A stretch of 64,000 bases of DNA. Source: Acuticoccus sp. I52.16.1. Lineage in GTDB: Bacteria; Pseudomonadota; Alphaproteobacteria; Rhizobiales; Amorphaceae. The notes below the pieces were generated by a model, which saw only the letters and a list, made by a program, of their open reading frames with translations, had not been told where the DNA came from and did no database searches. Position numbers and translations under genes: made by a program. Below, in pieces: positions 1 through 64,000 of this stretch. The DNA is taken from contig NZ_CP094828.1 in assembly GCF_022865125.1 (NCBI RefSeq), positions 2,783,219 to 2,847,218 on the forward strand, given 5' to 3'. The first letter of the stretch is position 1, and the number at the start of each line of letters is the position of its first letter.

Positions 1-92
1 AGATCGAGCAGCTGAACTCGATGGACTTCGGCGCCATGCTCGACGCCGACGTCGAGTTGAAGAACTGGTGGGATCGGGAGTTCAAGGCTTGA
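1..92 (+). CDS. C-terminal end of an ABC transporter protein, probably a PotD-like substrate-binding protein (partial)
   Basis: Only the last 29 codons are inside the window, ending with TGA at 90-92. The tail reads MDFGAMLDADVELKNWWDREF, rich in acidic and aromatic residues, as in the C-termini of periplasmic polyamine or opine binding proteins. The gene lies 35 bases before a PotB-like permease on the same strand, which supports membership of one import operon. The assignment rests mainly on that neighbour; the body of the protein is outside the window. Confidence 0.5.
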   Translation, partial: IEQLNSMDFGAMLDADVELKNWWDREFKA

Positions 93-127
93 TCCTGGCC
101 ACGGCCAAACTGCGGGGGGCGGCCTGA

Positions 128-1006
128 ATGGCCGCCACCTTCTCCGATACGGGGCCGCGCGGGGGACGTCTCGTCCTCAGCGCGAGCTCGCTGATCGGCC
201 CGGCGACGGTCATCGTGGCGCTGGGCGTCATCGGCCCGCTGCTGATCCTGTTCCGCTACAGCCTCAACGACTTCGATCCGCGCATGCTGATGATCGACGC
301 GTTGACGCCGAAGAACTACGTCGAGTTCTTCACCGACAGCTACTTTCTCGGCGTCTTCTTCGTGACCCTGCGGGTCGCGCTGATGACGACGGCGATCTGC
401 CTCCTTCTCGGCTTCCCGCTCGCCTACGTGCTCGCCCGCACGCAGACGCGGTTCAAGAACCTCTTGCTGATCGCGGTGGTGATCCCCCTGTTCGTCGGCA
501 ACGCGGTGCGGGCGGCCGGGTGGATGACGCTCTTCGGCAGCCGCGGCTTCCTGAGCGTGACGCTGATGGACCTCGGCATCACCACCGAGCCGACGGAGAT
601 CATGTTCACCGAAGGGGCGGTGATCATCGGCATCATCGCGGTGAACCTGCCCTACATGGTGCTCACGTTGCAGAGCGTGCTGGAGGGCATCAACCGCAAT
701 CTGGAAGAGGCCGCGTTCAGCCTCGGTGCCGCGCCGCTGACGATGTTCCGGCGCGTGCTGTGGCCGATGGCGCTGCCCGGCATCGCCGCAGGCTCGATCC
801 TGACGTTCATCCTGGCGATGAACGCCTATGCGACGCCGGTGCTCTTGGGCGGTCCCGAGTTCCGGATGATGGCGCCGGTGGTCTACAGCCAGTTCCAGCT
901 GAACAACTGGCCCTCGGCGGCGGCCGTCGCCTTCGTCCTGATGGGGACGACGCTGGTGCTCACCATCGTCGCCAGCACCGCCACGCGTCAGCGCTTCCGC
1001 GACTGA
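128..1006 (+). CDS. ABC transporter permease, spermidine/putrescine (PotB) type
   Basis: A 292-residue inner-membrane subunit of a periplasmic-binding-protein-dependent importer. About six hydrophobic segments are visible. Residues about 196-220 carry the cytoplasmic EAA loop (EEAAFSLGA, then LWPMALPG) that docks the ATPase. Length and layout fit the PotB family of polyamine, opine or amino-acid importers. A G-rich ribosome binding site precedes the ATG. A partner PotC-type permease does not follow; the gene ends in a long hairpin, so the partner and the ATPase must lie upstream of the window or elsewhere. The substrate cannot be read from the sequence. Confidence 0.88.
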   Translation: MAATFSDTGPRGGRLVLSASSLIGPATVIVALGVIGPLLILFRYSLNDFDPRMLMIDALTPKNYVEFFTDSYFLGVFFVTLRVALMTTAICLLLGFPLAYVLARTQTRFKNLLLIAVVIPLFVGNAVRAAGWMTLFGSRGFLSVTLMDLGITTEPTEIMFTEGAVIIGIIAVNLPYMVLTLQSVLEGINRNLEEAAFSLGAAPLTMFRRVLWPMALPGIAAGSILTFILAMNAYATPVLLGGPEFRMMAPVVYSQFQLNNWPSAAAVAFVLMGTTLVLTIVASTATRQRFRD

Positions 1007-1009
1007 CGC

Positions 1010-1046
1010 GGTCCCGGCCGCGGCGCCCGGCGCCGCGGCCGGGACC
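1010..1046. terminator. Perfect 18-bp inverted repeat filling a convergent gap
   Basis: GGTCCCGGCCGCGGCGCC (1010-1027) and its exact complement (1029-1046) flank a single C. The repeat occupies almost the whole space between the permease stop (1006) and the convergent reductase stop (1047). Its position suggests a bidirectional terminator, but there is no T-tract on either side, so it is not a classical Rho-independent terminator. Confidence 0.6.
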
Positions 1047-1820
1047 TCAGGCGGCGTCCTCGAGGTTCTTCACCGCGCCGTCCGCGCGGCCCGCCGCCCA
1101 GTATCCGGACGCCTTCATCCAGGTCTTGCGGTGGCCGCGCTCCAGGATGTGGCGGCGGATGGCACGGGCGACCTCCGCCTCCGCGGCGACCCACACGAAG
1201 GTGTCGTGCGCGATCTCCATCGTCTCCAACGCGGCGAGGTAGGGGGCGGGATCGGCGGCCGCGCCGGGGTCGCGGTGCAGCCACCGGGCGGTGAGCCGGG
1301 CGGCCGTGGCGAAGGTCTGCTCTTCGGCGGGACCGGCGACGGCGACGAGGCTGGTGACGGGCGTTCCGGGGCCGAACTCCTCGATACGCCGGCCGATGGC
1401 CGGCAGCGCCGTCTCGTCGCCGATCAGCAGCCACCGCGCGATCGCATCGCCTTCGATGACGGCCGAGCCGCGCGGCCCGCCGACCAGCACAGTGTCACCG
1501 GCGCGAGCGGTCCGCGCCCAGGCGGCGGCCGGGCCGGCGTCATGATCGACGAAGTCGATCACGAGGGCACCGGCCTCGGTGTCGAAGTGGCGCGGGGTAT
1601 AGTCGCGGCCGACCGGCTCGCCGTCAGCGCCGGGGACGAAGACCTTGAGGTGGTCGTCCGGCGATGCGCTGGCGAAGCTGGCGAGCGAGGCGCCGGAGAG
1701 GGTGACGCGCACCATCGCCGGCGTGATCCGCTCGACGGCGCTCACGGTCAGCTCGCGGCGCATCATCTCGTGGCGGACGCGGCGGATGGTGGGATCGTTC
1801 GAAGCCCGAGGGTCTTCCAT
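1047..1820 (-). CDS. Siderophore-interacting protein (FAD-dependent ferric-siderophore reductase)
   Basis: A 257-residue cytoplasmic flavoprotein of the ViuB/SIP family, which releases iron from imported siderophores by reducing Fe(III). The N-terminal FAD-binding barrel carries the RDYTPR signature (about residues 72-77) and GGPRGS (about 113-118). The C-terminal NAD(P)H-binding half carries GDETALPAI and ends with the family's ASGYWAAGRADG block, in which siderophore reductases place substrate-contacting residues. No siderophore transporter or synthesis gene is adjacent, so it acts here as a single gene. No clear Fur box was found in the 230 bases upstream. Confidence 0.9.
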   Translation of the reverse strand: MEDPRASNDPTIRRVRHEMMRRELTVSAVERITPAMVRVTLSGASLASFASASPDDHLKVFVPGADGEPVGRDYTPRHFDTEAGALVIDFVDHDAGPAAAWARTARAGDTVLVGGPRGSAVIEGDAIARWLLIGDETALPAIGRRIEEFGPGTPVTSLVAVAGPAEEQTFATAARLTARWLHRDPGAAADPAPYLAALETMEIAHDTFVWVAAEAEVARAIRRHILERGHRKTWMKASGYWAAGRADGAVKNLEDAA

Positions 1821-1935
1821 GTGAGGTCATCCGTGGGTTTCGGTTGACCGGCCCGAACGCAGCGAAGCAGACGCACGGGGCCGGCCAGCCGGGGCTGTCG
1901 GTTCCGTGCGTTGGTTCACGTTAACGCTTACGGCC

Positions 1936-1952
1936 GCGGCGCAATGCGCCGC
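1936..1952. repeat. 8-bp inverted repeat between the methyltransferase and reductase genes
   Basis: GCGGCGCA, one A, then TGCGCCGC. It lies about 100 bases downstream of the minus-strand methyltransferase stop and upstream of the reductase start. It could be a weak terminator or an operator. No T-run follows. The rest of 1821-2050 shows nothing recognisable. Confidence 0.35.
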
Positions 1953-2050
1953 CGACCCCCTTCATGTGGTGCCGTTCGCATGCCCGATCAAGCGCTTGGC
2001 GGCACGAGCCCGAGGCGCCAGGAACCCGAGGCGCGGCGGATGGGCCGGAG

Positions 2051-2740
2051 CTACGGCCGGGGCCGGCGCTCGGTTGGCCGTGGCGCGCCGTGGTCGGTGG
2101 GGTGCGGCTTCTCGCCGGAGATACCGGGGTCGTACCGGCTCAGCTCGACCCCCGCGCCCAACGGCAGCATCACGCTGGTGAAGCCGGGCGTCGCCCGCAG
2201 CGCGGCGGCATAGCGCTGGCCGCTGGTACCGAGCGGGTCCAGCTTGTGGTCCGCGACCACCAGAGCGCCGGCCTTCAGGCGTGGCAGGAGCGCCTCCAGC
2301 GCCTCGACGAGGAGATCCGGCCGCAGGCTGATGAAAACCAGATCCAGCTTGTCCTCGAGATCGGTGATCATGGCTAGCGCGTCGCCGGTCCAATAGTCGA
2401 TCACGTCGTCGAGCCCGGCCTGCTCGGCGCGAACGCGGGCGAACTCGGTCTTCTCCGGGTCGAGGTCCATGGTGATGAGGCGCCCGTCGACCGCCGCGGC
2501 CGCCTCCGCCAGCCATAGGCCGCAGTAGCCGTAGGAGGTGCCCAGCTCCAGGATCACGGGGCGTTGGTAGCCGCGCACGAGGAGGTTGAGGAAGCGCCCG
2601 GTGGTCGGCCCGTCGGAGCGCATGCGCATGTCGGGCGGACGTTGGTCGGGGTCCGTACGGGCGCAGCGGGCGCGGGCGAACTCTTCGTGATAGGTTTCGA
2701 GCACGGCGTGAAACGCCGAGACGCTCATGGCGCGGCCCAC
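2051..2740 (-). CDS. Class I SAM-dependent O-methyltransferase-like protein
   Basis: Up to 229 residues with a Rossmann-fold methyltransferase core. ILELGTSYGYCGLWLAEA (about residues 63-80) is the SAM-binding motif I and ITMDLDPEKTEFAR is the acidic motif II region. The fold resembles the O-methyltransferase 3 (YrrM/catechol-type) group; the acceptor is unknown. A GTG start at 2740 abuts the stop of the upstream secreted-protein gene, while ATG at 2728 (MSVSAFH) is an equally likely start that would shorten it by four residues. The last 25 residues are proline- and arginine-rich and probably disordered. Confidence 0.75.
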   Translation of the reverse strand: MGRAMSVSAFHAVLETYHEEFARARCARTDPDQRPPDMRMRSDGPTTGRFLNLLVRGYQRPVILELGTSYGYCGLWLAEAAAAVDGRLITMDLDPEKTEFARVRAEQAGLDDVIDYWTGDALAMITDLEDKLDLVFISLRPDLLVEALEALLPRLKAGALVVADHKLDPLGTSGQRYAAALRATPGFTSVMLPLGAGVELSRYDPGISGEKPHPTDHGAPRPTERRPRP

Positions 2741-3196
2741 TCAGTCGTTCTCGAAGCCGATGAGCCGACCGGCACGGTCGAACTCGGCCTTCACCGCGCG
2801 ACCGTCGATCGTCCATCCCTCGACCTCGACCTGGCCGGTCTCGCTCCGGTCGATCTGCGTGAGCCTCGTGATGTGGGAGAGCTGCGGATAGGTTCGCGCC
2901 GCGCCGGGCACGAAGCGGTCCACCAGCGCGAGCGGGAGCGTGGCATGGTGGCCGCGCACTTCGATATCGTCGACACCGCGCGGGGTGTAGTGGGCTTCGA
3001 AGCGGGTGCCGTCGTACAGCGTGCCCCAGACTTCGACCTGCCGCTCACCGTCGACGTGTCGTCCCTCGAGGTTGAGCGGGATGCTGCGCAGGAGCTCCGG
3101 AAGGTCGGCCGGCGCGGCATGGGCCGCCCCCACCGCGGCGACCGCCAAGCAGACACCGAACGCTACCGGAAATTGTGAGATTGCCTTCAACGCCAT
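2741..3196 (-). CDS. Small secreted protein with PepSY-like tail, unknown function
   Basis: A 151-residue protein from the ATG at 3196, chosen because AAGG lies about seven bases upstream; an in-frame start at 3247 is possible. MALKAISQFPVAFGVCLAV followed by AHA is a Sec signal peptide. The mature part is a short beta-rich domain; its end (VEVEGWTIDGRAVKAEFDRAGRLI) resembles PepSY-type repeats, which often bind or inhibit other periplasmic proteins. The stop immediately precedes the methyltransferase start, so the two are probably co-transcribed. I do not recognise a named family. Confidence 0.6.
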   Translation of the reverse strand: MALKAISQFPVAFGVCLAVAAVGAAHAAPADLPELLRSIPLNLEGRHVDGERQVEVWGTLYDGTRFEAHYTPRGVDDIEVRGHHATLPLALVDRFVPGAARTYPQLSHITRLTQIDRSETGQVEVEGWTIDGRAVKAEFDRAGRLIGFEND

Positions 3197-3558
3197 CGTG
3201 CTGCCTTGAAACATCCATCGTCGCATCGGCAGAAAAGCAATGCGCATTTGCGCATTCCTCGAGCTATGAGACCCGACCGCGCAATCTTCGGAACGTCCGA
3301 GCGGCCTTCCGAGTGCATCATGTCTGGTTGTGTCGATATTTCAACTTTAAAATTGTTCATACGGCATCGACCGGACCAAGCCTCGCAGCAGGACCAGTTC
3401 TCTACGCGATTTTAGGCAAAAAGTAGAGGGACATGGCGCGCAGGCGTGTCGCACCTGCGAGTTGTCGGGGAGTTTTAGGCCGCCCTGTGGACGAGGGGTC
3501 GCCCCCACCCCGTCGAGGCGGGGGTGATGCGGCGGTTGGCCGGTCGGTCCCGGGCCGG
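3197..3558. other. Intergenic region between doeB and the secreted-protein gene
   Basis: About 360 bases without a convincing gene. Positions about 3310-3425 are markedly A/T-rich compared with their surroundings and probably hold the minus-strand promoter of the secreted-protein gene. Near 3506-3526, CACCCC and GGGGTG form a weak 6-bp hairpin downstream of doeB that might help end the ectoine transcript. No classical terminator was found. Confidence 0.4.
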
Positions 3559-4560
3559 TCAGTCCTCGATCGGGCTCGCGACGACGGCCAGACAGTCGCC
3601 CAGCTTGACCAGGCCTGGAAAGTGGCGACCGGCGAGGATGCCGTCGCGTTTGGAGCGCACCGTCAGCGGCGGGTCTCCGGTGTTGGTGGTGAGCCAGATG
3701 CGCATCAGCGCGTCGCCCTCGGCCACCGTCTCGCCGAGGTCGACCAGCGGCTCCATCATCCCCGTCATCTCGGCGAAGTGGTAGCAGCCGGCCGGGGTGG
3801 TATCGATCGCCGTCGACGGCGCGCAGTCCGGCTCTCCGGCCAGGATGCCGGCGTGCTTCAGCACATTGACGGTGCCCTTGCGGGCGATGCGTGCCGAGCG
3901 CGCCGACGCGGTGCCGCCGCCGTAGATTTCCGTCGACACGAACGTCTTGCCGAGCGCTTCGACCGAAGTGTCGAACATACCGACCGGATCGATCTCGCGC
4001 AGGGTCATCGAGTAGGGGGCGTTGAAGGCCTCCATCGCGGCGATGCACCGGCCCTGATGCTCCGCGTCGTCCAGGACGTGGGCGGCGGCGAAGGGCACGA
4101 ATTCCAGCGTCTTTCCGCCGGAATGGAAGTCGAGCACGATGTCGGCCATCGGCACCAGGGTGCGGATGAAGTAGTCGGCGATCTTCTGGGTCACCGTCCC
4201 GTCCGGCCTGCCGGGGAAGAGGCGGTTGAGGTTGCCGCCGTCGAGCGGCGAGACCCGTGTCCCGGCCAGAAAGGCCGGGTGATTCATGAACGGGACGATG
4301 ATGATGCGCCCGGTCACCTCGGCCGGCTCCAGGTCGTGCGTGAGCGCCTGGAGGGCGATCGGCCCCTCGTACTCGTCGCCATGGTTGCCGCCGGTCAGCA
4401 GCGCGGTCGGGCCGGAGCCGTTCCGGATCACCGTGATCGGGATCATCACGGAGCCCCAGGCCGAGTCGTTGCGGCTGTAGGGCAGGCGCAGGTAGCCGTG
4501 GTTCTTGCCCTCCGCATAGAGCGGGATCGTCGGGACGATGGGGCTGTCGGGCAGGCTCAT
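3559..4560 (-). CDS. doeB: N-alpha-acetyl-L-2,4-diaminobutyrate deacetylase
   Basis: A 333-residue zinc hydrolase of the succinylglutamate desuccinylase/aspartoacylase family (EutE in Ruegeria). In ectoine catabolism it removes the acetyl group from N-alpha-acetyl-diaminobutyrate to give L-2,4-diaminobutyrate. Zinc ligands are visible as H60 and E63 in GGNHGDEYEG and H146 in DFHSGG; EIYGGG matches the family's later catalytic Glu segment. The ATG at 4560 overlaps the doeA stop in an ATGA arrangement, indicating translational coupling. It is the last gene of the minus-strand ectoine transcript. Confidence 0.93.
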   Translation of the reverse strand: MSLPDSPIVPTIPLYAEGKNHGYLRLPYSRNDSAWGSVMIPITVIRNGSGPTALLTGGNHGDEYEGPIALQALTHDLEPAEVTGRIIIVPFMNHPAFLAGTRVSPLDGGNLNRLFPGRPDGTVTQKIADYFIRTLVPMADIVLDFHSGGKTLEFVPFAAAHVLDDAEHQGRCIAAMEAFNAPYSMTLREIDPVGMFDTSVEALGKTFVSTEIYGGGTASARSARIARKGTVNVLKHAGILAGEPDCAPSTAIDTTPAGCYHFAEMTGMMEPLVDLGETVAEGDALMRIWLTTNTGDPPLTVRSKRDGILAGRHFPGLVKLGDCLAVVASPIED

Positions 4561-5762
4561 TTGACGACCAGCTGCCGGGGGACATCGGCGAGGCATTCCG
4601 GCCCGTCCTCACCGATGACGATGCTCTCGGTGATCTCGAGGCCGAAGTCGCCGGCCCAGATGCCGGTCATGAAGTGGAAGGTCATCCCGGTCTCCAGCAC
4701 GGTCTTGTCGCCGGGCCGCAGGCTCATCGTCCGCTCGCCCCAGTCGGGCGGGTAGGAGATCCCGATCGGGTAGCCGGTGCGGTTGTTCTTCTCGATGCCG
4801 TACTTGCGCAGCACGCGGAAGAAGGCGTTGGCGACGTCCTCGGTCAGGTTGCCCGTCTTGGCGGCGGCGAGGCCGTGCTCCATGCCCTCCAGGACGGCCT
4901 CTTCGGTCCGCTTCAACTCGTCGCTCGGCGTCCCCAGCGAGACGGTGCGCGACAGCGGGCAGTGGTACCGGTTGAACACGCCGGCGATCTCGAAGAAGGT
5001 CGCTTCGCCGGCGACCATCGGCCGGTCGTCCCACGTGAGGTGCGGCGCCGCGGCGTCCGAGCCCGACGGCAGCAGCGGGACGATCGCCGGATAGCCGCCG
5101 CCGGCGCCGATCGTGTCGTCGTAGCGAAGCGACGCGTCGTAGATGTCGGCGACGAGGTCGCATTTGCGCAACCCCGGCTCCACCACCTCGACGATCCGCT
5201 TGTGCATGCGCTCGACGATGCGCGCCGCGGTGCGCATGTAGGCAAGCTCCTGCGGGCTCTTCACGGCGCGCTGCCAGTTTACCAGGCCGGTCGTGTCCTG
5301 GAAGTTGGCGTTCGGGAGGCCCTTCGTCAGCGTGGCGAAGGCGCGGGCGGAGAACCAGTAGTTGTCCATCTCCACGCCGATGGTGCCGCTGGAGAGACCG
5401 CGCGTGGCGAGGTCGGCCGCCAGCACCTCCATCGGGTGACGCACCTCCGACTGAACGTAGTGGTCCGCGTAGCCGATGACGTTGTCGGCGCCCATGAAGA
5501 CGGTGCGGTAGGCGCCTTGCGCGTCCTGCTCGCGGCCGAACCAGAACGGGTCGCCCGTCAGTCCCAGGACGACGCACTGGTGGACGTAGAACGACCATCC
5601 GTCATAGCCGGTGAGCCAGGCCATGTTGGACGGGTCCGAGACGATGATCGCGTCGATCCCCGCCTTCTCCATGGCGGCGCGCGTCTTGGCGATGCGCGCG
5701 GCGAACTCGGCGGGCTCGAACTGGAGCCGGGGGACGATGGCGGAGGGATCCTTGGGGGTCAT
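4557..5762 (-). CDS. doeA: Ectoine hydrolase (M24/creatinase-like fold)
   Basis: A 401-residue protein (EutD in Ruegeria) that opens the ectoine ring to N-acetyl-diaminobutyrate. The N-terminal creatinase/prolidase domain (about 15-170) precedes a pita-bread domain (about 175-400). Where prolidases have the metal-binding Asp pair, this protein reads FEIAGVFNRYHCPLSRT, so those ligands are missing, as in creatinase, and it is probably not a metallopeptidase. The start at 5762 (MTPKDPS) lies ten bases after the eutC stop; a 30-residue upstream extension is low-complexity and was rejected. It sits between eutC and doeB, in the order known for ectoine users. Confidence 0.93.
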   Translation of the reverse strand: MTPKDPSAIVPRLQFEPAEFAARIAKTRAAMEKAGIDAIIVSDPSNMAWLTGYDGWSFYVHQCVVLGLTGDPFWFGREQDAQGAYRTVFMGADNVIGYADHYVQSEVRHPMEVLAADLATRGLSSGTIGVEMDNYWFSARAFATLTKGLPNANFQDTTGLVNWQRAVKSPQELAYMRTAARIVERMHKRIVEVVEPGLRKCDLVADIYDASLRYDDTIGAGGGYPAIVPLLPSGSDAAAPHLTWDDRPMVAGEATFFEIAGVFNRYHCPLSRTVSLGTPSDELKRTEEAVLEGMEHGLAAAKTGNLTEDVANAFFRVLRKYGIEKNNRTGYPIGISYPPDWGERTMSLRPGDKTVLETGMTFHFMTGIWAGDFGLEITESIVIGEDGPECLADVPRQLVVK

Positions 5763-5772
5763 GGCATCGACT

Positions 5773-6762
5773 TCAGGTGACAAAGGGGGTGCCGGCGCTC
5801 GCGGCCGTGGCGCGCTCCAGCGCGAGCGTGGCGATGGCGGTGTCCTGTACACCGGTCCCGGTCAGGTCGGCGAGGGTGATCTCGTCGTCCGAGCGGCGGC
5901 CGGGCGCGTTGCCGACGACGACGTCGCCCAGCTCCGCGAAGGTGGCGTGCGCGTCGACGATGCCGGCGGCGATGGCGCTGCGCAACTCGCCGAGGAGGCG
6001 GGTCTGCGCCAGGCGGTCCGGCACGTAGGTGACGCGGGCGAGGACGCGCGGGTCGATCTCGCACTTGTGGTGCTGGTCCGAGCCCATGGCGGTGACGTGC
6101 TGGCCGGGCTCCAGCCAATCGGCCATCAGCAGCGGCTCGGTCGCCGGGGTGGTGGTGACGACGATGTCGGCCCCGCGCACGGCGTCCTGCGGCGACGGAA
6201 CCGCCTCGGTGCGTATGAGGCCGAGGGAGCCGGCCGCCTCCGCCAGCGTCTCCGCCTTGTCGCGCGAGCGGCCCCAGATGCGCACCCGGGTGATCGGCCG
6301 CACCAGAGTGAGCGCCTTCAGCTGCAACTCGGCCTGGAGCCCGGTGCCGAGGATCGCAACGGTCGCCGCGTCCGCGCGGGCGAGGTGGCGGGCGGCGACG
6401 GCACCGGCGGCGGCGGTTCGCACGTCCGTCAGGTAGCCGTTGTCGATGAGCATCGCGCGGACCATCCCGGTCTCGCTCGAGAAGACGACCATCAGGCCGG
6501 AGGTGGAGGGCAGGCCCTTGGCCGGATTGTCGAAGAAGCCGGGGGACATCTTCACCGCGAAGGTCGGCAGGCCCGGCACGTAGGCGGTCTTCACGTCGAT
6601 CTCGCCGTTGTGCTCGGCGATCGCCATCGAGAGGATCGGCGGCATCTCCACCCCGCCGCGTGCGAGCGTCGCGAAGGCGTTCTCCACGCAGTCCACCGCC
6701 GCGAGGTCGAGCGGGACGAGGCGGCGCAGCTCCGTCCGGCCGAGGAGGGTGACGGTGGGCAT
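5773..6762 (-). CDS. eutC: Ectoine utilization protein EutC, ornithine cyclodeaminase family
   Basis: 329 residues of the ornithine cyclodeaminase/mu-crystallin family. VAILGTGLQAELQLKAL (about 130-146) is the NAD(P)-binding GxGxQ motif, and the N-terminal half carries the substrate-binding EMPP and VKMSPGFF segments. In characterised ectoine clusters EutA, EutB and EutC together convert 5-hydroxyectoine to ectoine; EutC is thought to perform the last, NAD(P)-dependent step. That role is inferred from family and context. Its ATG overlaps the eutB stop by one base (TGATG). Confidence 0.9.
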   Translation of the reverse strand: MPTVTLLGRTELRRLVPLDLAAVDCVENAFATLARGGVEMPPILSMAIAEHNGEIDVKTAYVPGLPTFAVKMSPGFFDNPAKGLPSTSGLMVVFSSETGMVRAMLIDNGYLTDVRTAAAGAVAARHLARADAATVAILGTGLQAELQLKALTLVRPITRVRIWGRSRDKAETLAEAAGSLGLIRTEAVPSPQDAVRGADIVVTTTPATEPLLMADWLEPGQHVTAMGSDQHHKCEIDPRVLARVTYVPDRLAQTRLLGELRSAIAAGIVDAHATFAELGDVVVGNAPGRRSDDEITLADLTGTGVQDTAIATLALERATAASAGTPFVT

Positions 6763-7745
6763 CAGGCCGCCTCCGCCGAAACGTCGACCGTCTCGCCCGA
6801 GACGACGCGGTGGTGGACGCCCATGTCGATGTTGCCGCCGGAGAGGACCACCATCGCCGGCCCGCCGAGCGTCACCTTGCCGGCCAGCAGCGCGCCGATG
6901 CCGACCGCGCCCGACCCCTCGACGATCTGCCGCTCGGCGAAATAGGCGTGGCGGATGCCGGCGGCGATCTCGTCCTCGGTGAGGAGGACGACGTCGTCGA
7001 CGAGGTCGCGCACCATCTGGAAGGTGTAGCGGTTCTTCAGGCCGATGCCGCCGCCGAGGCTGTCGGCCAGCGTCGGCAGCTCCTCGATCTCGACCGGACG
7101 GCCGGCGGCGAGGCTGGCGTGCATCGCCGCGCCCCGCTCCATCGAGATGCCGACGATGCGGCACTGCGGCCGCCGCGCCTTCACCGCCAGCGCGACCCCG
7201 GCGATCAGGCCGCCGCCGGAGAGCTGCACCAGCACGGTCTCGACCTCCGGCATCGCCTCGACGATCTCGAGGCCGAGCGTCGCCTGGCCGGCGATGATGT
7301 CGGCGTGGTCGAAGGGCGGGATGGTCACCATGCCCGCCGCGGCGAGGCGGTCCGCCTCGACCTGTGCCTCGTCCTGGCTGCGGCCGGTGATGACGACCTC
7401 GGCCCCCTCGGCGCGGATCGCGTCTACCTTGTTTCCCGGCACCAGCGTCGACATGCACACGACGGCCCGCACCCCGTTCTCGCGCGCCGCGCGGGCCACC
7501 CCGCGGCCGTGGTTGCCGGTGGAGACGGCGACCACGCCGCGCGCCTTCTCGGCGTCCGAGAGCTTCAGGATCGCGTTGGCGGCGCCGCGCAGCTTGAACG
7601 ATCCGGAGCGCTGGTGGTGCTCCAGCTTGAGGTTCACCGGCCGGCCCGCGCGCTCGCCGAGGCTGGGCGAGGGCTCCACCGGCGTCGGCCGGATGGTGCC
7701 GGCGATGCGCGCCCTGGCGGCGAGGACGTCCTCGAGGGCGATCAT
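6762..7745 (-). CDS. eutB: Hydroxyectoine utilization dehydratase EutB (PLP, threonine dehydratase-like)
   Basis: 327 residues of the fold type II PLP enzymes. The Schiff-base lysine is K51 in GSFKLRGA, and SGGGLIAG (about 181-188) is the phosphate-binding glycine loop. It resembles threonine dehydratase without the C-terminal ACT domain. With EutA and EutC it is thought to remove the hydroxyl group of 5-hydroxyectoine. ATG at 7745 overlaps the eutA stop as ATGA; longer readings reaching 8018 run into eutA in another frame and were rejected. Confidence 0.9.
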   Translation of the reverse strand: MIALEDVLAARARIAGTIRPTPVEPSPSLGERAGRPVNLKLEHHQRSGSFKLRGAANAILKLSDAEKARGVVAVSTGNHGRGVARAARENGVRAVVCMSTLVPGNKVDAIRAEGAEVVITGRSQDEAQVEADRLAAAGMVTIPPFDHADIIAGQATLGLEIVEAMPEVETVLVQLSGGGLIAGVALAVKARRPQCRIVGISMERGAAMHASLAAGRPVEIEELPTLADSLGGGIGLKNRYTFQMVRDLVDDVVLLTEDEIAAGIRHAYFAERQIVEGSGAVGIGALLAGKVTLGGPAMVVLSGGNIDMGVHHRVVSGETVDVSAEAA

Positions 7746-8503
7746 GCCGGGACCGACGCGGGCACGGCGAAGAGGCGGCCGGGCCCCTCGATGGCGACGG
7801 CGGCATGGCCGAGCGCCTGCCACAGGCTCGCCTGGTTCGAGCTGACGACGGGTTTGCCGAGCGTGGCTTCCAGCGCGTCGATCAGGCCGAGCGCGGGGAG
7901 AGCGGTGCAGGACAGGAAGACCGCCTCGGCGTCCGCGGTGTCGACGGCCTCGGCCGCGGCGAGGATGGTCTGCGGTGCGACGCGGGCCATCTCGCGGTCG
8001 TCCGCCAGGCCGAGACACTGCGCGGCGACGATCGTCAGGCCGCGCGCTTGGAAGTAGCGCACCATCGGTGCCGTCGTTTCGGGGAGATAGGGTGTCAGGA
8101 GTGCGATGCGACGCACCCCGAGCGCGGCGAACGCCTGCGTCGCGGCATCGGGCGGCGTGACGACGGGGACGCCGGGGCGCGCGGTTTGGATCGCGGCGCG
8201 GACCGCCGCGTCGCCGATGGTGGCCGAGGCGGCGGTGCAGGAGAAGATGATCGCCGCCAGATCGAGCCCCGGCACCAAGAGGTCGGCCGCGCCGGTCAGG
8301 CCGCCGGCGAGGCGGCGCAGCGTGTCCGGCGTGGTCGGATTCTCGAACGGCACCCGCGTCGTATGCATGGCGACCTCGGGCGGCAGCAGCCGCGCCGCGT
8401 CACGCTCGCTGGTCAGGTCGGTCGCCAGCGCGATCATGCCGATGCGGTGCACCGGCCGCGGGTCGAGGCGGACCGCGACGGGCGAGGCGTGAACGGTCGC
8501 CAT
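7742..8503 (-). CDS. eutA: Ectoine utilization protein EutA, Asp/Glu racemase superfamily
   Basis: 253 residues of the maleate isomerase/arylmalonate decarboxylase/Asp-Glu racemase superfamily. Both catalytic cysteines are present: C89 in FSCTAAS and C199 in FLSCTALP. A racemase or isomerase acting on hydroxyectoine or its derivative is the expected role in the EutABC route. It lies six bases after usp and overlaps eutB by four, so it is translated as part of the same message. Confidence 0.88.
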   Translation of the reverse strand: MATVHASPVAVRLDPRPVHRIGMIALATDLTSERDAARLLPPEVAMHTTRVPFENPTTPDTLRRLAGGLTGAADLLVPGLDLAAIIFSCTAASATIGDAAVRAAIQTARPGVPVVTPPDAATQAFAALGVRRIALLTPYLPETTAPMVRYFQARGLTIVAAQCLGLADDREMARVAPQTILAAAEAVDTADAEAVFLSCTALPALGLIDALEATLGKPVVSSNQASLWQALGHAAVAIEGPGRLFAVPASVPA

Positions 8504-8509
8504 CGCCGG

Positions 8510-8947
8510 TCAGACCACGAGGACCGGGCATTTGGCGAGCCCGGTGACCTTGTGCGACACGCTGCCCAGCAGATATTCCTCCATGGAGCCGATGCCGCGC
8601 TTGCCGATCACGAGCAGATCGCAGGCGTGCTCCTCGGCGAAGCCGATGATGCTGCGCGCGACCGGACCGTTCTTGACGAACGCGCGCGGGTTGGCCGCGC
8701 CCAGCCCCACGGCACGCTCCTTGGTCTGGCGGGCGATATCCTCGGCATATTCGCGCATGGCGTCGTCCATGGCCTTCGGCGCCTCGCGCCGGACCATCGA
8801 GAAGGTGGCCTCGAGGTGGCTATAGTGGCGATAGACGGTGAGCAAGAGCAGCTCGGCACCAGTCAGCTTCTGCAGCTCCACCGCCTTGGTGAGGGCCTCG
8901 CTCGCATGGGCCGAGCCGTCACACGGGACGAGTATGCGTTTGAACAC
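8510..8947 (-). CDS. usp: Universal stress protein, TeaD/Usp type linked to ectoine uptake
   Basis: A 145-residue single-domain UspA protein. ILVPCDGS opens the fold with D10, and GKRGIGSMEEYLLGSVS (115-131) is the complete ATP-binding G-2x-G-9x-G-S motif, so it should bind ATP. In Halomonas the related TeaD binds ATP and modulates the ectoine TRAP transporter. Here the gene directly follows uehC by 29 bases, which supports the same role. Cytoplasmic. Confidence 0.9.
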   Translation of the reverse strand: MFKRILVPCDGSAHASEALTKAVELQKLTGAELLLLTVYRHYSHLEATFSMVRREAPKAMDDAMREYAEDIARQTKERAVGLGAANPRAFVKNGPVARSIIGFAEEHACDLLVIGKRGIGSMEEYLLGSVSHKVTGLAKCPVLVV

Positions 8948-8976
8948 GGGACCTCCTGTTTCTTGGTCTTGTCAGG

Positions 8977-10263
8977 TCACTTCGCAAACGCGAGGTCGCG
9001 CAGGAAGAGGGCGATCTGCGGGAAGAAGATCAGCGCCACCGAGACGCCGAGGAGGATCAGGATGAACGGCGGCGTCCCCTTCACGACCTCGACATAAGGC
9101 CGCTTGAAGACGGCGATGGCGGTGAAGATATCGCACCCGAACGGGGGTGTGGCCGAGCCGATCGCCACCTGTAGCGTGATGATCGTCCCCACCAGCACCG
9201 GATCGAGCCCGACCGACTGCACCACCGGGGTGAAGATCGGCACCAGGATCAGGATCACGACGATCGGGTCGACGAACATGCAGCCGACGAAGAAGGCGAT
9301 CGAGATCACGAAGAGCACGCCGATGCCGCTCATCTCGTCGATGCCGATCGAGCCAAGGATGGCCTGCGGGATCTGCGCGAACGAGATCACGTAGGAGAAG
9401 GCCGCCCCGGCGCCCACGAGGATGAACACCACCGCCGTGATCAGCCCAGTAGACTTGGCGGTCTCCCACACCTCGGCGAGGTTGATGGAGCGGAAGATCA
9501 GGACTTCGAGGATCAGCGCGTAGAGCACGCACGCCGCCGCCGCCTCCGTGGGCGAGAAGATGCCGCCGTAGATGCCGCCGATGATGATGACGGGGAAGCC
9601 GAGCGGCCACAGGGCGGCGCGCACCGCCGTCGCCCGCTCGCCCCAGGTCGCCGGCCGTTCCTTGGGCACGTCCTGCAGCTTGGCGTAGATCACCGAATAG
9701 GCGGAGAAGAGCAGCAGGATCAGGAGCCCCGGTCCGACGCCGGCGATGAACAGCTCCGCGATCGAGGTGTTGGAGACGACGCCGTAGATGATCATGCCGA
9801 TCGACGGCGGGATCAGGAAGGCGATGTCCGACGCGTTGACGATCAGCGCCAGCACGAACGAGTCCTTGTAGCCGGCCTCCAGCATGCGCGGCCGCAGCGG
9901 CGAGCCGACGGCGACGACGGTCGCCTGCGTCGAGCCGGAGACGGCGCCGAACATCGTACACGCTGCCGCGGTGGAGACGGCGAGGCCGCCCCGGATGTGG
10001 CCGACGAACGCCATCACCATGTCGATCAGGCGGTTGGCGGAGCGGCCCCGCGTCATGATGTCGGCCGCGAAGATGAACATCGGCACGGCGATGAGTGAGG
10101 CGGGGCGGATGCCGGCCAGCATCTGCTGGACCATCGTCTCCATCTGCCCCAGGCCGCCGAAGATGAGGACGAAGCCGAGCGTCGCGCCGCAGATCAGCGG
10201 GATCATCATCGGAAAGCCGATGAGCAGCAGAACGATCATCACGGAAAAGATCGTAAGGGCCAT
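8977..10263 (-). CDS. uehC: Ectoine/hydroxyectoine TRAP transporter large permease
   Basis: A 428-residue DctM-type subunit with about 12 hydrophobic segments that provides the sodium-coupled translocation path. FGAVSGSTQATVVAVG and the second-half repeat around GSATPPFG are the paired DctM signatures. It is followed by usp and preceded by uehB with only two bases between. The substrate assignment comes from the surrounding eut/doe genes and the UehA-like binding protein. Confidence 0.93.
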   Translation of the reverse strand: MALTIFSVMIVLLLIGFPMMIPLICGATLGFVLIFGGLGQMETMVQQMLAGIRPASLIAVPMFIFAADIMTRGRSANRLIDMVMAFVGHIRGGLAVSTAAACTMFGAVSGSTQATVVAVGSPLRPRMLEAGYKDSFVLALIVNASDIAFLIPPSIGMIIYGVVSNTSIAELFIAGVGPGLLILLLFSAYSVIYAKLQDVPKERPATWGERATAVRAALWPLGFPVIIIGGIYGGIFSPTEAAAACVLYALILEVLIFRSINLAEVWETAKSTGLITAVVFILVGAGAAFSYVISFAQIPQAILGSIGIDEMSGIGVLFVISIAFFVGCMFVDPIVVILILVPIFTPVVQSVGLDPVLVGTIITLQVAIGSATPPFGCDIFTAIAVFKRPYVEVVKGTPPFILILLGVSVALIFFPQIALFLRDLAFAK

Positions 10264-10265
10264 GC

Positions 10266-10886
10266 TCAGATCTCCACCTCGTCGGAGCCATACCCCTCGA
10301 GCACCGAGGTGGAGAGGTAGACGTCAGGTTCGATGATGTTCTTCACTGCGGTCAGGACGTACTGCACGCCGGTCATGAAGAAGCCGAGCGGCAGCCAGAC
10401 GACGGTCCACCAGACCGGGATCTGCAACGCCGGCAGCACGCGGCCGCGGCTCATCTGCTGCTGCATGTAGCTGAAGGCGAACCAGCACAGGCCGAACATG
10501 AAGGTCGCCGTGACGAGCGCGATCAGCACCATCAGCCACTTGCGCGCCGGCACCGGCAGCTGGTCGTAGATCGCCGACATGCGGATGTGGCGGCCATGGC
10601 GCGCGGCGTAGGAAATGCCGGCGAAGGTGATGAGGATGATGAGGATCTGGTTCAGCTCCTCGGAGAAATAGAGGCTCTGGCCCAGGATGTAGCGGCTGAC
10701 CACGTTGGAGACCGTGTTCAGCGCCATCAGGAGCACGCCGAGCGCCAGGAAGACGGCCTCCACCTTGGCGATGGCGAGGTCGATGTAGCCGAGGACGCCG
10801 GGCAGCGCTGAGACGTCGTCGCCCAGGTCCTTGGTCTTCGGCGCGGGCGTATCGTCCGTTGAAACCGGCGTCTGGCTCATAGGCAT
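10266..10886 (-). CDS. uehB: Ectoine/hydroxyectoine TRAP transporter small permease
   Basis: A 206-residue DctQ-type subunit with four membrane segments (about 43-60, 79-95, 121-141 and 164-183) after a hydrophilic N-terminus. The [17 protein letters not shown] region is the DctQ hallmark. M1 (10886) and M3 (10880) are both possible starts. It is separated from uehA by about 200 bases holding a hairpin, but is tightly coupled to uehC. Confidence 0.9.
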
Positions 10887-11062
10887 CGCTCCGTGGCGGC
10901 TTGGCGTTCCTGTGGGTCGGTCTGTCGTGCGGCGTGGCGCGGCATGCAGCGGCCTTCGCGCGGGAAGGCGGGCAAGGCTGGCGCGGCGGCCGCCCGCACG
11001 GGGAGCGGCGGCGCCATCGGCGGTCCGGCGACACGCCGCGGCGCGCCGCCGGTGCGGGTGGG

Positions 11063-11080
11063 GCCGGGCAGGGGCCCGGC
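11063..11080 (-). terminator. Intercistronic hairpin just after uehA
   Basis: GCCGGGC and GCCCGGC pair around a four-base loop, seven bases beyond the uehA stop. The hairpin lies in a GC-rich gap of about 200 bases before uehB. There is no T-tract. Its position fits a stabilising or partial-termination element that leaves more binding protein than membrane subunits. Confidence 0.5.
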
Positions 11081-11087
11081 GCCCGGC

Positions 11088-12113
11088 TTACTGCTTGGCC
11101 GACTCGGCGGCCTCGAGGTCCTTCTTCATCTGGTTCAGGATCTCTTCGCCCCCGTCGCCCGTCATCTCGATGAAGGCGTCCTCGACCGTGCCGGCCGTCT
11201 CCATGAATGGCTTGCGCTGTTCGTCGGAGAGGATGTTGATCTCCATCTCGGGCTTCGCCTCCTGGATCTTCTTCAGCGAGGTCTCCTGCAAGCCCTGCTG
11301 GTACTCGAGGATGTACTCGAACGAGGCCTCGATGGCGGCGTCGATCGCCTTCTGGTCCTCTTCGCCCAGGCCGTCGTAGAAGTCCTTGTTGGCCATCACC
11401 GCGGTGGTGAAGTTGTTGTGGCCGATGCAGGTGATGACGTCCGTCACCTCGTACATCTTGGTCGACTCCAGGAAGAAGCCGGGGTTCTCCTGGCCCTGGA
11501 TGATGCCGGTCTGCAGCGCGCCGTAGACCTCACCCCACGGGAGCGGCGTCGGCGTCGCGCCGAAGGCCTTGTAGCTCTCCACCAGCAGCGGGTTGGTCAT
11601 CACGCGGAACTTTACCTCATTGAGGTCGTCCGGCGAGGTGACGGGCTCCTGCGTGGTCATGCAGACCTCGCCTTCCGGGAACATCGTCAGGAGTTCGAGG
11701 CCCTGCTCGGCGTAGAGCTTGGGGAACATCTCGTTGATGGCGACCGAGGAGCGGAAGAACTCGTTCAGCGTTTCGGTGTCCTGCGGCAGCAGGTAGGGCA
11801 CGAAGAAGACCTGCGCCTCCGGGATCAGCGCGCCGGTGAAGCCGGGCGACTGGTCGACGAACTGCAGGATGCCGGACTGCGCCTGCTCCATGATGTCGTC
11901 CGACTCGCCCAGTGTGCCGAACGGGAAGAGCTGCACCTGGTGGTCGGTGTTGGCCTCGATCTCTTCCTTGAACTTCTGGGCGAATTTGCCCTGCACCTCT
12001 TCGAGGGCCTCCTCGAACGCATAGCGCCAGGTGGCGGCGCTGGCGGAGGTCGCGGCCAGGGCGATGGCGAGCACGCTGGCCCCGCCGATGGCGCGGCTGA
12101 GAAGCTTGGTCAT
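11088..12113 (-). CDS. uehA: Ectoine/hydroxyectoine TRAP substrate-binding protein
   Basis: A 341-residue periplasmic DctP-family protein. MTKLLSRAIGGASVLAIALA followed by TSASA is the signal peptide; the mature protein starts near ATWRYAFEE. ATG at 12113 was chosen because AGAAGG lies nine bases upstream; ATG at 12122 touches that site and is too close. PLPWGEVYGALQTGIIQGQENP is the DctP ligand-pocket region. It captures ectoine and 5-hydroxyectoine for UehBC. It is the first transport gene downstream of enuR and has its own control region with a strong palindrome. Confidence 0.93.
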   Translation of the reverse strand: MTKLLSRAIGGASVLAIALAATSASAATWRYAFEEALEEVQGKFAQKFKEEIEANTDHQVQLFPFGTLGESDDIMEQAQSGILQFVDQSPGFTGALIPEAQVFFVPYLLPQDTETLNEFFRSSVAINEMFPKLYAEQGLELLTMFPEGEVCMTTQEPVTSPDDLNEVKFRVMTNPLLVESYKAFGATPTPLPWGEVYGALQTGIIQGQENPGFFLESTKMYEVTDVITCIGHNNFTTAVMANKDFYDGLGEEDQKAIDAAIEASFEYILEYQQGLQETSLKKIQEAKPEMEINILSDEQRKPFMETAGTVEDAFIEMTGDGGEEILNQMKKDLEAAESAKQ

Positions 12114-12189
12114 CGTCGTCATCCTTCTATGATCTTCGCGGTTACGCACACGCGGCGGCGCAGTCGGCAGCGGGGCCGACCGGCCTGAA

Positions 12190-12211
12190 GATGTGACAAT
12201 TCCGTCACATC
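12190..12211. promoter_or_regulatory. Perfect palindrome upstream of uehA, candidate EnuR operator
   Basis: GATGTGAC (12190-12197) and GTCACATC (12204-12211) are exact inverted copies around the six-base spacer AATTCC. It lies about 77 bases before the uehA start in the enuR-uehA gap. A TTGACA hexamer on the minus strand (12246-12251) lies just upstream of it as a possible -35 box; no good -10 match was found. A repressor bound here would block uehA transcription. Confidence 0.55.
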
Positions 12212-12294
12212 GAATTTCCGCGAGCGTTTAACACAGTCCAATTCATGTCAAATGCTTTATTGAACCATGACAATCGCGAGTGCCTTGAAATCCT

Positions 12295-13683
12295 TCAGAA
12301 CGCGAGGTGGGCGAGTTCCGGCTCGCTGATGGCGAGGCGGGCCAGGGTGTGCAGCCCACGCTCGAAGGCGCGGCCGTCGGGCGCGCCCAGGCAGATGCGC
12401 ACGCCGCGGTGCTGCGTCGCCTCGCTGATCGCGAACGCCATCCCGCCCGCGACGGCGACCCCGTTGTGCCGCGCCAGTGCCACGAACGCGCCCTCCTCCC
12501 ACGGCGGCCGCAGCGGCAGCCACACGTGCAGCCCGTGCGGCGTCGCGCGGATGCCGTGGGGGCCGAGGATCTGCTGCGCGACCTCGTTGCGGGCGCCCAG
12601 CGCGGCGCGTTGCCAGCGCACCAGCTCGCTGGCGGTCCCGTCTGCGAGCCAGCGGGTGGCGATCTCGGCCATCAGCGCGGTGGCCATCCAGTTGGTCACC
12701 AGGTGGCGGGTGCGGGCGGCGGTCGCCTGCCGCGGCGGCGAGACCAGCCAGGCGATGCGCAAGCCCGGCAGGCAGCATTTCGTGAGCCCGGTGAAATAGA
12801 ACGTACGCTCGGGTGCCAGCGCGGCGAACGGCGTGCCCCGTTCGGCCCCCAGCGGACCCCAGGCGTCGTTCTCGATGATGGCGACGTCGTGCCGGCGGCA
12901 CACCGCGGCGACCTCGCTCCGGCGTGTCTCGCCCATGCGCAGCGCCAGCGGCCCGAGGCCCTCCGGCATCAGGAATACGGCGCGGATCGGGCTGGCGCGG
13001 CAGGCGCGGTCCAGCGCGTCGGGCAGCACTCCCTCCGCGTCGATCGGCAATCCCTGGAGCCGGAGCCCCAGCGATCCGGTGAGCGCCTTCAGCGTGTGGT
13101 GGCCCATCTCCTCGGTGGCGATCGTGTCGCCGGGAGCGGCGGCGGTCAGCATCGCGACGGCCATCGCCGCGGTGTTGCCGTTCGTCGGCAGCACCTGCTC
13201 GCGCTCCGCCTCCACCCCGCAGCGCCCCAGCCAGCGCACCGCATGGTCGATATGGCTCTGTAGCGTGGCGGTGGGGCGGAAGGAGAAGGCGACCGGGGCG
13301 GGGAGGTCGCCGGCGATCTCGGTCAGCGTCGCGGCGAAGCGTCTGGCATGGGTCTTGCTGAGCGCCGGCGTGAGCATCGACAGGTCGATGACCTCCTCCG
13401 AACCGTCGATCCGGTGCCACGGGGTGCGCGGATCCCCGCTGAGCGAACGCACGAAGCTGCCACGGCCGACCTCGCCGGAGACGACGCCGAGCCGCGCCAG
13501 TTCCTCGTAGGCGCGGCTGACGGTCTGCACGCTGACGCCCAGCTCGTAGGCCAGCGTGCGGTGCGGCGGCAGCCGGGTGCCGGACGTCAGTTCCCCGGCG
13601 GCGACCGCATCGATGACCGTTTGCGCCAAGGCGCGGTAGGCGGGACGCTTCAGAGATCCCGGAGCGGGCGGCCAGATTGGCAT
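12295..13683 (-). CDS. enuR: EnuR, MocR/GabR-type PLP-dependent regulator of ectoine use
   Basis: 462 residues. The N-terminal GntR winged helix-turn-helix (about 12-78) contains LPPHRTLAYELGVSVQTVSRAYEEL; a linker leads to an aminotransferase-like domain (about 115-455). The PLP lysine is K302 in LTKCCLPGLR, and D273 in IIENDAWG should hold the pyridine nitrogen. Known EnuR proteins repress ectoine genes and are released by the catabolic intermediates diaminobutyrate or its N-alpha-acetyl form reacting with PLP. It is first in the minus-strand cluster and only 63 bases from the divergent doeX. Confidence 0.93.
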   Translation of the reverse strand: MPIWPPAPGSLKRPAYRALAQTVIDAVAAGELTSGTRLPPHRTLAYELGVSVQTVSRAYEELARLGVVSGEVGRGSFVRSLSGDPRTPWHRIDGSEEVIDLSMLTPALSKTHARRFAATLTEIAGDLPAPVAFSFRPTATLQSHIDHAVRWLGRCGVEAEREQVLPTNGNTAAMAVAMLTAAAPGDTIATEEMGHHTLKALTGSLGLRLQGLPIDAEGVLPDALDRACRASPIRAVFLMPEGLGPLALRMGETRRSEVAAVCRRHDVAIIENDAWGPLGAERGTPFAALAPERTFYFTGLTKCCLPGLRIAWLVSPPRQATAARTRHLVTNWMATALMAEIATRWLADGTASELVRWQRAALGARNEVAQQILGPHGIRATPHGLHVWLPLRPPWEEGAFVALARHNGVAVAGGMAFAISEATQHRGVRICLGAPDGRAFERGLHTLARLAISEPELAHLAF

Positions 13684-13693
13684 GATTTACTCT

Positions 13694-13710
13694 TGGATCG
13701 TTATGATCCA
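13694..13710. promoter_or_regulatory. Palindrome in the enuR-doeX divergent control region
   Basis: TGGATC (13694-13699), spacer GTTAT, GATCCA (13705-13710). It is a perfect inverted repeat in a gap of only 63 bases between two divergent regulator genes, ten bases from the enuR ATG. It is a likely operator for EnuR or for the Lrp-type DoeX and could control both directions. Confidence 0.5.
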
Positions 13711-13746
13711 TTTGACAACAGTCGGCGCCCGGTCCAACCCTCTTCC

Positions 13747-14271
13747 ATGCCGCCGCAGAGCCCTACCTCCGCGTCCCCCAGCGCCGTCCCGCTCGACGAT
13801 CGCGACATCAAGATCCTCGCCATCCTCTCCACCGAGGGGCGGATCGCGAAGGCGGAGCTGGCGCGCCGCGTGAACCTCTCGGCCGCGCCCTGCTGGGAGC
13901 GGCTCAACCGGCTGGAAGCCGCCGGCGTCATCCGTCGATATCGGGCGGAGATCGCGCTCGCCAAGGTCGCGCCGTCCGTCACCGTCTTCGTCATGGTCGA
14001 GCTGGAGCACCACCGCGCCGAGAGCTTCCAGGTGTTCGAGCGGGCGGTGGCGCGCGAGGAGGAGGTCGTCGGCTGCTGGGCGCTTGGCGGCGGGTTCGAC
14101 TATCTGATGAGCGTCGTCACCCCGTCGATCGACAGCTACCAGCGGCTGATCGACGGCCTGCTGGAGGCGCACATCGGCCTCAAGCGGTACTTCACCTACA
14201 TCGTCACCAAGGAGGTGAAGGCCGGTGCGCCGCCGCTTCAGGCGCTGCTGAACGGCCGGCCGACGATCTGA
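13747..14271 (+). CDS. doeX: DoeX, Lrp/AsnC-family regulator of ectoine degradation
   Basis: 174 residues from ATG 13747 (MPPQSPT). The N-terminal helix-turn-helix (about 18-65) includes KAELARRVNLSAAPCWERL, typical of AsnC proteins. The C-terminal RAM ligand-binding domain (about 80-160) includes CWALGGGFDYLM. It is the ortholog by position of asnC/doeX in Ruegeria and Halomonas ectoine clusters. Upstream in-frame extensions overlap enuR and were rejected. It leads the plus-strand arm doeX-doeC-doeD. Confidence 0.92.
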   Translation: MPPQSPTSASPSAVPLDDRDIKILAILSTEGRIAKAELARRVNLSAAPCWERLNRLEAAGVIRRYRAEIALAKVAPSVTVFVMVELEHHRAESFQVFERAVAREEEVVGCWALGGGFDYLMSVVTPSIDSYQRLIDGLLEAHIGLKRYFTYIVTKEVKAGAPPLQALLNGRPTI

Positions 14272-14279
14272 TGGCAAGC

Positions 14280-14315
14280 GCGGCGCAAGACAGAAGGATC
14301 GTCTTCCCGCGCCGC
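14280..14315 (+). terminator. Imperfect hairpin between doeX and doeC
   Basis: GCGGCGC-AAGAC pairs with GTCTT-CCC-GCGCCGC, giving a 7-bp and a 5-bp stem separated by a three-base bulge. It lies nine bases after the doeX stop. No T-run follows. It is probably an attenuating or stabilising structure that makes doeX levels differ from doeC-doeD. Confidence 0.4.
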
Positions 14316-14384
14316 CCAATCGCGAAGAACCGTCGCCCGGTCCGCCCCTAGATTCGCCTCGTCACCCGAACCGATGAGGCGATC

Positions 14385-15875
14385 ATGATGACGACCGCCG
14401 CCGCCCTCAAAAGCGAGGCTCCCTCCCTCCCGCTCGCCGACCGCCGGCTCCTGCGCTCGTTCGCCTATGTCGACGGGCGCTGGACCGCCGCCGCCACCGG
14501 CGACGTCTTCGCCGTCGAGAACCCGGCCGACGCCAGCGACGTCGCCGCCGTCGCCAAGCTGTCGGCCGCCGAGAGCGCGGCCGCGGTCGACGCCGCGCAC
14601 AAAGCCTTCCCCGCCTGGGCCGCGCTCTTGCCGCAGGAGCGGGCCGCCATCCTGCGCCGCTGGTTCGAGGCGATCACCGCCAATGCCGAAGACCTCGCCC
14701 TCATCATGACCGCCGAGCAGGGCAAGCCGCTCTCCGAGGCGTGCGGCGAGATCGCCTACGGTGCCGCGTTCGTGGAGTTCTACGCCGAGGAGGCCAAGCG
14801 GCCGAACATCGAGGGCGTCACCTCGCACCTTCCCGATGCCGAGGTCGAGCTGTGGCGCGAGCCGGTCGGTGTCGCCGCGCTCGTCACGCCCTGGAACTTC
14901 CCGAGCGCGATGATCACCCGCAAGGCCGCGGCCGCGCTCGCCGCCGGCTGCACCGTCGTCATCCACCCGTCGGCCGAGACGCCGCTGTCGGCGCTGGCGC
15001 TGGCGGAACTGGCGGACCGGGTCGGCTTCCCTGCCGGCGTCGTCAACGTCGTCACCGGCGACGCGCCGGAGATCGTCGAGCCCTGGCTCGCCGACACCCG
15101 CGTGCGCGCCCTGTCGTTCACCGGCTCCACCGAGATCGGCCGGCTGCTCTATCGCCGCTCGGCCGACACCATCAAGCGGCTCGTCCTGGAGCTCGGCGGT
15201 CACGCGCCGTTCGTCGTCTTCGCCGACGCCGACCTCGACCAGGCCGTCGAGGAGGCGATCAAGGCGAAGTTCGCGACCACCGGGCAGGACTGCCTCGGCG
15301 CCAACCGCTTCCTGATCGAGCGGCCGGTCTACGACGCGTTCGTCGCCAAGTTCACCGCCGCCACGAAGGCCCTCACGCTCGGCCACGGCATGGACGACCC
15401 GGACCTCGGCCCGCTGATGAATGCCAAGGCCGTCGCCAAGCAGGAGGCCCACGTCGCCGACGCGGTGAAGCGCGGCGCCAGGCTGACGACCGGCGGCAAG
15501 GTCTCCCCGCTCGGGCCCCTGTTCTACGAGGCGACCGTGCTGGCCGACGTCCCGCTGGAGGCCGCGATCTTCCACGAGGAGACGTTCGGCCCCGTCGCCG
15601 CCATCGCCCCGTTCGACACCGAGGACGAGGCGGTGCGGATCGCCAACAACACCGAGTACGGCCTCGTCGCCTACGTCCACAGCGGCGACCCGCGCCGGAT
15701 CTACCGCGTCAGCCGGGCGCTCTCGTTCGGCATGGTGGCGGTCAACCGCACGAAGGTGACCGGCGCGCCGATCCCTTTCGGGGGCATGAAGCAATCCGGG
15801 ATCGGCCGCGAGGGCGCCCGCTACGGCCTCGAAGCCTTCACCGACATCAAATACGTCTGCCGCGACTGGGCCTGA
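14385..15875 (+). CDS. doeC: Aldehyde dehydrogenase of ectoine degradation (aspartate-semialdehyde to aspartate)
   Basis: 496 residues of the NAD(P)-dependent aldehyde dehydrogenase superfamily, closest to succinate-semialdehyde dehydrogenases (ssd in Ruegeria). The base E269 in LELGGHAP and nucleophile C303 in GQDCLGANR are present, as is the TPWNFPSAM cofactor segment. In the pathway it oxidises L-aspartate-beta-semialdehyde, made by DoeD, to aspartate. ATG 14385 and 14388 are alternative starts behind a GAGGCG site. Context, rather than sequence alone, separates it from GabD. Confidence 0.88.
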   Translation: MMTTAAALKSEAPSLPLADRRLLRSFAYVDGRWTAAATGDVFAVENPADASDVAAVAKLSAAESAAAVDAAHKAFPAWAALLPQERAAILRRWFEAITANAEDLALIMTAEQGKPLSEACGEIAYGAAFVEFYAEEAKRPNIEGVTSHLPDAEVELWREPVGVAALVTPWNFPSAMITRKAAAALAAGCTVVIHPSAETPLSALALAELADRVGFPAGVVNVVTGDAPEIVEPWLADTRVRALSFTGSTEIGRLLYRRSADTIKRLVLELGGHAPFVVFADADLDQAVEEAIKAKFATTGQDCLGANRFLIERPVYDAFVAKFTAATKALTLGHGMDDPDLGPLMNAKAVAKQEAHVADAVKRGARLTTGGKVSPLGPLFYEATVLADVPLEAAIFHEETFGPVAAIAPFDTEDEAVRIANNTEYGLVAYVHSGDPRRIYRVSRALSFGMVAVNRTKVTGAPIPFGGMKQSGIGREGARYGLEAFTDIKYVCRDWA

Positions 15876-15953
15876 CATCCGCTGCCGCGCATTCCGAGCG
15901 GCGAACCGCGCCCCCTTCGCCCGAATGCGCTTCGGCGCCAGAAAGGAAATGAG

Positions 15954-17324
15954 ATGCTGACCAACGACCAACTCGCCGCCTGGGACCGCGAGGCCTTCTT
16001 CCACCCCTCGACCCACCTCGCCCAGCACGCCCGCGGCGAGACGGTGAGCCGGATCATGACCGGCGGCGAGGGCATCTACGTCGAGGATCGGGACGGCACC
16101 CGGCTGATCGACGCGTTCGCCGGCCTCTACTGCGTCAACGTCGGCTATGGCCGCAAGGTGATCGCCGACGCGATCGCCGAGCAGGCCGGCAAGCTCGCCT
16201 ACTATCACGCCTATGTCGGCCACGGCACCGAGGCGTCGATCACGCTCGCCCACATGATCCTGGAGCGGGCGCCGCAGCACATGTCGAAGGTCTACTTCGG
16301 CCTGTCCGGGTCGGACGCGAACGAGACCAACGTCAAGCTCGTCTGGTACTACAACAACGTGCGCGGCATGCCGCAGAAGCGCAAGATCATCTCGCGCTGG
16401 CGGGGCTACCACGGCTCGGGCCTCATCACCGGCTCGCTGACCGGCCTGAAGACGTTCCACAACAAGTTCGGCCTGCCGCTGCCGGAGGTGATCCACACCG
16501 AGGCGCCCTACTACTACCGCCGCCAGGACCTCTCCATGTCGGAGGCCGAGTTCGTCGCCCATTGCGCGGCCGAGCTTGAGGCGCTCATCGAGCGCGAGGG
16601 GCCGGAGACCATCGGCGCCTTCATCGGCGAGCCGGCGCTCGGCACCGGCGGCCTCGTCCCGCCGCCGGCCGGCTACTGGGCGGCGATCCAGGAGGTGCTG
16701 GCGAAGCACGACATCCTGCTGATCGCCGACGAGGTCGTCACCGGATTCGGCCGGCTCGGGTCGATGTTCGGCTCCGACCACTACGGCATCAAGCCGGACA
16801 TCATCACGATCGCCAAGGGGCTCACCTCGGCCTATGCGCCGCTGTCGGGCTCGATCGTGTCGGACAAGGTGTGGAAGGTGCTGGAGGAGGGGACCGACCA
16901 GTTCGGCCCGATCGGTCACGGCTGGACCTACTCGGCGCACCCGATCTGCGCCGCGGCCGGCGTCGCCAACCTGACGCTGATCGACGAGATGAACCTGGTG
17001 CAGAATGCCGGCGCGGTCGGCGCCACCTTCAAGCAGATGCTGACGGACCGGATCGGCCAGCATCCGCATGTCGGCGAAGTCCGCGGCGAGGGGCTGCTCT
17101 GCGCGGTGGAGTTCATCGACGACAAGGAGAACCGCACCTACTACGACCCGGCCCGCAAGATCGGCCCGCAGGTGGCCGCAGCGCTCCTCAGCGACGGTGT
17201 CATCGCCCGCGCGATGCCGGAGGCCGACGTCATCGGCTTCGCGCCGCCGCTGTGCCTGACCGAGGATGAGGCCGGCATGATCGCCGACCGCATGGCGAAG
17301 GCCGTGACGAACGTGCTGGGCTGA
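15954..17324 (+). CDS. doeD: L-2,4-diaminobutyrate transaminase (class III aminotransferase)
   Basis: 456 residues of the class III omega-aminotransferases (atf in Ruegeria). The PLP lysine is K288 in [10 protein letters not shown] and the cofactor Asp is D259 in [13 protein letters not shown]. In ectoine breakdown it transfers the gamma-amino group of diaminobutyrate, giving aspartate-semialdehyde for DoeC. The start is well supported by AAAGGAAATG upstream. It is the last gene of the plus arm and is followed by a strong terminator. Confidence 0.9.
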
Positions 17325-17372
17325 CCGGCCAGCAGCCCGACCGCCGCCCGACCACGGCGGCCCCCGTCGGCG

Positions 17373-17407
17373 ACGGCCCGCGCTCCATGAGCCGGGCCGT
17401 TTTCGTG
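17373..17407 (+). terminator. Rho-independent terminator after doeD
   Basis: ACGGCCCG (17373-17380) pairs exactly with CGGGCCGT (17393-17400). Inside, GCTC and GAGC add four more pairs around CAT with one bulged C. TTTT runs over the end of the stem. It ends the doeX-doeC-doeD transcript before the convergent glycosidase gene. Confidence 0.85.
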
Positions 17408-17414
17408 TGTGCGA

Positions 17415-18647
17415 TCAGCCGGCGAGGCGGCGAGCGTGGGCGGCGGCGATCAGCGCGGCGTGGCTCCAGGTGAGGTTGCGGCAGGACCGCGGGGCACCGG
17501 TGGCTCCGTCGATCTGCTCGGGCAAGGCGCCGGCGGTGGGGCGGGCGGCGCGGACCGCCTCCAGGATGGCCTCGCCGCGCGCGCGGCAGCGGCGGCGCTC
17601 GGCGGCGTCGAGGTTCACGCCGGCGGCACGGCGGTAGTAGAACTCGGCGAACCCGAGGCTCGTCGGCAACCAGGGCTGACCGTCGAAATAGACGTCGCCC
17701 TCCCAGCGGCCGACGAGGGGGGCCGCGTCCGTCGCCAGCGCGAACCGCGCGCGGGACCAGCGCTCGACGTCCTCGGCGGTCGCCGCCATGGCCGGCTCGG
17801 TGACGCCGAATCGTCCGGCGGGGTCGAGGAGCGCGCCGAGGATGATATCGGCGTCGCTGCCGTCGGTCGCACTCGACGCGGCGAAGCGGCCGGCCGTGCG
17901 CAGGTCCCCCATCGCGGTGTCGATCCGCGCCACCGCCTCCGCCACGCCGGCCGCCGCCAGCCGCGGGCCGGCGGCGCACAGCGCGGCGCGCTGGGCGAGC
18001 ATCGTGAAGGCGTGGCGTGCGGGCGGCGGGTCCTCCCATGGGCCGATGCAGGGCGCGGCGGCGTGCGCCAGCACATGGGCGAGGTCGATCGCGAGGAGCC
18101 GTTCCGTTTCGGCCGTCGCGGCGCCGGGCCAGGCGAGGCAGGAGAGCGCCCGCAGCGCCGGCCCGTCGTACTGCGGCCTGCCCCACTCCTCGAAGTCGGC
18201 GGTGCCGTCGGCGTTGACGCGCGGCTCGGCCGGCACGGCGTCACCCGCCAGCGCGGTGAGCTCGGCGTCGGGGCGCAGGAAGCGCGCATGGGCGGCGTCG
18301 GTCGTCGCACGCTGCGGGTTGGCGGGCGGCCCGGCGCGCGTCGCGATCGCGAGGCTGAAGGTGACATAGTCGGCGAAGCGGCGGTCCCAGGCGGCCGGAT
18401 CCTGCGGGTGCAGCAGTGCCGCCGCCAGCATGACGACGCCGGCGTCGCGCGGCCAGTGGTAGAAGTAGTCCGGCTCCGGATCCCAATGCGCGTCTTCCGG
18501 CGAGGCGAGGATGGAGCCGGCCGCCGGCACCACCACATGGCCGAAGCCGGGCCGCCGGTGGGTCAGGTGCGTGGCCGATATCGCCGCGGCGATCGCGTCG
18601 GCCGATGCGGCCGCCTGCGCGGCGAGCCAGTCGTCGAGCGGGGACAT
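17415..18647 (-). CDS. Glycoside hydrolase family 15-like (glucoamylase-type) protein
   Basis: 410 residues from ATG 18647, which overlaps the preceding hydrolase stop by one base (TGATG). The (alpha/alpha)6 toroid signatures of GH15 are visible: DYFYHWPRDAGVVM near the N-terminus, EEWGRPQYDGPALRALS in the middle, GPWEDPP as the likely catalytic-acid segment, and PEQIDGATGAPRSCRNLTWSHAAL near the end. GH15 enzymes release glucose from the ends of alpha-glucans. It has no signal peptide and no starch-binding domain, so it probably acts in the cytoplasm. Its link to the neighbouring OpgD gene is unclear. Confidence 0.82.
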   Translation of the reverse strand: MSPLDDWLAAQAAASADAIAAAISATHLTHRRPGFGHVVVPAAGSILASPEDAHWDPEPDYFYHWPRDAGVVMLAAALLHPQDPAAWDRRFADYVTFSLAIATRAGPPANPQRATTDAAHARFLRPDAELTALAGDAVPAEPRVNADGTADFEEWGRPQYDGPALRALSCLAWPGAATAETERLLAIDLAHVLAHAAAPCIGPWEDPPPARHAFTMLAQRAALCAAGPRLAAAGVAEAVARIDTAMGDLRTAGRFAASSATDGSDADIILGALLDPAGRFGVTEPAMAATAEDVERWSRARFALATDAAPLVGRWEGDVYFDGQPWLPTSLGFAEFYYRRAAGVNLDAAERRRCRARGEAILEAVRAARPTAGALPEQIDGATGAPRSCRNLTWSHAALIAAAHARRLAG

Positions 18648-19417
18648 CAGCCGGCTTCGAGGATGCGATCGAACGCGGTGCCGGTGCTCGCCGCATATCC
18701 GGGGCCGAGGGGGCAGTGATGCTCGCCCATGACCACGTCGTGCCACACGCAGCGGCCGAGTGCGGCGGCGAGGGCCGCGGCGTGGGCCGGCGGCGTCACC
18801 GTGTCGTCGACGCCGACGATGACGGCCGAGGGGACGCGGACCGCGCCCGCGACGGCCAGCGCATCGTGGGCCGGCCACTCGTCGAGCGCGCGGGGGAGCT
18901 CACGGCGCAGCATGGCCACCGCCTCCGGCCCCTGCGCCTCGCGTGCGGCGATGAGCGCCGCGCCGGAGATCACCGGCGAGACCGCGACGACCCCCGTCGG
19001 TCCCCACCGATGCCCGTCCGCCGCCAGCCGCACCACCGCATAGCCGCCCATCGAGTGGCCGACCAGGATGCGGGCCGCACCGCCGGGCGCCGCGTCGACC
19101 GCATAGTCGGCGACGGTGGCGAGATCGGCGTAGTGGTCGGCCATGGTGAACGTCTCGGCGGTGCCGGCACTGAGGTTGTGGGCCGAGTGGCAAAGGTCCG
19201 GCGCGATCACCGTGAGGCCGCGCGCCACCGCCGCGGCGATCAGCGGCACCATGTGCGGCGCGTCCGCGGCGCCGTTGCGGCCGTGCGCGATGATCGCCGT
19301 CCCTCGCGGCGTCCCGCCGGGGCGGTGCAGGTGCACGCGCATCGGCCCGGCGCTGCCGGCAAGCGTGACCTCCTCGGCCGGCCGCAGATCGTCGGGCGGT
19401 GCGGCACCGGTCTGCAC
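18647..19417 (-). CDS. Alpha/beta hydrolase
   Basis: 256 residues from a GTG start at 19417 behind GAGG. A complete catalytic triad is visible: the nucleophile Ser in VGHSMGGYA (about residue 125), an Asp in VGVDDTVTPP, and a His in GEHHCPLGP. AHGRNG is the oxyanion-hole strand. The general type is a dienelactone-hydrolase or chlorophyllase-like serine esterase; the substrate is unknown. It is sandwiched between opgD and the GH15 gene on one strand, so removal of an ester decoration from a glucan is possible but untested. Confidence 0.8.
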   Translation of the reverse strand: MQTGAAPPDDLRPAEEVTLAGSAGPMRVHLHRPGGTPRGTAIIAHGRNGAADAPHMVPLIAAAVARGLTVIAPDLCHSAHNLSAGTAETFTMADHYADLATVADYAVDAAPGGAARILVGHSMGGYAVVRLAADGHRWGPTGVVAVSPVISGAALIAAREAQGPEAVAMLRRELPRALDEWPAHDALAVAGAVRVPSAVIVGVDDTVTPPAHAAALAAALGRCVWHDVVMGEHHCPLGPGYAASTGTAFDRILEAG

Positions 19418-19477
19418 CTCAGCCTCGCATGGCGCCGGCGGTCCGGCGGGCGACCGGCATGCCCGCCGCCCGCCCCA

Positions 19478-21049
19478 TCACGAGCGCGACCGCGTGATCA
19501 TGCGGTCCGGCAACATCTGGCCGATCCAGGTTTCGCTGAGCGCCTCGCCGTCCTTCTGCAGATACGCCCGCACCTCGACCGGTTCGTCGCCCTCCGGCTC
19601 GAAGTCGAAGGCGAGGCGCCAGTAGGGGGTGCCGACGATCGGCCAGGCCGCCGCCTCGGTGACGACCTTGCCGCGCGCCAGGGTGACCACCGCCTGCACG
19701 TCGCCGCGTTTCAGGCCGTCCAGCACCTCGCCCTCGAAGTCGATCACCATCTTGTCGGCGTTGGGGATGGCGTCCTGGCCGGGCGCGCCGGCGAGTCCCT
19801 GCCGCGTCGAGACCACGGTGGCGACCACCGGTACCGGGTCGCGGTCGATCCAGTGCAGTCGGTAGTCGAAGGTCAGCTCCGTCCCCTCGCCGCCGCGGTT
19901 GGCCGGGGCCCAATAGGCGACGATGTTGTCCTTCGTCTCGTCGTCGGTCGGCAGCTCGACGAGCTGCACCGCGCCCTGGCCCCAGTCGCCGATCGGCTCC
20001 ACCCACACGCTGGAGCGGCGGTCGTAGAAGACGCCGTCGTCCTGGTAGTGCAGGAACTCGCGGTCGCGCTGGATCAGGCCGAACCCCTTGGGATTGGTGT
20101 CAGTGAACGAGGACGTGCGCGGGATCGTCGGGTTGTTCAGCGGGCGCCACAGCCGCTCGCCGCCCCCCGTCGCCAGCGCAAGGCCGTCGCTGTCGTGGAT
20201 CTCGGGCCGCCAGTCGGTGCCGAAGCGCTCGTCGCGCTCTGAATACCAGTACATGCTGGTGAGCGGCGCGATGCCGAGCCGCTCCACCTGCCGGCGGAAG
20301 AAGAGGTGCGCCGATACGGTCGTCCAGTGCCCGCCGTCCGGGGCGTCGCGGCGCAGGCCGAACTTGTACGCGCCGGTGACCGAGCGGCTCTCCAGCAGCG
20401 CATACACCGTGAGGTCGTCCCCCTCCGCCTCGGGCGCGGCGAGGTAGAAGTGGGAGAACCGTGGGAACTCCTCGGGCCGCGAGAGGCCGGTGTCGATCGC
20501 GAGGCCGCGGGCAGAGATGCCATATTGGGCGAACGGTCCGTCCGTGCGGAAGTAGGACGCGCCGAGGAAGGACACCCAATCCGGCTTCAGCCCCGGCCGC
20601 ATCACACGGAAGCCGGCAAAGCCGATGTTGTGCGGCAGCTCCTGGGCGGGGCTGTCGTCCGGCATGTCGAAGTAGGACTTGGAGTAGAGGATCTCCCGCG
20701 CTTCGACCCCGTCGACCACGGCGACGTGCACCGGTTCGCGGAAATAGCGGCCCTGGTGGAAGAGCTGCACCTCGGCGTTGGTGCCGGGCGGGTTGAAGGT
20801 GGCGTCGTCGCGATAGCGGATCTTCCAGTGCGCGTCGTAGTCGATCCGCTCGAGGACGTCGGGCGCGATGATGTGCGGCGGCTCGTAGGCGGAGCCGGCC
20901 ATCTCGCGCGCCCGCTCGATCAGATCGTCGAAACGAAACGTCCGGGGCTCGCCCAGCTTCAGCGCATCGCTGCTCTGAGCCGAAACCCTGAGCGGGAAGG
21001 CGCCCATCAGGGCGATCGATCCTGCAACCACTGCCCGACGTGTCGGCAT
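19478..21049 (-). CDS. opgD: Periplasmic glucan biosynthesis protein, OpgD/MdoD type
   Basis: 523 residues of the MdoG/OpgG family, which shapes osmoregulated periplasmic glucans; E. coli members are now known as beta-1,2-glucan-cleaving GH186 enzymes. MPTRRAVVAGSIALMGAF is a twin-arginine signal, as in OpgD rather than Sec-exported OpgG. Domain hallmarks include LYSKSYFDMP, GASYFRTDG, YGISARGLAIDTG and HYQDDGVFYDRRSSVWVEP. ATG 21049 was chosen for its AAGAAGG site; an N-terminal extension runs into cobW. No opgH glucosyltransferase is beside it. Confidence 0.9.
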   Translation of the reverse strand: MPTRRAVVAGSIALMGAFPLRVSAQSSDALKLGEPRTFRFDDLIERAREMAGSAYEPPHIIAPDVLERIDYDAHWKIRYRDDATFNPPGTNAEVQLFHQGRYFREPVHVAVVDGVEAREILYSKSYFDMPDDSPAQELPHNIGFAGFRVMRPGLKPDWVSFLGASYFRTDGPFAQYGISARGLAIDTGLSRPEEFPRFSHFYLAAPEAEGDDLTVYALLESRSVTGAYKFGLRRDAPDGGHWTTVSAHLFFRRQVERLGIAPLTSMYWYSERDERFGTDWRPEIHDSDGLALATGGGERLWRPLNNPTIPRTSSFTDTNPKGFGLIQRDREFLHYQDDGVFYDRRSSVWVEPIGDWGQGAVQLVELPTDDETKDNIVAYWAPANRGGEGTELTFDYRLHWIDRDPVPVVATVVSTRQGLAGAPGQDAIPNADKMVIDFEGEVLDGLKRGDVQAVVTLARGKVVTEAAAWPIVGTPYWRLAFDFEPEGDEPVEVRAYLQKDGEALSETWIGQMLPDRMITRSRS

Positions 21050-21145
21050 ACCGTGACCTTCTTCGTGCTCGATGTCTCGCATCCGTTCGTCCAAGTAGGT
21101 CGAATTTTGCGTTCGGGAATTACCGACGCACTGCAAGTTTGTGTC

Positions 21146-21174
21146 GCAGGCCCGACGGATCCCGTCCGGGTCTG
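21146..21174 (-). terminator. Hairpin downstream of the CobW gene
   Basis: GCAGGCCCGACGG pairs with CCGTCCGGGTCTGC with one bulged base and one G-T pair, around the loop ATC. It begins about 12 bases after the minus-strand stop at 21186. There is no T-tract. The remaining 21050-21145 should hold the opgD promoter; I saw no clear consensus boxes. Confidence 0.5.
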
Positions 21175-21185
21175 CGATTCTCGGC

Positions 21186-22214
21186 TCAGGCGGCGGCTTC
21201 GCTGGCGAGGCAATCCTCGAAGATCGCGCCGAGCGCCGCCGCGTCGATCGCCTCGTGCCGGCCGATCGCGACGAGGGTGCTGACCGCGGGCGCAGGATGC
21301 TCCTCGAACCCCATCTCGCGCCGCTTGCCGACGAGGTGGAAGACGAGACGCCGGCCGTCGCCATCGGTCCGCAGGACGCCCTTGGCGCGCAGGAGGCCGG
21401 TGGGCAGCGCGTTGAGCGCGCGACGGAACTTCTTGAGGTCGACCGGCCGGTCGGTCTGCCACTGCCAGGTGGCGAACTCGTCGCCATGGTCATGATGGTC
21501 GTGGTCGTGGTCGTGGTCGTGGGTGGCGTGCTCGCGGGCGCCGTGCGCGTGGTCCGCATGCTGGCGGGGTGCGTCGACCGGGGTCGCCTCGCGCGGGCCG
21601 AAGAGCACCTCGACCGGGACGTCGGCGTGGCGCGCGTGCAGCACGCGCAGACGCGGCATCGCCCCGCGCAGCGTCTCCTCGACCGAGGCGAGGGCGGCCG
21701 GCGCGACGAGGTCGACCTTGTTGAGGATGACGATGTCGGAGCCGGTCACCTGGTCGATCGCCAGCTCGGTGGAGGCGAAGTCGAGGTCGGGGAAGGTATC
21801 GGCATCGACGAGGCAGAAGGTGCCGTCGAGCGCCACACGGTCGGCCAGGGCGTCCTGCTCCAGCGCGTCGGCGATGGCGAGGGGACGAGAGACGCCGCTC
21901 GCCTCGATGATGAGCCGGTCGGGCCGGCTCTCGCCGCCCAGCAGCTCGCCCACGGCGCCGACCATGTCGTCCCGGATCGAGCAGCACACGCAACCGTTCT
22001 CGAGCTGGACCCGGTCGGCCGTGCGCTCGACGACGAGCTCGGCGTCGATGTTGAGGGCGCCGAAGTCGTTGATCAGGACGGCGTAGCGCACTCCCTTGGC
22101 GTCGCTCAGGATGCGGCGCAACAACGTCGTCTTGCCGGCGCCGAGGAAGCCGGTGAGGATCGTCACGGGAATGCGTGCGGCGGGGGATTCGGCCATCGGG
22201 TCGCTCGTCTCCAT
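21186..22214 (-). CDS. CobW/G3E-family GTP-dependent metallochaperone
   Basis: 342 residues. Walker A GFLGAGKT (22-29), the metal-binding CxCC motif GCVCCS (C75, C77, C78) and NKVD (about residue 165) define a COG0523 GTPase that delivers zinc or another metal to a client enzyme. A histidine-rich loop (about 215-245, HDHDHDHDHHDH) suits zinc or cobalt binding. The CobW C-terminal domain follows. M1 (22214) and M7 (22196) are both possible starts. It follows cyoD by 95 bases on the same strand, but a functional link to the oxidase is not shown. No Zur site was recognised. Confidence 0.88.
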   Translation of the reverse strand: METSDPMAESPAARIPVTILTGFLGAGKTTLLRRILSDAKGVRYAVLINDFGALNIDAELVVERTADRVQLENGCVCCSIRDDMVGAVGELLGGESRPDRLIIEASGVSRPLAIADALEQDALADRVALDGTFCLVDADTFPDLDFASTELAIDQVTGSDIVILNKVDLVAPAALASVEETLRGAMPRLRVLHARHADVPVEVLFGPREATPVDAPRQHADHAHGAREHATHDHDHDHDHHDHGDEFATWQWQTDRPVDLKKFRRALNALPTGLLRAKGVLRTDGDGRRLVFHLVGKRREMGFEEHPAPAVSTLVAIGRHEAIDAAALGAIFEDCLASEAAA

Positions 22215-22309
22215 GGGGGGCGACCGCGGCCGCCCTCACCTCAGTACCCAAAAGCGGCCGCGCTGCACAACGGTCCGCGACGCCGGGCCGGGCCGGGTCG
22301 GGGCGCCCC

Positions 22310-22645
22310 TCAGTGCATGCGCGCTGCGAGGTCCGTCAGGATCCAGATCGTGCCGCCGCCCATCAACGCCAGCAGCAGCACCGTGAACAGGATGAGTTGC
22401 AGGTCCTCCCGCTTCTGGCGCGACAGGTCGACGTGCAGGAAGAAGCGCATGTGGACGACGATCTGTACCAGCGCGGCGATGCCGACGAGCACGAGGCTGG
22501 CCCCGCGCGGCAGGATGCCGGTGAATGCGAGGATGAACGGCGGCACGGTCAGCGCCACGGCGAGCACGAAGCCGACGATGTAGAGCCGCGTGTCGTGCGC
22601 GCGCTGGCGGGCCAGGTCGTCGCGGTCGTTCTTGGTCGCGTTCAT
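22310..22645 (-). CDS. cyoD: Cytochrome bo3 ubiquinol oxidase subunit IV
   Basis: 111 residues with three membrane helices; MRFFLHVD is the subunit IV signature. ATG at 22645 overlaps the cyoC stop as ATGA. It assists assembly of the CuB site in subunit I. The usual next gene, cyoE for heme O synthesis, is absent; a CobW GTPase gene follows instead. Confidence 0.92.
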   Translation of the reverse strand: MNATKNDRDDLARQRAHDTRLYIVGFVLAVALTVPPFILAFTGILPRGASLVLVGIAALVQIVVHMRFFLHVDLSRQKREDLQLILFTVLLLALMGGGTIWILTDLAARMH

Positions 22646-23280
22646 GCTGACAAAGCCCCCGCGAGAAACACGCCGGACATGATCCCGACCCACACGATAT
22701 CGAGGAAGTGCCAGTAGAGCGCGAGGCGTAACAGGCGCGACTTGACCTGATTGGTGAGGCCGAGGGCGAAGATCTGGGCGATCATCACTCCGACGAAGAC
22801 GATGCCGACGGTGACGTGCAGCCCGTGCAGCCCCACCAGCGACCACAGCGCGCTGAGGTAGCCGGAGCGGGAGGGCGCCGCACCGATCGAGGCCATGTGG
22901 ATGAAGTCCTTCACCTCCAGCGCCACGAAGCCGGCGCCCAGCAGCGCCGTCACCGCCAGCCACAGCGCAATGCGTCCCCGGCCGTCCTCGTACTTCATCG
23001 CGATGCTGGCGAAGCCGAAGGTCATCGTCGAGAGCAGCAGCAGCGTCGTCTGCATGGCGATCGAGGTGAGGTCGATGACCTCGGCCGGGCCGGGGCCGCC
23101 GGCGATCGACATCGGGCTCAGCATGGTCGCGAAGGTCGCGAACACGAGGCCGAAGGTGATGAGATCGCTCATCAGGAAGACCCAGAAGCCGAAGAGCACG
23201 ACCTCCGCCTCCTCGTGCGCCTCGCCGTGCGAGGGGCCGAGGTTCAGCCCCGGATGGAGCTTGGTATCGGCCTCGCTCAT
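22642..23280 (-). CDS. cyoC: Cytochrome bo3 ubiquinol oxidase subunit III
   Basis: 212 residues with five membrane helices. FGFWVFLMSDLITFG, GLHGLHVTVG and ALYWHFLDIVW are typical of heme-copper oxidase subunit III. It stabilises proton uptake into subunit I. ATG 23280 overlaps the cyoB stop (ATGA). Longer readings up to 23379 overlap cyoB and were not used. Confidence 0.94.
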   Translation of the reverse strand: MSEADTKLHPGLNLGPSHGEAHEEAEVVLFGFWVFLMSDLITFGLVFATFATMLSPMSIAGGPGPAEVIDLTSIAMQTTLLLLSTMTFGFASIAMKYEDGRGRIALWLAVTALLGAGFVALEVKDFIHMASIGAAPSRSGYLSALWSLVGLHGLHVTVGIVFVGVMIAQIFALGLTNQVKSRLLRLALYWHFLDIVWVGIMSGVFLAGALSA

Positions 23281-25358
23281 GCGGCCTCCTGAAGGTCGGT
23301 GCGGGCGTAGCCCCGGTTGGCGTTCGTCAGCTCCTCGTCCCGCGTGACGCCGCGCGCCTCGTCGATGGCGCGCATCCATGCCTGCGTTTCGGCCTTAACT
23401 TGTGCCGCGGGGATGATGATGTGGCGATCGGGCGAGAAGCTGCGCACCACCAGGATCGTCGGGATCGCGAGGAGGGCCAGCGCCGCGAGCCACCACATCC
23501 ACCACACCATGGCGAACGAGAAGACGCCGGCGGCGACGCAGATCATGAAGCCGACCGCGCTCGGCGCCGGCAGGTGGATGTCCTCGTATTCGTCCGGCGC
23601 CACGTAGGGCCGTCCGGCCGCCTTCTCGACGGCGAAGGCCTCGCGCGAGGCGACCTCGGGGATGACCGGAAAGTTGTACTCCGGGACCGGCGCGGGCGTG
23701 GCCCACTCCAGCGTGCGCCCGTCCCACGGGTCGCCGAGCGGCACCGCCAGCGCGGCGCGATTCCTCCACGAGAACCAGAACACCGAGGCGAAGGTGACGA
23801 ACGCCGCCAGGATGATCAGCGACCCGAGCGCGGTGACGATCATGTAGGGCTCGAAGGTCGCGTCCGAATAGCTCGCCGAGCGGCGCGGGTAGCCCAGCAG
23901 ACCGACGAAGTAGAGCGGCAGGAAGGTCACCGAGAAGCCGACGATCCACAAAACGGCCGAGATCTTCGCCGGGCGCTCCTCCAGGCGGAAGCCGAACGCC
24001 TTGGGGAACCACATGTGGACCCCCGCCAGCACCGCGAAGACGACGCCCGGCAGGATCACGTTGTGGAAGTGGGCGACGATGAACTGCGAGTTGTGGACCT
24101 GGTAGTTGATGGTCGGGTTGGCGAGGATGATGCCGGAGAGCCCGCCCAGCACGAACAGCACCATGAAGCCGCCGAGGTAGATCATCGGCACCGTCAGCCG
24201 CACCCGCCCGCGCCAGAGCGTGGCGAGCCAGACGTACATCTTCACCCCGGTCGGGATCGCGATCAGCATCGTGGCGATACCGAAGGCGACGTTGACGGTC
24301 GCGCTGTTGCCCATCGTGAAGAAGTGGTGGACCCACACGGTGAAGCTCATCACCGCGATGCACATGGTCGCCAGCACCAGCGAGGCGTAGCCGTAGAGCG
24401 TCTTGGCCGAATAGGTGGCCGTCAGCTCGGAGAAGATGCCGTAGGCCGGCAGGATGAGGATGTAGACCTCCGGATGCCCGAACATCCAGAACAGGTTGGC
24501 ATAGTTCATCATGTTGCCGCCCCGGTCATTCGTGAAGAAATGAAAGTCCAGGTAACGGTCGAGCGCCTGCATCAGCGCGGCGACGGTCAGCGGCGGCATG
24601 GCGAAAGTCAGGAGGATGGCGGTGCACAGCGCGGTCCAGCAGAAGACCGGCATGCGCATGTAGGTCATTCCCGGCGCCCGCATCTTGTAGATCGTCACCG
24701 CGAAGTTGATCCCCGACAGCATGGAGCCGAACCCGGAGACGACGATCGCCCAGATCCAGTAGTCCGGGCCGACCCCCGGCTGGAAGGCCTTGCCGGTGAA
24801 GGGCGGGTAGGCCGCCCAGCCGCCGGTCTCGAACTGGCCCACCACCAGCGACACGAGGAGCATCATCGCGCCCGCCGCCGTCAGGCCGAGGCTGATGAGG
24901 TTCATCAGCGGGAAGGCCATGTCCCGCGCGCCGATCTGCAACGGGATCAGGAAGTTCATGAACCCGGCGATGAACGGCATCGCGACGAAGAAGATCATGA
25001 TCGTGCCGTGCGTGGAGAACAGCTCGGCGAAGTGCTGCGGGGCGAGGATGCCGCCGTCGAGCGCGGTGGCGAGGTGGGCGCGCATGACGACGCCTTCGGC
25101 CACGCCCCGCGCCATCATCACGAAGCCGATCACCATGTACATGATGCCGATCTTCTTGTGGTCCTGGCTGCACAGCCACTCGCGCCAGAAGACGCCCCAG
25201 ACGCGGTAGTAGGTGAGGAGGCCGACCACACCGACCGCGGCGAGCACCTCCAGCCACCCCGCGCCGGACGCCACCAGCTCGTTCATGCTGAAGTCGCGGA
25301 AGACGTTGAAGATCGCGATGTCGTCGAAGGTCAGGCGGCCGAACAGGAAGCTATCCAT
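23277..25358 (-). CDS. cyoB: Cytochrome bo3 ubiquinol oxidase subunit I
   Basis: 693 residues, about 15 membrane helices. It carries the binuclear heme-CuB centre that reduces oxygen to water and pumps protons. All ligands are visible: the heme b His in FSTHGTIMIFF, the CuB His and cross-linked Tyr in FGHPEVYILILPAYG, the His pair in VWVHHFFTMG, and the heme ligands in VAHFHNVILPG. Start 25358 (MDSFLFGRLTF) overlaps the end of cyoA by eight bases. The length matches E. coli CyoB (663) with a slightly longer C-terminus. Confidence 0.96.
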   Translation of the reverse strand: MDSFLFGRLTFDDIAIFNVFRDFSMNELVASGAGWLEVLAAVGVVGLLTYYRVWGVFWREWLCSQDHKKIGIMYMVIGFVMMARGVAEGVVMRAHLATALDGGILAPQHFAELFSTHGTIMIFFVAMPFIAGFMNFLIPLQIGARDMAFPLMNLISLGLTAAGAMMLLVSLVVGQFETGGWAAYPPFTGKAFQPGVGPDYWIWAIVVSGFGSMLSGINFAVTIYKMRAPGMTYMRMPVFCWTALCTAILLTFAMPPLTVAALMQALDRYLDFHFFTNDRGGNMMNYANLFWMFGHPEVYILILPAYGIFSELTATYSAKTLYGYASLVLATMCIAVMSFTVWVHHFFTMGNSATVNVAFGIATMLIAIPTGVKMYVWLATLWRGRVRLTVPMIYLGGFMVLFVLGGLSGIILANPTINYQVHNSQFIVAHFHNVILPGVVFAVLAGVHMWFPKAFGFRLEERPAKISAVLWIVGFSVTFLPLYFVGLLGYPRRSASYSDATFEPYMIVTALGSLIILAAFVTFASVFWFSWRNRAALAVPLGDPWDGRTLEWATPAPVPEYNFPVIPEVASREAFAVEKAAGRPYVAPDEYEDIHLPAPSAVGFMICVAAGVFSFAMVWWMWWLAALALLAIPTILVVRSFSPDRHIIIPAAQVKAETQAWMRAIDEARGVTRDEELTNANRGYARTDLQEAA

Positions 25359-26448
25359 CGTGCGTGTCCGAGTGCATGGCGTGCGCGCCGGCACGGTGGG
25401 GGGTGCAGGTGGCCGCGTCGGGCGCGCCGGCTCCCGCTGCCGCGGCGTCGAAGGTGGGGCTGCCGGGCTGGAGCTGCGGCGTCACCGCCTCGCCAGAGTG
25501 GTAGCGCGCCATCACGCAGTCGAACAGACCGCTGGTCCGTAGCCGGAAGTTCACCGGGCCCTCGCCCTCCAGTCCGAGGTCGCCGCGCATGTCGCTCAGG
25601 ATGCTGGGCTTGGAGAGCGTGGTGTAGGTCGCAGCCTCGAGCGGTGTCCCCAGCGTGCGCGCGGCGTCGACCCATGCATCGAACCCGCCTTCGGGCAGGG
25701 CGCGTACGGTGAAGCGCTGGTGCGGGAAGCCGTCGCCGCTGTACTGCGAGTTCTGGCCGCGCGTCTCGCCCGGCTCGGTGGCGCGCATGTTCAACTCGGT
25801 GCGCATGCCGGGCATGGCGTAGATCTGCCCGGCGAGCGCGGGGATCCAGAAGCTCTGCATCACCGTGTCGGTGGTGATGCGCAGGGTCACCGGCCGCCCC
25901 GCCGGCACCACGAACTCACCCACGCTGGCGACCTGCTGCTCGGGGTAGATGAAGAGCCACTTCCAGTCGAGGCCGATGACGTCGACCTGTAGCGGGTCGG
26001 GGCCGAGCCGGTCGTACGGGTTCAGCCGCTGCGTGGCGACGATCAGCGCGGTGGCGAGCGCGACGACGACGAGGATCGGCACGCCCCACATCGCCACCTC
26101 GAGCCAGCGGTTGAACTCCCAGTTCGGCGTGTAGGCGCGGACCGATCCCTCGCGGCGGCGGTAGAACCACATGACGAACGGCGTCAGCAGAAGCACCGGC
26201 AGGATCGGCAGCAGGATGATGAGGGTCGCGATATAGAAGTGGTTGCGCTGGCGGGCGGCGATCTCGCCCAGCGGCACGAGGAAACTCTCTCCTGCGACCG
26301 CGGGACCGGCGAGGAGCCCCGCTGCGAGGCCGGCGACGATCAGGACCGGCAACGCTGTGGAACGGGCGCGTCGGCGGTCTGGCCCGGCGGGTGGTGTCAG
26401 CCCTCTGGCGGCGCTGCAGGAGGAGCGGCGTCGGTGGCGGTGGCTCAT
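25351..26448 (-). CDS. cyoA: Cytochrome bo3 ubiquinol oxidase subunit II
   Basis: 365 residues. An N-terminal signal/anchor and two membrane helices (about 70-92 and 113-135) precede a periplasmic cupredoxin domain containing DWKWLFIYPEQ and QSFWIPALAGQIYAMPGM. The CuA cysteines of cytochrome c oxidases are missing (SQYSGDGFPHQ), which marks a quinol oxidase. No lipobox cysteine is seen after the signal, unlike E. coli CyoA. The start has GAGGG seven bases upstream. First gene of cyoABCD; its promoter must lie in 26449-26659, where I saw no clear consensus or ANR/FNR site. Confidence 0.94.
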   Translation of the reverse strand: MSHRHRRRSSCSAARGLTPPAGPDRRRARSTALPVLIVAGLAAGLLAGPAVAGESFLVPLGEIAARQRNHFYIATLIILLPILPVLLLTPFVMWFYRRREGSVRAYTPNWEFNRWLEVAMWGVPILVVVALATALIVATQRLNPYDRLGPDPLQVDVIGLDWKWLFIYPEQQVASVGEFVVPAGRPVTLRITTDTVMQSFWIPALAGQIYAMPGMRTELNMRATEPGETRGQNSQYSGDGFPHQRFTVRALPEGGFDAWVDAARTLGTPLEAATYTTLSKPSILSDMRGDLGLEGEGPVNFRLRTSGLFDCVMARYHSGEAVTPQLQPGSPTFDAAAAGAGAPDAATCTPHRAGAHAMHSDTHDG

Positions 26449-26659
26449 CGTATCCCTCGGCCCGGACAGGACGCGCCATTGCCCGCACCACCGAACGGCG
26501 TTCGGCCGGTCCGGTCGACACGCGCCGCAGTGCGTCAGCGTTCGGTTACAACAGAATACCTTATCGCGGCGCGCAAGTTATTGTTGGCGCCGTGTTCCAT
26601 CCATGCCGGCGGCCGCCCCCGCGGTGCGACATTCGGGCCGCGGTGACGCTGCGGCGCCC

Positions 26660-27937
26660 TTACGCGACAGGCAGCCGCGGGCTGCGGAAGCCGAGCCGGG
26701 CGAGGCCGGTCCGCACCTCCGGCACCGCCATGAAAAGGTCCCAGATCAGCCCGCTTCGGTGGTTCTCGAGCATGATCACGATAGGACCCTGGTCGATCGC
26801 CAACGATCCGGGCGCGACCCAATCGCCGCCCGGCTCGAACGCGTCGGCGAGGCCGTAGGGGCCCCAAAGCGTCTCGCCCCGGTCGTCGACGAAGTGGCGC
26901 AGCGCCGCCATCGCCTCTACCGGCACGAACGGCATCGAGGCGACCGCCCCCGTCGGCGTGACGACGCCGATGTCGTTGGTGGGCGAATGGGCCGCGTAGC
27001 CGACCGTGCTGTCGGAGGCGGTGAGGCCCCAGCAGGCCGGCCCGTACCCTGCGAAGCCGCCCGGATTGGCGATGCAGTGAGCGCGGTTCACCAGCGCATG
27101 CGCGCGCACCTGCTCGCCGTAGTCGGCATAGTCGTCGGCGAGGCCGCGCGGGTCGAGCCCCAGGAAGGAGTAGTGGGCGAGGAAGAGGGGGCCGCCCAGC
27201 TCCGGCCCCAGCGGCAGGCGGATACCGTGGTAGTCGCGGCCGTTGCGAAACTCCTCCGCCTTCGCCCAGGACCGGTGGTAGATCGCCGGGTCGATCGGAT
27301 GCGTCGGCGAGCCGGCCGCCAGGACGAAGGTGATCAGGCTCTCGTTCCAGCCGCGGATCGGCAGGCTCTTGTCGGTCCACGGGTGGCGGTCGCTGCGGTG
27401 CCACATCAGCCCGTGGTCGCCGGGGTGCTCCAGCTCGCGGACATGGGCGGTCCAATCCGCCGCCTCCCACAGCCGCGTGACCGGGCCGGTGATATCCGCC
27501 CGATCGGCGAAGGCCTGCCGCGCGGTGAGGAGGCCGGCCATCAGGAACGACGTCTCGACGAGGTCGCCGCCGTCGTCGGTGGGCGAGAAGGGGACCGTGG
27601 CGCCGGTGCTGCCGTCGAGGAAATGGGGGAAGATGCCGTGGTGTGTCTCGGCCTGCTCCAGGAAGGCGGCGATCCGGGCGATGCGGCCGGCGACCGCGTC
27701 CCGCTCCAACCACCCGCGGGCGGCGCCGACGACGAGGGCCATGACGCCGAACCCACTGCCCCCCGACGTCACGATCCGGTTGGTGTCGTAGCCGAATGCG
27801 CCGGCGCTGCGTTCCCGCGCCATGCCGCTGTCGGGATGGGCGAAATCCCAGAAGTAGGCGAGGGCGGCGCGCGCCGTCGCGTCCCGCAACGCATCGTCGG
27901 AGAGGCCCTTGGCGGGGCGGCCGGGGTTGAGGTCCAT
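26660..27937 (-). CDS. Glycoamylase-like (GH144-type, beta-1,2-glucanase family) protein
   Basis: 425 residues of the glycoamylase-like domain family, whose studied members (GH144) are endo-beta-1,2-glucanases. The (alpha/alpha)6 fold motifs are clear: AYFWDFAHPDSGMARER at the N-terminus, GSGFGVMAL, GGDLVETSFLMAGLL, GWNESLITFVLAAGSPTHPI and YGPACWGLTASDS, then GPYGLADAF. No signal peptide is present, so it should act in the cytoplasm on imported oligosaccharides, unlike the secreted characterised enzymes. It lies downstream of a GH3 gene and a sugar ABC importer on the same strand. Substrate by family only. Confidence 0.82.
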   Translation of the reverse strand: MDLNPGRPAKGLSDDALRDATARAALAYFWDFAHPDSGMARERSAGAFGYDTNRIVTSGGSGFGVMALVVGAARGWLERDAVAGRIARIAAFLEQAETHHGIFPHFLDGSTGATVPFSPTDDGGDLVETSFLMAGLLTARQAFADRADITGPVTRLWEAADWTAHVRELEHPGDHGLMWHRSDRHPWTDKSLPIRGWNESLITFVLAAGSPTHPIDPAIYHRSWAKAEEFRNGRDYHGIRLPLGPELGGPLFLAHYSFLGLDPRGLADDYADYGEQVRAHALVNRAHCIANPGGFAGYGPACWGLTASDSTVGYAAHSPTNDIGVVTPTGAVASMPFVPVEAMAALRHFVDDRGETLWGPYGLADAFEPGGDWVAPGSLAIDQGPIVIMLENHRSGLIWDLFMAVPEVRTGLARLGFRSPRLPVA

Positions 27938-28027
27938 CTACGGGTTCCGCTTTGACGAGGGGGCGGCGAGGAAGTGCTCGGCTTCACCGGAAATCAGGGG
28001 CTCGGGACGCGTCCCCAAGGCGGAGGG

Positions 28028-30292
28028 TCAGGCGCTCCAGACGATCTCGATGCTTTGCAGGTCGCGAGAGTTGGGGCCGACGCCGAGGACGAACGTCCCC
28101 GGGTCCCAGACCCACGCGACCGAGGTCATCGTCTCGCCCATGGCGTAGGCGAGGTCGCGGCGGGTGAGGCGGAAGGCGACGTCGCGTGCCTCGCCCGGCG
28201 CCAGGGTGATCTTCTCGAAGCCCTTCAGCTCGCGGATCGGCCGTGTGATCCGCGCCACCGGGTCCGAGACGTAGAGCTGCACCACCTCGGTGCCCGGCCG
28301 GGGTCCGGTGTTGGTCACGGTGACGCGCACGACCGCCTCGGCGTCGGGGCCCGACAGCCGGGCGGCGTCGACTCGCGGCGCGCCGTAGCCGAACGACGTG
28401 TAGGAGAGGCCGAAGCCGAAGGGGAAGAGGCCGGTCGCCGGATGGATCGAGTCCGGCAGGTCGAGGTAGCCGGTCTTGAACTTCTCGAACCGGCCCGGAT
28501 AGGGGCGGCCGGTCGGTTCCGCCTGGCTGAACACCGGAACCTGCCCGGTGCGCGCCGGAAAGGCGCTCGCCAACCGGCCGGACGGGTCGGCCTTGCCGGT
28601 CAGCAAGTCGGCGATGCCGTGGCCGGCCTCGGTGCCGGCGAACCATACGTAGAGCACCGCGTCCGCGAGGCCGATCTCCTCTTCCAGCGCAAGCGGGCGA
28701 CCGGCCTTCACCACCAGCACCAGCGGCGTTCCCGTCGCGGCGAGCGCGCGGATCAACACCCGTTGCGGTTCGGGCAGCGCAAGGTCGGTCACCGAGGAAC
28801 ACTCGCCGGACGCCTCCTTCGCTTCCCCCACCACGGCGACGGTGACGTCGGCCGCCTCGGCGGCGTGGACGGCCTCGGTCAGCATGGCCTCGGCGCTGCG
28901 GGGGTCGAGGAACACGGTCTGGCCGTGCACGTTGAGCCGCGCGGCGAGAATCTCGTCGTCGACGATGTCGGCACCCTTCACGCAGGTGATGGGACCGTCG
29001 TAGCTCGCGTGCAGGCCCTCCAGCAGCGTCACCGCCTGGCGATGGTCGCCGGAGACGGCCCAGGTGCCGAGGAGGTTGGTCTGGTCGTCGGCGATGGCGC
29101 CGACCATCGCGATGCGCTTGCCCGGCGCCAGCGGCAGGATGCCGTCATTCTTCAAGAGCACCGAGCTCTCGGCGATGGCCCCGCGGGCGACGCGGCGGTG
29201 TGCCGGGGCGAGGGGGAAACGGGCCGCCCGCTCCTCGTCGCAGTAGCGGAACGGGTCGTCGAACAGGCCGATGCGGTGCTTCAGCGCCAGCACGCGCCCG
29301 CACGCCTCGTCGATCGCGGCGCGGATGTCGTCTGCCGGGATGGCGATGCCGCTTTCGGGGCGGCTGAGGCCCTCCTCGGCGAGCCTGGGGAGGTGGTCGA
29401 GGTAGTCCTCGCCGATCATGTCCATGTCGATCCCGGCGATCAGCGCCAGGCCCGCCACCGTCTCGCGGTCGCCCAGGCCGTGGGCGGCCAGCTCCATGAT
29501 GCCGGTATAGTCGGCGACCATCAGCCCGTCGAAGCCGGCCGTGCCGCGCAGCCAGCCGCGGATGAGGTCGCGGTGGGCGTGCATCGGCCGCTTGTTGAGC
29601 GCATTGAAGGCGCCCATGATCGACCCCGCCCCCGCTGCGACACCGGCGCGGAAGGGCTCGGCATAGACGCCGATCGCCTCCTCCGGCGAGAGGTTGGCGT
29701 TGTCGTAATCGCGTCCGCCGACCGCGGCGCCGTAGGCGAGGAAATGCTTCAGGCACGACACCACCGTGTCGGGCGCGGTGGGGTCGTCCCCCTCGAAGCC
29801 CTTGACCATCGCCTCGGCGTAGCGGGCGGCGAGGAAGGGGTCCTCGCCCGGGCTCTCGGCGATGCGGCCCCAGCGCGGGTCCCGCGCGATGTCGATCATC
29901 GGGGCGTAGACGTGGTTGATCCCCTCGGCCGCCGCCTCGGTCGCGGCGACGCGGGCGACGTCGTGCCAGAGCTGCGGGTTGAAGGCGCAGCCGAGCGCGA
30001 CGGGCAGGGGGAAGATCGTGCGGTGGCCGTGGATCACGTCCTCGGCGAAGAAGAGCGGGATGCCGTGACGCGAGCCCGCGACCGCGATCTCCTGCCACGC
30101 CCGCACCGAGCGGACCGACTTGGTGCCGAAGAGACCGCCGAGCCGGCCGCTCTTCAGACGGTCCTCGATGTTGCGGACGGCGGGACTGCCGGTCTCCGGT
30201 CCCTCGCCGGCGCTGAGGAGATTGAGCTGGCCGATCTTCTCGGCCAGCGTCATCCGCTGCAGCAGGGCAGCGACGAAGTCGTTGTCGGACAT
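28028..30292 (-). CDS. GH3 beta-glucosidase (BglX-like), cytoplasmic
   Basis: 754 residues with the three GH3 parts: an N-terminal TIM barrel (about 10-330), an alpha/beta sandwich (about 370-600) and a fibronectin-III-like C-terminus (about 660-745). The nucleophile Asp is in GLMVADYTGIMELAAHG, in place of the usual SDW, and the acid/base Glu is probably in EAKEASGECSS. KHFLAYG and GEDPFLAARY are standard substrate-pocket motifs. There is no signal peptide, whereas BglX is periplasmic. It starts 18 bases after the ABC gene and precedes the GH144-type gene, consistent with cleaving short beta-glucans to glucose. Confidence 0.9.
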   Translation of the reverse strand: MSDNDFVAALLQRMTLAEKIGQLNLLSAGEGPETGSPAVRNIEDRLKSGRLGGLFGTKSVRSVRAWQEIAVAGSRHGIPLFFAEDVIHGHRTIFPLPVALGCAFNPQLWHDVARVAATEAAAEGINHVYAPMIDIARDPRWGRIAESPGEDPFLAARYAEAMVKGFEGDDPTAPDTVVSCLKHFLAYGAAVGGRDYDNANLSPEEAIGVYAEPFRAGVAAGAGSIMGAFNALNKRPMHAHRDLIRGWLRGTAGFDGLMVADYTGIMELAAHGLGDRETVAGLALIAGIDMDMIGEDYLDHLPRLAEEGLSRPESGIAIPADDIRAAIDEACGRVLALKHRIGLFDDPFRYCDEERAARFPLAPAHRRVARGAIAESSVLLKNDGILPLAPGKRIAMVGAIADDQTNLLGTWAVSGDHRQAVTLLEGLHASYDGPITCVKGADIVDDEILAARLNVHGQTVFLDPRSAEAMLTEAVHAAEAADVTVAVVGEAKEASGECSSVTDLALPEPQRVLIRALAATGTPLVLVVKAGRPLALEEEIGLADAVLYVWFAGTEAGHGIADLLTGKADPSGRLASAFPARTGQVPVFSQAEPTGRPYPGRFEKFKTGYLDLPDSIHPATGLFPFGFGLSYTSFGYGAPRVDAARLSGPDAEAVVRVTVTNTGPRPGTEVVQLYVSDPVARITRPIRELKGFEKITLAPGEARDVAFRLTRRDLAYAMGETMTSVAWVWDPGTFVLGVGPNSRDLQSIEIVWSA

Positions 30293-30310
30293 GGGATCTT
30301 TCGCGTGGCC

Positions 30311-32524
30311 CTATTCGGCGGCGATCTGATCGACCACCTTCGCCGGCTGACCTAGTGCGTGGATGTCCGCGATGCCATCCTCGATGTAGAGAATGTTGTC
30401 GTAGAAGGTCTTGCCGCCGGGCGCGACGGGGGGCTCCGGCGTGTGCATGATCGATATGACGATCGCCTTGGGGCAATGGTCCGCGATCAGGCGGTGGAAC
30501 TCCAGGGTGGCGAGCGGGTCGAGCGCGGCGCACGCCTCGTCGAGCAGCAGCACGTCCGGCTGCTGCAGGATGATGCGTGCCAGCACCAGACGCTGACGCT
30601 GACCGCCGGAGAACACGTTGTTCCAGGGCTTGCCGTGGTGCAGGTCGTCGTCGACGTCGGCGATGAACTTGCCGAGCCCGACCTCCGACAGCGCCGCGGC
30701 GATCTGAAGATCCGTGAAGCGGCCGCCGAAATCGGGGTAGCAGATCAGCTCGCGCAGGGTGAGGCGCGTCGGCAGGTCCGGATCCTGTCCGGCGAAGAAC
30801 ATCCGCGCGCCCTCGGGGTGGACGATGTCGCCCGAGCCGTAGGGCCACAGGCCGGCGATCGCCTTCATCAGGCTCGACTTGCCGCTGCCGTTCTGCCCGC
30901 GCACATACGCCCACTGGCCCGGGCGGATGTTGATGTGCGGCACGGTCAGGAACGGCTCGGCGTCCTTGCCGCGGTGGCGCAGCTCGACGTTCTTCAGCGT
31001 CAAGCCGAAGCGGGGGTTCTGCACCGGGTGGCGGAACGCGTTGACGCCGGTCTGGCTGTAGAAGGCCTGCCGATCGCTGGCGGCCTCGATGGCGTTGGCG
31101 ACTTCGGTCAGTCGCACGGCGTTGGCCTTCAGCGTGGCGATCGCGGGCATCACCTGGATGAACCAGGAGCAGTCCTCGATCAGCTCGGCCGCCAGCTCCG
31201 ACGTCGCCGAGTAGGCGCGGAAGGTGAGGGCCCCGGAGAGGTAGCCCGGCAGCGCCGGCAGGTAGGAAACCAGCCGCTTGGACAGGAAGTTGTAGCTGTT
31301 GGTGAACATCATGAACCCGGCTTGGGTGATGTTCATCCGGTGCCACACCTCGTCGATCCCGGCGTAGAGCTTGCCGTTGGTCTGCTGCTGCACGCGCTGT
31401 CCGCCGGAGATGGCGAGCTGGTTCGACCGGCTGAGCATCTCGTTCAGCTCGCCGCGCCAGGTGCCGTCGCGCGACTGACGCTCCAGCGTCTGCCGCTCCA
31501 GCACGCGGCCCAGCAGCCAGGCGCAGAAGGTGCCGAAGGGGACGTAGAGGGCGATGACGATCGCGACCAGCAGCGCCGAGCCGTAGGCGCCGGGCGAGAA
31601 TGTGAGAGCGGCGCCGACCGCGGGACCGAAGGCGTCCGTCGCGGCGGCGCCGGCGGCGGCGAACCAGCGCTCCAGAAACGGGACTTCGACCGAGCGGGCG
31701 ATGATCGCCGACGACACGAAGTAGATCGACGTCACCGACCCCCAGATGCCCATGGCGAGGCCGATGATGCCGCCGAACATGTTGTTGGTGCACTCGTCGA
31801 CGCGCTGGTCGACGTTGTCGGGCATGCGGCCGACGGCATTGGGCCCGGCGTCGCGGTTCGACATCAGGCTCATCGCGATGTGGTTCTGGCCCAGCATCGC
31901 GGCGGAGAACTGGCCTTGCGTCCACCCGCGCGCCTTGCGGTGCAGCGTGGCGGAGACGAAGTGGCGGAACCCGATCGCGCCGTAACGGGCGAGGTAGATG
32001 CCCGCGAACGCGGCGACCGACGCCATCAGGATCGCGACGGGGTCGACCCCCTCGCTCGGCGCGTGGAACGAGACGATGGAGTTGAGAAAGTCCGCGCTGG
32101 AGGTCGCCGCCCACACCGAGGACTTGGAGATGAGCGTCGTGATGGCGAACACCGCGAAGGTGAGCGACCACGCCTCGACCCAACGCTCGGAGGTCCAGTA
32201 GGCGGAGAGCAGGCCCCAGAAGCCGCGCATGCCCGACACCGGCGTCGCGCCCCGGCGGCGGAGCGGCGCGTGCAGCCGCGGGTGGGTGCGGCCGAGGGTG
32301 TAGACCACCGGCAGGGCGGCGAGGCCCACGCCCCAGGTCAGCGTGAACGCGGGGCCGGCCCAGCGCGACAGGAGCGCGAGCGTCTCGGCCAGCAGGCCGG
32401 TCGCGTCGAGCAGCAAGAGGTCGAGTGTCAGCGCGAGCGTGCCGGCGGCGAGGATCGCCACCAGGACACTTTGCCTACTACTCCGGTTCCTAGCCCAGAT
32501 AGACGGACGAACCTTCATCGCCAT
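30311..32524 (-). CDS. BacA/YddA-type ABC transporter, fused membrane and ATPase domains
   Basis: About 737 residues from ATG 32524 (AGGG upstream; TTG 32539 also possible). An extended N-terminus with two extra hydrophobic segments precedes an SbmA/BacA-like membrane domain (about 120-480), with NRDAGPNAVGRMPDNVDQRVDEC as its core. The ATPase follows: Walker A GQNGSGKSS (about 543-551), signature FSGGQRQRL and Walker B VLLLDEACAALD. Relatives import peptides or cobalamin, or flip lipids. The gene is 18 bases from the GH3 gene, so a role in oligosaccharide or peptide movement is possible. Not a NdvA-type glucan exporter by membrane-domain sequence. Confidence 0.85.
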   Translation of the reverse strand: MAMKVRPSIWARNRSSRQSVLVAILAAGTLALTLDLLLLDATGLLAETLALLSRWAGPAFTLTWGVGLAALPVVYTLGRTHPRLHAPLRRRGATPVSGMRGFWGLLSAYWTSERWVEAWSLTFAVFAITTLISKSSVWAATSSADFLNSIVSFHAPSEGVDPVAILMASVAAFAGIYLARYGAIGFRHFVSATLHRKARGWTQGQFSAAMLGQNHIAMSLMSNRDAGPNAVGRMPDNVDQRVDECTNNMFGGIIGLAMGIWGSVTSIYFVSSAIIARSVEVPFLERWFAAAGAAATDAFGPAVGAALTFSPGAYGSALLVAIVIALYVPFGTFCAWLLGRVLERQTLERQSRDGTWRGELNEMLSRSNQLAISGGQRVQQQTNGKLYAGIDEVWHRMNITQAGFMMFTNSYNFLSKRLVSYLPALPGYLSGALTFRAYSATSELAAELIEDCSWFIQVMPAIATLKANAVRLTEVANAIEAASDRQAFYSQTGVNAFRHPVQNPRFGLTLKNVELRHRGKDAEPFLTVPHINIRPGQWAYVRGQNGSGKSSLMKAIAGLWPYGSGDIVHPEGARMFFAGQDPDLPTRLTLRELICYPDFGGRFTDLQIAAALSEVGLGKFIADVDDDLHHGKPWNNVFSGGQRQRLVLARIILQQPDVLLLDEACAALDPLATLEFHRLIADHCPKAIVISIMHTPEPPVAPGGKTFYDNILYIEDGIADIHALGQPAKVVDQIAAE

Positions 32525-32919
32525 CCAGCCCTGTTTCAACTGCGCACTCGTCGGGCCGCGCGGTGTGACCCAGCCTTAGCCTAGGCGATGATGCTGGGCC
32601 GATCGTCTCCGACGCCTTAAGGCTGCCCTTATGACGCCCAGAATGCGACAGCGCCGCCACGTAGGAAAGCTTTGCCGAATATGGGGGCGGTGTTTTTAGG
32701 GAACTGTGTTTCAAATCACACGAGTGCGACCGCCGCTCCACAACCCGTCCCCCCTTAAACGCGGGAGTGGTTAAAAAAATTATGTCCTTGGCACTGCTGT
32801 GCTATTTGGCCGCGAACACGGGATCGTGCACCAGTCTTCCGGATTGCCGAAAATGTCCACAGGGGCAGCTTTTAGGCAGCGAATGGAACGTTCGCCCCAT
32901 CGGCGAGCGCACGCGATTG

Positions 32920-32936
32920 CGCGATTCCGAATCGCG
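32920..32936. promoter_or_regulatory. Palindrome in the spacer upstream of the ABC-GH3-GH144 genes
   Basis: CGCGATTC, one C, then GAATCGCG: eight-base arms, exactly inverted. A partial third copy (GCGATT) lies eight bases to the left, so three related half-sites are clustered. The form suits a dimeric sugar-responsive repressor such as a LacI-type protein, though no regulator gene lies nearby. The GATTC and GAATC also make two GANTC methylation sites. Confidence 0.4.
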
Positions 32937-33024
32937 TATCAATTGTGGAAGCGCGATGTTCAATAAGGCAGGCTGTCAAAAAAGGCGCTCGGTGACGCCG
33001 CCGCATGGCGCCCGTGCCTCATTT

Positions 33025-33051
33025 CACGCGGCTGGTATAATCGGCCGCGTG
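33025..33051 (-). terminator. Hairpin after the second sugar permease gene
   Basis: CACGCGGC and GCCGCGTG pair around an 11-base loop, 15 bases beyond the permease stop at 33066. It lacks a T-tract on the minus strand (GAAATGAGG follows). It probably ends or stabilises the importer transcript, which would make the downstream ABC-GH3-GH144 genes a separate unit. Confidence 0.45.
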
Positions 33052-33065
33052 AGAGGTTCGATGAT

Positions 33066-34037
33066 CTAACGCGACGTAATTTTCTGTCGTCCGTAGATCA
33101 GCAGCATCGCGATGATCACAGTGCCGTAGATGATCTGGCGATAGGCCTCGTCCATCTGCATCACGTTGAGCACGCTCTGTAGCAGAACGATCAGAACGAC
33201 GCCGATCACCGTGCCGGAATATCGGCCCTGGCCGCCTAGGATCGTCGTCCCACCCAGCACGACGGCGGCGATCGAGGGCAGCAGATACTGGTCGCCCATG
33301 GCCTGGAAGGCGCGTGCCGAGTAGCCGGCGAGCGACATACCGCCGATCACCGCGCACAGCGAGCACATCAGGAACGCCGCCATGATGACGAGGCGCGTTT
33401 TCACCCCCGAGAGGTAGGCCGCCGCCTCCTGATTGCCGATCGCGTACATGTAGCGGCCGAGCGCCGTGCGCGTCAGCACGAACACCAGCGCCAGCGACAC
33501 CAGAAGCCACAACACCACCGAATGCGGCACCCCGAAGGTGCGGTCGGCGCCGAGGAAGACCATCACGTCCGTCGCCGCGCTCTGCGGCGCGTGCCCGCCG
33601 GTCAGCATCACCATCAGGCCGAGGAGGACGGTGTTCATGCCGAGCGTGAAGATCATCGACGGCACGCGCAGGAAAGCGACTCCGAAGCCGTTGACGAGCC
33701 CCACCGCAACCCCCAGCGCCAAGCCGGCGAGGTCGCCCGTCACGCCGCCGATGGCGGTGGCGATCATCGCGCCGGAGGTCATCGTCCAGGGGACCGAGAG
33801 GTCGATGTGGCCGAGGAGGATGACCATCATCATGCCCGCCGCCGTGATGCCGAGGAAGGCGCCGGAATGGAGCTGCAGGACCAAGTAGTTGGGCGACAGG
33901 AAGGTCGCCGTCCCTTGCGTGTGCAGCGTGTAGGCGGTGCCGACCGCCAGGATCAGCACGATGAACGTGAGGCCGATGACGATCGGCAGGTCGAGCCGGA
34001 AGGCGGGGCGCCGGGACGGCACGGACGGAGAGGTCAT
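33066..34037 (-). CDS. Sugar ABC transporter permease, RbsC type (second copy)
   Basis: 323 residues, about eight to ten hydrophobic segments, of the BPD_transp_2 ribose/xylose/galactose permease family. GHIDLSVPWTM and the closing AAVVLGGTTILGGQGRYSGTVIGV are the family signatures. It pairs with the permease ten bases upstream to form a heterodimeric channel, an arrangement typical when two distinct RbsC-like genes are adjacent. The substrate is unknown; genes on either side suggest a saccharide. Confidence 0.9.
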   Translation of the reverse strand: MTSPSVPSRRPAFRLDLPIVIGLTFIVLILAVGTAYTLHTQGTATFLSPNYLVLQLHSGAFLGITAAGMMMVILLGHIDLSVPWTMTSGAMIATAIGGVTGDLAGLALGVAVGLVNGFGVAFLRVPSMIFTLGMNTVLLGLMVMLTGGHAPQSAATDVMVFLGADRTFGVPHSVVLWLLVSLALVFVLTRTALGRYMYAIGNQEAAAYLSGVKTRLVIMAAFLMCSLCAVIGGMSLAGYSARAFQAMGDQYLLPSIAAVVLGGTTILGGQGRYSGTVIGVVLIVLLQSVLNVMQMDEAYRQIIYGTVIIAMLLIYGRQKITSR

Positions 34038-34047
34038 GGTGCGGTCC

Positions 34048-35094
34048 TCAGGTAAACAGCGACAGGCGGTTCTTCACGCGCAGCACGCGCGCCGCCCCGA
34101 GACTCACGGCCAGCAGCAGGATCAGCCCCTCGAACAGCGGCTGCAGCAGCGGGTCGGCGACGAAGCCGACCGCCGCCCCCTCCGGGATCACGCGGAAGAT
34201 GAACGTGATGGAGCGCAACACCAGCGCACCGAAGATGGTGCCGATCACGCCCCCGGTCCCGCCGTAGAGCGAAGTGCCGCCGATGACGACCGCCGCGATG
34301 GAGCGCAGCGTGTACTCGGCCGCCTGCGGCGCGTCGGCGTTGCCCGAGCCCATCTGCAGGGTGAGGTAGACGCCCGCGCAGCCGGCGAAGAAGCCGCCCA
34401 GCGTGAACGCGGCGATCTTCGAGCGGTCGACGTTCAAGCCGGACATGTAGGCCGCCTGCTCGTTGGAGCCGACCGCGTAGCAGCCGCGCCCCAGCACCGT
34501 GGCGCGGAACGGCAGCCAGACGAGGACGATGATCGCGGTGAGGAAGATCGCCTGCATGGGGAGGAGTCCCAGCGGCCCCAGGTCCTCCCACCAGCCGAAC
34601 GTGAAGCCCAGCTCGTTGATGTCGTTGGTGAAGGCCCAGGCGATGTCCGCGTTGACGGCGCCGCCCGGCGTCGGCCGTAGGATCAGCGCCGCGCCGAGGT
34701 AGATGGCGCCGGTCGCCAAGGTCGCGATGATCGGCTGGATGCGACCGTAGACGATCACGCAGCCGTTCATGAACCCGGCCGCCGCGCCGAGCGCCAGCGC
34801 GCCGACGACGCCGGCCAGCACCGACCCGCCGCTCCCCGCCATCACCACCGAGCCGAAGCAGTTGGTGAACGTCATCAGCGGACCGACCGACAGGTCGAGC
34901 CCGCCGACCAGCACCGCCATCGTCTGCGCCATTCCGACGAAGATCAGCGCCATCGTCTCGTTGGCGTTCTGCAGGACGACGTTGACGCCCCAGTTGGGGT
35001 GCATCACCGCATAGGTGCCGTAGATCACCGCGAACAGCGCGATCGCCAGAAGGATCCCGGCATTGTAACGCACGAACCGATTGAGTGCGCTCAT
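34048..35094 (-). CDS. Sugar ABC transporter permease, RbsC type (first copy)
   Basis: 348 residues of the same family. VGGLDLSVGPLMTFTN and AVVIGGTSLYGGTGGVIGTI are the conserved blocks. ATG 35094 overlaps the ATPase stop (ATGA), so translation is coupled. It is about 25 residues longer than its partner, with the additional residues in the central periplasmic loop (about 140-170). Confidence 0.9.
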   Translation of the reverse strand: MSALNRFVRYNAGILLAIALFAVIYGTYAVMHPNWGVNVVLQNANETMALIFVGMAQTMAVLVGGLDLSVGPLMTFTNCFGSVVMAGSGGSVLAGVVGALALGAAAGFMNGCVIVYGRIQPIIATLATGAIYLGAALILRPTPGGAVNADIAWAFTNDINELGFTFGWWEDLGPLGLLPMQAIFLTAIIVLVWLPFRATVLGRGCYAVGSNEQAAYMSGLNVDRSKIAAFTLGGFFAGCAGVYLTLQMGSGNADAPQAAEYTLRSIAAVVIGGTSLYGGTGGVIGTIFGALVLRSITFIFRVIPEGAAVGFVADPLLQPLFEGLILLLAVSLGAARVLRVKNRLSLFT

Positions 35095-36632
35095 GCGGCG
35101 TCGGCCTTCAGGTTGAGGGCGGCGGAGACGATGTTGGTCTCGGTGATCGCATCGCCCGCCAGCTCGCTGACGACGCGGCCCTCGTACATGACGAGCACGC
35201 GGTCGCAGCAGCCGATCAGCTCGGCATAGTCGGTGGTGTAGAGGACGACCGCGGCACCCTCGTCGGCGAGCCGGCGCAAGAGGGCGTAGATCTCCTCCTT
35301 GGTGCCGACGTCGATGCCGCGGGTCGGGTCGTTGAGGAGGATGATGCGCGGGTGCGTCAGCAGCCACTTGGCGATGACGACCTTCTGCTGGTTGCCGCCC
35401 GAGAGCGTCGCGACCGGCGCGGCGAGGTCGCCCACCTTGATCTGCATCTCCTTGACCATGCGGGCGATGTTGTCCGCCTCCGCGGCCCGGTCGATGACGA
35501 CGCCCTTGGTGACGGCGCCGAGGGAGGCGGCGGTGATGTTCTCGCCGACGCTCATCGGCAGCATCAGCCCCTCGGTCTTGCGGTCCTCCGGGATGAGCGC
35601 CATGCCGACCTCGGGCCGCTTGGCGTCGGCGGGCGAGTTGATGCGCCGCGCCTTGCCGTCGACCTTCACCGTGCCGCCGACGGAGGCGAGGACGCCGAAG
35701 AGCGCCAGCAGAAGCTCGCGCTGGCCCTGCCCGTCGAGCCCGCCGATGCCGACGATCTCGCCCTTGCCCACCGTCAGCGAGACGCCGTGGAGGGTCGGCG
35801 CGAAGGTGAGGTTCTCGGCCTCGAGGACCGGCTCGGGCGGGGCGCTGCGGACCGGCTTGGCGGGGAAGACGTTCGCCCACTCGCGCCCGATCATCATCTG
35901 CACGATCGCATCGTCCGAGTGGGCGCCCTTGGCGAAGGTGTCGACCCGCCGGCCGTTGCGGAAGACCGAGAGCGTATCGGCCAGCTCTTCGATCTCGTGC
36001 ATGCGGTGGGAGATGTAGAGGAGGGCGAGCCCGTCCGCCCGCAGCTTGTGCAGGATCTCGTACACCTTCTCGACGTCCGCGGCCGTCAGCGCCGAGGTCG
36101 CCTCGTCGAGGATGAGGAGCGTCGGGTCGCGCCCCAGCGCCTTGGCGATCTCCACCATCTGCCGGCGCGACAGGGCGAGGTCGCGGATGCGGGTCGCGGG
36201 GTCGATGTCCTCGCAGCCGACGCGGGCGAGCAGTTCCTCGGCGCGCCGGCGCTGGGCGCGGCGGTCGATCAGGCCGAGCCGGGTGCGTGGCGGCGCGGTG
36301 AGGTAGATGTTGTCGGCCACCGTCAGGTCCGGGACCAGCGACAGCTCCTGGAACATGCACACGACCCCCGCCGCCACCGCCTCCTGCGGGGTGGCGAAGG
36401 CGCGCGTGGCTCCATCGACGACGAGCGTGCCCGTGTCCGGCGTCACCACCCCCGAGGCGATCTTGATCAGGGTGGATTTTCCGGCGCCGTTCTCGCCCAG
36501 AACGGCGTGGATCTCGCCGCGCCGGGCGACGAAGTCCACGTCCGAGAGGGCATGGACGCCGCCGTAGGACTTGGAGATGCCGCGCATCTCCAGGAACGGC
36601 GTCTCCGGCGACGCGGCCGCGGGCTCGCGCAT
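35091..36632 (-). CDS. Sugar ABC transporter ATP-binding protein, RbsA type (two ATPase domains)
   Basis: 513 residues, two tandem nucleotide-binding domains as in RbsA, XylG and MglA. The first half has Walker A GENGAGKST, LILDEATSALT and a degenerate signature LALSRRQMVEIAK. The second half has GGLDGQGQRE in place of Walker A and a canonical LSGGNQQK signature, the usual RbsA asymmetry. Start 36632 (MREPAA) lies 12 bases after the binding-protein stop; GTG 36638 is an alternative. It powers uptake with the two permeases downstream. Confidence 0.92.
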   Translation of the reverse strand: MREPAAASPETPFLEMRGISKSYGGVHALSDVDFVARRGEIHAVLGENGAGKSTLIKIASGVVTPDTGTLVVDGATRAFATPQEAVAAGVVCMFQELSLVPDLTVADNIYLTAPPRTRLGLIDRRAQRRRAEELLARVGCEDIDPATRIRDLALSRRQMVEIAKALGRDPTLLILDEATSALTAADVEKVYEILHKLRADGLALLYISHRMHEIEELADTLSVFRNGRRVDTFAKGAHSDDAIVQMMIGREWANVFPAKPVRSAPPEPVLEAENLTFAPTLHGVSLTVGKGEIVGIGGLDGQGQRELLLALFGVLASVGGTVKVDGKARRINSPADAKRPEVGMALIPEDRKTEGLMLPMSVGENITAASLGAVTKGVVIDRAAEADNIARMVKEMQIKVGDLAAPVATLSGGNQQKVVIAKWLLTHPRIILLNDPTRGIDVGTKEEIYALLRRLADEGAAVVLYTTDYAELIGCCDRVLVMYEGRVVSELAGDAITETNIVSAALNLKADAA

Positions 36633-36643
36633 CGTCACGGGGA

Positions 36644-37771
36644 TCAGGAGTCCTTCTCGGACTCGGCCATGATCTCCGGCGCGGTGATGTTCACGTCGCA
36701 CGGCGGGAACTCGTTCGGCGTGAAGAAGTCGTCCGGCAGGTCGGACCAGTAGTTCACCCCGTCCTCGACCGTCTCGTAGTCCACCGCCGGGATCGGCACC
36801 GAGATGAGCTGCGGCATGACCTTGCCCTGCAGCGCCTCGAGCGCGGCCTTGATGGAGATGGCGACGAGACCGGGCGACTGCCCGTAGGAGAGGCCGACGA
36901 GGCCCTCGTCCGAATGCTCGGCGATCTGCTTGCGGAAGCCGTTCTCGGCCTCGCCGGCGATCGGCACGAACGGGTGGTCGGCGGCCATCATCGCCTGCAC
37001 CGTACCGTTGGTGCCGCCCTGGGAGAACACGCCGTCGAACTGGCCGTGAACCGCGATCGCGTCGGCGGTGACGCGCTGGCTGTCGCCCGGCGCCCAGTTG
37101 CCGACGACCTCGACGATCTCGAAGTTGTTGCCGTCCGCTTCCATGATGGAGCGGAAGCCTTCATGCCGGTCGCGGTCGACCGAGTTGCCCGGAACGCCGC
37201 GCACTTCCAGGATCTTGCCCGAGTTGCCGACGTGCTTGAGCAGCCATTCGGCCGACATCACGCCCATCTCGTACTGGTCCTCGTTGACCTGCATGACGTC
37301 CTTGGAATCGAGGAGGCCATCGAACGGGACGAGCACGACGTCGTTGCGGTTGGCGAGGCGGATGACGCGCTCGAACCCCGTCGGCGAGTTGGCGATCGTG
37401 ATGATCGCGTCGTAGCCCTGGTTGATGAAGTCCTCGATGGCGCCCATCTGCGCCGCCGCGTCGGTGCCGACGGAGACGACCTTCAGATCCTCGACCAGCG
37501 GCGCGATCTCCTCCTGCTCGACGAAGGCCTTGGCGGTCTTGATCATCTGGATACGCCAGATGTTGCCGACGAAGCCGTTGACGACGGCGACCTTGAAGGG
37601 GCCTTCCTTGCCCGGCCATTGGAAATGCTGGGTATTCTCGTCCCAGGCGGCGAAGCACTCGGGCAGGTAGCCCGGCCCGTCGACGGTCTTGGGGCGCGCC
37701 TCGGCCGACGCGGCGGCCAAGACGAGTGCGCTTGCCATCGTGGCGCACGCGATCATCCGATTGAACGGCAT
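36644..37771 (-). CDS. Sugar ABC transporter substrate-binding protein (RbsB-like, type 1 fold)
   Basis: 375 residues. ATG 37771 was chosen because GGAGG lies seven bases upstream. MPFNRMIACATMASALVLA with ASAEA is the signal peptide. The mature protein is a two-lobed periplasmic binding protein of the Peripla_BP_4 group: FKVAVVNGFVGNIWRIQM opens lobe one, and ARG-type ligand contacts are likely in RGVPGNSVDRDRHEGF. A C-terminal stretch of about 35 residues beyond the fold contains one cysteine, and another Cys (PECFAAW) is near the N-terminus, possibly forming a disulfide. First gene of the importer operon; its promoter must lie in 37772-38007. Confidence 0.9.
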   Translation of the reverse strand: MPFNRMIACATMASALVLAAASAEARPKTVDGPGYLPECFAAWDENTQHFQWPGKEGPFKVAVVNGFVGNIWRIQMIKTAKAFVEQEEIAPLVEDLKVVSVGTDAAAQMGAIEDFINQGYDAIITIANSPTGFERVIRLANRNDVVLVPFDGLLDSKDVMQVNEDQYEMGVMSAEWLLKHVGNSGKILEVRGVPGNSVDRDRHEGFRSIMEADGNNFEIVEVVGNWAPGDSQRVTADAIAVHGQFDGVFSQGGTNGTVQAMMAADHPFVPIAGEAENGFRKQIAEHSDEGLVGLSYGQSPGLVAISIKAALEALQGKVMPQLISVPIPAVDYETVEDGVNYWSDLPDDFFTPNEFPPCDVNITAPEIMAESEKDS

Positions 37772-38007
37772 CGTCATTCCTCCCACACGAGTTCGACCTT
37801 GGCGGTCGTATTGGTTCGGACGACGGGGCGCCGTCCGTATGGGTGGAATATTAGTTCAGCGTATGGAGGGTGGGGAAGGTCCCTTGTCATCCCCTGCGTG
37901 TGGCCAAGAGGCGGGACGTGTCCGTCAGTCTCTTTTTGGCGGTGCGACGCCCCCTGCCGGACCGAGCGGCGGGGGTGGCGGGGGCGTCGATCGGGATCGC
38001 CGGCGGG

Positions 38008-40683
38008 TCAGAACGCCGGGACGGTCTGCCGGCGCCGCTGCATCGCGATCACCAGAGCGATGATGAGGAAGGCCGGGATGTAGAACAGCTCCTTCGGCAT
38101 CCGCTCGGTCGGGGTCTGGACCGACTGCAACACCACCGGCTCGTCGGCATAGAAGTCGAAGTCCTGGGACAGGTAGGCGTAAGGCGTCGCGGGGAAGGGC
38201 TCCTCCACCGTCACCTGATCGCCGTCCTCCAGGAAGTCGAGGCCGATGTCGGCGAGGCGATCCTGCCCGCTCGCCCCTTCACCGGTCCGCACGACGAGGT
38301 AGATCGACGGGCGGGAGTCCGGATTGTTGAAGTCGGTGCCGACCAGCTCGATCCGCAGGGTCGAGCCGGGTTCGACCTCCTCGGCGATCTGATAGATGGC
38401 CGAGCCCGGGTGCACGTCATAAGGCGGCTGCACCATGTCGAGCGCGAGGCCGGGGCGGAACAGGAGGCCCGCGGCGACCAGGAGCAGCAGCGTCTCGAAG
38501 ATGTTGTTCTTGGCGAAGAAGTAGCGCTGCGTCGCCGCGGCGAAGACGAGCATCGCCACCGTCGCGATGATGAACGCTTTGATCCCGGTGAAGACGTCCA
38601 CGAACTCGGCCACCGGCTTCCCGTCGACGAACACTACATGCATGAGCAGCAGCTCGGTGTTGAAGATGAAGAGGAACGGCAGCAGCGCGGTGCGGATGTC
38701 GTAACCGAAGCCTTGGAAGCCGGTCTTGATCGGGTCGCCGCCGGAGATGCCGGCGGCGGCGTAGGCGGCGAGGCCCACCGGCGGCGTATCGTCGGCGAGG
38801 ATGCCGAAGTAGAAGACGAAGAGGTGCGCCGCGACGGCCGGGATGATGAGCCCCTCGGACGCCGCCAGCGAGATGATCACCGGCGCCATCAGCGACGACA
38901 CGACGATGTAGTTCGCCGTCGTCGGCAGGCCCATGCCCAGGATCAGGCTCATCACCGCGACGAGGATCAGCATCAGCATCAGCGACCCGCCAGCCATCTG
39001 CTCGATCAGCGCGCCGACCACCTGGTGCGCGCCGGTGAGCGAGATGGTGCCGACGATGATGCCCGCCGCACCCGTCGCCACCGCGATCGGGATCATGTTG
39101 CGCGCGCCGCCGACCATGCCGTGGAAGAACTCGTCCCACCCCTGGTAGAGCGCGCCGCCGATGCCCTTGCCGCCGCGCAGGACCGCTTTGATCGGGTGCT
39201 GCGTCAGCGCGATGAAGATCATCGCGGTGGTCGCCCAGAAGGCCGAGAGCCCCGGCGACAGCCGCTCCACCATAACGAGGTAGAGAAGCACCACGATCGG
39301 CAGGATGAAGTGCAGGCCCGTCAGCGCCACCTCGCCGGCGCGCGGCATCTCGTGCAGCGGCGCGTCGGGATCGTCGACCTTCAGGTCGGGCCGGCCGGCG
39401 GCGATGATGAGGCACAGAAGGTAAAAGGCGAGGAACACCAGCGAGGCCGTCGCCAGTCCTGCGCCGGGGAACATCGAGCGCAGGAAGCCGAGTCCGTAGT
39501 GGACCGCGAAGCCGAGCACGGTGATGCCGATGAAGCCGACGAGGAAGCCGCCGAACTTGCGTGCGGTGGACCTGGCCTTGGTGTCGGCATGCGCGGGCAG
39601 GCCCTTGAGGCCCAGCTTCAGCGCCTCGAGGTGCACGATGTAGAGGAGGGCGATGTAGGACACGATCGCCGGCAGGAAGGCGTAGACGATGAGGTCGGTG
39701 TAGGGCGTGCCGGTGAACTCGGCGATCAGGAAGGCCGCGGCCCCCATCACCGGCGGCGTCAGCTGCCCGTTGGTGGACGAGGCGACCTCGACCGCGCCCG
39801 CCTTCTCGGCCGGGAAGCCGGTCTTCTTCATGAGCGGGATCGTGAAGGTGCCGGTGGTCACCACGTTGGCGATCGACGAGCCGGAGTAGATGCCCGAGAG
39901 GCCCGAGGCGACGACGGCGGCCTTGGCCGGTCCGCCGCGCAGGTGGCCCAGCATGCCGAACGCGATCTGAATGAAGAAGTTGCCCGCGCCGGCCCGCTCC
40001 AGGATCGCGCCGAACAGCACGAACAGGAAGATCAGCGTCGCCGAGACGCCGAGCGCGACGCCGAAGACGCCCTCGGTCTGCATCCAGAAGTGCCACATCG
40101 CCTTGCCGTAGGAGGCGCCGGCCCAGCGCATCACGTCGGGGAAGATGTCGGACGAGCCGAAGAAGACGTAGGCGAGGAACACCGACACCACGATGAGGAG
40201 CGGCAGCCCCAGCGCGCGGTAGACCGCGATGCCGACCACGGCGAGCCCCGCGGTGGAGACGAAGAGATCCATCGTGGTGGGCAGGCCCGAGCGGCGGGCG
40301 ATCTGATCGGCGTCGACGACGAGGTAGAGGCAGACGAAGGCGCCGAGCGCGGCGAGCAGGAAGTCGTACCAGGGGACCCGGTCGAGCTTGGCCTTGGAGA
40401 AGAGCGGAAAGGCCATCGCCACCAGCACCAGCGCGAAGGCGAGATGGATGGCGCGGATCTCGGTATTGTTGAAGATGACCTGGAAGGGGAGGGTCTTCTG
40501 CAGCATGAACGGCAGCGGCGAGATCACGTAGAGCTGGAACAGCGACCAGATGAACGCGATGCCGGGGATCAACCAGGCCTGCCAGCCGACGGGGTTGCGC
40601 GCCCCGGTGTCGACCGAGGCGACGAGTTCGTCACCCGACGTGGCTGCCCCGGGGGCATGCGTTGAGGTGCTGTGGGTCGTCAT
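38008..40683 (-). CDS. Fused TRAP transporter permease (4TM/12TM, TAXI type)
   Basis: 891 residues joining the DctQ-like and DctM-like subunits in one polypeptide, as in TRAP systems that use TAXI-family binding proteins. The N-terminal quarter holds the small-subunit helices. The DctM part carries SGLSGIYSGSSIANVVTTG, STNGQLTPPVMGAAAF and LGMGLPTTANYIV. About 130 C-terminal residues form a hydrophilic domain (about 745-870) followed by a last helix. No TAXI binding-protein gene is within reach on either side, so the partner must be elsewhere. The substrate is unknown. Confidence 0.9.
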   Translation of the reverse strand: MTTHSTSTHAPGAATSGDELVASVDTGARNPVGWQAWLIPGIAFIWSLFQLYVISPLPFMLQKTLPFQVIFNNTEIRAIHLAFALVLVAMAFPLFSKAKLDRVPWYDFLLAALGAFVCLYLVVDADQIARRSGLPTTMDLFVSTAGLAVVGIAVYRALGLPLLIVVSVFLAYVFFGSSDIFPDVMRWAGASYGKAMWHFWMQTEGVFGVALGVSATLIFLFVLFGAILERAGAGNFFIQIAFGMLGHLRGGPAKAAVVASGLSGIYSGSSIANVVTTGTFTIPLMKKTGFPAEKAGAVEVASSTNGQLTPPVMGAAAFLIAEFTGTPYTDLIVYAFLPAIVSYIALLYIVHLEALKLGLKGLPAHADTKARSTARKFGGFLVGFIGITVLGFAVHYGLGFLRSMFPGAGLATASLVFLAFYLLCLIIAAGRPDLKVDDPDAPLHEMPRAGEVALTGLHFILPIVVLLYLVMVERLSPGLSAFWATTAMIFIALTQHPIKAVLRGGKGIGGALYQGWDEFFHGMVGGARNMIPIAVATGAAGIIVGTISLTGAHQVVGALIEQMAGGSLMLMLILVAVMSLILGMGLPTTANYIVVSSLMAPVIISLAASEGLIIPAVAAHLFVFYFGILADDTPPVGLAAYAAAGISGGDPIKTGFQGFGYDIRTALLPFLFIFNTELLLMHVVFVDGKPVAEFVDVFTGIKAFIIATVAMLVFAAATQRYFFAKNNIFETLLLLVAAGLLFRPGLALDMVQPPYDVHPGSAIYQIAEEVEPGSTLRIELVGTDFNNPDSRPSIYLVVRTGEGASGQDRLADIGLDFLEDGDQVTVEEPFPATPYAYLSQDFDFYADEPVVLQSVQTPTERMPKELFYIPAFLIIALVIAMQRRRQTVPAF

Positions 40684-40812
40684 CAGCCGCTTCCCTTTGT
40701 CTCTCCAGCCGCGGTCGCCGAGTGTTCGTTCGGTGCGCTTTTGGCGGGTCGCAGCGTTCCATGCTTTTCACGGGAGTGAAAGTAGTTTTCTGTTCGGAAC
40801 GTGGAGGGTCGG

Positions 40813-41388
40813 ATGGCCGAAGTTGCGACGAATGCGGAGGATCCGGCGGCTCTCGGGCTGTTGGCGTTCTGGATCGAGGCAGGACCGGAGAAGTGGTTCG
40901 CCCGCTCGGACGGGTTCGACACCGCCTGCGGCGAGTATGCCGCCTCGTGGGAGCGCGCGGCCGACGGAGCGTTCGACCGGTGGGCCGCCACGGCCGCCGG
41001 GTGTCTGGCCCTGATCATCCTGCTGGACCAGATCCCGCGCAACGTCTTCCGCGACGATGGCCGCCAGTTCGCGGCCGACGCCAAGGCGCTGGAGCTGGCG
41101 CGTCACGCGGTGGCGATGGGCTTCGACAAGACGCAGCCCTGGCCGCTGCGCAACTTCTTCTACCTGCCCTTCCAGCACGCCGAGGACATGGCGGCCCAGG
41201 ACGAAGGGCTCGACATCTACCGCCAGGGCGCCACGCAGGACGCCTACTTCTACGCCCTGGTTCATGCCGACGTCATCCGCCGGTTCGGCCGCTTCCCGCA
41301 CCGCAACACGGCGCTGGGCCGGGAGACCACCGAGGCCGAGCGCGCCTACCTCGCCACCGGCGGCTTCGGCGGCTCGGGCAAAAGCTGA
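40813..41388 (+). CDS. DUF924 family protein
   Basis: 191 residues from ATG 40813, with GGAGG five bases upstream; GTG 40801 would add four residues. The alpha-helical DUF924 signatures are clear: LIILLDQIPRNVFRDD, NFFYLPFQHAEDMAAQ and RFGRFPHRNTALGRE. The family has a tetratricopeptide-like fold and no established function. Divergent from the TRAP permease and convergent with msrP. Confidence 0.88.
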   Translation: MAEVATNAEDPAALGLLAFWIEAGPEKWFARSDGFDTACGEYAASWERAADGAFDRWAATAAGCLALIILLDQIPRNVFRDDGRQFAADAKALELARHAVAMGFDKTQPWPLRNFFYLPFQHAEDMAAQDEGLDIYRQGATQDAYFYALVHADVIRRFGRFPHRNTALGRETTEAERAYLATGGFGGSGKS

Positions 41389-41408
41389 GCGCGGCGGGGC
41401 GCGGCGCG

Positions 41409-42410
<1,002 letters not shown>

Positions 42411-42572
42411 GTCACGGCCTTTCACACTGTCTTCGCAAAGTGGGCTCAAACTAGGGGCGAGTGGTCGCTCCTCAAATGAAGCTTCCGTGAGGGGTGACCT
42501 GGGAATGGTACGAGCGTGGCACTTCGAAGAGCCTAGATCTCCGCCATACTTATTGCCGCAGGTGTCATTTAC

Positions 42573-43760
42573 GTGAGTATCATGGTCTTCCACGCTGCGG
42601 CTCTCGCCCTCGTCCTGGTCGCTTTCGTCCAGGTTCTGCGACCGCGTGCCGCGCGTGCCGCGCTGATGGCGCCGGTGGAGGAAACGGCAGGCTCGCCGCT
42701 GACCGTCGACGCCAAGGCACTGCTCGACACCTCTCCCGATGCCTGCATCGTCATTTCCGACGACGCGACCATCCTGTGGGTCAACCGCGCCGCGCGCGAG
42801 CAGATGGGCATCGTGTCCATCGGCAGCCCGATCTCCTTCGCGCTCAGGGTGCCGGAGCTGGTGCGCGCGGTGGAGCGTGCGCGGCGCTCGGGCCTGTCGG
42901 AACGCGCGCGGTGGGCCGAGAAGGTGCCGACGCGGCGCTACTACGAAGCGTTCATCGCCCCGCTGATGCTGGGCGGCGAGGGGGACGAGCGGGAACGGGT
43001 GATGACCGTCTACGTGCACGACCTCTCCGAGCAGCAGCGCCTGGAGCGCATGCGGGAGGACTTCGTCGCCAACGCCAGCCACGAGCTGCGCACGCCGCTC
43101 GCGTCGCTGACCGGCATGATCGAGACCTTGCAGGGCCCCGCCCGCGACGACGCCAAGACGCGCGAGCAGTTCCTCGCCCTGATGCGCGAGCAGGCGGACC
43201 GGATGAAGCGGCTGACGGACTCGCTCCTGTCACTGTCGCGCATCGAGATGCGCTCCCACGTGCGCCCGACCGACATCATCGACTGCGCCGAGATCACCCG
43301 CTACGCCGTGGAGATGACGCGCGCCATCGCCGACGATGCGGAGGTGACGATGGAACTCGCCATCGCCGAGGACGTGCTGCCGATCCGTGGCGATTCCGAC
43401 GAGATCGTCCAGGTGATGAACAACCTCATCGAGAATGCCATCAAGTACGGCAACGAGGGCGGCCGCGTGCTGGTCTCGGCCACGCGCGAAGACACCGTGT
43501 CCGGTCCGGTGGCGGCGATGGCGGTGCAGGACTTCGGCAAAGGGATCCCGCCCGAGCACGTCCCGCGTCTCACCGAGCGCTTCTACCGGGTGGATATCGA
43601 GGAATCGCGCGCCCGCCGGGGCACCGGCCTCGGCCTCGCGATCGTCAAGCACATCATCAACCGCCACCGCGGGCGGCTGACGGTGCGCAGCCAACTCGGC
43701 GCCGGGTCGACGTTCACGGTGCGCATCCCCCTCGCCGAGACGGAGCTGCCGCTGGCGTGA
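42573..43760 (+). CDS. phoR: Phosphate regulon sensor histidine kinase PhoR
   Basis: 395 residues. One N-terminal membrane helix (about 3-22) is followed by a PAS domain (about 50-155), a HisKA domain with H170 in FVANASHELRTPLASL, and an ATPase domain with NLIENAIKYG, DFGKGIPPEH and RRGTGLGLAIVKHI. The single short helix and PAS domain match PhoR, which senses PstSCAB-PhoU state rather than phosphate itself. GTG 42573 is the likely start; ATG 42582 is an alternative. It lies upstream of pstS, while its partner phoB closes the locus. Confidence 0.9.
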   Translation: MSIMVFHAAALALVLVAFVQVLRPRAARAALMAPVEETAGSPLTVDAKALLDTSPDACIVISDDATILWVNRAAREQMGIVSIGSPISFALRVPELVRAVERARRSGLSERARWAEKVPTRRYYEAFIAPLMLGGEGDERERVMTVYVHDLSEQQRLERMREDFVANASHELRTPLASLTGMIETLQGPARDDAKTREQFLALMREQADRMKRLTDSLLSLSRIEMRSHVRPTDIIDCAEITRYAVEMTRAIADDAEVTMELAIAEDVLPIRGDSDEIVQVMNNLIENAIKYGNEGGRVLVSATREDTVSGPVAAMAVQDFGKGIPPEHVPRLTERFYRVDIEESRARRGTGLGLAIVKHIINRHRGRLTVRSQLGAGSTFTVRIPLAETELPLA

Positions 43761-43814
43761 CGCGACCCGGCTCGCGCGCGCAAAGCAGGCATGCCGTGAT
43801 CGTCGAATGAGCGT

Positions 43815-43834
43815 GGCGCACGATGTGCGCCTTT
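43815..43834 (+). terminator. Terminator-like hairpin after phoR
   Basis: GGCGCAC and GTGCGCC pair around GAT and are followed by TTT. It lies 54 bases past the phoR stop and before the Pho-box array. It would separate phoR from the pst operon. The T-run is short. Confidence 0.6.
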
Positions 43835-43931
43835 GCTGCATTGCATCATTCCGACTGTGTCACAAAACGGCGGTGCGGGGGCGACCCGCGCCGTCAAACT
43901 CGAATTTGATGAACGTCGTCAGATATTTGCC

Positions 43932-43971
43932 GCGTCATGCAATATTCATCGAACTGACACGGCACTGTTTC
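43932..43971 (+). promoter_or_regulatory. Pho-box-like array of four half-sites upstream of pstS
   Basis: Four seven-base elements, GCGTCAT (43932), TATTCAT (43943), CTGACAC (43954) and CTGTTTC (43965), repeat every 11 bases with four-base spacers. Compared with the PhoB half-site CTGTCAT they match at 5, 4, 5 and 4 positions. The 11-base phasing is that of PhoB dimers on one DNA face. The array ends about 100 bases before the pstS start, the expected activator position. Confidence 0.6.
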
Positions 43972-44072
43972 GCGGGCTCTCTACCTCGGGGGGCAGACAC
44001 AGGGCGCGGCGGACGAACCGTGCGTGCCCTCGTGCCCCATTGAAAACGAGTTCAACTCGAGGGAGCCTCCCT

Positions 44073-45098
44073 GTGAAATTCACCAGCCTCGCCGCTCTCG
44101 TGGCTGCCGGCGCGCTCGTCGCCACCGGTGCCGCCGCTCAGACCCGTGACACCATCCAGATCGCCGGTTCGTCGACGGTTCTGCCGTTCGCGTCGGTCGT
44201 CGCCGAAGAGTTCGGCAACGCTTATCCGGAGTTCAACACGCCGGTCGTCGGCTCGGGCGGTTCCTCGGGCGGCCTGCGCCAGTTCTGCGCCGGCGTCGGT
44301 GAGAACACCATCGACATCGCCAACGCTTCGCGCCAGATCCGCCAGAAGGAGATCGACGCGTGCGCCGAGGCCGGCGTCGAGAAGATCGTCGAAGTCAAGG
44401 TCGGCTACGACGGCATCGTCTTCGCGTCCGACATCAGCACCGGCCACTTCGAGCTGACCCCGGCGCAGCTCTACCAGGCGCTCGCCGCCGAGGTCCCGGT
44501 CGACGGTGAGCTCGCCGCCAACCCCTACACCAACTGGAACCAGATCGACGCCTCGCTGCCGGACCAGGAGATCACCCTCGTGATCCCGGGCACCAACCAC
44601 GGCACGCGCGAAGTGTTCGAAGAGAAGGTGGTCCTGCCGGGCTGCGAGACCTTCGAAGTGATCGAGGCGCTCGGCGAGGCCGCCGAGGAGAAGTGCCTGG
44701 GCCTGCGCCAGGACGGCCGCGTGATCGAGGTCGCCGGTGACTACACCGAGACCCTCGGCCGCCTCGACGCCCAGCCGAACGCCGTCGGCGTCTTCGGTCT
44801 GTCCTTCTACGACCAGAACCGTGACCGTCTCCAGGTCGCCACCATCGACGGTGTCGAGCCCTCCATGGAGACCATCGCGACCGGCGAGTACCCCGTCTCC
44901 CGTCCGCTCTTCTTCTACATCAAGGCCGCGCACATCGGCGCCATTCCGGGCCTGCAGGACTACGCCCTGTTCTTCGTCTCCGAGGACGTCTCGGGCGAGG
45001 GTTCGCCGCTGTCCGACATGGGTCTGATCCCGCTGTCGGCCGACGAGCGCGAGGCGCAGATCGACAAGATCGAGAGCCAGACCAACGTCTCCCTCTGA
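44073..45098 (+). CDS. pstS: Phosphate ABC transporter substrate-binding protein
   Basis: 341 residues from GTG 44073, with AGGGAG eight bases upstream. A signal peptide (KFTSLAALVAAGALVATGAAA) precedes the mature protein. IAGSSTVLPF, GSGGSSGG and IDIANASRQI form the phosphate pocket of the PstS family, and PGTNHGTREVF supplies further contacts. It captures phosphate in the periplasm. Two hairpins follow the stop, which should make PstS more abundant than the permeases. Confidence 0.95.
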   Translation: MKFTSLAALVAAGALVATGAAAQTRDTIQIAGSSTVLPFASVVAEEFGNAYPEFNTPVVGSGGSSGGLRQFCAGVGENTIDIANASRQIRQKEIDACAEAGVEKIVEVKVGYDGIVFASDISTGHFELTPAQLYQALAAEVPVDGELAANPYTNWNQIDASLPDQEITLVIPGTNHGTREVFEEKVVLPGCETFEVIEALGEAAEEKCLGLRQDGRVIEVAGDYTETLGRLDAQPNAVGVFGLSFYDQNRDRLQVATIDGVEPSMETIATGEYPVSRPLFFYIKAAHIGAIPGLQDYALFFVSEDVSGEGSPLSDMGLIPLSADEREAQIDKIESQTNVSL

Positions 45099-45109
45099 TC
45101 GGTGACGTT

Positions 45110-45170
45110 CGCGGGGCGCGCGTCGCCCCGCGGTTTCAAGAGCGCCGGCCGCACCCAGCGGTCGGCTTTT
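45110..45170 (+). terminator. Tandem hairpins between pstS and pstC, the second a Rho-independent terminator
   Basis: Hairpin one: CGCGGGGCG (45110-45118) with CGCCCCGCG (45124-45132), a nine-pair stem with a five-base loop. Hairpin two: GCCGGCCGC (45144-45152) with GCGGTCGGC (45158-45166), nine pairs including one G-T, then TTTT (45167-45170). The second has terminator form. Partial readthrough would feed pstC-pstA-pstB-phoU-phoB. Confidence 0.75.
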
Positions 45171-45279
45171 GCATGGCGCCGCTCGCCGGTACCCCAACGC
45201 ACAATGAGCCAAGACGCCGCCTGCGGTCCCTGCCGGGCCCGCGCCGAGTCGCAACGCCGAGCGAAGGTTTGGCCCTGAC

Positions 45280-46653
45280 GTGAACACATTCATCATCATC
45301 GCGATCGTTCTGGTCGTGCTCAGCTTCGTCTACACGTGGGGAGCCGGCGCCAGCCGCCGGATCGCCGCGCAGACCGGTCAGCGATTGCACTCGCGTCCAC
45401 CTTATTACGGCCTCTACCTCGTCCTGTGGTGCGCCATCCCGGCGGTGATCATCTTCATCGTCTACACCCTTCTGGCGCCGCAGATTCAGACGGCCGTGAT
45501 CCACTCCTACTTCCCGCAGGAGGTGCTGCAGGACGAGCAGGCGCTGGTCACGCAGACCCACCAGGTCGAGAGCATCGTCGGCGGCTTCGGCATGTTCGGC
45601 GAGCCGGCGCCCTACCAGGCGCAGGCCGTCGCCGCGGTACGCACCTTCAAGTGGATCGGCCACCTGTCGCTGGTCGCGCTGATCGCGGTCGCGGCCTTCG
45701 CCGGCACGCTGGTCGCGCGTCGCAGGATCTCCCCTTATTTCCGCGCCCGCAATCGGGTCGAGACGGCGATCGAGATGCTGCTCATCGTCTGCTCGGGCAT
45801 CGCCATCCTGACGACGGTGGGCATCGTCCTGTCGGTTCTGGGCGAGGCCGTGCGCTTCTTCACCTACGTCAACCCGCTGGACTTCTTCTTCGGCACCAGC
45901 TGGAACCCGCGCTTCTCGACGACCGGCTCCGGCGGTCAGGGCGACTTCGGTCTGCTCCCGCTGCTGTGGGGCACGATCATGATCACCATCATCGCGATGT
46001 GCGTCGCGGTGCCGATCGGCCTGATGGCGGCGGTCTACCTCTCCGAATATGCCGGCCCGAAGTTCCGCTTCGTCGCCAAGCCGCTGCTGGAAATCCTCGC
46101 CGGCATTCCGACCATCGTCTACGGCATCTTCGCCGCCTTCACGGTGGGCCCCTTCCTCGCCGAGGTCGGCGGCATGATCGGCCTCAGCATCAACGCGACT
46201 TCGGCCTTCACCGCCGGCGTGGTGATGGGGATCATGATCATCCCGTTCGTGTCCTCGCTGTCGGACGACATCATCAGCCAGGTGCCGCAGGCGATGCGCG
46301 ACGGCTCCTACGGCCTCGGCGCGACGCACTCCGAGACGATCCGCCGGGTAATCCTGCCGGCGGCGCTGCCGGGCATCGTCGGCGCCTTCCTGCTGGCGGT
46401 GTCGCGCGCGATCGGCGAGACGATGATCGTCGTGCTGGCGGCGGGCAACTCGCCGGTGCTGACCGCCAACCCCTTCGAGGCGGTGTCGACCGTGACGGTC
46501 ACCATCGTCAACCAGCTCACCGGCGATACCGACTTCGCCTCGCCGCAGTCGCTGGTGGCCTTCGCGCTGGGCCTCACGCTGTTCGTCATCACGCTGTGTC
46601 TCAACGTGGTGGCCATCTACATCGTCCGGAAATATCGCGAGCAATACGAGTAG
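45280..46653 (+). CDS. pstC: Phosphate ABC transporter permease PstC (long form)
   Basis: 457 residues from GTG 45280. The long N-terminal part (about 1-165) has extra helices of the PstC N-terminal (DUF3708-like) type, then the permease core with the EAA loop MRDGSYGLGATHSETIRRVILPAALPG. SSLSDDIISQVP and RAIGETMIV are Pst-specific. Alphaproteobacterial PstC proteins commonly have this extension. It pairs with PstA in the inner membrane. Confidence 0.93.
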   Translation: MNTFIIIAIVLVVLSFVYTWGAGASRRIAAQTGQRLHSRPPYYGLYLVLWCAIPAVIIFIVYTLLAPQIQTAVIHSYFPQEVLQDEQALVTQTHQVESIVGGFGMFGEPAPYQAQAVAAVRTFKWIGHLSLVALIAVAAFAGTLVARRRISPYFRARNRVETAIEMLLIVCSGIAILTTVGIVLSVLGEAVRFFTYVNPLDFFFGTSWNPRFSTTGSGGQGDFGLLPLLWGTIMITIIAMCVAVPIGLMAAVYLSEYAGPKFRFVAKPLLEILAGIPTIVYGIFAAFTVGPFLAEVGGMIGLSINATSAFTAGVVMGIMIIPFVSSLSDDIISQVPQAMRDGSYGLGATHSETIRRVILPAALPGIVGAFLLAVSRAIGETMIVVLAAGNSPVLTANPFEAVSTVTVTIVNQLTGDTDFASPQSLVAFALGLTLFVITLCLNVVAIYIVRKYREQYE

Positions 46654-46657
46654 ACCC

Positions 46658-48031
46658 ATGGCCACGACTGCAACCACGCCCGGCGGTATCGCGCAGGGCA
46701 AGTCCAATCGCGACCTGGTGGCGGCCAAGCTGGGCCAGCGTCACCGCGCGGAGGCGACGTTCAAGGCCGTGGGCCTGGGCGCGATACTGATCGGCATCTC
46801 GCTGGTCGGCATCCTCTTCGGGTCGATCCTCTACAAGGGCGTGCCCGCCTTCTGGCAGGCGACGCTGCACCTGGAGCTGACGTTCGATCCCGAGGTCATC
46901 GACATCGACCCGCGGCCGACGCAGCAGCCCGGCCAGTCGGCGGCGGACTTCCACAAGGAGCTGATCGCCTGGCAGCGCGCCCTGCGCCGCGCGGATTGGG
47001 ACAACCTGATCCAGAATGCGATCGCCAAGTTCATCCCCGCCGCCGGCGCCGAAGACATGCGCCGTGCCGCCTTCGGCCTCGTCGCCTCCAATGAGCGCGT
47101 GAAGCTTTGGGAGATGGTCGAGGCGAACCCCGACATCATCGGCCAGACGGTGCCGGTGGCGCTGGTGGCCTCCGAGAACGTCGACGTCTGGCTGAAGGGC
47201 AACATCGACCGCGACCTGCCCCAGCGCTTCCAGCAGCTCGCCGCCGAGCAGCAGCAGTGGGCGGACGAGCTCTACGAAGACGGCGTGATCGAGATGAACT
47301 TCGCCTCGTCGATGTTCACCAACGTCGATTCGCGCTCCTCCGGTGCGACGGCGGGTCTCCTCGGCGCCATCGTCGGCTCCGTGATGATGATGGTCATCGT
47401 CATGGCGGTCGCCGTCCCGGTCGGCGTGATGGCGGCGATCTACCTGGAGGAGTTCGCGCCCAAGAACCGCGTGACCGACCTCATCGAGGTGAACATCAAC
47501 AACCTCGCCGCGGTGCCCTCCATCGTGTTCGGCCTGCTCGGCGCGGCGGTGTTCATCAACTTCCTGGGGTTGCCGCTGTCGGCGCCGCTGGTGGGCGGTC
47601 TCGTCCTCTCGCTGATGACGCTGCCGACGGTGATCATCGCCTCGCGCGCCGCCCTGCGCGCGGTGCCGCCGTCGATCCGCCAGGCCGCGCTCGGCATCGG
47701 CGCCTCGCCGACGCAGGCGATGTTCCACCACACCCTGCCCCTGGCGGTGCCGGGTATGCTCACCGGTGCCATCATCGGCGTCGCACAGGCCCTGGGCGAG
47801 ACCGCACCGCTACTGCTGATCGGGATGAACGCCTTCGTCGCCTCGGTGCCGTCGACCCCGCTCGACCAGTCTTCCGCTCTGCCCGTTCAGATCTATCTCT
47901 GGCAGGGGAACGAGAACCGCAATTTCTTCGAAGCGCGGACCTCGGCGGCCATCCTTGTACTGCTGGCCGTCATGGTGACCCTGAACGCCCTCGCCATCCT
48001 CATGCGCCACCGCTTCGAGCGGCGCTGGTAA
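46658..48031 (+). CDS. pstA: Phosphate ABC transporter permease PstA (long form)
   Basis: 457 residues. After one N-terminal helix (about 40-60) comes a large periplasmic insert (about 65-225) of the DUF3333 type. The permease core follows, with the EAA loop [26 protein letters not shown] and [14 protein letters not shown]. Starts four bases after the pstC stop. The insert is usual in this class and is not a fusion peculiar to this genome. Confidence 0.93.
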
Positions 48032-48060
48032 CGACCGTGATTGAAAAAGGAAACGAGCCG

Positions 48061-48915
48061 ATGGCCGTCGCCGAAGTGGACGTGAAAAAGCCGGACCTGA
48101 AGCATCCGGAGACGCACAACCGGTTCCAGACCGTCCGGATCCCCGATCCCGAACCGCGCCCGACCAAGATCGAGGCGAAGGACGTCTCGGTGATCTACGG
48201 CACCAAGGAAGCCGTGCACGGGATCTCGATCGACATTCCGGCCCAGGCGGTGACGGCGTTCATCGGCCCGTCGGGCTGCGGCAAGTCGACGTTCCTGCGC
48301 TGCTTCAACCGCATGAACGACACCATTCCGGGCTGCCGCGTCCTCGGCCAGCTCAACATGGACGGCGAGGACCTCAACGACCACACGCTCGACGTGGTCC
48401 TGCTGCGCGCCCGCGTCGGCATGGTGTTCCAGAAGCCGAACCCGTTCCCGAAGTCGATCTTCGAGAACATCGCCTACGGCCCGCGCATCCACGGCCTGGC
48501 CCACAAGAAGGCCGACCTCGACGTCATCGTCGAGCGCTCGCTGACCCGTGCCGGCCTCTGGAACGAGGTGAAGGACCGCCTCCAGGAGCCGGGCACCGGC
48601 CTCTCGGGCGGACAGCAGCAGCGCCTGTGCATCGCCCGTGCCGTCGCGGTCGAGCCGGAAGTGATCCTGATGGACGAGCCGTGCTCGGCGCTCGACCCGA
48701 TCGCGACGCAGACGGTCGAGGGGCTCATCAAGGAGCTGCGGCAGAACTACACGATCATCATCGTGACGCACTCGATGAGCCAGGCGCAACGCGTCTCGGA
48801 CCGGACGGCCTACTTCCACCTCGGCGATCTCGTCGAGGAGGGGCCGACCAAGGAAATCTTCGAGAACCCGCAGGAGCCGCGGACGCGCGATTATATTTCG
48901 GGCGTGTTCGGTTAG
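48061..48915 (+). CDS. pstB: Phosphate ABC transporter ATP-binding protein
   Basis: 284 residues. Walker [10 protein letters not shown] (69-77), signature LSGGQQQRL (182-190), Walker B VILMDEP (202-208) and the switch His in [13 protein letters not shown] are all present. RCFNRMND is a PstB family block. It energises uptake and relays transport state to PhoU and PhoR. Starts 30 bases after pstA behind AAAAGGAAACGAG. Confidence 0.96.
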
Positions 48916-48936
48916 GATACGCGGGACGAGTCTTGA

Positions 48937-49683
48937 GTGGGGGGCAGCGCGTTGGTGCTGACACGTGATCGGGACCGCGAGCTTGTCAGTCTCGCGGCCG
49001 AGGTCGCCGAAATGGGCGGTCTCGCGGAGCAGTTGGTGATGGACAGCGTCACCGCGTTGACGCGCATCGACAGTCAGCGCGCGCGTTCGGTGATCGAGGC
49101 CGATCAGCGTCTCGACGCCATGCAGCGCAGCGTCGAGAACCATGCGGTGGACCTGATCGCGGCGCACCGCCCGGCCGGCAAGCCGCTGCGCGAGCTGGTC
49201 GCGGCGATGCGCATCTCCTCCGACCTCGAGCGCGTCGGCGACCTCGCCAAGAACAACGCCAAACGGGTGATGGCGATCGAGGGGCGGGCCTACCCGCCGC
49301 GCGTCGCGCTGGGGGTCGAGCACATGTCCGACATCGCGCTCGAGCAACTGAAGGCGGTGCTCGACGCGTTCACCTCGCAGGACCTGTCCGCCGCTCTCGA
49401 CGTGCGCAGCCGGGACGACGAGATCGACGCCATCTACACCTCGATCTTCCGCGAGCTGCTGACCTACATGATGGAAGATCCGCGCAACATCACGTTCTGC
49501 ACGCACCTGTTGTTCTGTGCCAAGAACATCGAGCGGATCGGCGACCACGCCACCAACATCGCCGAAAACATCCACTTCCTGGTGACGGGCGAGCAGCCGG
49601 TCGAAGCGCGGGCGAAGGGCGATTCCTCGTCCTACCTCTCCGCCGACTGGGCCGAGCCCAAGAACGGTAGCGGAGGTCGCTAG
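48937..49683 (+). CDS. phoU: Phosphate signalling protein PhoU
   Basis: About 248 residues, all helical, in two PhoU repeats. Metal-binding E/D-x-x-x-D signatures occur as SSDLERVGDLAKN (first repeat) and CAKNIERIGDHATNIAENIH (second). It links PstB to PhoR and represses the regulon when phosphate is plentiful. GTG 48937 is the listed start; GTG 48955 is an alternative that would remove six residues. Follows pstB by 21 bases and precedes phoB by two. Confidence 0.93.
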   Translation: MGGSALVLTRDRDRELVSLAAEVAEMGGLAEQLVMDSVTALTRIDSQRARSVIEADQRLDAMQRSVENHAVDLIAAHRPAGKPLRELVAAMRISSDLERVGDLAKNNAKRVMAIEGRAYPPRVALGVEHMSDIALEQLKAVLDAFTSQDLSAALDVRSRDDEIDAIYTSIFRELLTYMMEDPRNITFCTHLLFCAKNIERIGDHATNIAENIHFLVTGEQPVEARAKGDSSSYLSADWAEPKNGSGGR

Positions 49684-49685
49684 AT

Positions 49686-50381
49686 TTGCCGCAGGTGATG
49701 ATCGTCGAGGACGAGGAGCCGCTGACCCTCGTCCTGCGCTACAACCTGGAAGCCGAGGGCTATGACGTCGACTGCGCGAGCCGCGGCGACGAGGCCGAGC
49801 TGCGCCTCCTGGAGGGGCTGCCGGACCTTCTCATCCTCGACTGGATGCTGCCGGGGCTCTCCGGCATCGAGCTGTGCCGGCGCCTGCGCTCGCGCCCGCA
49901 GTCGGAGAACCTTCCGATCATCATGCTGACGGCGCGCGGCGAGGAGACCGAGCGGATCCGCGGCCTCGCCACCGGCGCCGACGACTATGTGGTCAAGCCG
50001 TTCTCGACGCCGGAGCTGATGGCCCGCATCCGCGCCATCCTGCGCCGCACCAAGCCGGCCATGGTCTCGTCCCTGCTGCGCGCCGGCGACATCGAGCTCG
50101 ACCGCACGACCCACCGCGTCCGCCGCTCGACACGCGAGGTCCACCTCGGCCCGACCGAGTTCCGCCTGCTGGAGTTCCTGATGCAGTCGCCCGGCCGCGT
50201 GTTCTCGCGCGAGCAGCTCCTCGACGGGGTGTGGGGGCGGGACGTCTACGTCGACGAGCGGACGGTGGACGTGCACATCGGCCGGCTGCGCAAGGCGATC
50301 AATCGCGGCAAGGCCAAGGATCCGATCCGCACCGTGCGCGGCGCGGGCTACGCCTTCAACGACCAGTTCCACATCCGCTGA
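49686..50381 (+). CDS. phoB: Phosphate regulon response regulator PhoB
   Basis: 231 residues of the OmpR/PhoB family. Receiver domain: phosphoacceptor D52 in LLILDWMLPGLSG and K104 in YVVKPFSTPEL. The C-terminal winged helix (about 130-228) ends in RTVRGAGYAFND. The start is TTG 49686, fixed by GGAGG nine bases upstream and by the usual PhoB opening (MPQVMIVEDEE). PhoR phosphorylates it and it should bind the Pho-box array before pstS, including control of its own operon. Confidence 0.95.
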   Translation: MPQVMIVEDEEPLTLVLRYNLEAEGYDVDCASRGDEAELRLLEGLPDLLILDWMLPGLSGIELCRRLRSRPQSENLPIIMLTARGEETERIRGLATGADDYVVKPFSTPELMARIRAILRRTKPAMVSSLLRAGDIELDRTTHRVRRSTREVHLGPTEFRLLEFLMQSPGRVFSREQLLDGVWGRDVYVDERTVDVHIGRLRKAINRGKAKDPIRTVRGAGYAFNDQFHIR

Positions 50382-50418
50382 GGGGCCGCGGCGGCGGCCC
50401 CGCGCGCCTTCCGGCGCG
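50382..50418. terminator. Two hairpins between convergent phoB and gcrA
   Basis: GGGGCCGC, loop GGCG, GCGGCCCC (50382-50401) is followed by CGCGCC, loop TTCC, GGCGCG (50403-50418). Together they fill the gap between the two stops. No T-tract is present. Likely terminates transcription from both sides. Confidence 0.6.
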
Positions 50419-50423
50419 GCGCG

Positions 50424-50903
50424 TCAGCTCGACTTCGAGCGGCGGGAGGGGAAGGCCTGCTCGGCGTGGGCGCGGCAGTAGGTGTCGCCCTGCGTGGTGC
50501 GCGCGCCGCAGAAGCGGAAGGCGGGGTCGGACGGATCGCCCACCGGCCAGCGGCAGGTCGAGGCGGAGAGGTCCATCAAGGTCATGCCTTCGGTCAACGG
50601 CACGATCTCGGCGGTCTGCGGGATCTCTTCGATCTCCGGCTCCTCGACGACCTTCACCGCGACGGCGCCGGCGGCCATCACCCGCGGCGCGGCGGCGGGC
50701 TTGGGGGCGACGATGGGAGCACTCCGGGCCCGCGTCGCCCGCGTCTGCGGTGCCTTCACCCGGCCCGAGAGGCCCAGGCGATGGATCTTGCCGATGACGG
50801 CGTTGCGGGTCACCCCGCCCAGGGAGCTGGCGATCTGTGACGCGGACATCCCCTCGGCCCACAGCTTTCGCAAAACCTCGATTCGCTCGTCGGTCCAGCT
50901 CAT
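50424..50903 (-). CDS. gcrA: Cell cycle regulator GcrA
   Basis: 159 residues from ATG 50903 (MSWTDERIEVL, the standard GcrA opening, with AAGGG seven bases upstream). The N-terminal DNA-binding domain (1-45) includes WAEGMSASQIASSLGG and TRNAVIGKIHRLGLSGR. A variable linker follows, then a conserved C-terminal sigma-70-binding region with STCRWPVGDP, FCGA and YCRAHA. In alphaproteobacteria GcrA activates promoters carrying CcrM-methylated GANTC sites. Its upstream region holds a dense cluster of such sites. Confidence 0.95.
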   Translation of the reverse strand: MSWTDERIEVLRKLWAEGMSASQIASSLGGVTRNAVIGKIHRLGLSGRVKAPQTRATRARSAPIVAPKPAAAPRVMAAGAVAVKVVEEPEIEEIPQTAEIVPLTEGMTLMDLSASTCRWPVGDPSDPAFRFCGARTTQGDTYCRAHAEQAFPSRRSKSS

Positions 50904-51004
50904 CGCCATTCCCTTTGCTCACCGCCGATCCACATGCCGTCCACAGCCGACCAGGACGGTCGGTGGATAGAAGGGAGCCGGGCGATGTCCTGTCTTTACG
51001 CCCC

Positions 51005-51060
51005 GAATCGTAAGAGATTTGGCGATTCGCGGTCTAGAGTCGGCGAGTCCGCCGCGACTC
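51005..51060. promoter_or_regulatory. Cluster of five GANTC sites between gcrA and argD
   Basis: GAATC (51005), GATTC (51024), GAGTC (51037), GAGTC (51045) and GACTC (51056) fall within 56 bases. GANTC is the CcrM methylation site that GcrA reads. Random expectation is about one per 256 bases. The cluster lies about 100 bases from both divergent starts and probably regulates gcrA, argD or both. No other motif was recognised in 50904-51160. Confidence 0.65.
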
Positions 51061-51160
51061 AAACCTTGCTTTTTCCCCAACCATCGGAAAGAAAGCCGGC
51101 CTGTCCGCAGTACCTTGCAAGGAGCTGGGGACAACCTTCGCAAAACCGCGAGTTTTACCC

Positions 51161-52360
51161 ATGACGACGAACAGCCTGTTCCCGACCTACAACCGCGCCG
51201 ACATCGCCTTCGAGAAGGGCGAGGGCGTCTGGCTCGTGGGCACGGACGGGCGACGATATCTCGACATGGGGTCCGGCATCGCCGTGACCAGCGTCGGCCA
51301 TGCCCACCCGCATCTCGTCGCCGTCCTGCAAGAGGCGGCCACGAAGGTCTGGCACACGTCCAACCTCTACCGGATCCCCGAGCAGGAGCGGCTGGCCGAC
51401 CGGCTGACCGCGGCGACGTTCGCCGAGCGCGTGTTCTTCTGCAACTCCGGCGCGGAGGCCAACGAGGCCGCCATCAAGACCGCGCGGCGCTATCAATATG
51501 TGAGCGGCCACCCCGAGCGGGTGCGCATCGTCACCTTCCAGGGCGCCTTCCACGGCCGCACGCTCGGTGCGCTCGCCGCGACCGGCGTCGCCAAATATAT
51601 GGAAGGCTTCGGCGAGCCCGCCCCCGGCTTCGACAAGGTGCCGCTGGGCGACCTCGATGCGGTGAAGGCCGTGATCGGTCCCGAGACGGCGGCGATCATG
51701 GTCGAGCCGGTGCAGGGCGAGGGCGGCGTGCAGCTCGTCGACCGCGAGTTCCTGCGCGCGCTGCGCAAACTGTGCGACGACCACGGCCTGGTGCTGATCT
51801 TCGACGAGATCCAGACCGGCGTCGGCCGCTTCGGCACGCTCTTCGCCTACGAGGCGCTCGGCGTGACGCCCGACATCCTGTCGGCGGCCAAGGGCCTGGG
51901 CGGCGGGTTCCCGATCGGCGCCTGCCTCGCCACCGCGGCGGTCGGTGACGCGATGACGCCCGGCACGCACGGCACCACCTTCGGCGGCACGCCGCTCGCC
52001 TGCGCCGTCTCCAACGCGGTGCTGGACGTGGTGCTCGCCGACGGCTTCCTCGACGAGGTCAAGCGCAAGGGCGCGTTCCTGATGCAGTCGCTGGCGGGCG
52101 TCGTCGATTCCCACCCGAGCGTGTTCGAGACCGTCCGCGGCGAGGGACTGATGGTCGGCGTCAAATGCCGCGCGCCGGCGGGCGACGTGGCGCTCGCCGC
52201 GCGCGATGCCGGGCTCCTGGTGGTGCCGGCCGGTGACAATGTGGTGCGCTTCCTCCCCGGCCTCGTGGCCACGGAAGAGGACCTGCGCGAGGCGGCCCGG
52301 CGGCTCGACGCCGCGGGCGAGGCCGTCGAGAAGGCGAAGAAGGATACCGCGGTCGTATGA
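51161..52360 (+). CDS. argD: Acetylornithine aminotransferase
   Basis: 399 residues of the class III PLP aminotransferases. The lysine is K244 in SAAKGLGGGFPIG, with D215 in LIFDEIQTGVGR and the cofactor-phosphate loop NSGAEANE. MTTNSLFPTYNR and length are typical of ArgD, and overlap with argF confirms the arginine role over other omega-transaminases. Converts N-acetylglutamate semialdehyde to N-acetylornithine; often also serves lysine synthesis. Confidence 0.93.
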   Translation: MTTNSLFPTYNRADIAFEKGEGVWLVGTDGRRYLDMGSGIAVTSVGHAHPHLVAVLQEAATKVWHTSNLYRIPEQERLADRLTAATFAERVFFCNSGAEANEAAIKTARRYQYVSGHPERVRIVTFQGAFHGRTLGALAATGVAKYMEGFGEPAPGFDKVPLGDLDAVKAVIGPETAAIMVEPVQGEGGVQLVDREFLRALRKLCDDHGLVLIFDEIQTGVGRFGTLFAYEALGVTPDILSAAKGLGGGFPIGACLATAAVGDAMTPGTHGTTFGGTPLACAVSNAVLDVVLADGFLDEVKRKGAFLMQSLAGVVDSHPSVFETVRGEGLMVGVKCRAPAGDVALAARDAGLLVVPAGDNVVRFLPGLVATEEDLREAARRLDAAGEAVEKAKKDTAVV

Positions 52361-53268
52361 CGCCCAAGCATTTTCTGGATATCGCGTCTCAGTCTCCCGA
52401 GGCGCTGCGGGCGATTTTGGACGAAGGCCACCGGGTCAAGGCCGAGGGCCGCATCCGCACCGACCGCCTGCGCGGGAAGACGCTCGCGATGCTGTTCGAG
52501 CGGCCGTCCACCCGGACGCGCTTCTCGTTCGACCTCGCGATGCGCGAGCTGGGCGGCGACACCATCGTCGCCTCCGGCAGCGAGATGCAGCTCGGCCGCG
52601 GCGAGTCGCTGGCCGACACGGCGACCGTGCTGTCGCGCTACGTCTCGGCGGTGATGATCCGCATGCTGGACCACGGCGGGCTGACGACGTTTGCCGAGTC
52701 GGCGCAGGTGCCGGTGATCAACGGCCTGACGCGCCGCTCGCACCCGTGCCAGATCATCGCCGACCTCATCACCATGGAGGAGCGCATCGGCGCGCTCGAC
52801 GGGCGCGTGCTGGCCTGGGTCGGTGATGGCAACAACGTTCTGGCGACGCTGATGGAGGCCGCGCCCAAGCTCGGCTTCGTCATCAAGGTCGCGACGCCGC
52901 CGGAGTTCGCCCCGCGCCAACCGCTGGTGGACACCGCACGCCGCCTGGGCGCCACGATCGAGGTCGGCACGGACCCGCACGTCGCCGTCCGCGGCGCGGA
53001 CGTGGTGGTGACCGACTCGTGGGCCTCCATGGGCGACGAGGACGAGGAGGAGCGGCGCCACGTCTTCCGCCCCTACCAGGTGAACGAGGCGCTGATGGAG
53101 GAGGCCGGTCCGTCCGCGATCTTCATGCACTGCCTGCCCGCCCACCGCGGCGAGGAGGTCACCAACGCGGTGATGGACGGCCCGCAGTCGGTGGTGTTCG
53201 ACGAGGCCGAGAACCGCGTCCACGCGCAGAAGGCGATCCTCGCCTACGTGTTCGACCGCCTCGGCTGA
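52357..53268 (+). CDS. argF: Ornithine carbamoyltransferase
   Basis: 303 residues. The carbamoyl-phosphate motif STRT is at 51-54 (FERPSTRTRFSF), HPCQ at 129-132, and the ornithine-binding HCLP at 258-261 with VTDSWASMGDE before it. Makes citrulline in arginine synthesis. ATG 52357 overlaps the argD stop (ATGA). A strong hairpin follows the stop. Confidence 0.96.
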   Translation: MTPKHFLDIASQSPEALRAILDEGHRVKAEGRIRTDRLRGKTLAMLFERPSTRTRFSFDLAMRELGGDTIVASGSEMQLGRGESLADTATVLSRYVSAVMIRMLDHGGLTTFAESAQVPVINGLTRRSHPCQIIADLITMEERIGALDGRVLAWVGDGNNVLATLMEAAPKLGFVIKVATPPEFAPRQPLVDTARRLGATIEVGTDPHVAVRGADVVVTDSWASMGDEDEEERRHVFRPYQVNEALMEEAGPSAIFMHCLPAHRGEEVTNAVMDGPQSVVFDEAENRVHAQKAILAYVFDRLG

Positions 53269-53276
53269 CGGGGCGC

Positions 53277-53298
53277 GGAGGGCGCCTGTGCGCCCTCC
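53277..53298 (+). terminator. Hairpin after argF
   Basis: GGAGGGCGC pairs with GCGCCCTCC around CTGT, nine pairs, eight bases after the argF stop. No T-run follows. Likely the end of argD-argF or a stabilising 3' structure. Confidence 0.6.
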
Positions 53299-53365
53299 CT
53301 CCGCCGGTCTCGGGCGGCGATGCGCATTGTCGTGAACCGGGCACGCCGCCGTGCGTTTCCGGGGA

Positions 53366-53878
53366 ATGGACGGGCTCTATCATACCCTCGCGACAGAGTT
53401 CGGCCGGCTTCCCGGGCCGGGCGGCGTCGTCGTCCTGCTGCGCGTTCTGGGCGCGGCGTTGCTGTGCGGGCTCATCGGGCTGGAACGCGAGCTGAGCGAC
53501 CATGCCGCGGGGCTGCGCACGAACATGCTGGTGGGCGTCGCCTCGGCGGTGTTCGCCGTCATCGGCCTCAGTTTGATCGACCAGCTCGAGGGTGACACCA
53601 TCCGCATCGACCCGATCCGCCTGATCGAGGCGGTGACGTCCGGCGTCGCCTTCCTGGCGGCCGGCCTCATCGTCCTGTCGCGCGGGCAGGTGCGCGGGCT
53701 CACCACCGGGGCCACCGTATGGCTCTCGGGCGCGGTGGGCCTGGCGGTCGGGATCGGCCAGTGGATGCTGGCGCTGCTGGGGGCGCTCGTCGGGCTGGCC
53801 GTATTGATCGGCCTCGCCAGACTGGAATGCAGGCTCGGCATCTCCGGCAAGAAGGCGATCGAGGAACCCGCCGAATAG
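53366..53878 (+). CDS. MgtC/SapB-family membrane protein
   Basis: About 170 residues from ATG 53366 behind GGGGA; GTG 53351 is an alternative. Four to five membrane helices are visible, with the family signature CGLIGLERELSDHAAGLRTN and the SGVAFLAAGLI and LTTGATVWLSGAVGLAVG blocks. This short form lacks the C-terminal cytosolic domain of virulence-type MgtC. Members are linked to magnesium and phosphate stress, but the exact function of short forms is unknown. Confidence 0.85.
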   Translation: MDGLYHTLATEFGRLPGPGGVVVLLRVLGAALLCGLIGLERELSDHAAGLRTNMLVGVASAVFAVIGLSLIDQLEGDTIRIDPIRLIEAVTSGVAFLAAGLIVLSRGQVRGLTTGATVWLSGAVGLAVGIGQWMLALLGALVGLAVLIGLARLECRLGISGKKAIEEPAE

Positions 53879-53890
53879 GATCCGCGCCGC

Positions 53891-53922
<32 letters not shown>

Positions 53923-54053
53923 ACGGCGCTCGAGTGGCGAGCGACGTGCGGGTGCCTATATAGGGGGCCTGCCCTGACGCAGACGTTGTTCGCGCGCCGC
54001 GCCCCATGGGGCCCGGCGTCAGCCTACTCGCGCTCAAGAATAAGGTTCCGCTC

Positions 54054-55025
54054 GTGACCGCCACTGCCGACGATTGTGTCCTTCCGTTCTCCGTCGAGGC
54101 GCTCGACGTTCGCGGCCGCGTCGCACGGCTCGGGTCCTCGCTCGACCAGATCCTGCGACGCCACGATTATCCGCCCGCCGTCTCGCGCCTGCTGGGCGAG
54201 GCGGTGATCCTCAACGTGCTCTTCGCCACCGCGCTGAAGATGGAGGGCCGCGTCGTCCTGCAGATCCAGTCGGACGGACCGGTGTCGCTCCTGGTGACCG
54301 ACTTCACGACCCCCGAAGGCCTCCGCGGATATGCCCGCTTCGATGCCGAGGCGGTGGCCGAGCTGGGTGACAGCCCGGCCCTGCGCGACATCGTCGGCGA
54401 AGGCACGATGGCGCTCACCATCGACCCGAAGGACACCGTGCGCCGCTATCAGGGCATCGTCGAGATGACGGGCGACAGCCTGGAGGAGGTGGCGCACCGC
54501 TACTTCTCCCAGTCCGAGCAGATCCCGACCATGGTGCGCCTCGCCGTCGCCGAGACGATGGAGCGCCGCCCCGGCGAGGAGCCGCGGCGCATCTGGCGAG
54601 GCGGCGGTGTCACCGTGCAGTTCCTGCCCGACGCGTCCGAGCGCATCGTCGTGCGCGACATCGACCCCGGCGACGCGCCGGAGGACGCCGCGCAGGACCA
54701 GCGCGATCAGGACGACGCCTGGGTGGAGGCCGCCGCCCGCACCCAGAGCGCGCAGGACCACGAGCTGGTCGACCCGGAGATTTCCGCCGAGCGCCTCTTG
54801 CTGCGCCTGTTCAACGAGCGGGACGTGAGGGTTTTCGATCCGTTCAGCCTGAGTGCAGACTGTCACTGCTCAACTGACAAGATCCAAACGATGCTCGGTC
54901 AGTTCAGCGCGGACGATCGAGCTTCCATGGTGGAAGACGGCGCGATCAAGGTGACATGCGAGTTCTGCAACACAGAGTACGTCCTCGACCCGGACACGCT
55001 ACAGGAGCGTGGCACGGCGCACTGA
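54054..55025 (+). CDS. hslO: Redox-regulated chaperone Hsp33
   Basis: 323 residues from GTG 54054, preferred because TAAGG lies about nine bases upstream; ATG 54006 has no visible ribosome site. The zinc-binding switch cysteines are C270 and C272 (ADCHCS) and C302 and C305 (CEFCNTEY), the complete Hsp33 CxC...CxxC set. Oxidation releases zinc and activates the chaperone holdase in the cytoplasm. An acidic linker insert (about 203-240) is longer than in E. coli Hsp33 (292 residues). Confidence 0.95.
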   Translation: MTATADDCVLPFSVEALDVRGRVARLGSSLDQILRRHDYPPAVSRLLGEAVILNVLFATALKMEGRVVLQIQSDGPVSLLVTDFTTPEGLRGYARFDAEAVAELGDSPALRDIVGEGTMALTIDPKDTVRRYQGIVEMTGDSLEEVAHRYFSQSEQIPTMVRLAVAETMERRPGEEPRRIWRGGGVTVQFLPDASERIVVRDIDPGDAPEDAAQDQRDQDDAWVEAAARTQSAQDHELVDPEISAERLLLRLFNERDVRVFDPFSLSADCHCSTDKIQTMLGQFSADDRASMVEDGAIKVTCEFCNTEYVLDPDTLQERGTAH

Positions 55026-55062
55026 CGCGGACCGGCGCGGTCCGCCGGCGCGGGGGGCCGCG

Positions 55063-56361
55063 ATGAGGGCGCTCGGCCGCATCGCGCGCCTGCTGGCGCA
55101 GGCGATCCTGCCGGCGGTGGTGCTGATCGTCGCCTGGTCCTGGACCGAGGGACTGGTCAACGGCGGGGCCGGCGGCCCGCCCGAGCGGCGCGAGGCGGTC
55201 GAAACCGTCTACGCCGTCACCGCGCGGGACGTCGAGATCGGCACCAACCGTGCCACCTTGCGCGCGTTCGGCGAGGTGGTGGCGCTGGAGAGTGCCGAGC
55301 TGCGCATCGCCTCGCCCGGCCGCGTCGTCGAGGTGCGCGAGGATCTCGCCGCCGGCGTCGTCGTCGAGGAGGGCGAGACGCTGGTGCGGATCGACCCGTT
55401 CGCCTACCTCGGCGCGCTGCGCGAGGCGCGGGCGCAGCTGAAGGAGGCCGAGGCGGCGGCGCGCGAGGCCGAAAGCCGCATCGCCATGGGCGCCAGCGAC
55501 CTGGAACGCGCCGAAGAGCAGCGCGAGCTCGCCGAGCGGGACCTTTCGCGCGCCACCACCCTGCGCTCCGGCACCATCACCGACCGCGCGGTCGACGAGC
55601 GGCGGCTCATCGTCAGCCAGCGGCAGCAGTCCGTCGACCAGGCGCGCTACAGCCTGGAGGGCGAGGAGGCCCGCCTGGAGCAGCAGCGCGCCCAGATCGA
55701 CCGTCTGGAATGGACCGTCGAGGAGGCGCAGCGGGCGCTGGAGGACACCGTCCTCACCGCCCCCTTCCGCGGCATCGTCCTCTCCGAATCCGCCGCGCTC
55801 GGCCGCATCTTCGCCGCCAACGACGTCGCCGTCGCGCTGGTCCGCGCCGATGGGCTGGAAGTGCGCTTCGTCCTGTCAGATCAACGCTACGGCCGCCTCG
55901 TCGCCGGCGATGCGCTGCTGGGCGCCACCATCTCCGTCGCCTGGTCCATCGGCGACGAGCCGCTGGTCTACACCGCCACCATCGACCGCATCGGCGCCGA
56001 AGTCGCCAGTGACACCGGCGGCGTCGACGTCTACGCACGGCTGGAGCTGCCGTCCTCGGCGGTGCCGCGACCGGGCGCCTTCGTCGAGGTCGCGGTGCCG
56101 GACCGGCCGCATCCGCAGTCGGCCCGCATCCCGGCCACGGCGCTTTACGGTGACCACGTCTTCGTCATCGGCGAGGACGAGAGGCTGGTGCGCCGGCCGG
56201 TGACCGTGCTCGCCCGTGACGGCGACGAGGCCATCGTCCGCGGCACGCTGCGCCAGGGGGACGAGGTGGTGACGACGCGCCTCGCGGAGGCGGGCAGCGG
56301 CCTGAAGGTGCGCCGGGTGGACCTCGCCGACCCCGTGCCGGCCGAACGCGAGCCGTCGTGA
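55063..56361 (+). CDS. RND efflux transporter periplasmic adaptor (membrane fusion) protein
   Basis: 432 residues from ATG 55063 behind a G-run. An N-terminal anchor (about 10-27) is not followed by a lipobox. A barrel-sandwich (lipoyl-type) half precedes a long coiled coil (about 125-235), rich in Glu, Arg and Gln. The second lipoyl half follows with LTAPFRGIVLSES, then beta-barrel and membrane-proximal domains. It bridges the RND pump to an outer-membrane channel. The pump gene overlaps its stop. No TolC-type gene is adjacent. Confidence 0.92.
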   Translation: MRALGRIARLLAQAILPAVVLIVAWSWTEGLVNGGAGGPPERREAVETVYAVTARDVEIGTNRATLRAFGEVVALESAELRIASPGRVVEVREDLAAGVVVEEGETLVRIDPFAYLGALREARAQLKEAEAAAREAESRIAMGASDLERAEEQRELAERDLSRATTLRSGTITDRAVDERRLIVSQRQQSVDQARYSLEGEEARLEQQRAQIDRLEWTVEEAQRALEDTVLTAPFRGIVLSESAALGRIFAANDVAVALVRADGLEVRFVLSDQRYGRLVAGDALLGATISVAWSIGDEPLVYTATIDRIGAEVASDTGGVDVYARLELPSSAVPRPGAFVEVAVPDRPHPQSARIPATALYGDHVFVIGEDERLVRRPVTVLARDGDEAIVRGTLRQGDEVVTTRLAEAGSGLKVRRVDLADPVPAEREPS

Positions 56362-59300
56362 TGAACGGTCTCATCAACGGCTTTGCGCGGCATCCCAACG
56401 CGGCCAACCTGTTGATGGCGCTGATGCTGGGGCTCGGGATCTACGCCCTCGCCGGCCTGACCACGCGGTTCTGGCCGCCGGCGAACCTCAACGAGGTGGA
56501 AGTCTCCATCGCCTGGCCCGGCGCCAGTGCGGAGGACGTCTCGCAGAACATCCTCACGGCCGTCGAGCCGGCGGTGCGCTACCTCGTCGGGGTCGACAGC
56601 CTGCGCTCCATCGCCCGCGAGGGCTCGGCCTTCACCTCGATCGAGTTCGAGGCCGGCACCGACATGCAGAAGGCCTACTCCGACGTCGAGCAGGCCATCG
56701 ACGCGATCGACACGCTGCCCGATGGCGCCGAGCGCCCCAAGGTGGCGTTCGACACGCTGCGCGACCCGGTCGCCAAGATCTCCGTCTCCGGCCCCTTCTC
56801 GGAGGCGGCGCTTCAGACCTTCGCGCGGCGCATCCGCGACGACCTGCTGGCCCGCGATCTCGAGAAGGTGACCATCGGCGGCGCACGCGACCGCGAGATC
56901 GTCGTCGACGCGCGCGAGCACGACCTTCTGCGCCTCGGCCTGACGGTGGAGGACCTCGCCGAGGCGGTGCGCGCCAACACGCTGGACCGGCCGTCCGGCG
57001 TGGTGGAGGGCGTCATCGAGCGGCAGGTGCGCGTGATCGGCGGCGGCGAGACGCCCGAGGCGATCGCCGGCTTCCCGGTCAAGGCGCTGCCGAGCGGCGA
57101 GGTCATCACCATCCGCGACGTCGCCCGCGTCTACGACGGGTTCGAGCGCGGCTCCGTGTCGGGCCTGCGCGGCGGCAACCCGGCGATCGAGCTGACCATC
57201 GAGCGCGCCCCGACGGCCGACGCCCTCACCGCCGACCGCGCCGTGCGCGCCTACATGGCCGAGGTGCGGCCGACGCTGCCGCCGAGCCTCGACCTCAAGC
57301 TCTACGACGTGCGCACCGAGATGCTGTGGGACCGCATCTCGATCCTCGTCACCAACGGCTGGCAGGGGCTCGCGGTGGTGCTGGCGGTGCTCTTCGTGTT
57401 CCTCAACGCGCGCATCGCCTTCTGGGTGGCGCTGGGCATCCCGGTGGCCTTCGCCGGCACGCTGGCGGTGATGCTGGCGACGGGGCAGTCGCTCAACATG
57501 GTGTCGCTGTTCGCGCTCATCATGATGCTGGGCGTCATCGTCGACGACGCGATCGTCGTGGGCGAGCATGCCGACACGCTCGCCGCCCGCGGCCTGACGC
57601 CGTCCGAGGCCGCGACCCGCGGCGCGACCGAGATGCTGGTGCCGGTGCTGGCCTCCTCGGTCACCACCATCGCCTCCTTCGCGCCGATCTTTCTGATGCG
57701 CGACGTGATGGGGCAGATGATGTCGGCGCTGCCGCTGGTCGGCATCGCGATCATCGTCGCCTCGCTGATCGAGTGTTTCCTGGTGCTGCCGGGCCATCTG
57801 GCGCACCAGGGCGGCGGGTCGCTGCGCATCGGCCGCTTCCTGCGCCTCACCGTGATCGCGGGGCTGGGCGCGGCGTTCATCGGCGGCGTCGTCCACGCCT
57901 CGTCGTGGCTGCTGGCCCATGGGACGGACGCGGCGCAGGCGCTCGCGGTCCTGCGCCCGGTGATCGACCTGCCGCCGACGTTCCTGGCGGTGGTCGCGAT
58001 CCTGTCCGGGCTCGCCCTCGCGGGCTGGGTCGAGCGGCGGCTGGCGCGGCGGGCGGCCCGGCTGCCGCGTGACCCGCTGGCCCGTTTCCGCGCCGGGTTC
58101 GACCGCGTGTTCAACGCCTTTCGCGACGGGGCCTTCACCCGCTTCGTCCGGCTCGCATACGCCTTCCGCTACACCACGTTGGCGCTGGCGGTGGCGAGCG
58201 TGATGGTCGTCGTCTATGGGCTCTATCTGGGCGGCGGGCACGTGCGGTTCGTCTTCTTCCCCTCGCCCGAGTCCGAGTTCGTGACCGCGCGGGTGGAGTT
58301 CCACCCCGGCACTCCGCGCGAGCGGGCCATCGCCGGCATCCAGGCGATCGAGGCGGCGCTGCGCGACACCGAGCGGGACCTCGCCCAGGAGGGAGACCTC
58401 GTCGCCGACGCCTACGCGCTGATCGGCCGGGCGGGGCGCGACCGGGGCGACAACCTCGCCACCCTGCAGGTGCAACTCACCCCGTCCGAACTGCGCGCCG
58501 TCCGCACGCCCGACCTCGTGCGCGCCTGGCGCGAGGCATTGCCGGACCTCGCGGGCGTCAAGTCCGCCTCCATCGCCGAGCGGCGCGGCGGGCCGCCGGG
58601 GCGCGACCTCGACCTGCGCCTCGTCGGCGCGTCACCCTCGGCGCTGAAGCTGGCGGCGACGGACGTGATGGCGGTGGTCGAGACATGGGACGGCGTGTCG
58701 GGCGTGGCGGACGACCTGCCCTACGGCAAACCGGAGATTGCGCTGCACCTCACCGAGCGTGGCAAGGCGCTGGGGTTCACGCTGGACCGCGTCGGCACCC
58801 AGGTTCGCGGCGCCTTCGAGGGCGAAATCGCCCGCCGTTTGACGCTGGGGCCCGACGCCGAGGAGGTGCCGGTGCGTGTGCGTCAGCGCACCGACGGACG
58901 CGCCCTTTCGATCGACGACATCTTCCTGCGCTCGTCGACCGGGGAGTTCGTGCCCGCCTCGGAGGTGGTCGAGATCGAGGAGCGCAACACCTTCTCGGTC
59001 ATCCTGCGCCGCAACGGGGTGGTGACGATCGCCGTGACGGCCGACGTCGACCCGGCGGTCACCTCGCCGTCGGCGATCACCGAGCGGGTGGCCGAGGAGG
59101 TCCTGCCGACCATCGAGGCACGCTACGGCGTGCGCGGCGAGTTCGGCGGGCGCGACCGCGAACGGCGCCGCTCGTTCGAGGATCTCACCAACGGGGCCTA
59201 CTTGGCGCTGTTCGTGATCTATCTGACCTTGGCGCTGGTGTTCGGCTCCTACTGGCGGCCGGTGGTGATCATGCTGATCATCCCGTTCGGCGCCGTGGGG

Positions 59301-59738
59301 GCGATCCTGGGGCATGTGGCGTTCGGGATGAACCTCACCATCGTCTCGTTCGTCGGTCTGCTCGGCCTCGCCGGCATCCTCGTCAACGATTCCATCATCC
59401 TGGTGAAGCGGTTCGACGAGCGGCTGGGGGAAGGGGAGACGTTCGCGTCTGCCGCGGTCGGGGCGAGCGCGGACCGTCTGCGCGCGGTGTTGCTGACCTC
59501 GCTGACGACGATCGGCGGGCTGATCCCGCTGCTCTTCGAGGGGTCGATGTCGGCCGAGTTCCTCAAGCCGATGGCCGTGACGATGGTGTTCGGTCTCGCC
59601 TCGGCGACGGTGCTGGTGCTGGTCCTGGTGCCCTGCCTGCTGGGCACGGGGTACGACATCGGCCGGCTGCTGGCGCTGCTGATCGGCCGCCGCGACCAGC
59701 CGGTGGGCCCGCACGTGCCTGAGGACCGCCCGGCCTGA
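56361..59738 (+). CDS. RND efflux pump inner-membrane transporter (AcrB/MexB superfamily)
   Basis: 1125 residues from ATG 56361, overlapping the adaptor stop (TGATG). The proton-relay Asp pair is in LGVIVDDAIVVGEHAD (TM4), and TM10-TM12 motifs such as LAGILVNDSIILVKRFDERL and LTSLTTIGGLIPLL are present. The tail is short. Between TM6 and TM7 (about 475-590) it has an insert with two further hydrophobic stretches, making it about 75 residues longer than AcrB. Probably drug, metal or lipid export; the substrate cannot be told. Confidence 0.93.
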   Translation: MNGLINGFARHPNAANLLMALMLGLGIYALAGLTTRFWPPANLNEVEVSIAWPGASAEDVSQNILTAVEPAVRYLVGVDSLRSIAREGSAFTSIEFEAGTDMQKAYSDVEQAIDAIDTLPDGAERPKVAFDTLRDPVAKISVSGPFSEAALQTFARRIRDDLLARDLEKVTIGGARDREIVVDAREHDLLRLGLTVEDLAEAVRANTLDRPSGVVEGVIERQVRVIGGGETPEAIAGFPVKALPSGEVITIRDVARVYDGFERGSVSGLRGGNPAIELTIERAPTADALTADRAVRAYMAEVRPTLPPSLDLKLYDVRTEMLWDRISILVTNGWQGLAVVLAVLFVFLNARIAFWVALGIPVAFAGTLAVMLATGQSLNMVSLFALIMMLGVIVDDAIVVGEHADTLAARGLTPSEAATRGATEMLVPVLASSVTTIASFAPIFLMRDVMGQMMSALPLVGIAIIVASLIECFLVLPGHLAHQGGGSLRIGRFLRLTVIAGLGAAFIGGVVHASSWLLAHGTDAAQALAVLRPVIDLPPTFLAVVAILSGLALAGWVERRLARRAARLPRDPLARFRAGFDRVFNAFRDGAFTRFVRLAYAFRYTTLALAVASVMVVVYGLYLGGGHVRFVFFPSPESEFVTARVEFHPGTPRERAIAGIQAIEAALRDTERDLAQEGDLVADAYALIGRAGRDRGDNLATLQVQLTPSELRAVRTPDLVRAWREALPDLAGVKSASIAERRGGPPGRDLDLRLVGASPSALKLAATDVMAVVETWDGVSGVADDLPYGKPEIALHLTERGKALGFTLDRVGTQVRGAFEGEIARRLTLGPDAEEVPVRVRQRTDGRALSIDDIFLRSSTGEFVPASEVVEIEERNTFSVILRRNGVVTIAVTADVDPAVTSPSAITERVAEEVLPTIEARYGVRGEFGGRDRERRRSFEDLTNGAYLALFVIYLTLALVFGSYWRPVVIMLIIPFGAVGAILGHVAFGMNLTIVSFVGLLGLAGILVNDSIILVKRFDERLGEGETFASAAVGASADRLRAVLLTSLTTIGGLIPLLFEGSMSAEFLKPMAVTMVFGLASATVLVLVLVPCLLGTGYDIGRLLALLIGRRDQPVGPHVPEDRPA

Positions 59739-59760
59739 GTGCCGGCGGCGTTCGGCCGGG

Positions 59761-60492
59761 TCAGTGGACGGCGGGCGGGGTGGAGCGGGCCTGGCACACC
59801 GCTTCCTGGATGGCGTCGTTGAACTCGTCCCGCGTGAAGGGCTTGGCGAGCAGGTTCACCGAGGACGGCAGGCCGACGCGCTCGTCGACGCCGAGGTCGG
59901 CAAACCCGGACACGAAGACCACCGCGACCTCGGGAAACTGTTCGATCACCTTCTCGGCCAGCTCGCGGCCGTTCATCGCCAACGGCATGACGACGTCGGT
60001 CACCAGGAGGTCGAGCCGTGGGATCCCCTTGAGGAGACGCAGGGCCATGGGGCCGTTCTCGGCCGCGGTGACGCTGTAGCCGAGCCGCTCCAGCAGCCGC
60101 ACGGTGTGCTCACGCACCAGTGCGGTATCGTCGACCACGAGGGCGACCGGCTTGTTGACCGCGGCGCCGACGCCCAGGCGGGCCATCGGCCAAGTGGACG
60201 GGCGGTCGACCGGTGCGGTGTGAGCGGTCGCGGCGGCTTCGGCGGTGCATTGGGCTTCGGCGGCGAGCTGGCGCATGGCGTCAGTGGGTTCCGGGGCAGG
60301 GGAAGGGGGTGCGGAGGCCTGTGGATTGGAGGGTGGCTCGTCGAGACCGAGCGCCACCATCAGGCTTTGACGCAGGGCCTCGCCGTGAGTGCTGGGGGCG
60401 AGCAGGGTAGACAGCAGCGAGACCTCCTCGCGGGCCAGATCCTCGAGTTCACCGTCGCGTTTCTTCGCGTCATCGTCGGATGGACCTGGCAT
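59761..60492 (-). CDS. Receiver-domain protein with long N-terminal extension
   Basis: 243 residues. The first 110 are hydrophilic and proline/alanine-rich with no recognised domain. A CheY-like receiver follows (about 114-235): VALVVDDTALVREH, phosphoacceptor D166 in LLVTDVVMPL, the switch region VVFVSGFAD and K in NLLAKPFTRDEF. There is no output domain. The receiver resembles those at the C-terminus of hybrid histidine kinases, so it may work in a phosphorelay whose kinase is elsewhere. Convergent with the RND gene. Confidence 0.85.
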   Translation of the reverse strand: MPGPSDDDAKKRDGELEDLAREEVSLLSTLLAPSTHGEALRQSLMVALGLDEPPSNPQASAPPSPAPEPTDAMRQLAAEAQCTAEAAATAHTAPVDRPSTWPMARLGVGAAVNKPVALVVDDTALVREHTVRLLERLGYSVTAAENGPMALRLLKGIPRLDLLVTDVVMPLAMNGRELAEKVIEQFPEVAVVFVSGFADLGVDERVGLPSSVNLLAKPFTRDEFNDAIQEAVCQARSTPPAVH

Positions 60493-60600
60493 CGCGCTTC
60501 ACAGACCTGTGTTACTCTTATGGACGGCACAGGTTTTTGTATCGCGCGTGGATGGACCGAAGCTTGCCTGTCCGCGCCGGGCTCCGGCCGGCGCGCCGGC

Positions 60601-61386
60601 TCAGTCCAGGATGTAGCCGACGCCGTGGACGGTGCGGATCCGGTGCGGGTCGGTCAGGTTCAGCTTCTTGCGCAGGCCGGAGACATAGACGTCGATCCGG
60701 CGGTCGAGCGGGTCGCGGCTGCCGGGGCCGACCACCTCGTGATAGAGGCCGTCGCGGCTGAGGACGGTGCCCTGATTACGAAATAGGCATATGAGGGTGC
60801 GAAACTCGGCGTCCGACAGCGCGGCCCGGGCGCCGCTCTCATGGTAGACGGCGCGGCGGGCCTCGTCGATCGCCCAGGGCCCGAGACTCGGCCCCTCGCT
60901 CTTCGGGGCGTGGCCGTTCGCGTTGGCGACGGGGGGGTGGTTGGCCTGCTCGCGGATGAACTGGATGCGCGCGGCATGGCGACGCAGGCGGGCCGCCAAC
61001 TCCCGATTGTTGAACGGTTTGGTCACGTAATCGTCGGCGCCGACTTCGAGGCCAATGATGCGATCCATGTCGTCCGCGGCGCCGGAGAGGATGATGGTGC
61101 CGACGGTCGGATCCAGCGACAGGCGCCGCACGAGGTCCAGGCCGTTGCCGTCACGCAAGGTCAGATCGACCAGCGCGAGCACGACATCCTCGGATTCCAG
61201 GACCTTTTCGGCGGCACGGACGCTGTCGGCCGTCGCCACGCGGAACTTCTCGCGGGTCAGGATCTGCGCGACGAGGTCTTGCACGGCAGGCTCGTCCTCG
61301 ACGACCAGCACCAAGGCGCTGTCCGCGACGACCGTCCCCGCGTACCCATTCTCAACGCCCACTTGTACACCCCTCACCCCGCTCAC
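60601..61386 (-). CDS. OmpR-family response regulator
   Basis: Up to 261 residues. The receiver (about 23-145) has ALVLVVEDEPAV, D74 in LALVDLTLRDG and K in DYVTKPFNNREL. The winged-helix output domain (about 165-258) ends in HRIRTVHGVGYILD. All candidate starts are GTG (61386, 61375, 61360); no ATG precedes the receiver, so the true start is uncertain. No histidine kinase is adjacent, so it is an orphan regulator. Its promoter would be in 61387-61557, shared divergently with the next gene. Confidence 0.88.
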   Translation of the reverse strand: MSGVRGVQVGVENGYAGTVVADSALVLVVEDEPAVQDLVAQILTREKFRVATADSVRAAEKVLESEDVVLALVDLTLRDGNGLDLVRRLSLDPTVGTIILSGAADDMDRIIGLEVGADDYVTKPFNNRELAARLRRHAARIQFIREQANHPPVANANGHAPKSEGPSLGPWAIDEARRAVYHESGARAALSDAEFRTLICLFRNQGTVLSRDGLYHEVVGPGSRDPLDRRIDVYVSGLRKKLNLTDPHRIRTVHGVGYILD

Positions 61387-61557
61387 CCGGGGATTTTACA
61401 TTTGAATCGAACTTGCCACCAGTCCCCCCACCGCATTGCCGCGTGGTTTCGTATTGAATTGAGGGGTTTAACGACGAAACGGCATCCGATTCGAGAAACG
61501 GACACCCTAAGTTCGAGTATTTTGTAATGCCTGGAGCCATTAGGCTGCAAACGCGCT

Positions 61558-62127
61558 ATGATGAGAGACCGGCTCACAATGCAACCAGGGTGTGTAGTTT
61601 CTCCCTGCACTGGACACGCATTGCAAAAATACAGCGGATCCTCAGGCAACGGCGACCGGAACGGATCGCAACGGGCGCGCGGGCGCAAGCGTTCGGCCGT
61701 GCTTCTCCTTGTCGAGGACAATCCCGCCGACGCGATCCTCATGGAGGAGGCGATGTCCGGCCGTGGCATCGACCTCGTGGTCGTCGAAGGCGGAAACGAG
61801 GCGTGCGACTACGTCTGCGGCCGCCGCCCCTACCAGGATGCCCCGCGTCCCGACCTCATCGTGCTCGATCTCAACCTGCCGGACATGAGCGGCAAGGACG
61901 TGCTGGCCACCGTGAAGTCCGGCGTCGACACCCGCACGATCCCGGTGGTGATCTTCTCCAGCTCCCGCTCGCAGTCCGACGTGGTCGAGACGTACGAGCT
62001 CGGCGCCAACTCTTATATGCAAAAGCCGCTCGAGTTGGAGGCCTACCGGGACGTCGTCCATTCGCTGGAAAAATTCTGGTTCTCGGCCGCCCAGCTCCCC
62101 CCCTCGGCCCAGTGGGGCACGGCCTAA
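61558..62127 (+). CDS. Single-domain response regulator, Rcp1-like
   Basis: Up to 189 residues. The receiver (about 46-180) has VLLLVEDNPADAILMEEA, D104 in LIVLDLNLPDMSGKDVL, the SS switch VVIFSSSRSQSDV and K in NSYMQKPLELEAY. The DxxETYELGANSY-type and ending FWFSAAQL patterns match Rcp1, the partner of cyanobacterial and bacterial phytochromes. The first 45 residues lack similarity, and GTG 61699 within the receiver start could be the true start; ATG 61558 and 61561 lack a clear ribosome site. No phytochrome gene is in the window. Confidence 0.82.
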   Translation: MMRDRLTMQPGCVVSPCTGHALQKYSGSSGNGDRNGSQRARGRKRSAVLLLVEDNPADAILMEEAMSGRGIDLVVVEGGNEACDYVCGRRPYQDAPRPDLIVLDLNLPDMSGKDVLATVKSGVDTRTIPVVIFSSSRSQSDVVETYELGANSYMQKPLELEAYRDVVHSLEKFWFSAAQLPPSAQWGTA

Positions 62128-62278
62128 GCCCTCGCGCGCCGCCGCTGCCCGCATTCCGGGCGGATTTCCGTCTCTCCGTTTCCCGATTGCGCGCAAGCTC
62201 GGCTTGTCGCGTTTATAATTGTGGCAACGGTCTTGCTTGGCCTTCCTCGCGCACATGTCGCAGTCGAAGGAGCAAGAG

Positions 62279-63556
62279 ATGAAAAGAACAATCGTCGCGG
62301 CCGCCCTCGTGGCCGCCGGCGCGCTGCCGGCCGCCGCGCAGGATGCCGAATGCCCCATCAAGGTCGGGGTGCTGCACTCCCTGTCCGGTACCATGGCGAT
62401 CTCCGAGACCACGCTGAAGGATACGATCCTGATGCTGGTCGACGAGCAGAACGAGAAGGGTGGCCTGCTCGGCTGCCAGCTCGAGGCCGTCGTCGTCGAC
62501 CCCGCGTCCGACTGGCCCCGCTTCGCCGAGCTCGCACGCCAATTGCTCACCGTCGACAATGTTGACGTTATTTTCGGCAACTGGACGTCCGTGTCGCGCA
62601 AGTCGGTGCTGCCGGTCATCGAGGAGCTGAACGGCCTGCTGTTCTACCCGGTGCAGTACGAGGGCGAAGAGTCGTCCAAGAACGTCTTCTACACCGGCGC
62701 CGCGCCGAACCAGCAGGCGATCCCCGCGGTCGACTACTTCCTGGATGAGCTGGGCGTCGAGAAGTTCGCGCTGCTGGGCACCGACTACGTCTACCCGCGC
62801 ACGACCAACAACATCCTCGAGGCGTACCTGAAGGACAAGGGGATCGCCGAAGAGGACATCTTCGTGAACTACACGCCCTTTGGCCATTCCGACTGGTCGA
62901 CCATCGTCTCCCAGGTCGTCGACCTCGCGTCCGACGGTTCCTCGGTCGGCGTCATCTCCACCATCAACGGCGACGCCAACGTCGGCTTCTACAAGGAGCT
63001 CGCCGCGCAGGGCGTGTCGGCCGACGACATCCCGGTCGTCGCCTTCTCGGTCGGCGAGGAGGAGCTGTCCGGCCTCGACACCTCCAACCTCGTCGGCCAC
63101 CTCGCCGCGTGGAACTACTTCCAGTCCGCCGATACGCCGGCGAACGAGGAGTTCATCGCCAAGTGGAAGGCCCGCATGGGTGACGAGCGCGTCACCAACG
63201 ACCCGATGGAGGCCCACTACATCGGCTTCAACATGTGGGTGAACGCCGTCGAGGCTGCCGGCACGACCGACGTCGACGCCGTCGAGCAGGCGATGATCGG
63301 CCAGGAGTTCCCGAACCTCACGGGCGGCACCGCGATCATGCTGCCGAACCACCACCTCGCCAAGCCGGTCCTGATCGGCGAAATCACCGCGGACGGCCAG
63401 TTCGACATCATCTCCAAGACCGACGAGGTCGACGGCGACGCGTGGACGGACTTCCTGCCGGAATCCGCGGTGCTGACGTCCGATTGGAAGGACCTCAAGT
63501 GCGGGATGTACAATACCGAGACGAAGACCTGCGTGCAGATCAAGTCGAACTACTGA
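62279..63556 (+). CDS. urtA: Urea ABC transporter substrate-binding protein
   Basis: 425 residues from ATG 62279, with AAGGAG seven bases upstream. MKRTIVAAALVAAGALPAAA is the signal peptide. The type 1 periplasmic fold opens with IKVGVLHSLSGTMAISE, and NGLLFYPVQYEGEESSKNVFYTGAAPNQQ and LLGTDYVYPRTTN are UrtA family blocks. Binds urea (or short amides) for UrtBCDE, normally under nitrogen control. I saw no clear NtrC or sigma-54 site in 62128-62278. Earlier in-frame ATG codons lack a ribosome site. Confidence 0.95.
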   Translation: MKRTIVAAALVAAGALPAAAQDAECPIKVGVLHSLSGTMAISETTLKDTILMLVDEQNEKGGLLGCQLEAVVVDPASDWPRFAELARQLLTVDNVDVIFGNWTSVSRKSVLPVIEELNGLLFYPVQYEGEESSKNVFYTGAAPNQQAIPAVDYFLDELGVEKFALLGTDYVYPRTTNNILEAYLKDKGIAEEDIFVNYTPFGHSDWSTIVSQVVDLASDGSSVGVISTINGDANVGFYKELAAQGVSADDIPVVAFSVGEEELSGLDTSNLVGHLAAWNYFQSADTPANEEFIAKWKARMGDERVTNDPMEAHYIGFNMWVNAVEAAGTTDVDAVEQAMIGQEFPNLTGGTAIMLPNHHLAKPVLIGEITADGQFDIISKTDEVDGDAWTDFLPESAVLTSDWKDLKCGMYNTETKTCVQIKSNY

Positions 63557-63567
63557 GGTTCGGCTGA

Positions 63568-63623
63568 GCGGTCCGCCCCGGACCGCCGCGTCTCGAAGGC
63601 TCGCCGCCCGCGTCCGGGCGGCG
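63568..63623 (+). terminator. Tandem hairpins between urtA and urtB
   Basis: GCGGTCCG, CCC, CGGACCGC (63568-63586) and CGCCGCCCG, CGTC, CGGGCGGCG (63602-63623). No T-tract follows either. They lie between the binding protein and permease genes, as in pst and ueh here, and probably stabilise the urtA message. Confidence 0.6.
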
Positions 63624-63654
63624 GGCCGCTCCATCTCCGGCCGAGGGCTCTCTG

Positions 63655-64000
63655 TTGTTGATCACTGCCGCTGCCGCCCGGGGGCGATCCCCGGCATCCG
63701 CTAGGCTCGCCTGCCGCATCGCGACGGCACTCGCGGCGGGGCTCGTCGCCCTGATGGCCCTCGTCGGCGTCGGTCGGGCCCAGCCCGCCCCGACCCCGAT
63801 CGAGCAGCTCCTGCTCGACAATACCGACCTCATCCAGGAGAGTTCGCGCCAGACCATCGGCCCGGCGATCGACGCCCTCGCCCAGAGCGGTCTCGAGGGT
63901 GCCGACCTCGTGCTGCAGCGCTGGATGGACCGCGAGCTTTACGTGCGCGAGGCCGACGGCCGCTTCTTCCTCGCCGATCGAGACGGGGACGACTACGTCC
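63655..64000 (+). CDS. urtB: Urea ABC transporter permease UrtB, N-terminal part (cut by window end)
   Basis: 115 codons, open at the right edge. TTG at 63655 (or 63658) is the probable start behind GAGGG. A hydrophobic signal/anchor (about 20-42) ends near VGRAQPAP. The following periplasmic stretch, including SGLEGADLVLQRWMDRELYVREADGRFFLADRD, is the extra N-terminal domain seen in UrtB and absent from LivH. The membrane core is outside the window. Position after urtA supports the call. Confidence 0.85.
   Translation, partial: MLITAAAARGRSPASARLACRIATALAAGLVALMALVGVGRAQPAPTPIEQLLLDNTDLIQESSRQTIGPAIDALAQSGLEGADLVLQRWMDRELYVREADGRFFLADRDGDDYV

Follow-up and report, generated by a model that had tools for sequence, protein, structure and literature searches.

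A GH144-linked YddA/BacA-type ABC transporter as a candidate importer of periplasmic beta-1,2-glucan in Acuticoccus sp. I52.16.1

Most Proteobacteria make osmoregulated periplasmic glucans. Among the open-licence PMC literature matches listed, the removal or reuse of these polymers is undescribed. According to passages of PMC11842490, Cereibacter sphaeroides makes an 18-unit, alpha-1,6-cyclised beta-1,2-glucan, and such glucans often bear succinyl or acetyl groups. The excerpted text of a 2026 paper terms YddA "of unknown function", places the peptide transporter BclA within the YddA clade, describes SbmA/BacA as thought to derive from an ancestor of YddA-type ABC proteins, and records that SbmA/BacA and its BclA relatives carry peptides (PMC13316013). 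Mycobacterial BacA is presented, in an excerpt of PMC10960864, as a bidirectional transporter that imports hydrophilic compounds and, for cobalamin, also works in the outward direction. The open-licence PMC matches listed include no YddA/BacA-type carrier for beta-1,2-glucan. To our knowledge, no ABC protein of this kind carries glucans.

Here we examine a locus within a 64,000-nucleotide stretch of the Acuticoccus sp. I52.16.1 genome (the window). The original prediction suggested that a ribose-type ABC importer takes up beta-1,2-glucan oligosaccharides, which are then digested in the cytoplasm by GH3 and GH144 enzymes. The genes it named are present where it placed them, all on the minus strand. 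The importer comprises a binding protein (36644-37771; PF13407), a double ATPase (35091-36638) and two BPD_transp_2 permeases (34048-35094 and 33066-34037). Beyond it lie a full-length ABC transporter of the YddA/BacA (Rv1819c) type (30311 to about 32521, start codon uncertain), a BglX-like GH3 beta-glucosidase (28028-30292) and a predicted GH144 beta-1,2-glucanase (26660-27937). A terminator-like stem-loop follows the second permease on the same strand (32984-32999) and would make the importer and the ABC-GH3-GH144 genes separate units, but the signal is weak, with one found against 0.5 expected in shuffled sequence. Scans of the whole window for tRNAs and Rfam families gave no matches.

The GH144 assignment rests on a PF10091 match (E 4e-70) and on full-length similarity to the GH144 enzyme 5gzh (E 2e-120, residues 11-423 aligned), titled an endo-beta-1,2-glucanase in the PDB and presumably CpSGL; the other best solved relative is 4gl3 (E 8e-139). 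We take Asp125, Glu128 and Glu199 (window numbering) to be catalytic. E199 is kept in 88/88 aligned sequences and D125 and E128 in 68/88; the 20 sequences that lack the latter pair equal the distant-group places in number. GH3 matches PF00933, PF01915 and PF14310 and scores 663.7 bits against a BglX cut-off of 666. As the original prediction stated, neither enzyme has a signal peptide: a stop codon directly precedes the GH144 ATG and another lies 6 codons before the GH3 start, leaving no room for one. Among the order-level relatives, a simple hydrophobicity test flags the N-terminus of 0/51 GH144 proteins, 0/14 GH15 proteins, 0/15 alpha/beta hydrolases and 1/35 GH3 proteins, and it flags 7 of the 8 assessable GH144 proteins from Bacteroidota. 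Substrate would thus have to be imported before it is digested. A term search of PMC12102758, which treats new beta-1,2-glucanase families, gives no hit for cytoplasm, ABC transporter or GH3.

A second half of the locus, overlooked in the original prediction, lies at 17415 to about 19378 on the minus strand. It consists of a predicted GH15 alpha-glucosidase (17415-18647) and an alpha/beta hydrolase (18647 to about 19378, start uncertain; PF12146/PF00561), both without signal peptides. GH15 matches PF00723 (E 4e-24) and the structure 3eqa (E 6e-19), and retains Glu205 and Glu377, which we assume to be the catalytic pair, in 25/25 sequences. In the hydrolase, Ser109, Asp192 and His221 are kept in 23/23. 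We propose that GH15 cuts an alpha linkage, for example alpha-1,6, and that the hydrolase is a deacylase.

Next to this pair, and 5.6 kb from GH144, is the predicted periplasmic glucan enzyme OpgD/MdoG (GH186; 19478-21049, minus strand; PF04349, E 2e-178). Its N-terminus, read by eye, carries the twin-arginine signal that the original prediction had described. The best PDB match is 8x18 (411.8 bits), taken as Xanthomonas OpgD because its residue numbers fit PMC11228985. Passages of that paper give Trp76 (or Tyr), Asp343 and Arg477 as all conserved in the alpha-1,6-cyclised beta-1,2-glucohexadecaose synthases of GH186 clade 3. In the window OpgD, Asp343 is kept, Trp76 is Tyr, Arg477 is Trp, and the loop A region has no GW. 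With one of the three indicator residues failing, we do not regard this protein as a proven alpha-1,6-cyclase. The source genome also holds an OpgG-OpgH-like pair.

The YddA-type assignment of the ABC protein reflects an ABC_membrane_2/SbmA_BacA transmembrane region fused to an ABC ATPase. The window protein matches PF06472 (26.1 bits, cut-off 24.4) and PF00005, with no PF05992 match at E 0.001; across the aligned members, PF06472 is found in 31/32, PF05992 in 22/32 and PF00005 in 28/32. The nearest solved structures to the group are 6tqe (PDB profile match E 2.9e-103) and 6tqf, which we take to be Rv1819c. The family tree has two far-apart branches, both linked to GH144, although with long branches and a midpoint root. 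An AlphaFold model built from four sequences has a mean pLDDT of 46.6.

The distribution of this ABC protein follows that of GH144 closely. Among ten genomes of the family, orthologs of the ABC (at least 70% identity) and of GH3 (at least 75%) occur in exactly the five that have GH144; a GH3 split into two pieces in G008 is more distant, and matches to generic ABC ATPases are seen in all ten. At order level, a YddA-type ABC is found in 50 of 51 GH144 clusters other than that of the window. Loci of a distant PF10091 group (172-175 bits) have one in 2/19 cases, and control loci in 0/13. Some GH144 genes are solitary (L113, L114, L115, L117 and L171), and at L165/L017 the enzymes are present and the ABC is absent. 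Class-level searches, each of 385 genomes including the window's own, found GH144 at E <= 1e-60 in one other genome (G490) and a window-type ABC at E <= 1e-30 in none, a threshold that the second ABC branch would escape. The converse link, from ABC relative to GH144, is incomplete. Stand-alone relatives of the window ABC exist, and among ten plasmid loci (nine from Rhizobiaceae/Phyllobacteriaceae and one from Azospirillum) picked from 38 records with an ABC relative, none adjoins GH144 and one has a GH3.

The remaining genes are more variable. GH15 occurs in 14/51 order-level clusters and the hydrolase in 15/51; with GH15 absent from 37/51 and GH3 from 18/51, an alpha-linked ring cannot be the general substrate. 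GH15 and the hydrolase face ABC-GH3-GH144 directly in three relatives and on three Paracoccaceae plasmids, where the set reads ABC-GH3-GH144-GH15-hydrolase, with MdoG alongside in one. None of the 51 order-level stretches contains an OpgD match. On the genome scale, MdoG is found in 40/40 GH144 genomes tested (of the 51) versus 18/40 hand-picked genomes without GH144. It is also present in 4/5 family genomes that lack GH144, so a cell may make the glucan and yet lack the locus.

We lean, with some reserve, towards reading the locus as a system that breaks down or recycles osmoregulated periplasmic beta-1,2-glucan. In this scheme OpgD would act on the glucan in the periplasm, and the YddA/BacA-type ABC, needing no binding protein, would carry glucan into the cytoplasm as chains or rings. 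Once inside, the glucan would lose its acyl esters to the alpha/beta hydrolase, GH144 would cut the beta-1,2 backbone, GH3 would trim the resulting pieces to glucose, and GH15 would remove alpha-linked glucose, such as that at the alpha-1,6 bond that closes some periplasmic glucans. The direction of transport, the substrate, and the specificity and activity of each enzyme are what we infer from the gene set, its conservation, the intact catalytic residues and the absence of signal-peptide signs in the simple test; the glucan is probably the cell's own. A more specific claim we offer only tentatively: the YddA-type ABCs beside GH144 would be dedicated to importing periplasmic beta-1,2-glucans whole, even as rings, and the cluster would recycle the cell's own osmoregulated glucans.

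It now seems very improbable that beta-1,2-gluco-oligosaccharides reach GH144 and GH3 through the ribose-type importer. The appeal of that model lies in the importer's adjoining, same-strand position in the window and in G003, the only such cases among the ten family genomes. In three of the five family genomes with GH144 it is elsewhere or absent: in G004 and G007 it and the GH144 cluster are on different contigs, and no orthologs were found in G002. Orthologs do occur in three genomes in which GH144 was not found (G001, G005 and G006). In G004 and G005 the importer's neighbours are a TRZ/ATZ-type amidohydrolase and components of a taurine-type ABC. The binding protein is present in 4/5 family genomes with GH144 versus 3/5 without (Fisher p = 1), and none of the 51 order-level GH144 stretches contains a match to it of at least 60 bits. 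The original prediction had named co-occurrence of GH144, GH3 and the RbsB-like binding protein as its check, and its lack as grounds for refutation; these genes are not co-conserved in relatives. On distribution and place, both independent of GH144, we reject the ribose-type importer as the glucan carrier and regard the whole of it (33066-37771, minus strand) as a neighbour outside the proposed system. What survives of the import-and-digest model is GH144 and GH3 without signal peptides and the link to beta-1,2-glucan and OpgD, and with them import before digestion; the carrier that tracks GH144 is instead the YddA-type ABC.

The same cluster could scavenge foreign beta-1,2-glucan from the environment, a reading we doubt but take seriously. 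An optional nutrient locus would suit the plasmid location in three Paracoccaceae, the patchy presence within the genus and the existence of MdoG genomes without the locus. However, no outer-membrane receptor is annotated in the three Paracoccaceae plasmid stretches, MdoG accompanies GH144 in every positive genome tested, and rings of 13-18 units exceed porin size. Export is unlikely. Under that reading the ABC would export glucan or another compound and the enzymes would have cytoplasmically synthesised glucan as their substrate, as might be suggested by the bidirectionality of BacA (excerpt of PMC10960864) and by cyclic glucan synthase producers, which export through the ABC protein Cgt (passages of PMC10514313). 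Yet the only PF10091 match in the source genome (97% complete) is GH144 itself, so we reject a cyclic glucan synthase and export system, and a PF10091 frame of cyclic-glucan-synthase size occurs in only 3/51 GH144 genomes. Similarly low odds attach to the ABC being a peptide or cofactor carrier that stands by GH144 through coincidence or shared regulation. The peptides carried by SbmA/BacA and BclA (excerpt of PMC13316013), the cobalamin carried by mycobacterial BacA (excerpt of PMC10960864) and the stand-alone relatives favour it, but it fits poorly with an ABC in 50/51 clusters and with two separate ABC branches linked to GH144.

If recycling through the YddA-type ABC is correct, it would give YddA-type proteins their first carbohydrate substrate and would represent a carbohydrate importer without a binding protein. 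The sgl/SOGP system, placed in Listeria, reportedly involves cytoplasmic breakdown. Like the proposed system, sgl/SOGP clusters serve beta-1,2-gluco-oligosaccharide uptake, and passages of PMC11842490 place a binding subunit in the sgl gene cluster. Their importers use a binding protein, whereas the window system has no conserved one and has a GH144 without a signal peptide. Bacteroidota clusters (L011, L013 and L018) set GH144 and GH3 side by side, as in the window; unlike the window GH144, theirs mostly have signal peptide-like N-termini (the 7 of 8 noted above), and tblastn with the window ABC as query found no window-type ABC in these clusters. Cyclic glucan export by Cgs and Cgt/NdvA likewise ties an ABC protein and a PF10091 domain to beta-1,2-glucan, but it serves synthesis and export, and no Cgs was found in the source genome. 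XccOpgD, the GH186 alpha-1,6-cyclised beta-1,2-glucohexadecaose synthase, is the best solved match of the window OpgD and shares Asp343 with it, but differs at Arg477. Finally, the window ABC shares the PF06472/PF05992 region and fused ATPase with the YddA/BclA family and mycobacterial BacA (Rv1819c), which are type IV ABC transporters. Known members carry cobalamin or peptides (excerpts of PMC13316013 and PMC10960864), whereas the window protein is linked to GH144, GH3 and GH15. Its near-constant pairing with GH144 in the order suggests a substrate class for YddA-type proteins and bears on the fate of the glucan, and we propose glucan import as a testable new role for them.

All of the genes named in the original prediction were found on the minus strand at about the predicted positions. 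Across residues 11-423, the PF10091 protein matches the endo-beta-1,2-glucanase 5gzh (E 2e-120), 4gl3 being a still better structural-database match, and we assign it to GH144 on sequence; A. yangtzensis (83 %) and A. mangrovi (75 %) have close relatives of it. The GH3 protein is BglX-like, scoring 663.7, slightly below the curated cut-off of 666. Neither glycosidase has a signal peptide, as predicted: a stop codon lies immediately 5' of the GH144 start and another six codons 5' of the GH3 start, leaving no room for one in either protein. The MdoG-family (GH186) protein OpgD (19478-21049, minus strand) carries the twin-arginine N-terminus of the predicted Tat-exported protein. Together with GH15 and alpha/beta hydrolase genes, it forms the second half of the glucan locus (17415-21049), which cobW-like and cytochrome oxidase genes split from ABC-GH3-GH144. 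This intervening block (21186-26448 in the window, compared with L048:5909-11556) sits beyond OpgD in family genome G003. A local rearrangement explains the separation of the two halves.

The original prediction assigned uptake to the ribose-type importer (33066..37771, minus strand). Among the ten family genomes, however, its distribution and position are independent of GH144. A close ortholog of the binding protein (at least 64 % identity) occurs in seven of them (G000, G001, G003, G004, G005, G007 and, as two fragments, G006) and GH144 in five (G000, G002, G003, G004, G007). We rejected the importer as part of the glucan system: G002 has GH144 without a close importer, and the importer-bearing G001, G005 and G006 gave no GH144 match. 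The window and G003 are the only cases in which the importer adjoins the GH144 cluster; the two are on separate contigs in G004 and G007, and the importer's neighbors in G004 and G005 are a TRZ/ATZ-type amidohydrolase gene and parts of a taurine-type ABC system. In the window, the stretch separating permease 2 from the BacA-like ABC gene holds a weak terminator-like hairpin. From this distribution, the separate contigs, the other neighbors and the hairpin, the importer is most likely an independent cassette. In G004 and G005 it is divergent from the amidohydrolase and taurine-type genes (L052:10895-15215, L053:5822-8982), neighbors that may hint at what it carries. In both the window and G003, the importer has a TRAP permease fusion (DctM + DUF3394; window 38008-40683, L047:6235-8910, L049:3155-5824) as its neighbor; in G007 this fusion lies one frame from ABC-GH3, and the importer is missing at that place.

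The gene that accompanies GH144 encodes the full-length BacA/YddA-type ABC protein (30311 to about 32521, minus strand). This ABC (at least 70 % identity) and GH3 (at least 75 %) are present in exactly the five GH144-bearing family genomes, leaving out of the count generic ABC ATPase matches, which occur in all ten; the GH3 of G008 is more divergent and split in two (50 % and 38 %). In G002, G003 and G004, ABC-GH3-GH144 is followed by convergent GH15 and alpha/beta hydrolase genes, and in G003 and G004 OpgD comes next. The set is split in G007, with ABC-GH3 at one site and GH144-GH15-hydrolase-OpgD at another. None of 13 window-family loci centered on the importer or MdoG holds a YddA/BacA-type ABC.

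At the order level, we took all 51 genomes outside the genus with GH144 (E < 1e-90) among 397 and scanned stretches of 7 to 20 kb with profiles built in this analysis. A YddA/BacA-type ABC gene is present in 50 of the 51 clusters. The gap to GH144 is at most 150 bases in 34 of these 50; the remaining 16 all contain GH3, which in 15 lies between the two genes. GH3 occurs in 33 of the 51 clusters, the hydrolase in 15 and GH15 in 14, and 18 show ABC and GH144 alone. Neither OpgD (100 bits) nor a ribose-type binding protein (60 bits) reached threshold in any of the 51 stretches, and five hold a permease-like gene. The single exception without the ABC, from Methylobrevis (L165, the same as L017), is perhaps a decaying copy of the locus; tblastn places its GH144 in two overlapping frames (L017:10001-11220). 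In a contrast set of 19 loci whose PF10091 protein is only distantly related (32-39 % identity, from the remaining 16 of 72 order genomes matched), two hold such an ABC, at 172-175 bits. This distant group (L172-L190, for example L181:3707-10335 and L186:9278-14950) spans 16 genomes of the order, and a single family accounts for 12 of these.

ABC-GH3-GH144 also faces GH15-hydrolase on plasmids of Paracoccus aminovorans, P. alcaliphilus and Paracoccaceae bacterium La 6, where an MdoG gene adjoins the La 6 cluster. Nine plasmid loci taken from 93 matching records hold the ABC in five cases and GH144 alone in four (L113, L114, L115, L117). Beyond Alphaproteobacteria, ABC, GH144, GH15 and GH3 occur together on a Variovorax plasmid (L116) and in a gammaproteobacterial MAG (L015). 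GH144 of this kind is rare at the class level (2 of 385 genomes, including the window's own); the one match besides the window, L171, is a solitary GH144. In ten plasmid loci (nine Rhizobiaceae/Phyllobacteriaceae, one Azospirillum) picked from 38 records with window-type ABC relatives, a scan of frames of at least 250 residues found GH144 beside the ABC in none and GH3 in one (L199); a hydrolase smaller than 250 residues could escape it. These loci speak against a strict pairing rule. One plasmid of Sinorhizobium sp. RAC02 carries a lone GH144 (L114) and a lone window-type ABC (L197) about 130 kb apart.

Of 32 aligned ABC members, 31 match ABC_membrane_2 and 22 match SbmA_BacA; the window protein matches the former only, just above cut-off. 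The best solved match of the ABC profile is 6tqe/6tqf (E 2.9e-103, nearly full length), which we take to be Rv1819c. In a 48-row tree, midpoint-rooted and carrying a long-branch warning from the program, the GH144-linked proteins form two groups across a very long branch, each including unlinked relatives as well. Two separate links would be hard to explain unless the ABC handles the substrate of GH144.

A home-made hydrophobicity score (not SignalP), applied to at most 50 residues upstream of each domain, flagged none of 51 GH144, 14 GH15 and 15 hydrolase proteins from the order-level loci and one of 35 GH3 proteins, itself an over-long frame. The same test flagged seven of eight Bacteroidota GH144 frames, these eight being the ones, among 15, that have at most 40 residues ahead of the domain; the other seven have N-termini too long to be judged. 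The proteobacterial GH144, GH3, GH15 and hydrolase therefore look cytoplasmic. In the distant PF10091 group, one of 20 frames is flagged.

Only one PF10091 gene is present in the window's genome (97 % complete), so no cyclic glucan synthase was found there; a PF10091 match in a reading frame longer than 2,800 residues, as large as a synthase of this kind, occurs in only three of the 51 GH144-positive genomes. The window's genome also encodes MdoG together with a family-2 glycosyltransferase in an operon-like arrangement, which we read as a putative OpgG-OpgH pair. MdoG is present in all 40 GH144-positive genomes tested (of 51) versus 18 of 40 without a GH144 match (Fisher p 8e-9, with genomes counted as independent and the negatives hand-picked irrespective of kinship or completeness), and in four of five family genomes without GH144. 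The cell's own OpgG-type glucan is favored, without being proven, as the source. A review describes the Cereibacter sphaeroides product as an alpha-1,6-cyclised beta-1,2-glucan of 18 units and succinyl or acetyl groups as frequent on such glucans (PMC11842490). GH15 has both catalytic glutamates in 25 of 25 proteins, and the alpha/beta hydrolase a full triad in 23 of 23; the two would suit a glucan that bears an alpha link and ester groups. The closest solved structure to the window OpgD is 8x18, taken as XccOpgD, the enzyme that closes such alpha-1,6-linked rings, but the window protein carries Trp at the indicator position Arg477; the MdoG adjoining the La 6 cluster additionally lacks Asp343 (XccOpgD numbering). 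Because GH15 is confined to 14 of the 51 clusters, a ring-shaped, alpha-linked substrate can hold for only part of them.

Around the gene content and conservation observed here, we infer a substrate, a direction of transport and an order of reactions. OpgD would process the glucan in the periplasm, and the ABC would use ATP to bring it inward, independently of any binding protein, much as mycobacterial BacA moves cobalamin, a transport reported to run in both directions (PMC10960864). In the cytoplasm, ester groups would be taken off, GH144 would cleave the backbone, and GH3 and GH15 would complete the breakdown to glucose.

Among the matches listed from open-licence full texts in PMC, no paper pairs a YddA/BacA-type ABC with GH144. 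YddA is called a family of unknown function in a paper that nests the peptide transporter BclA in the YddA clade (PMC13316013). Uptake of beta-1,2-gluco-oligosaccharides as such is already known, through a binding-protein importer (PMC11842490); the proposed ABC route would use no binding protein.
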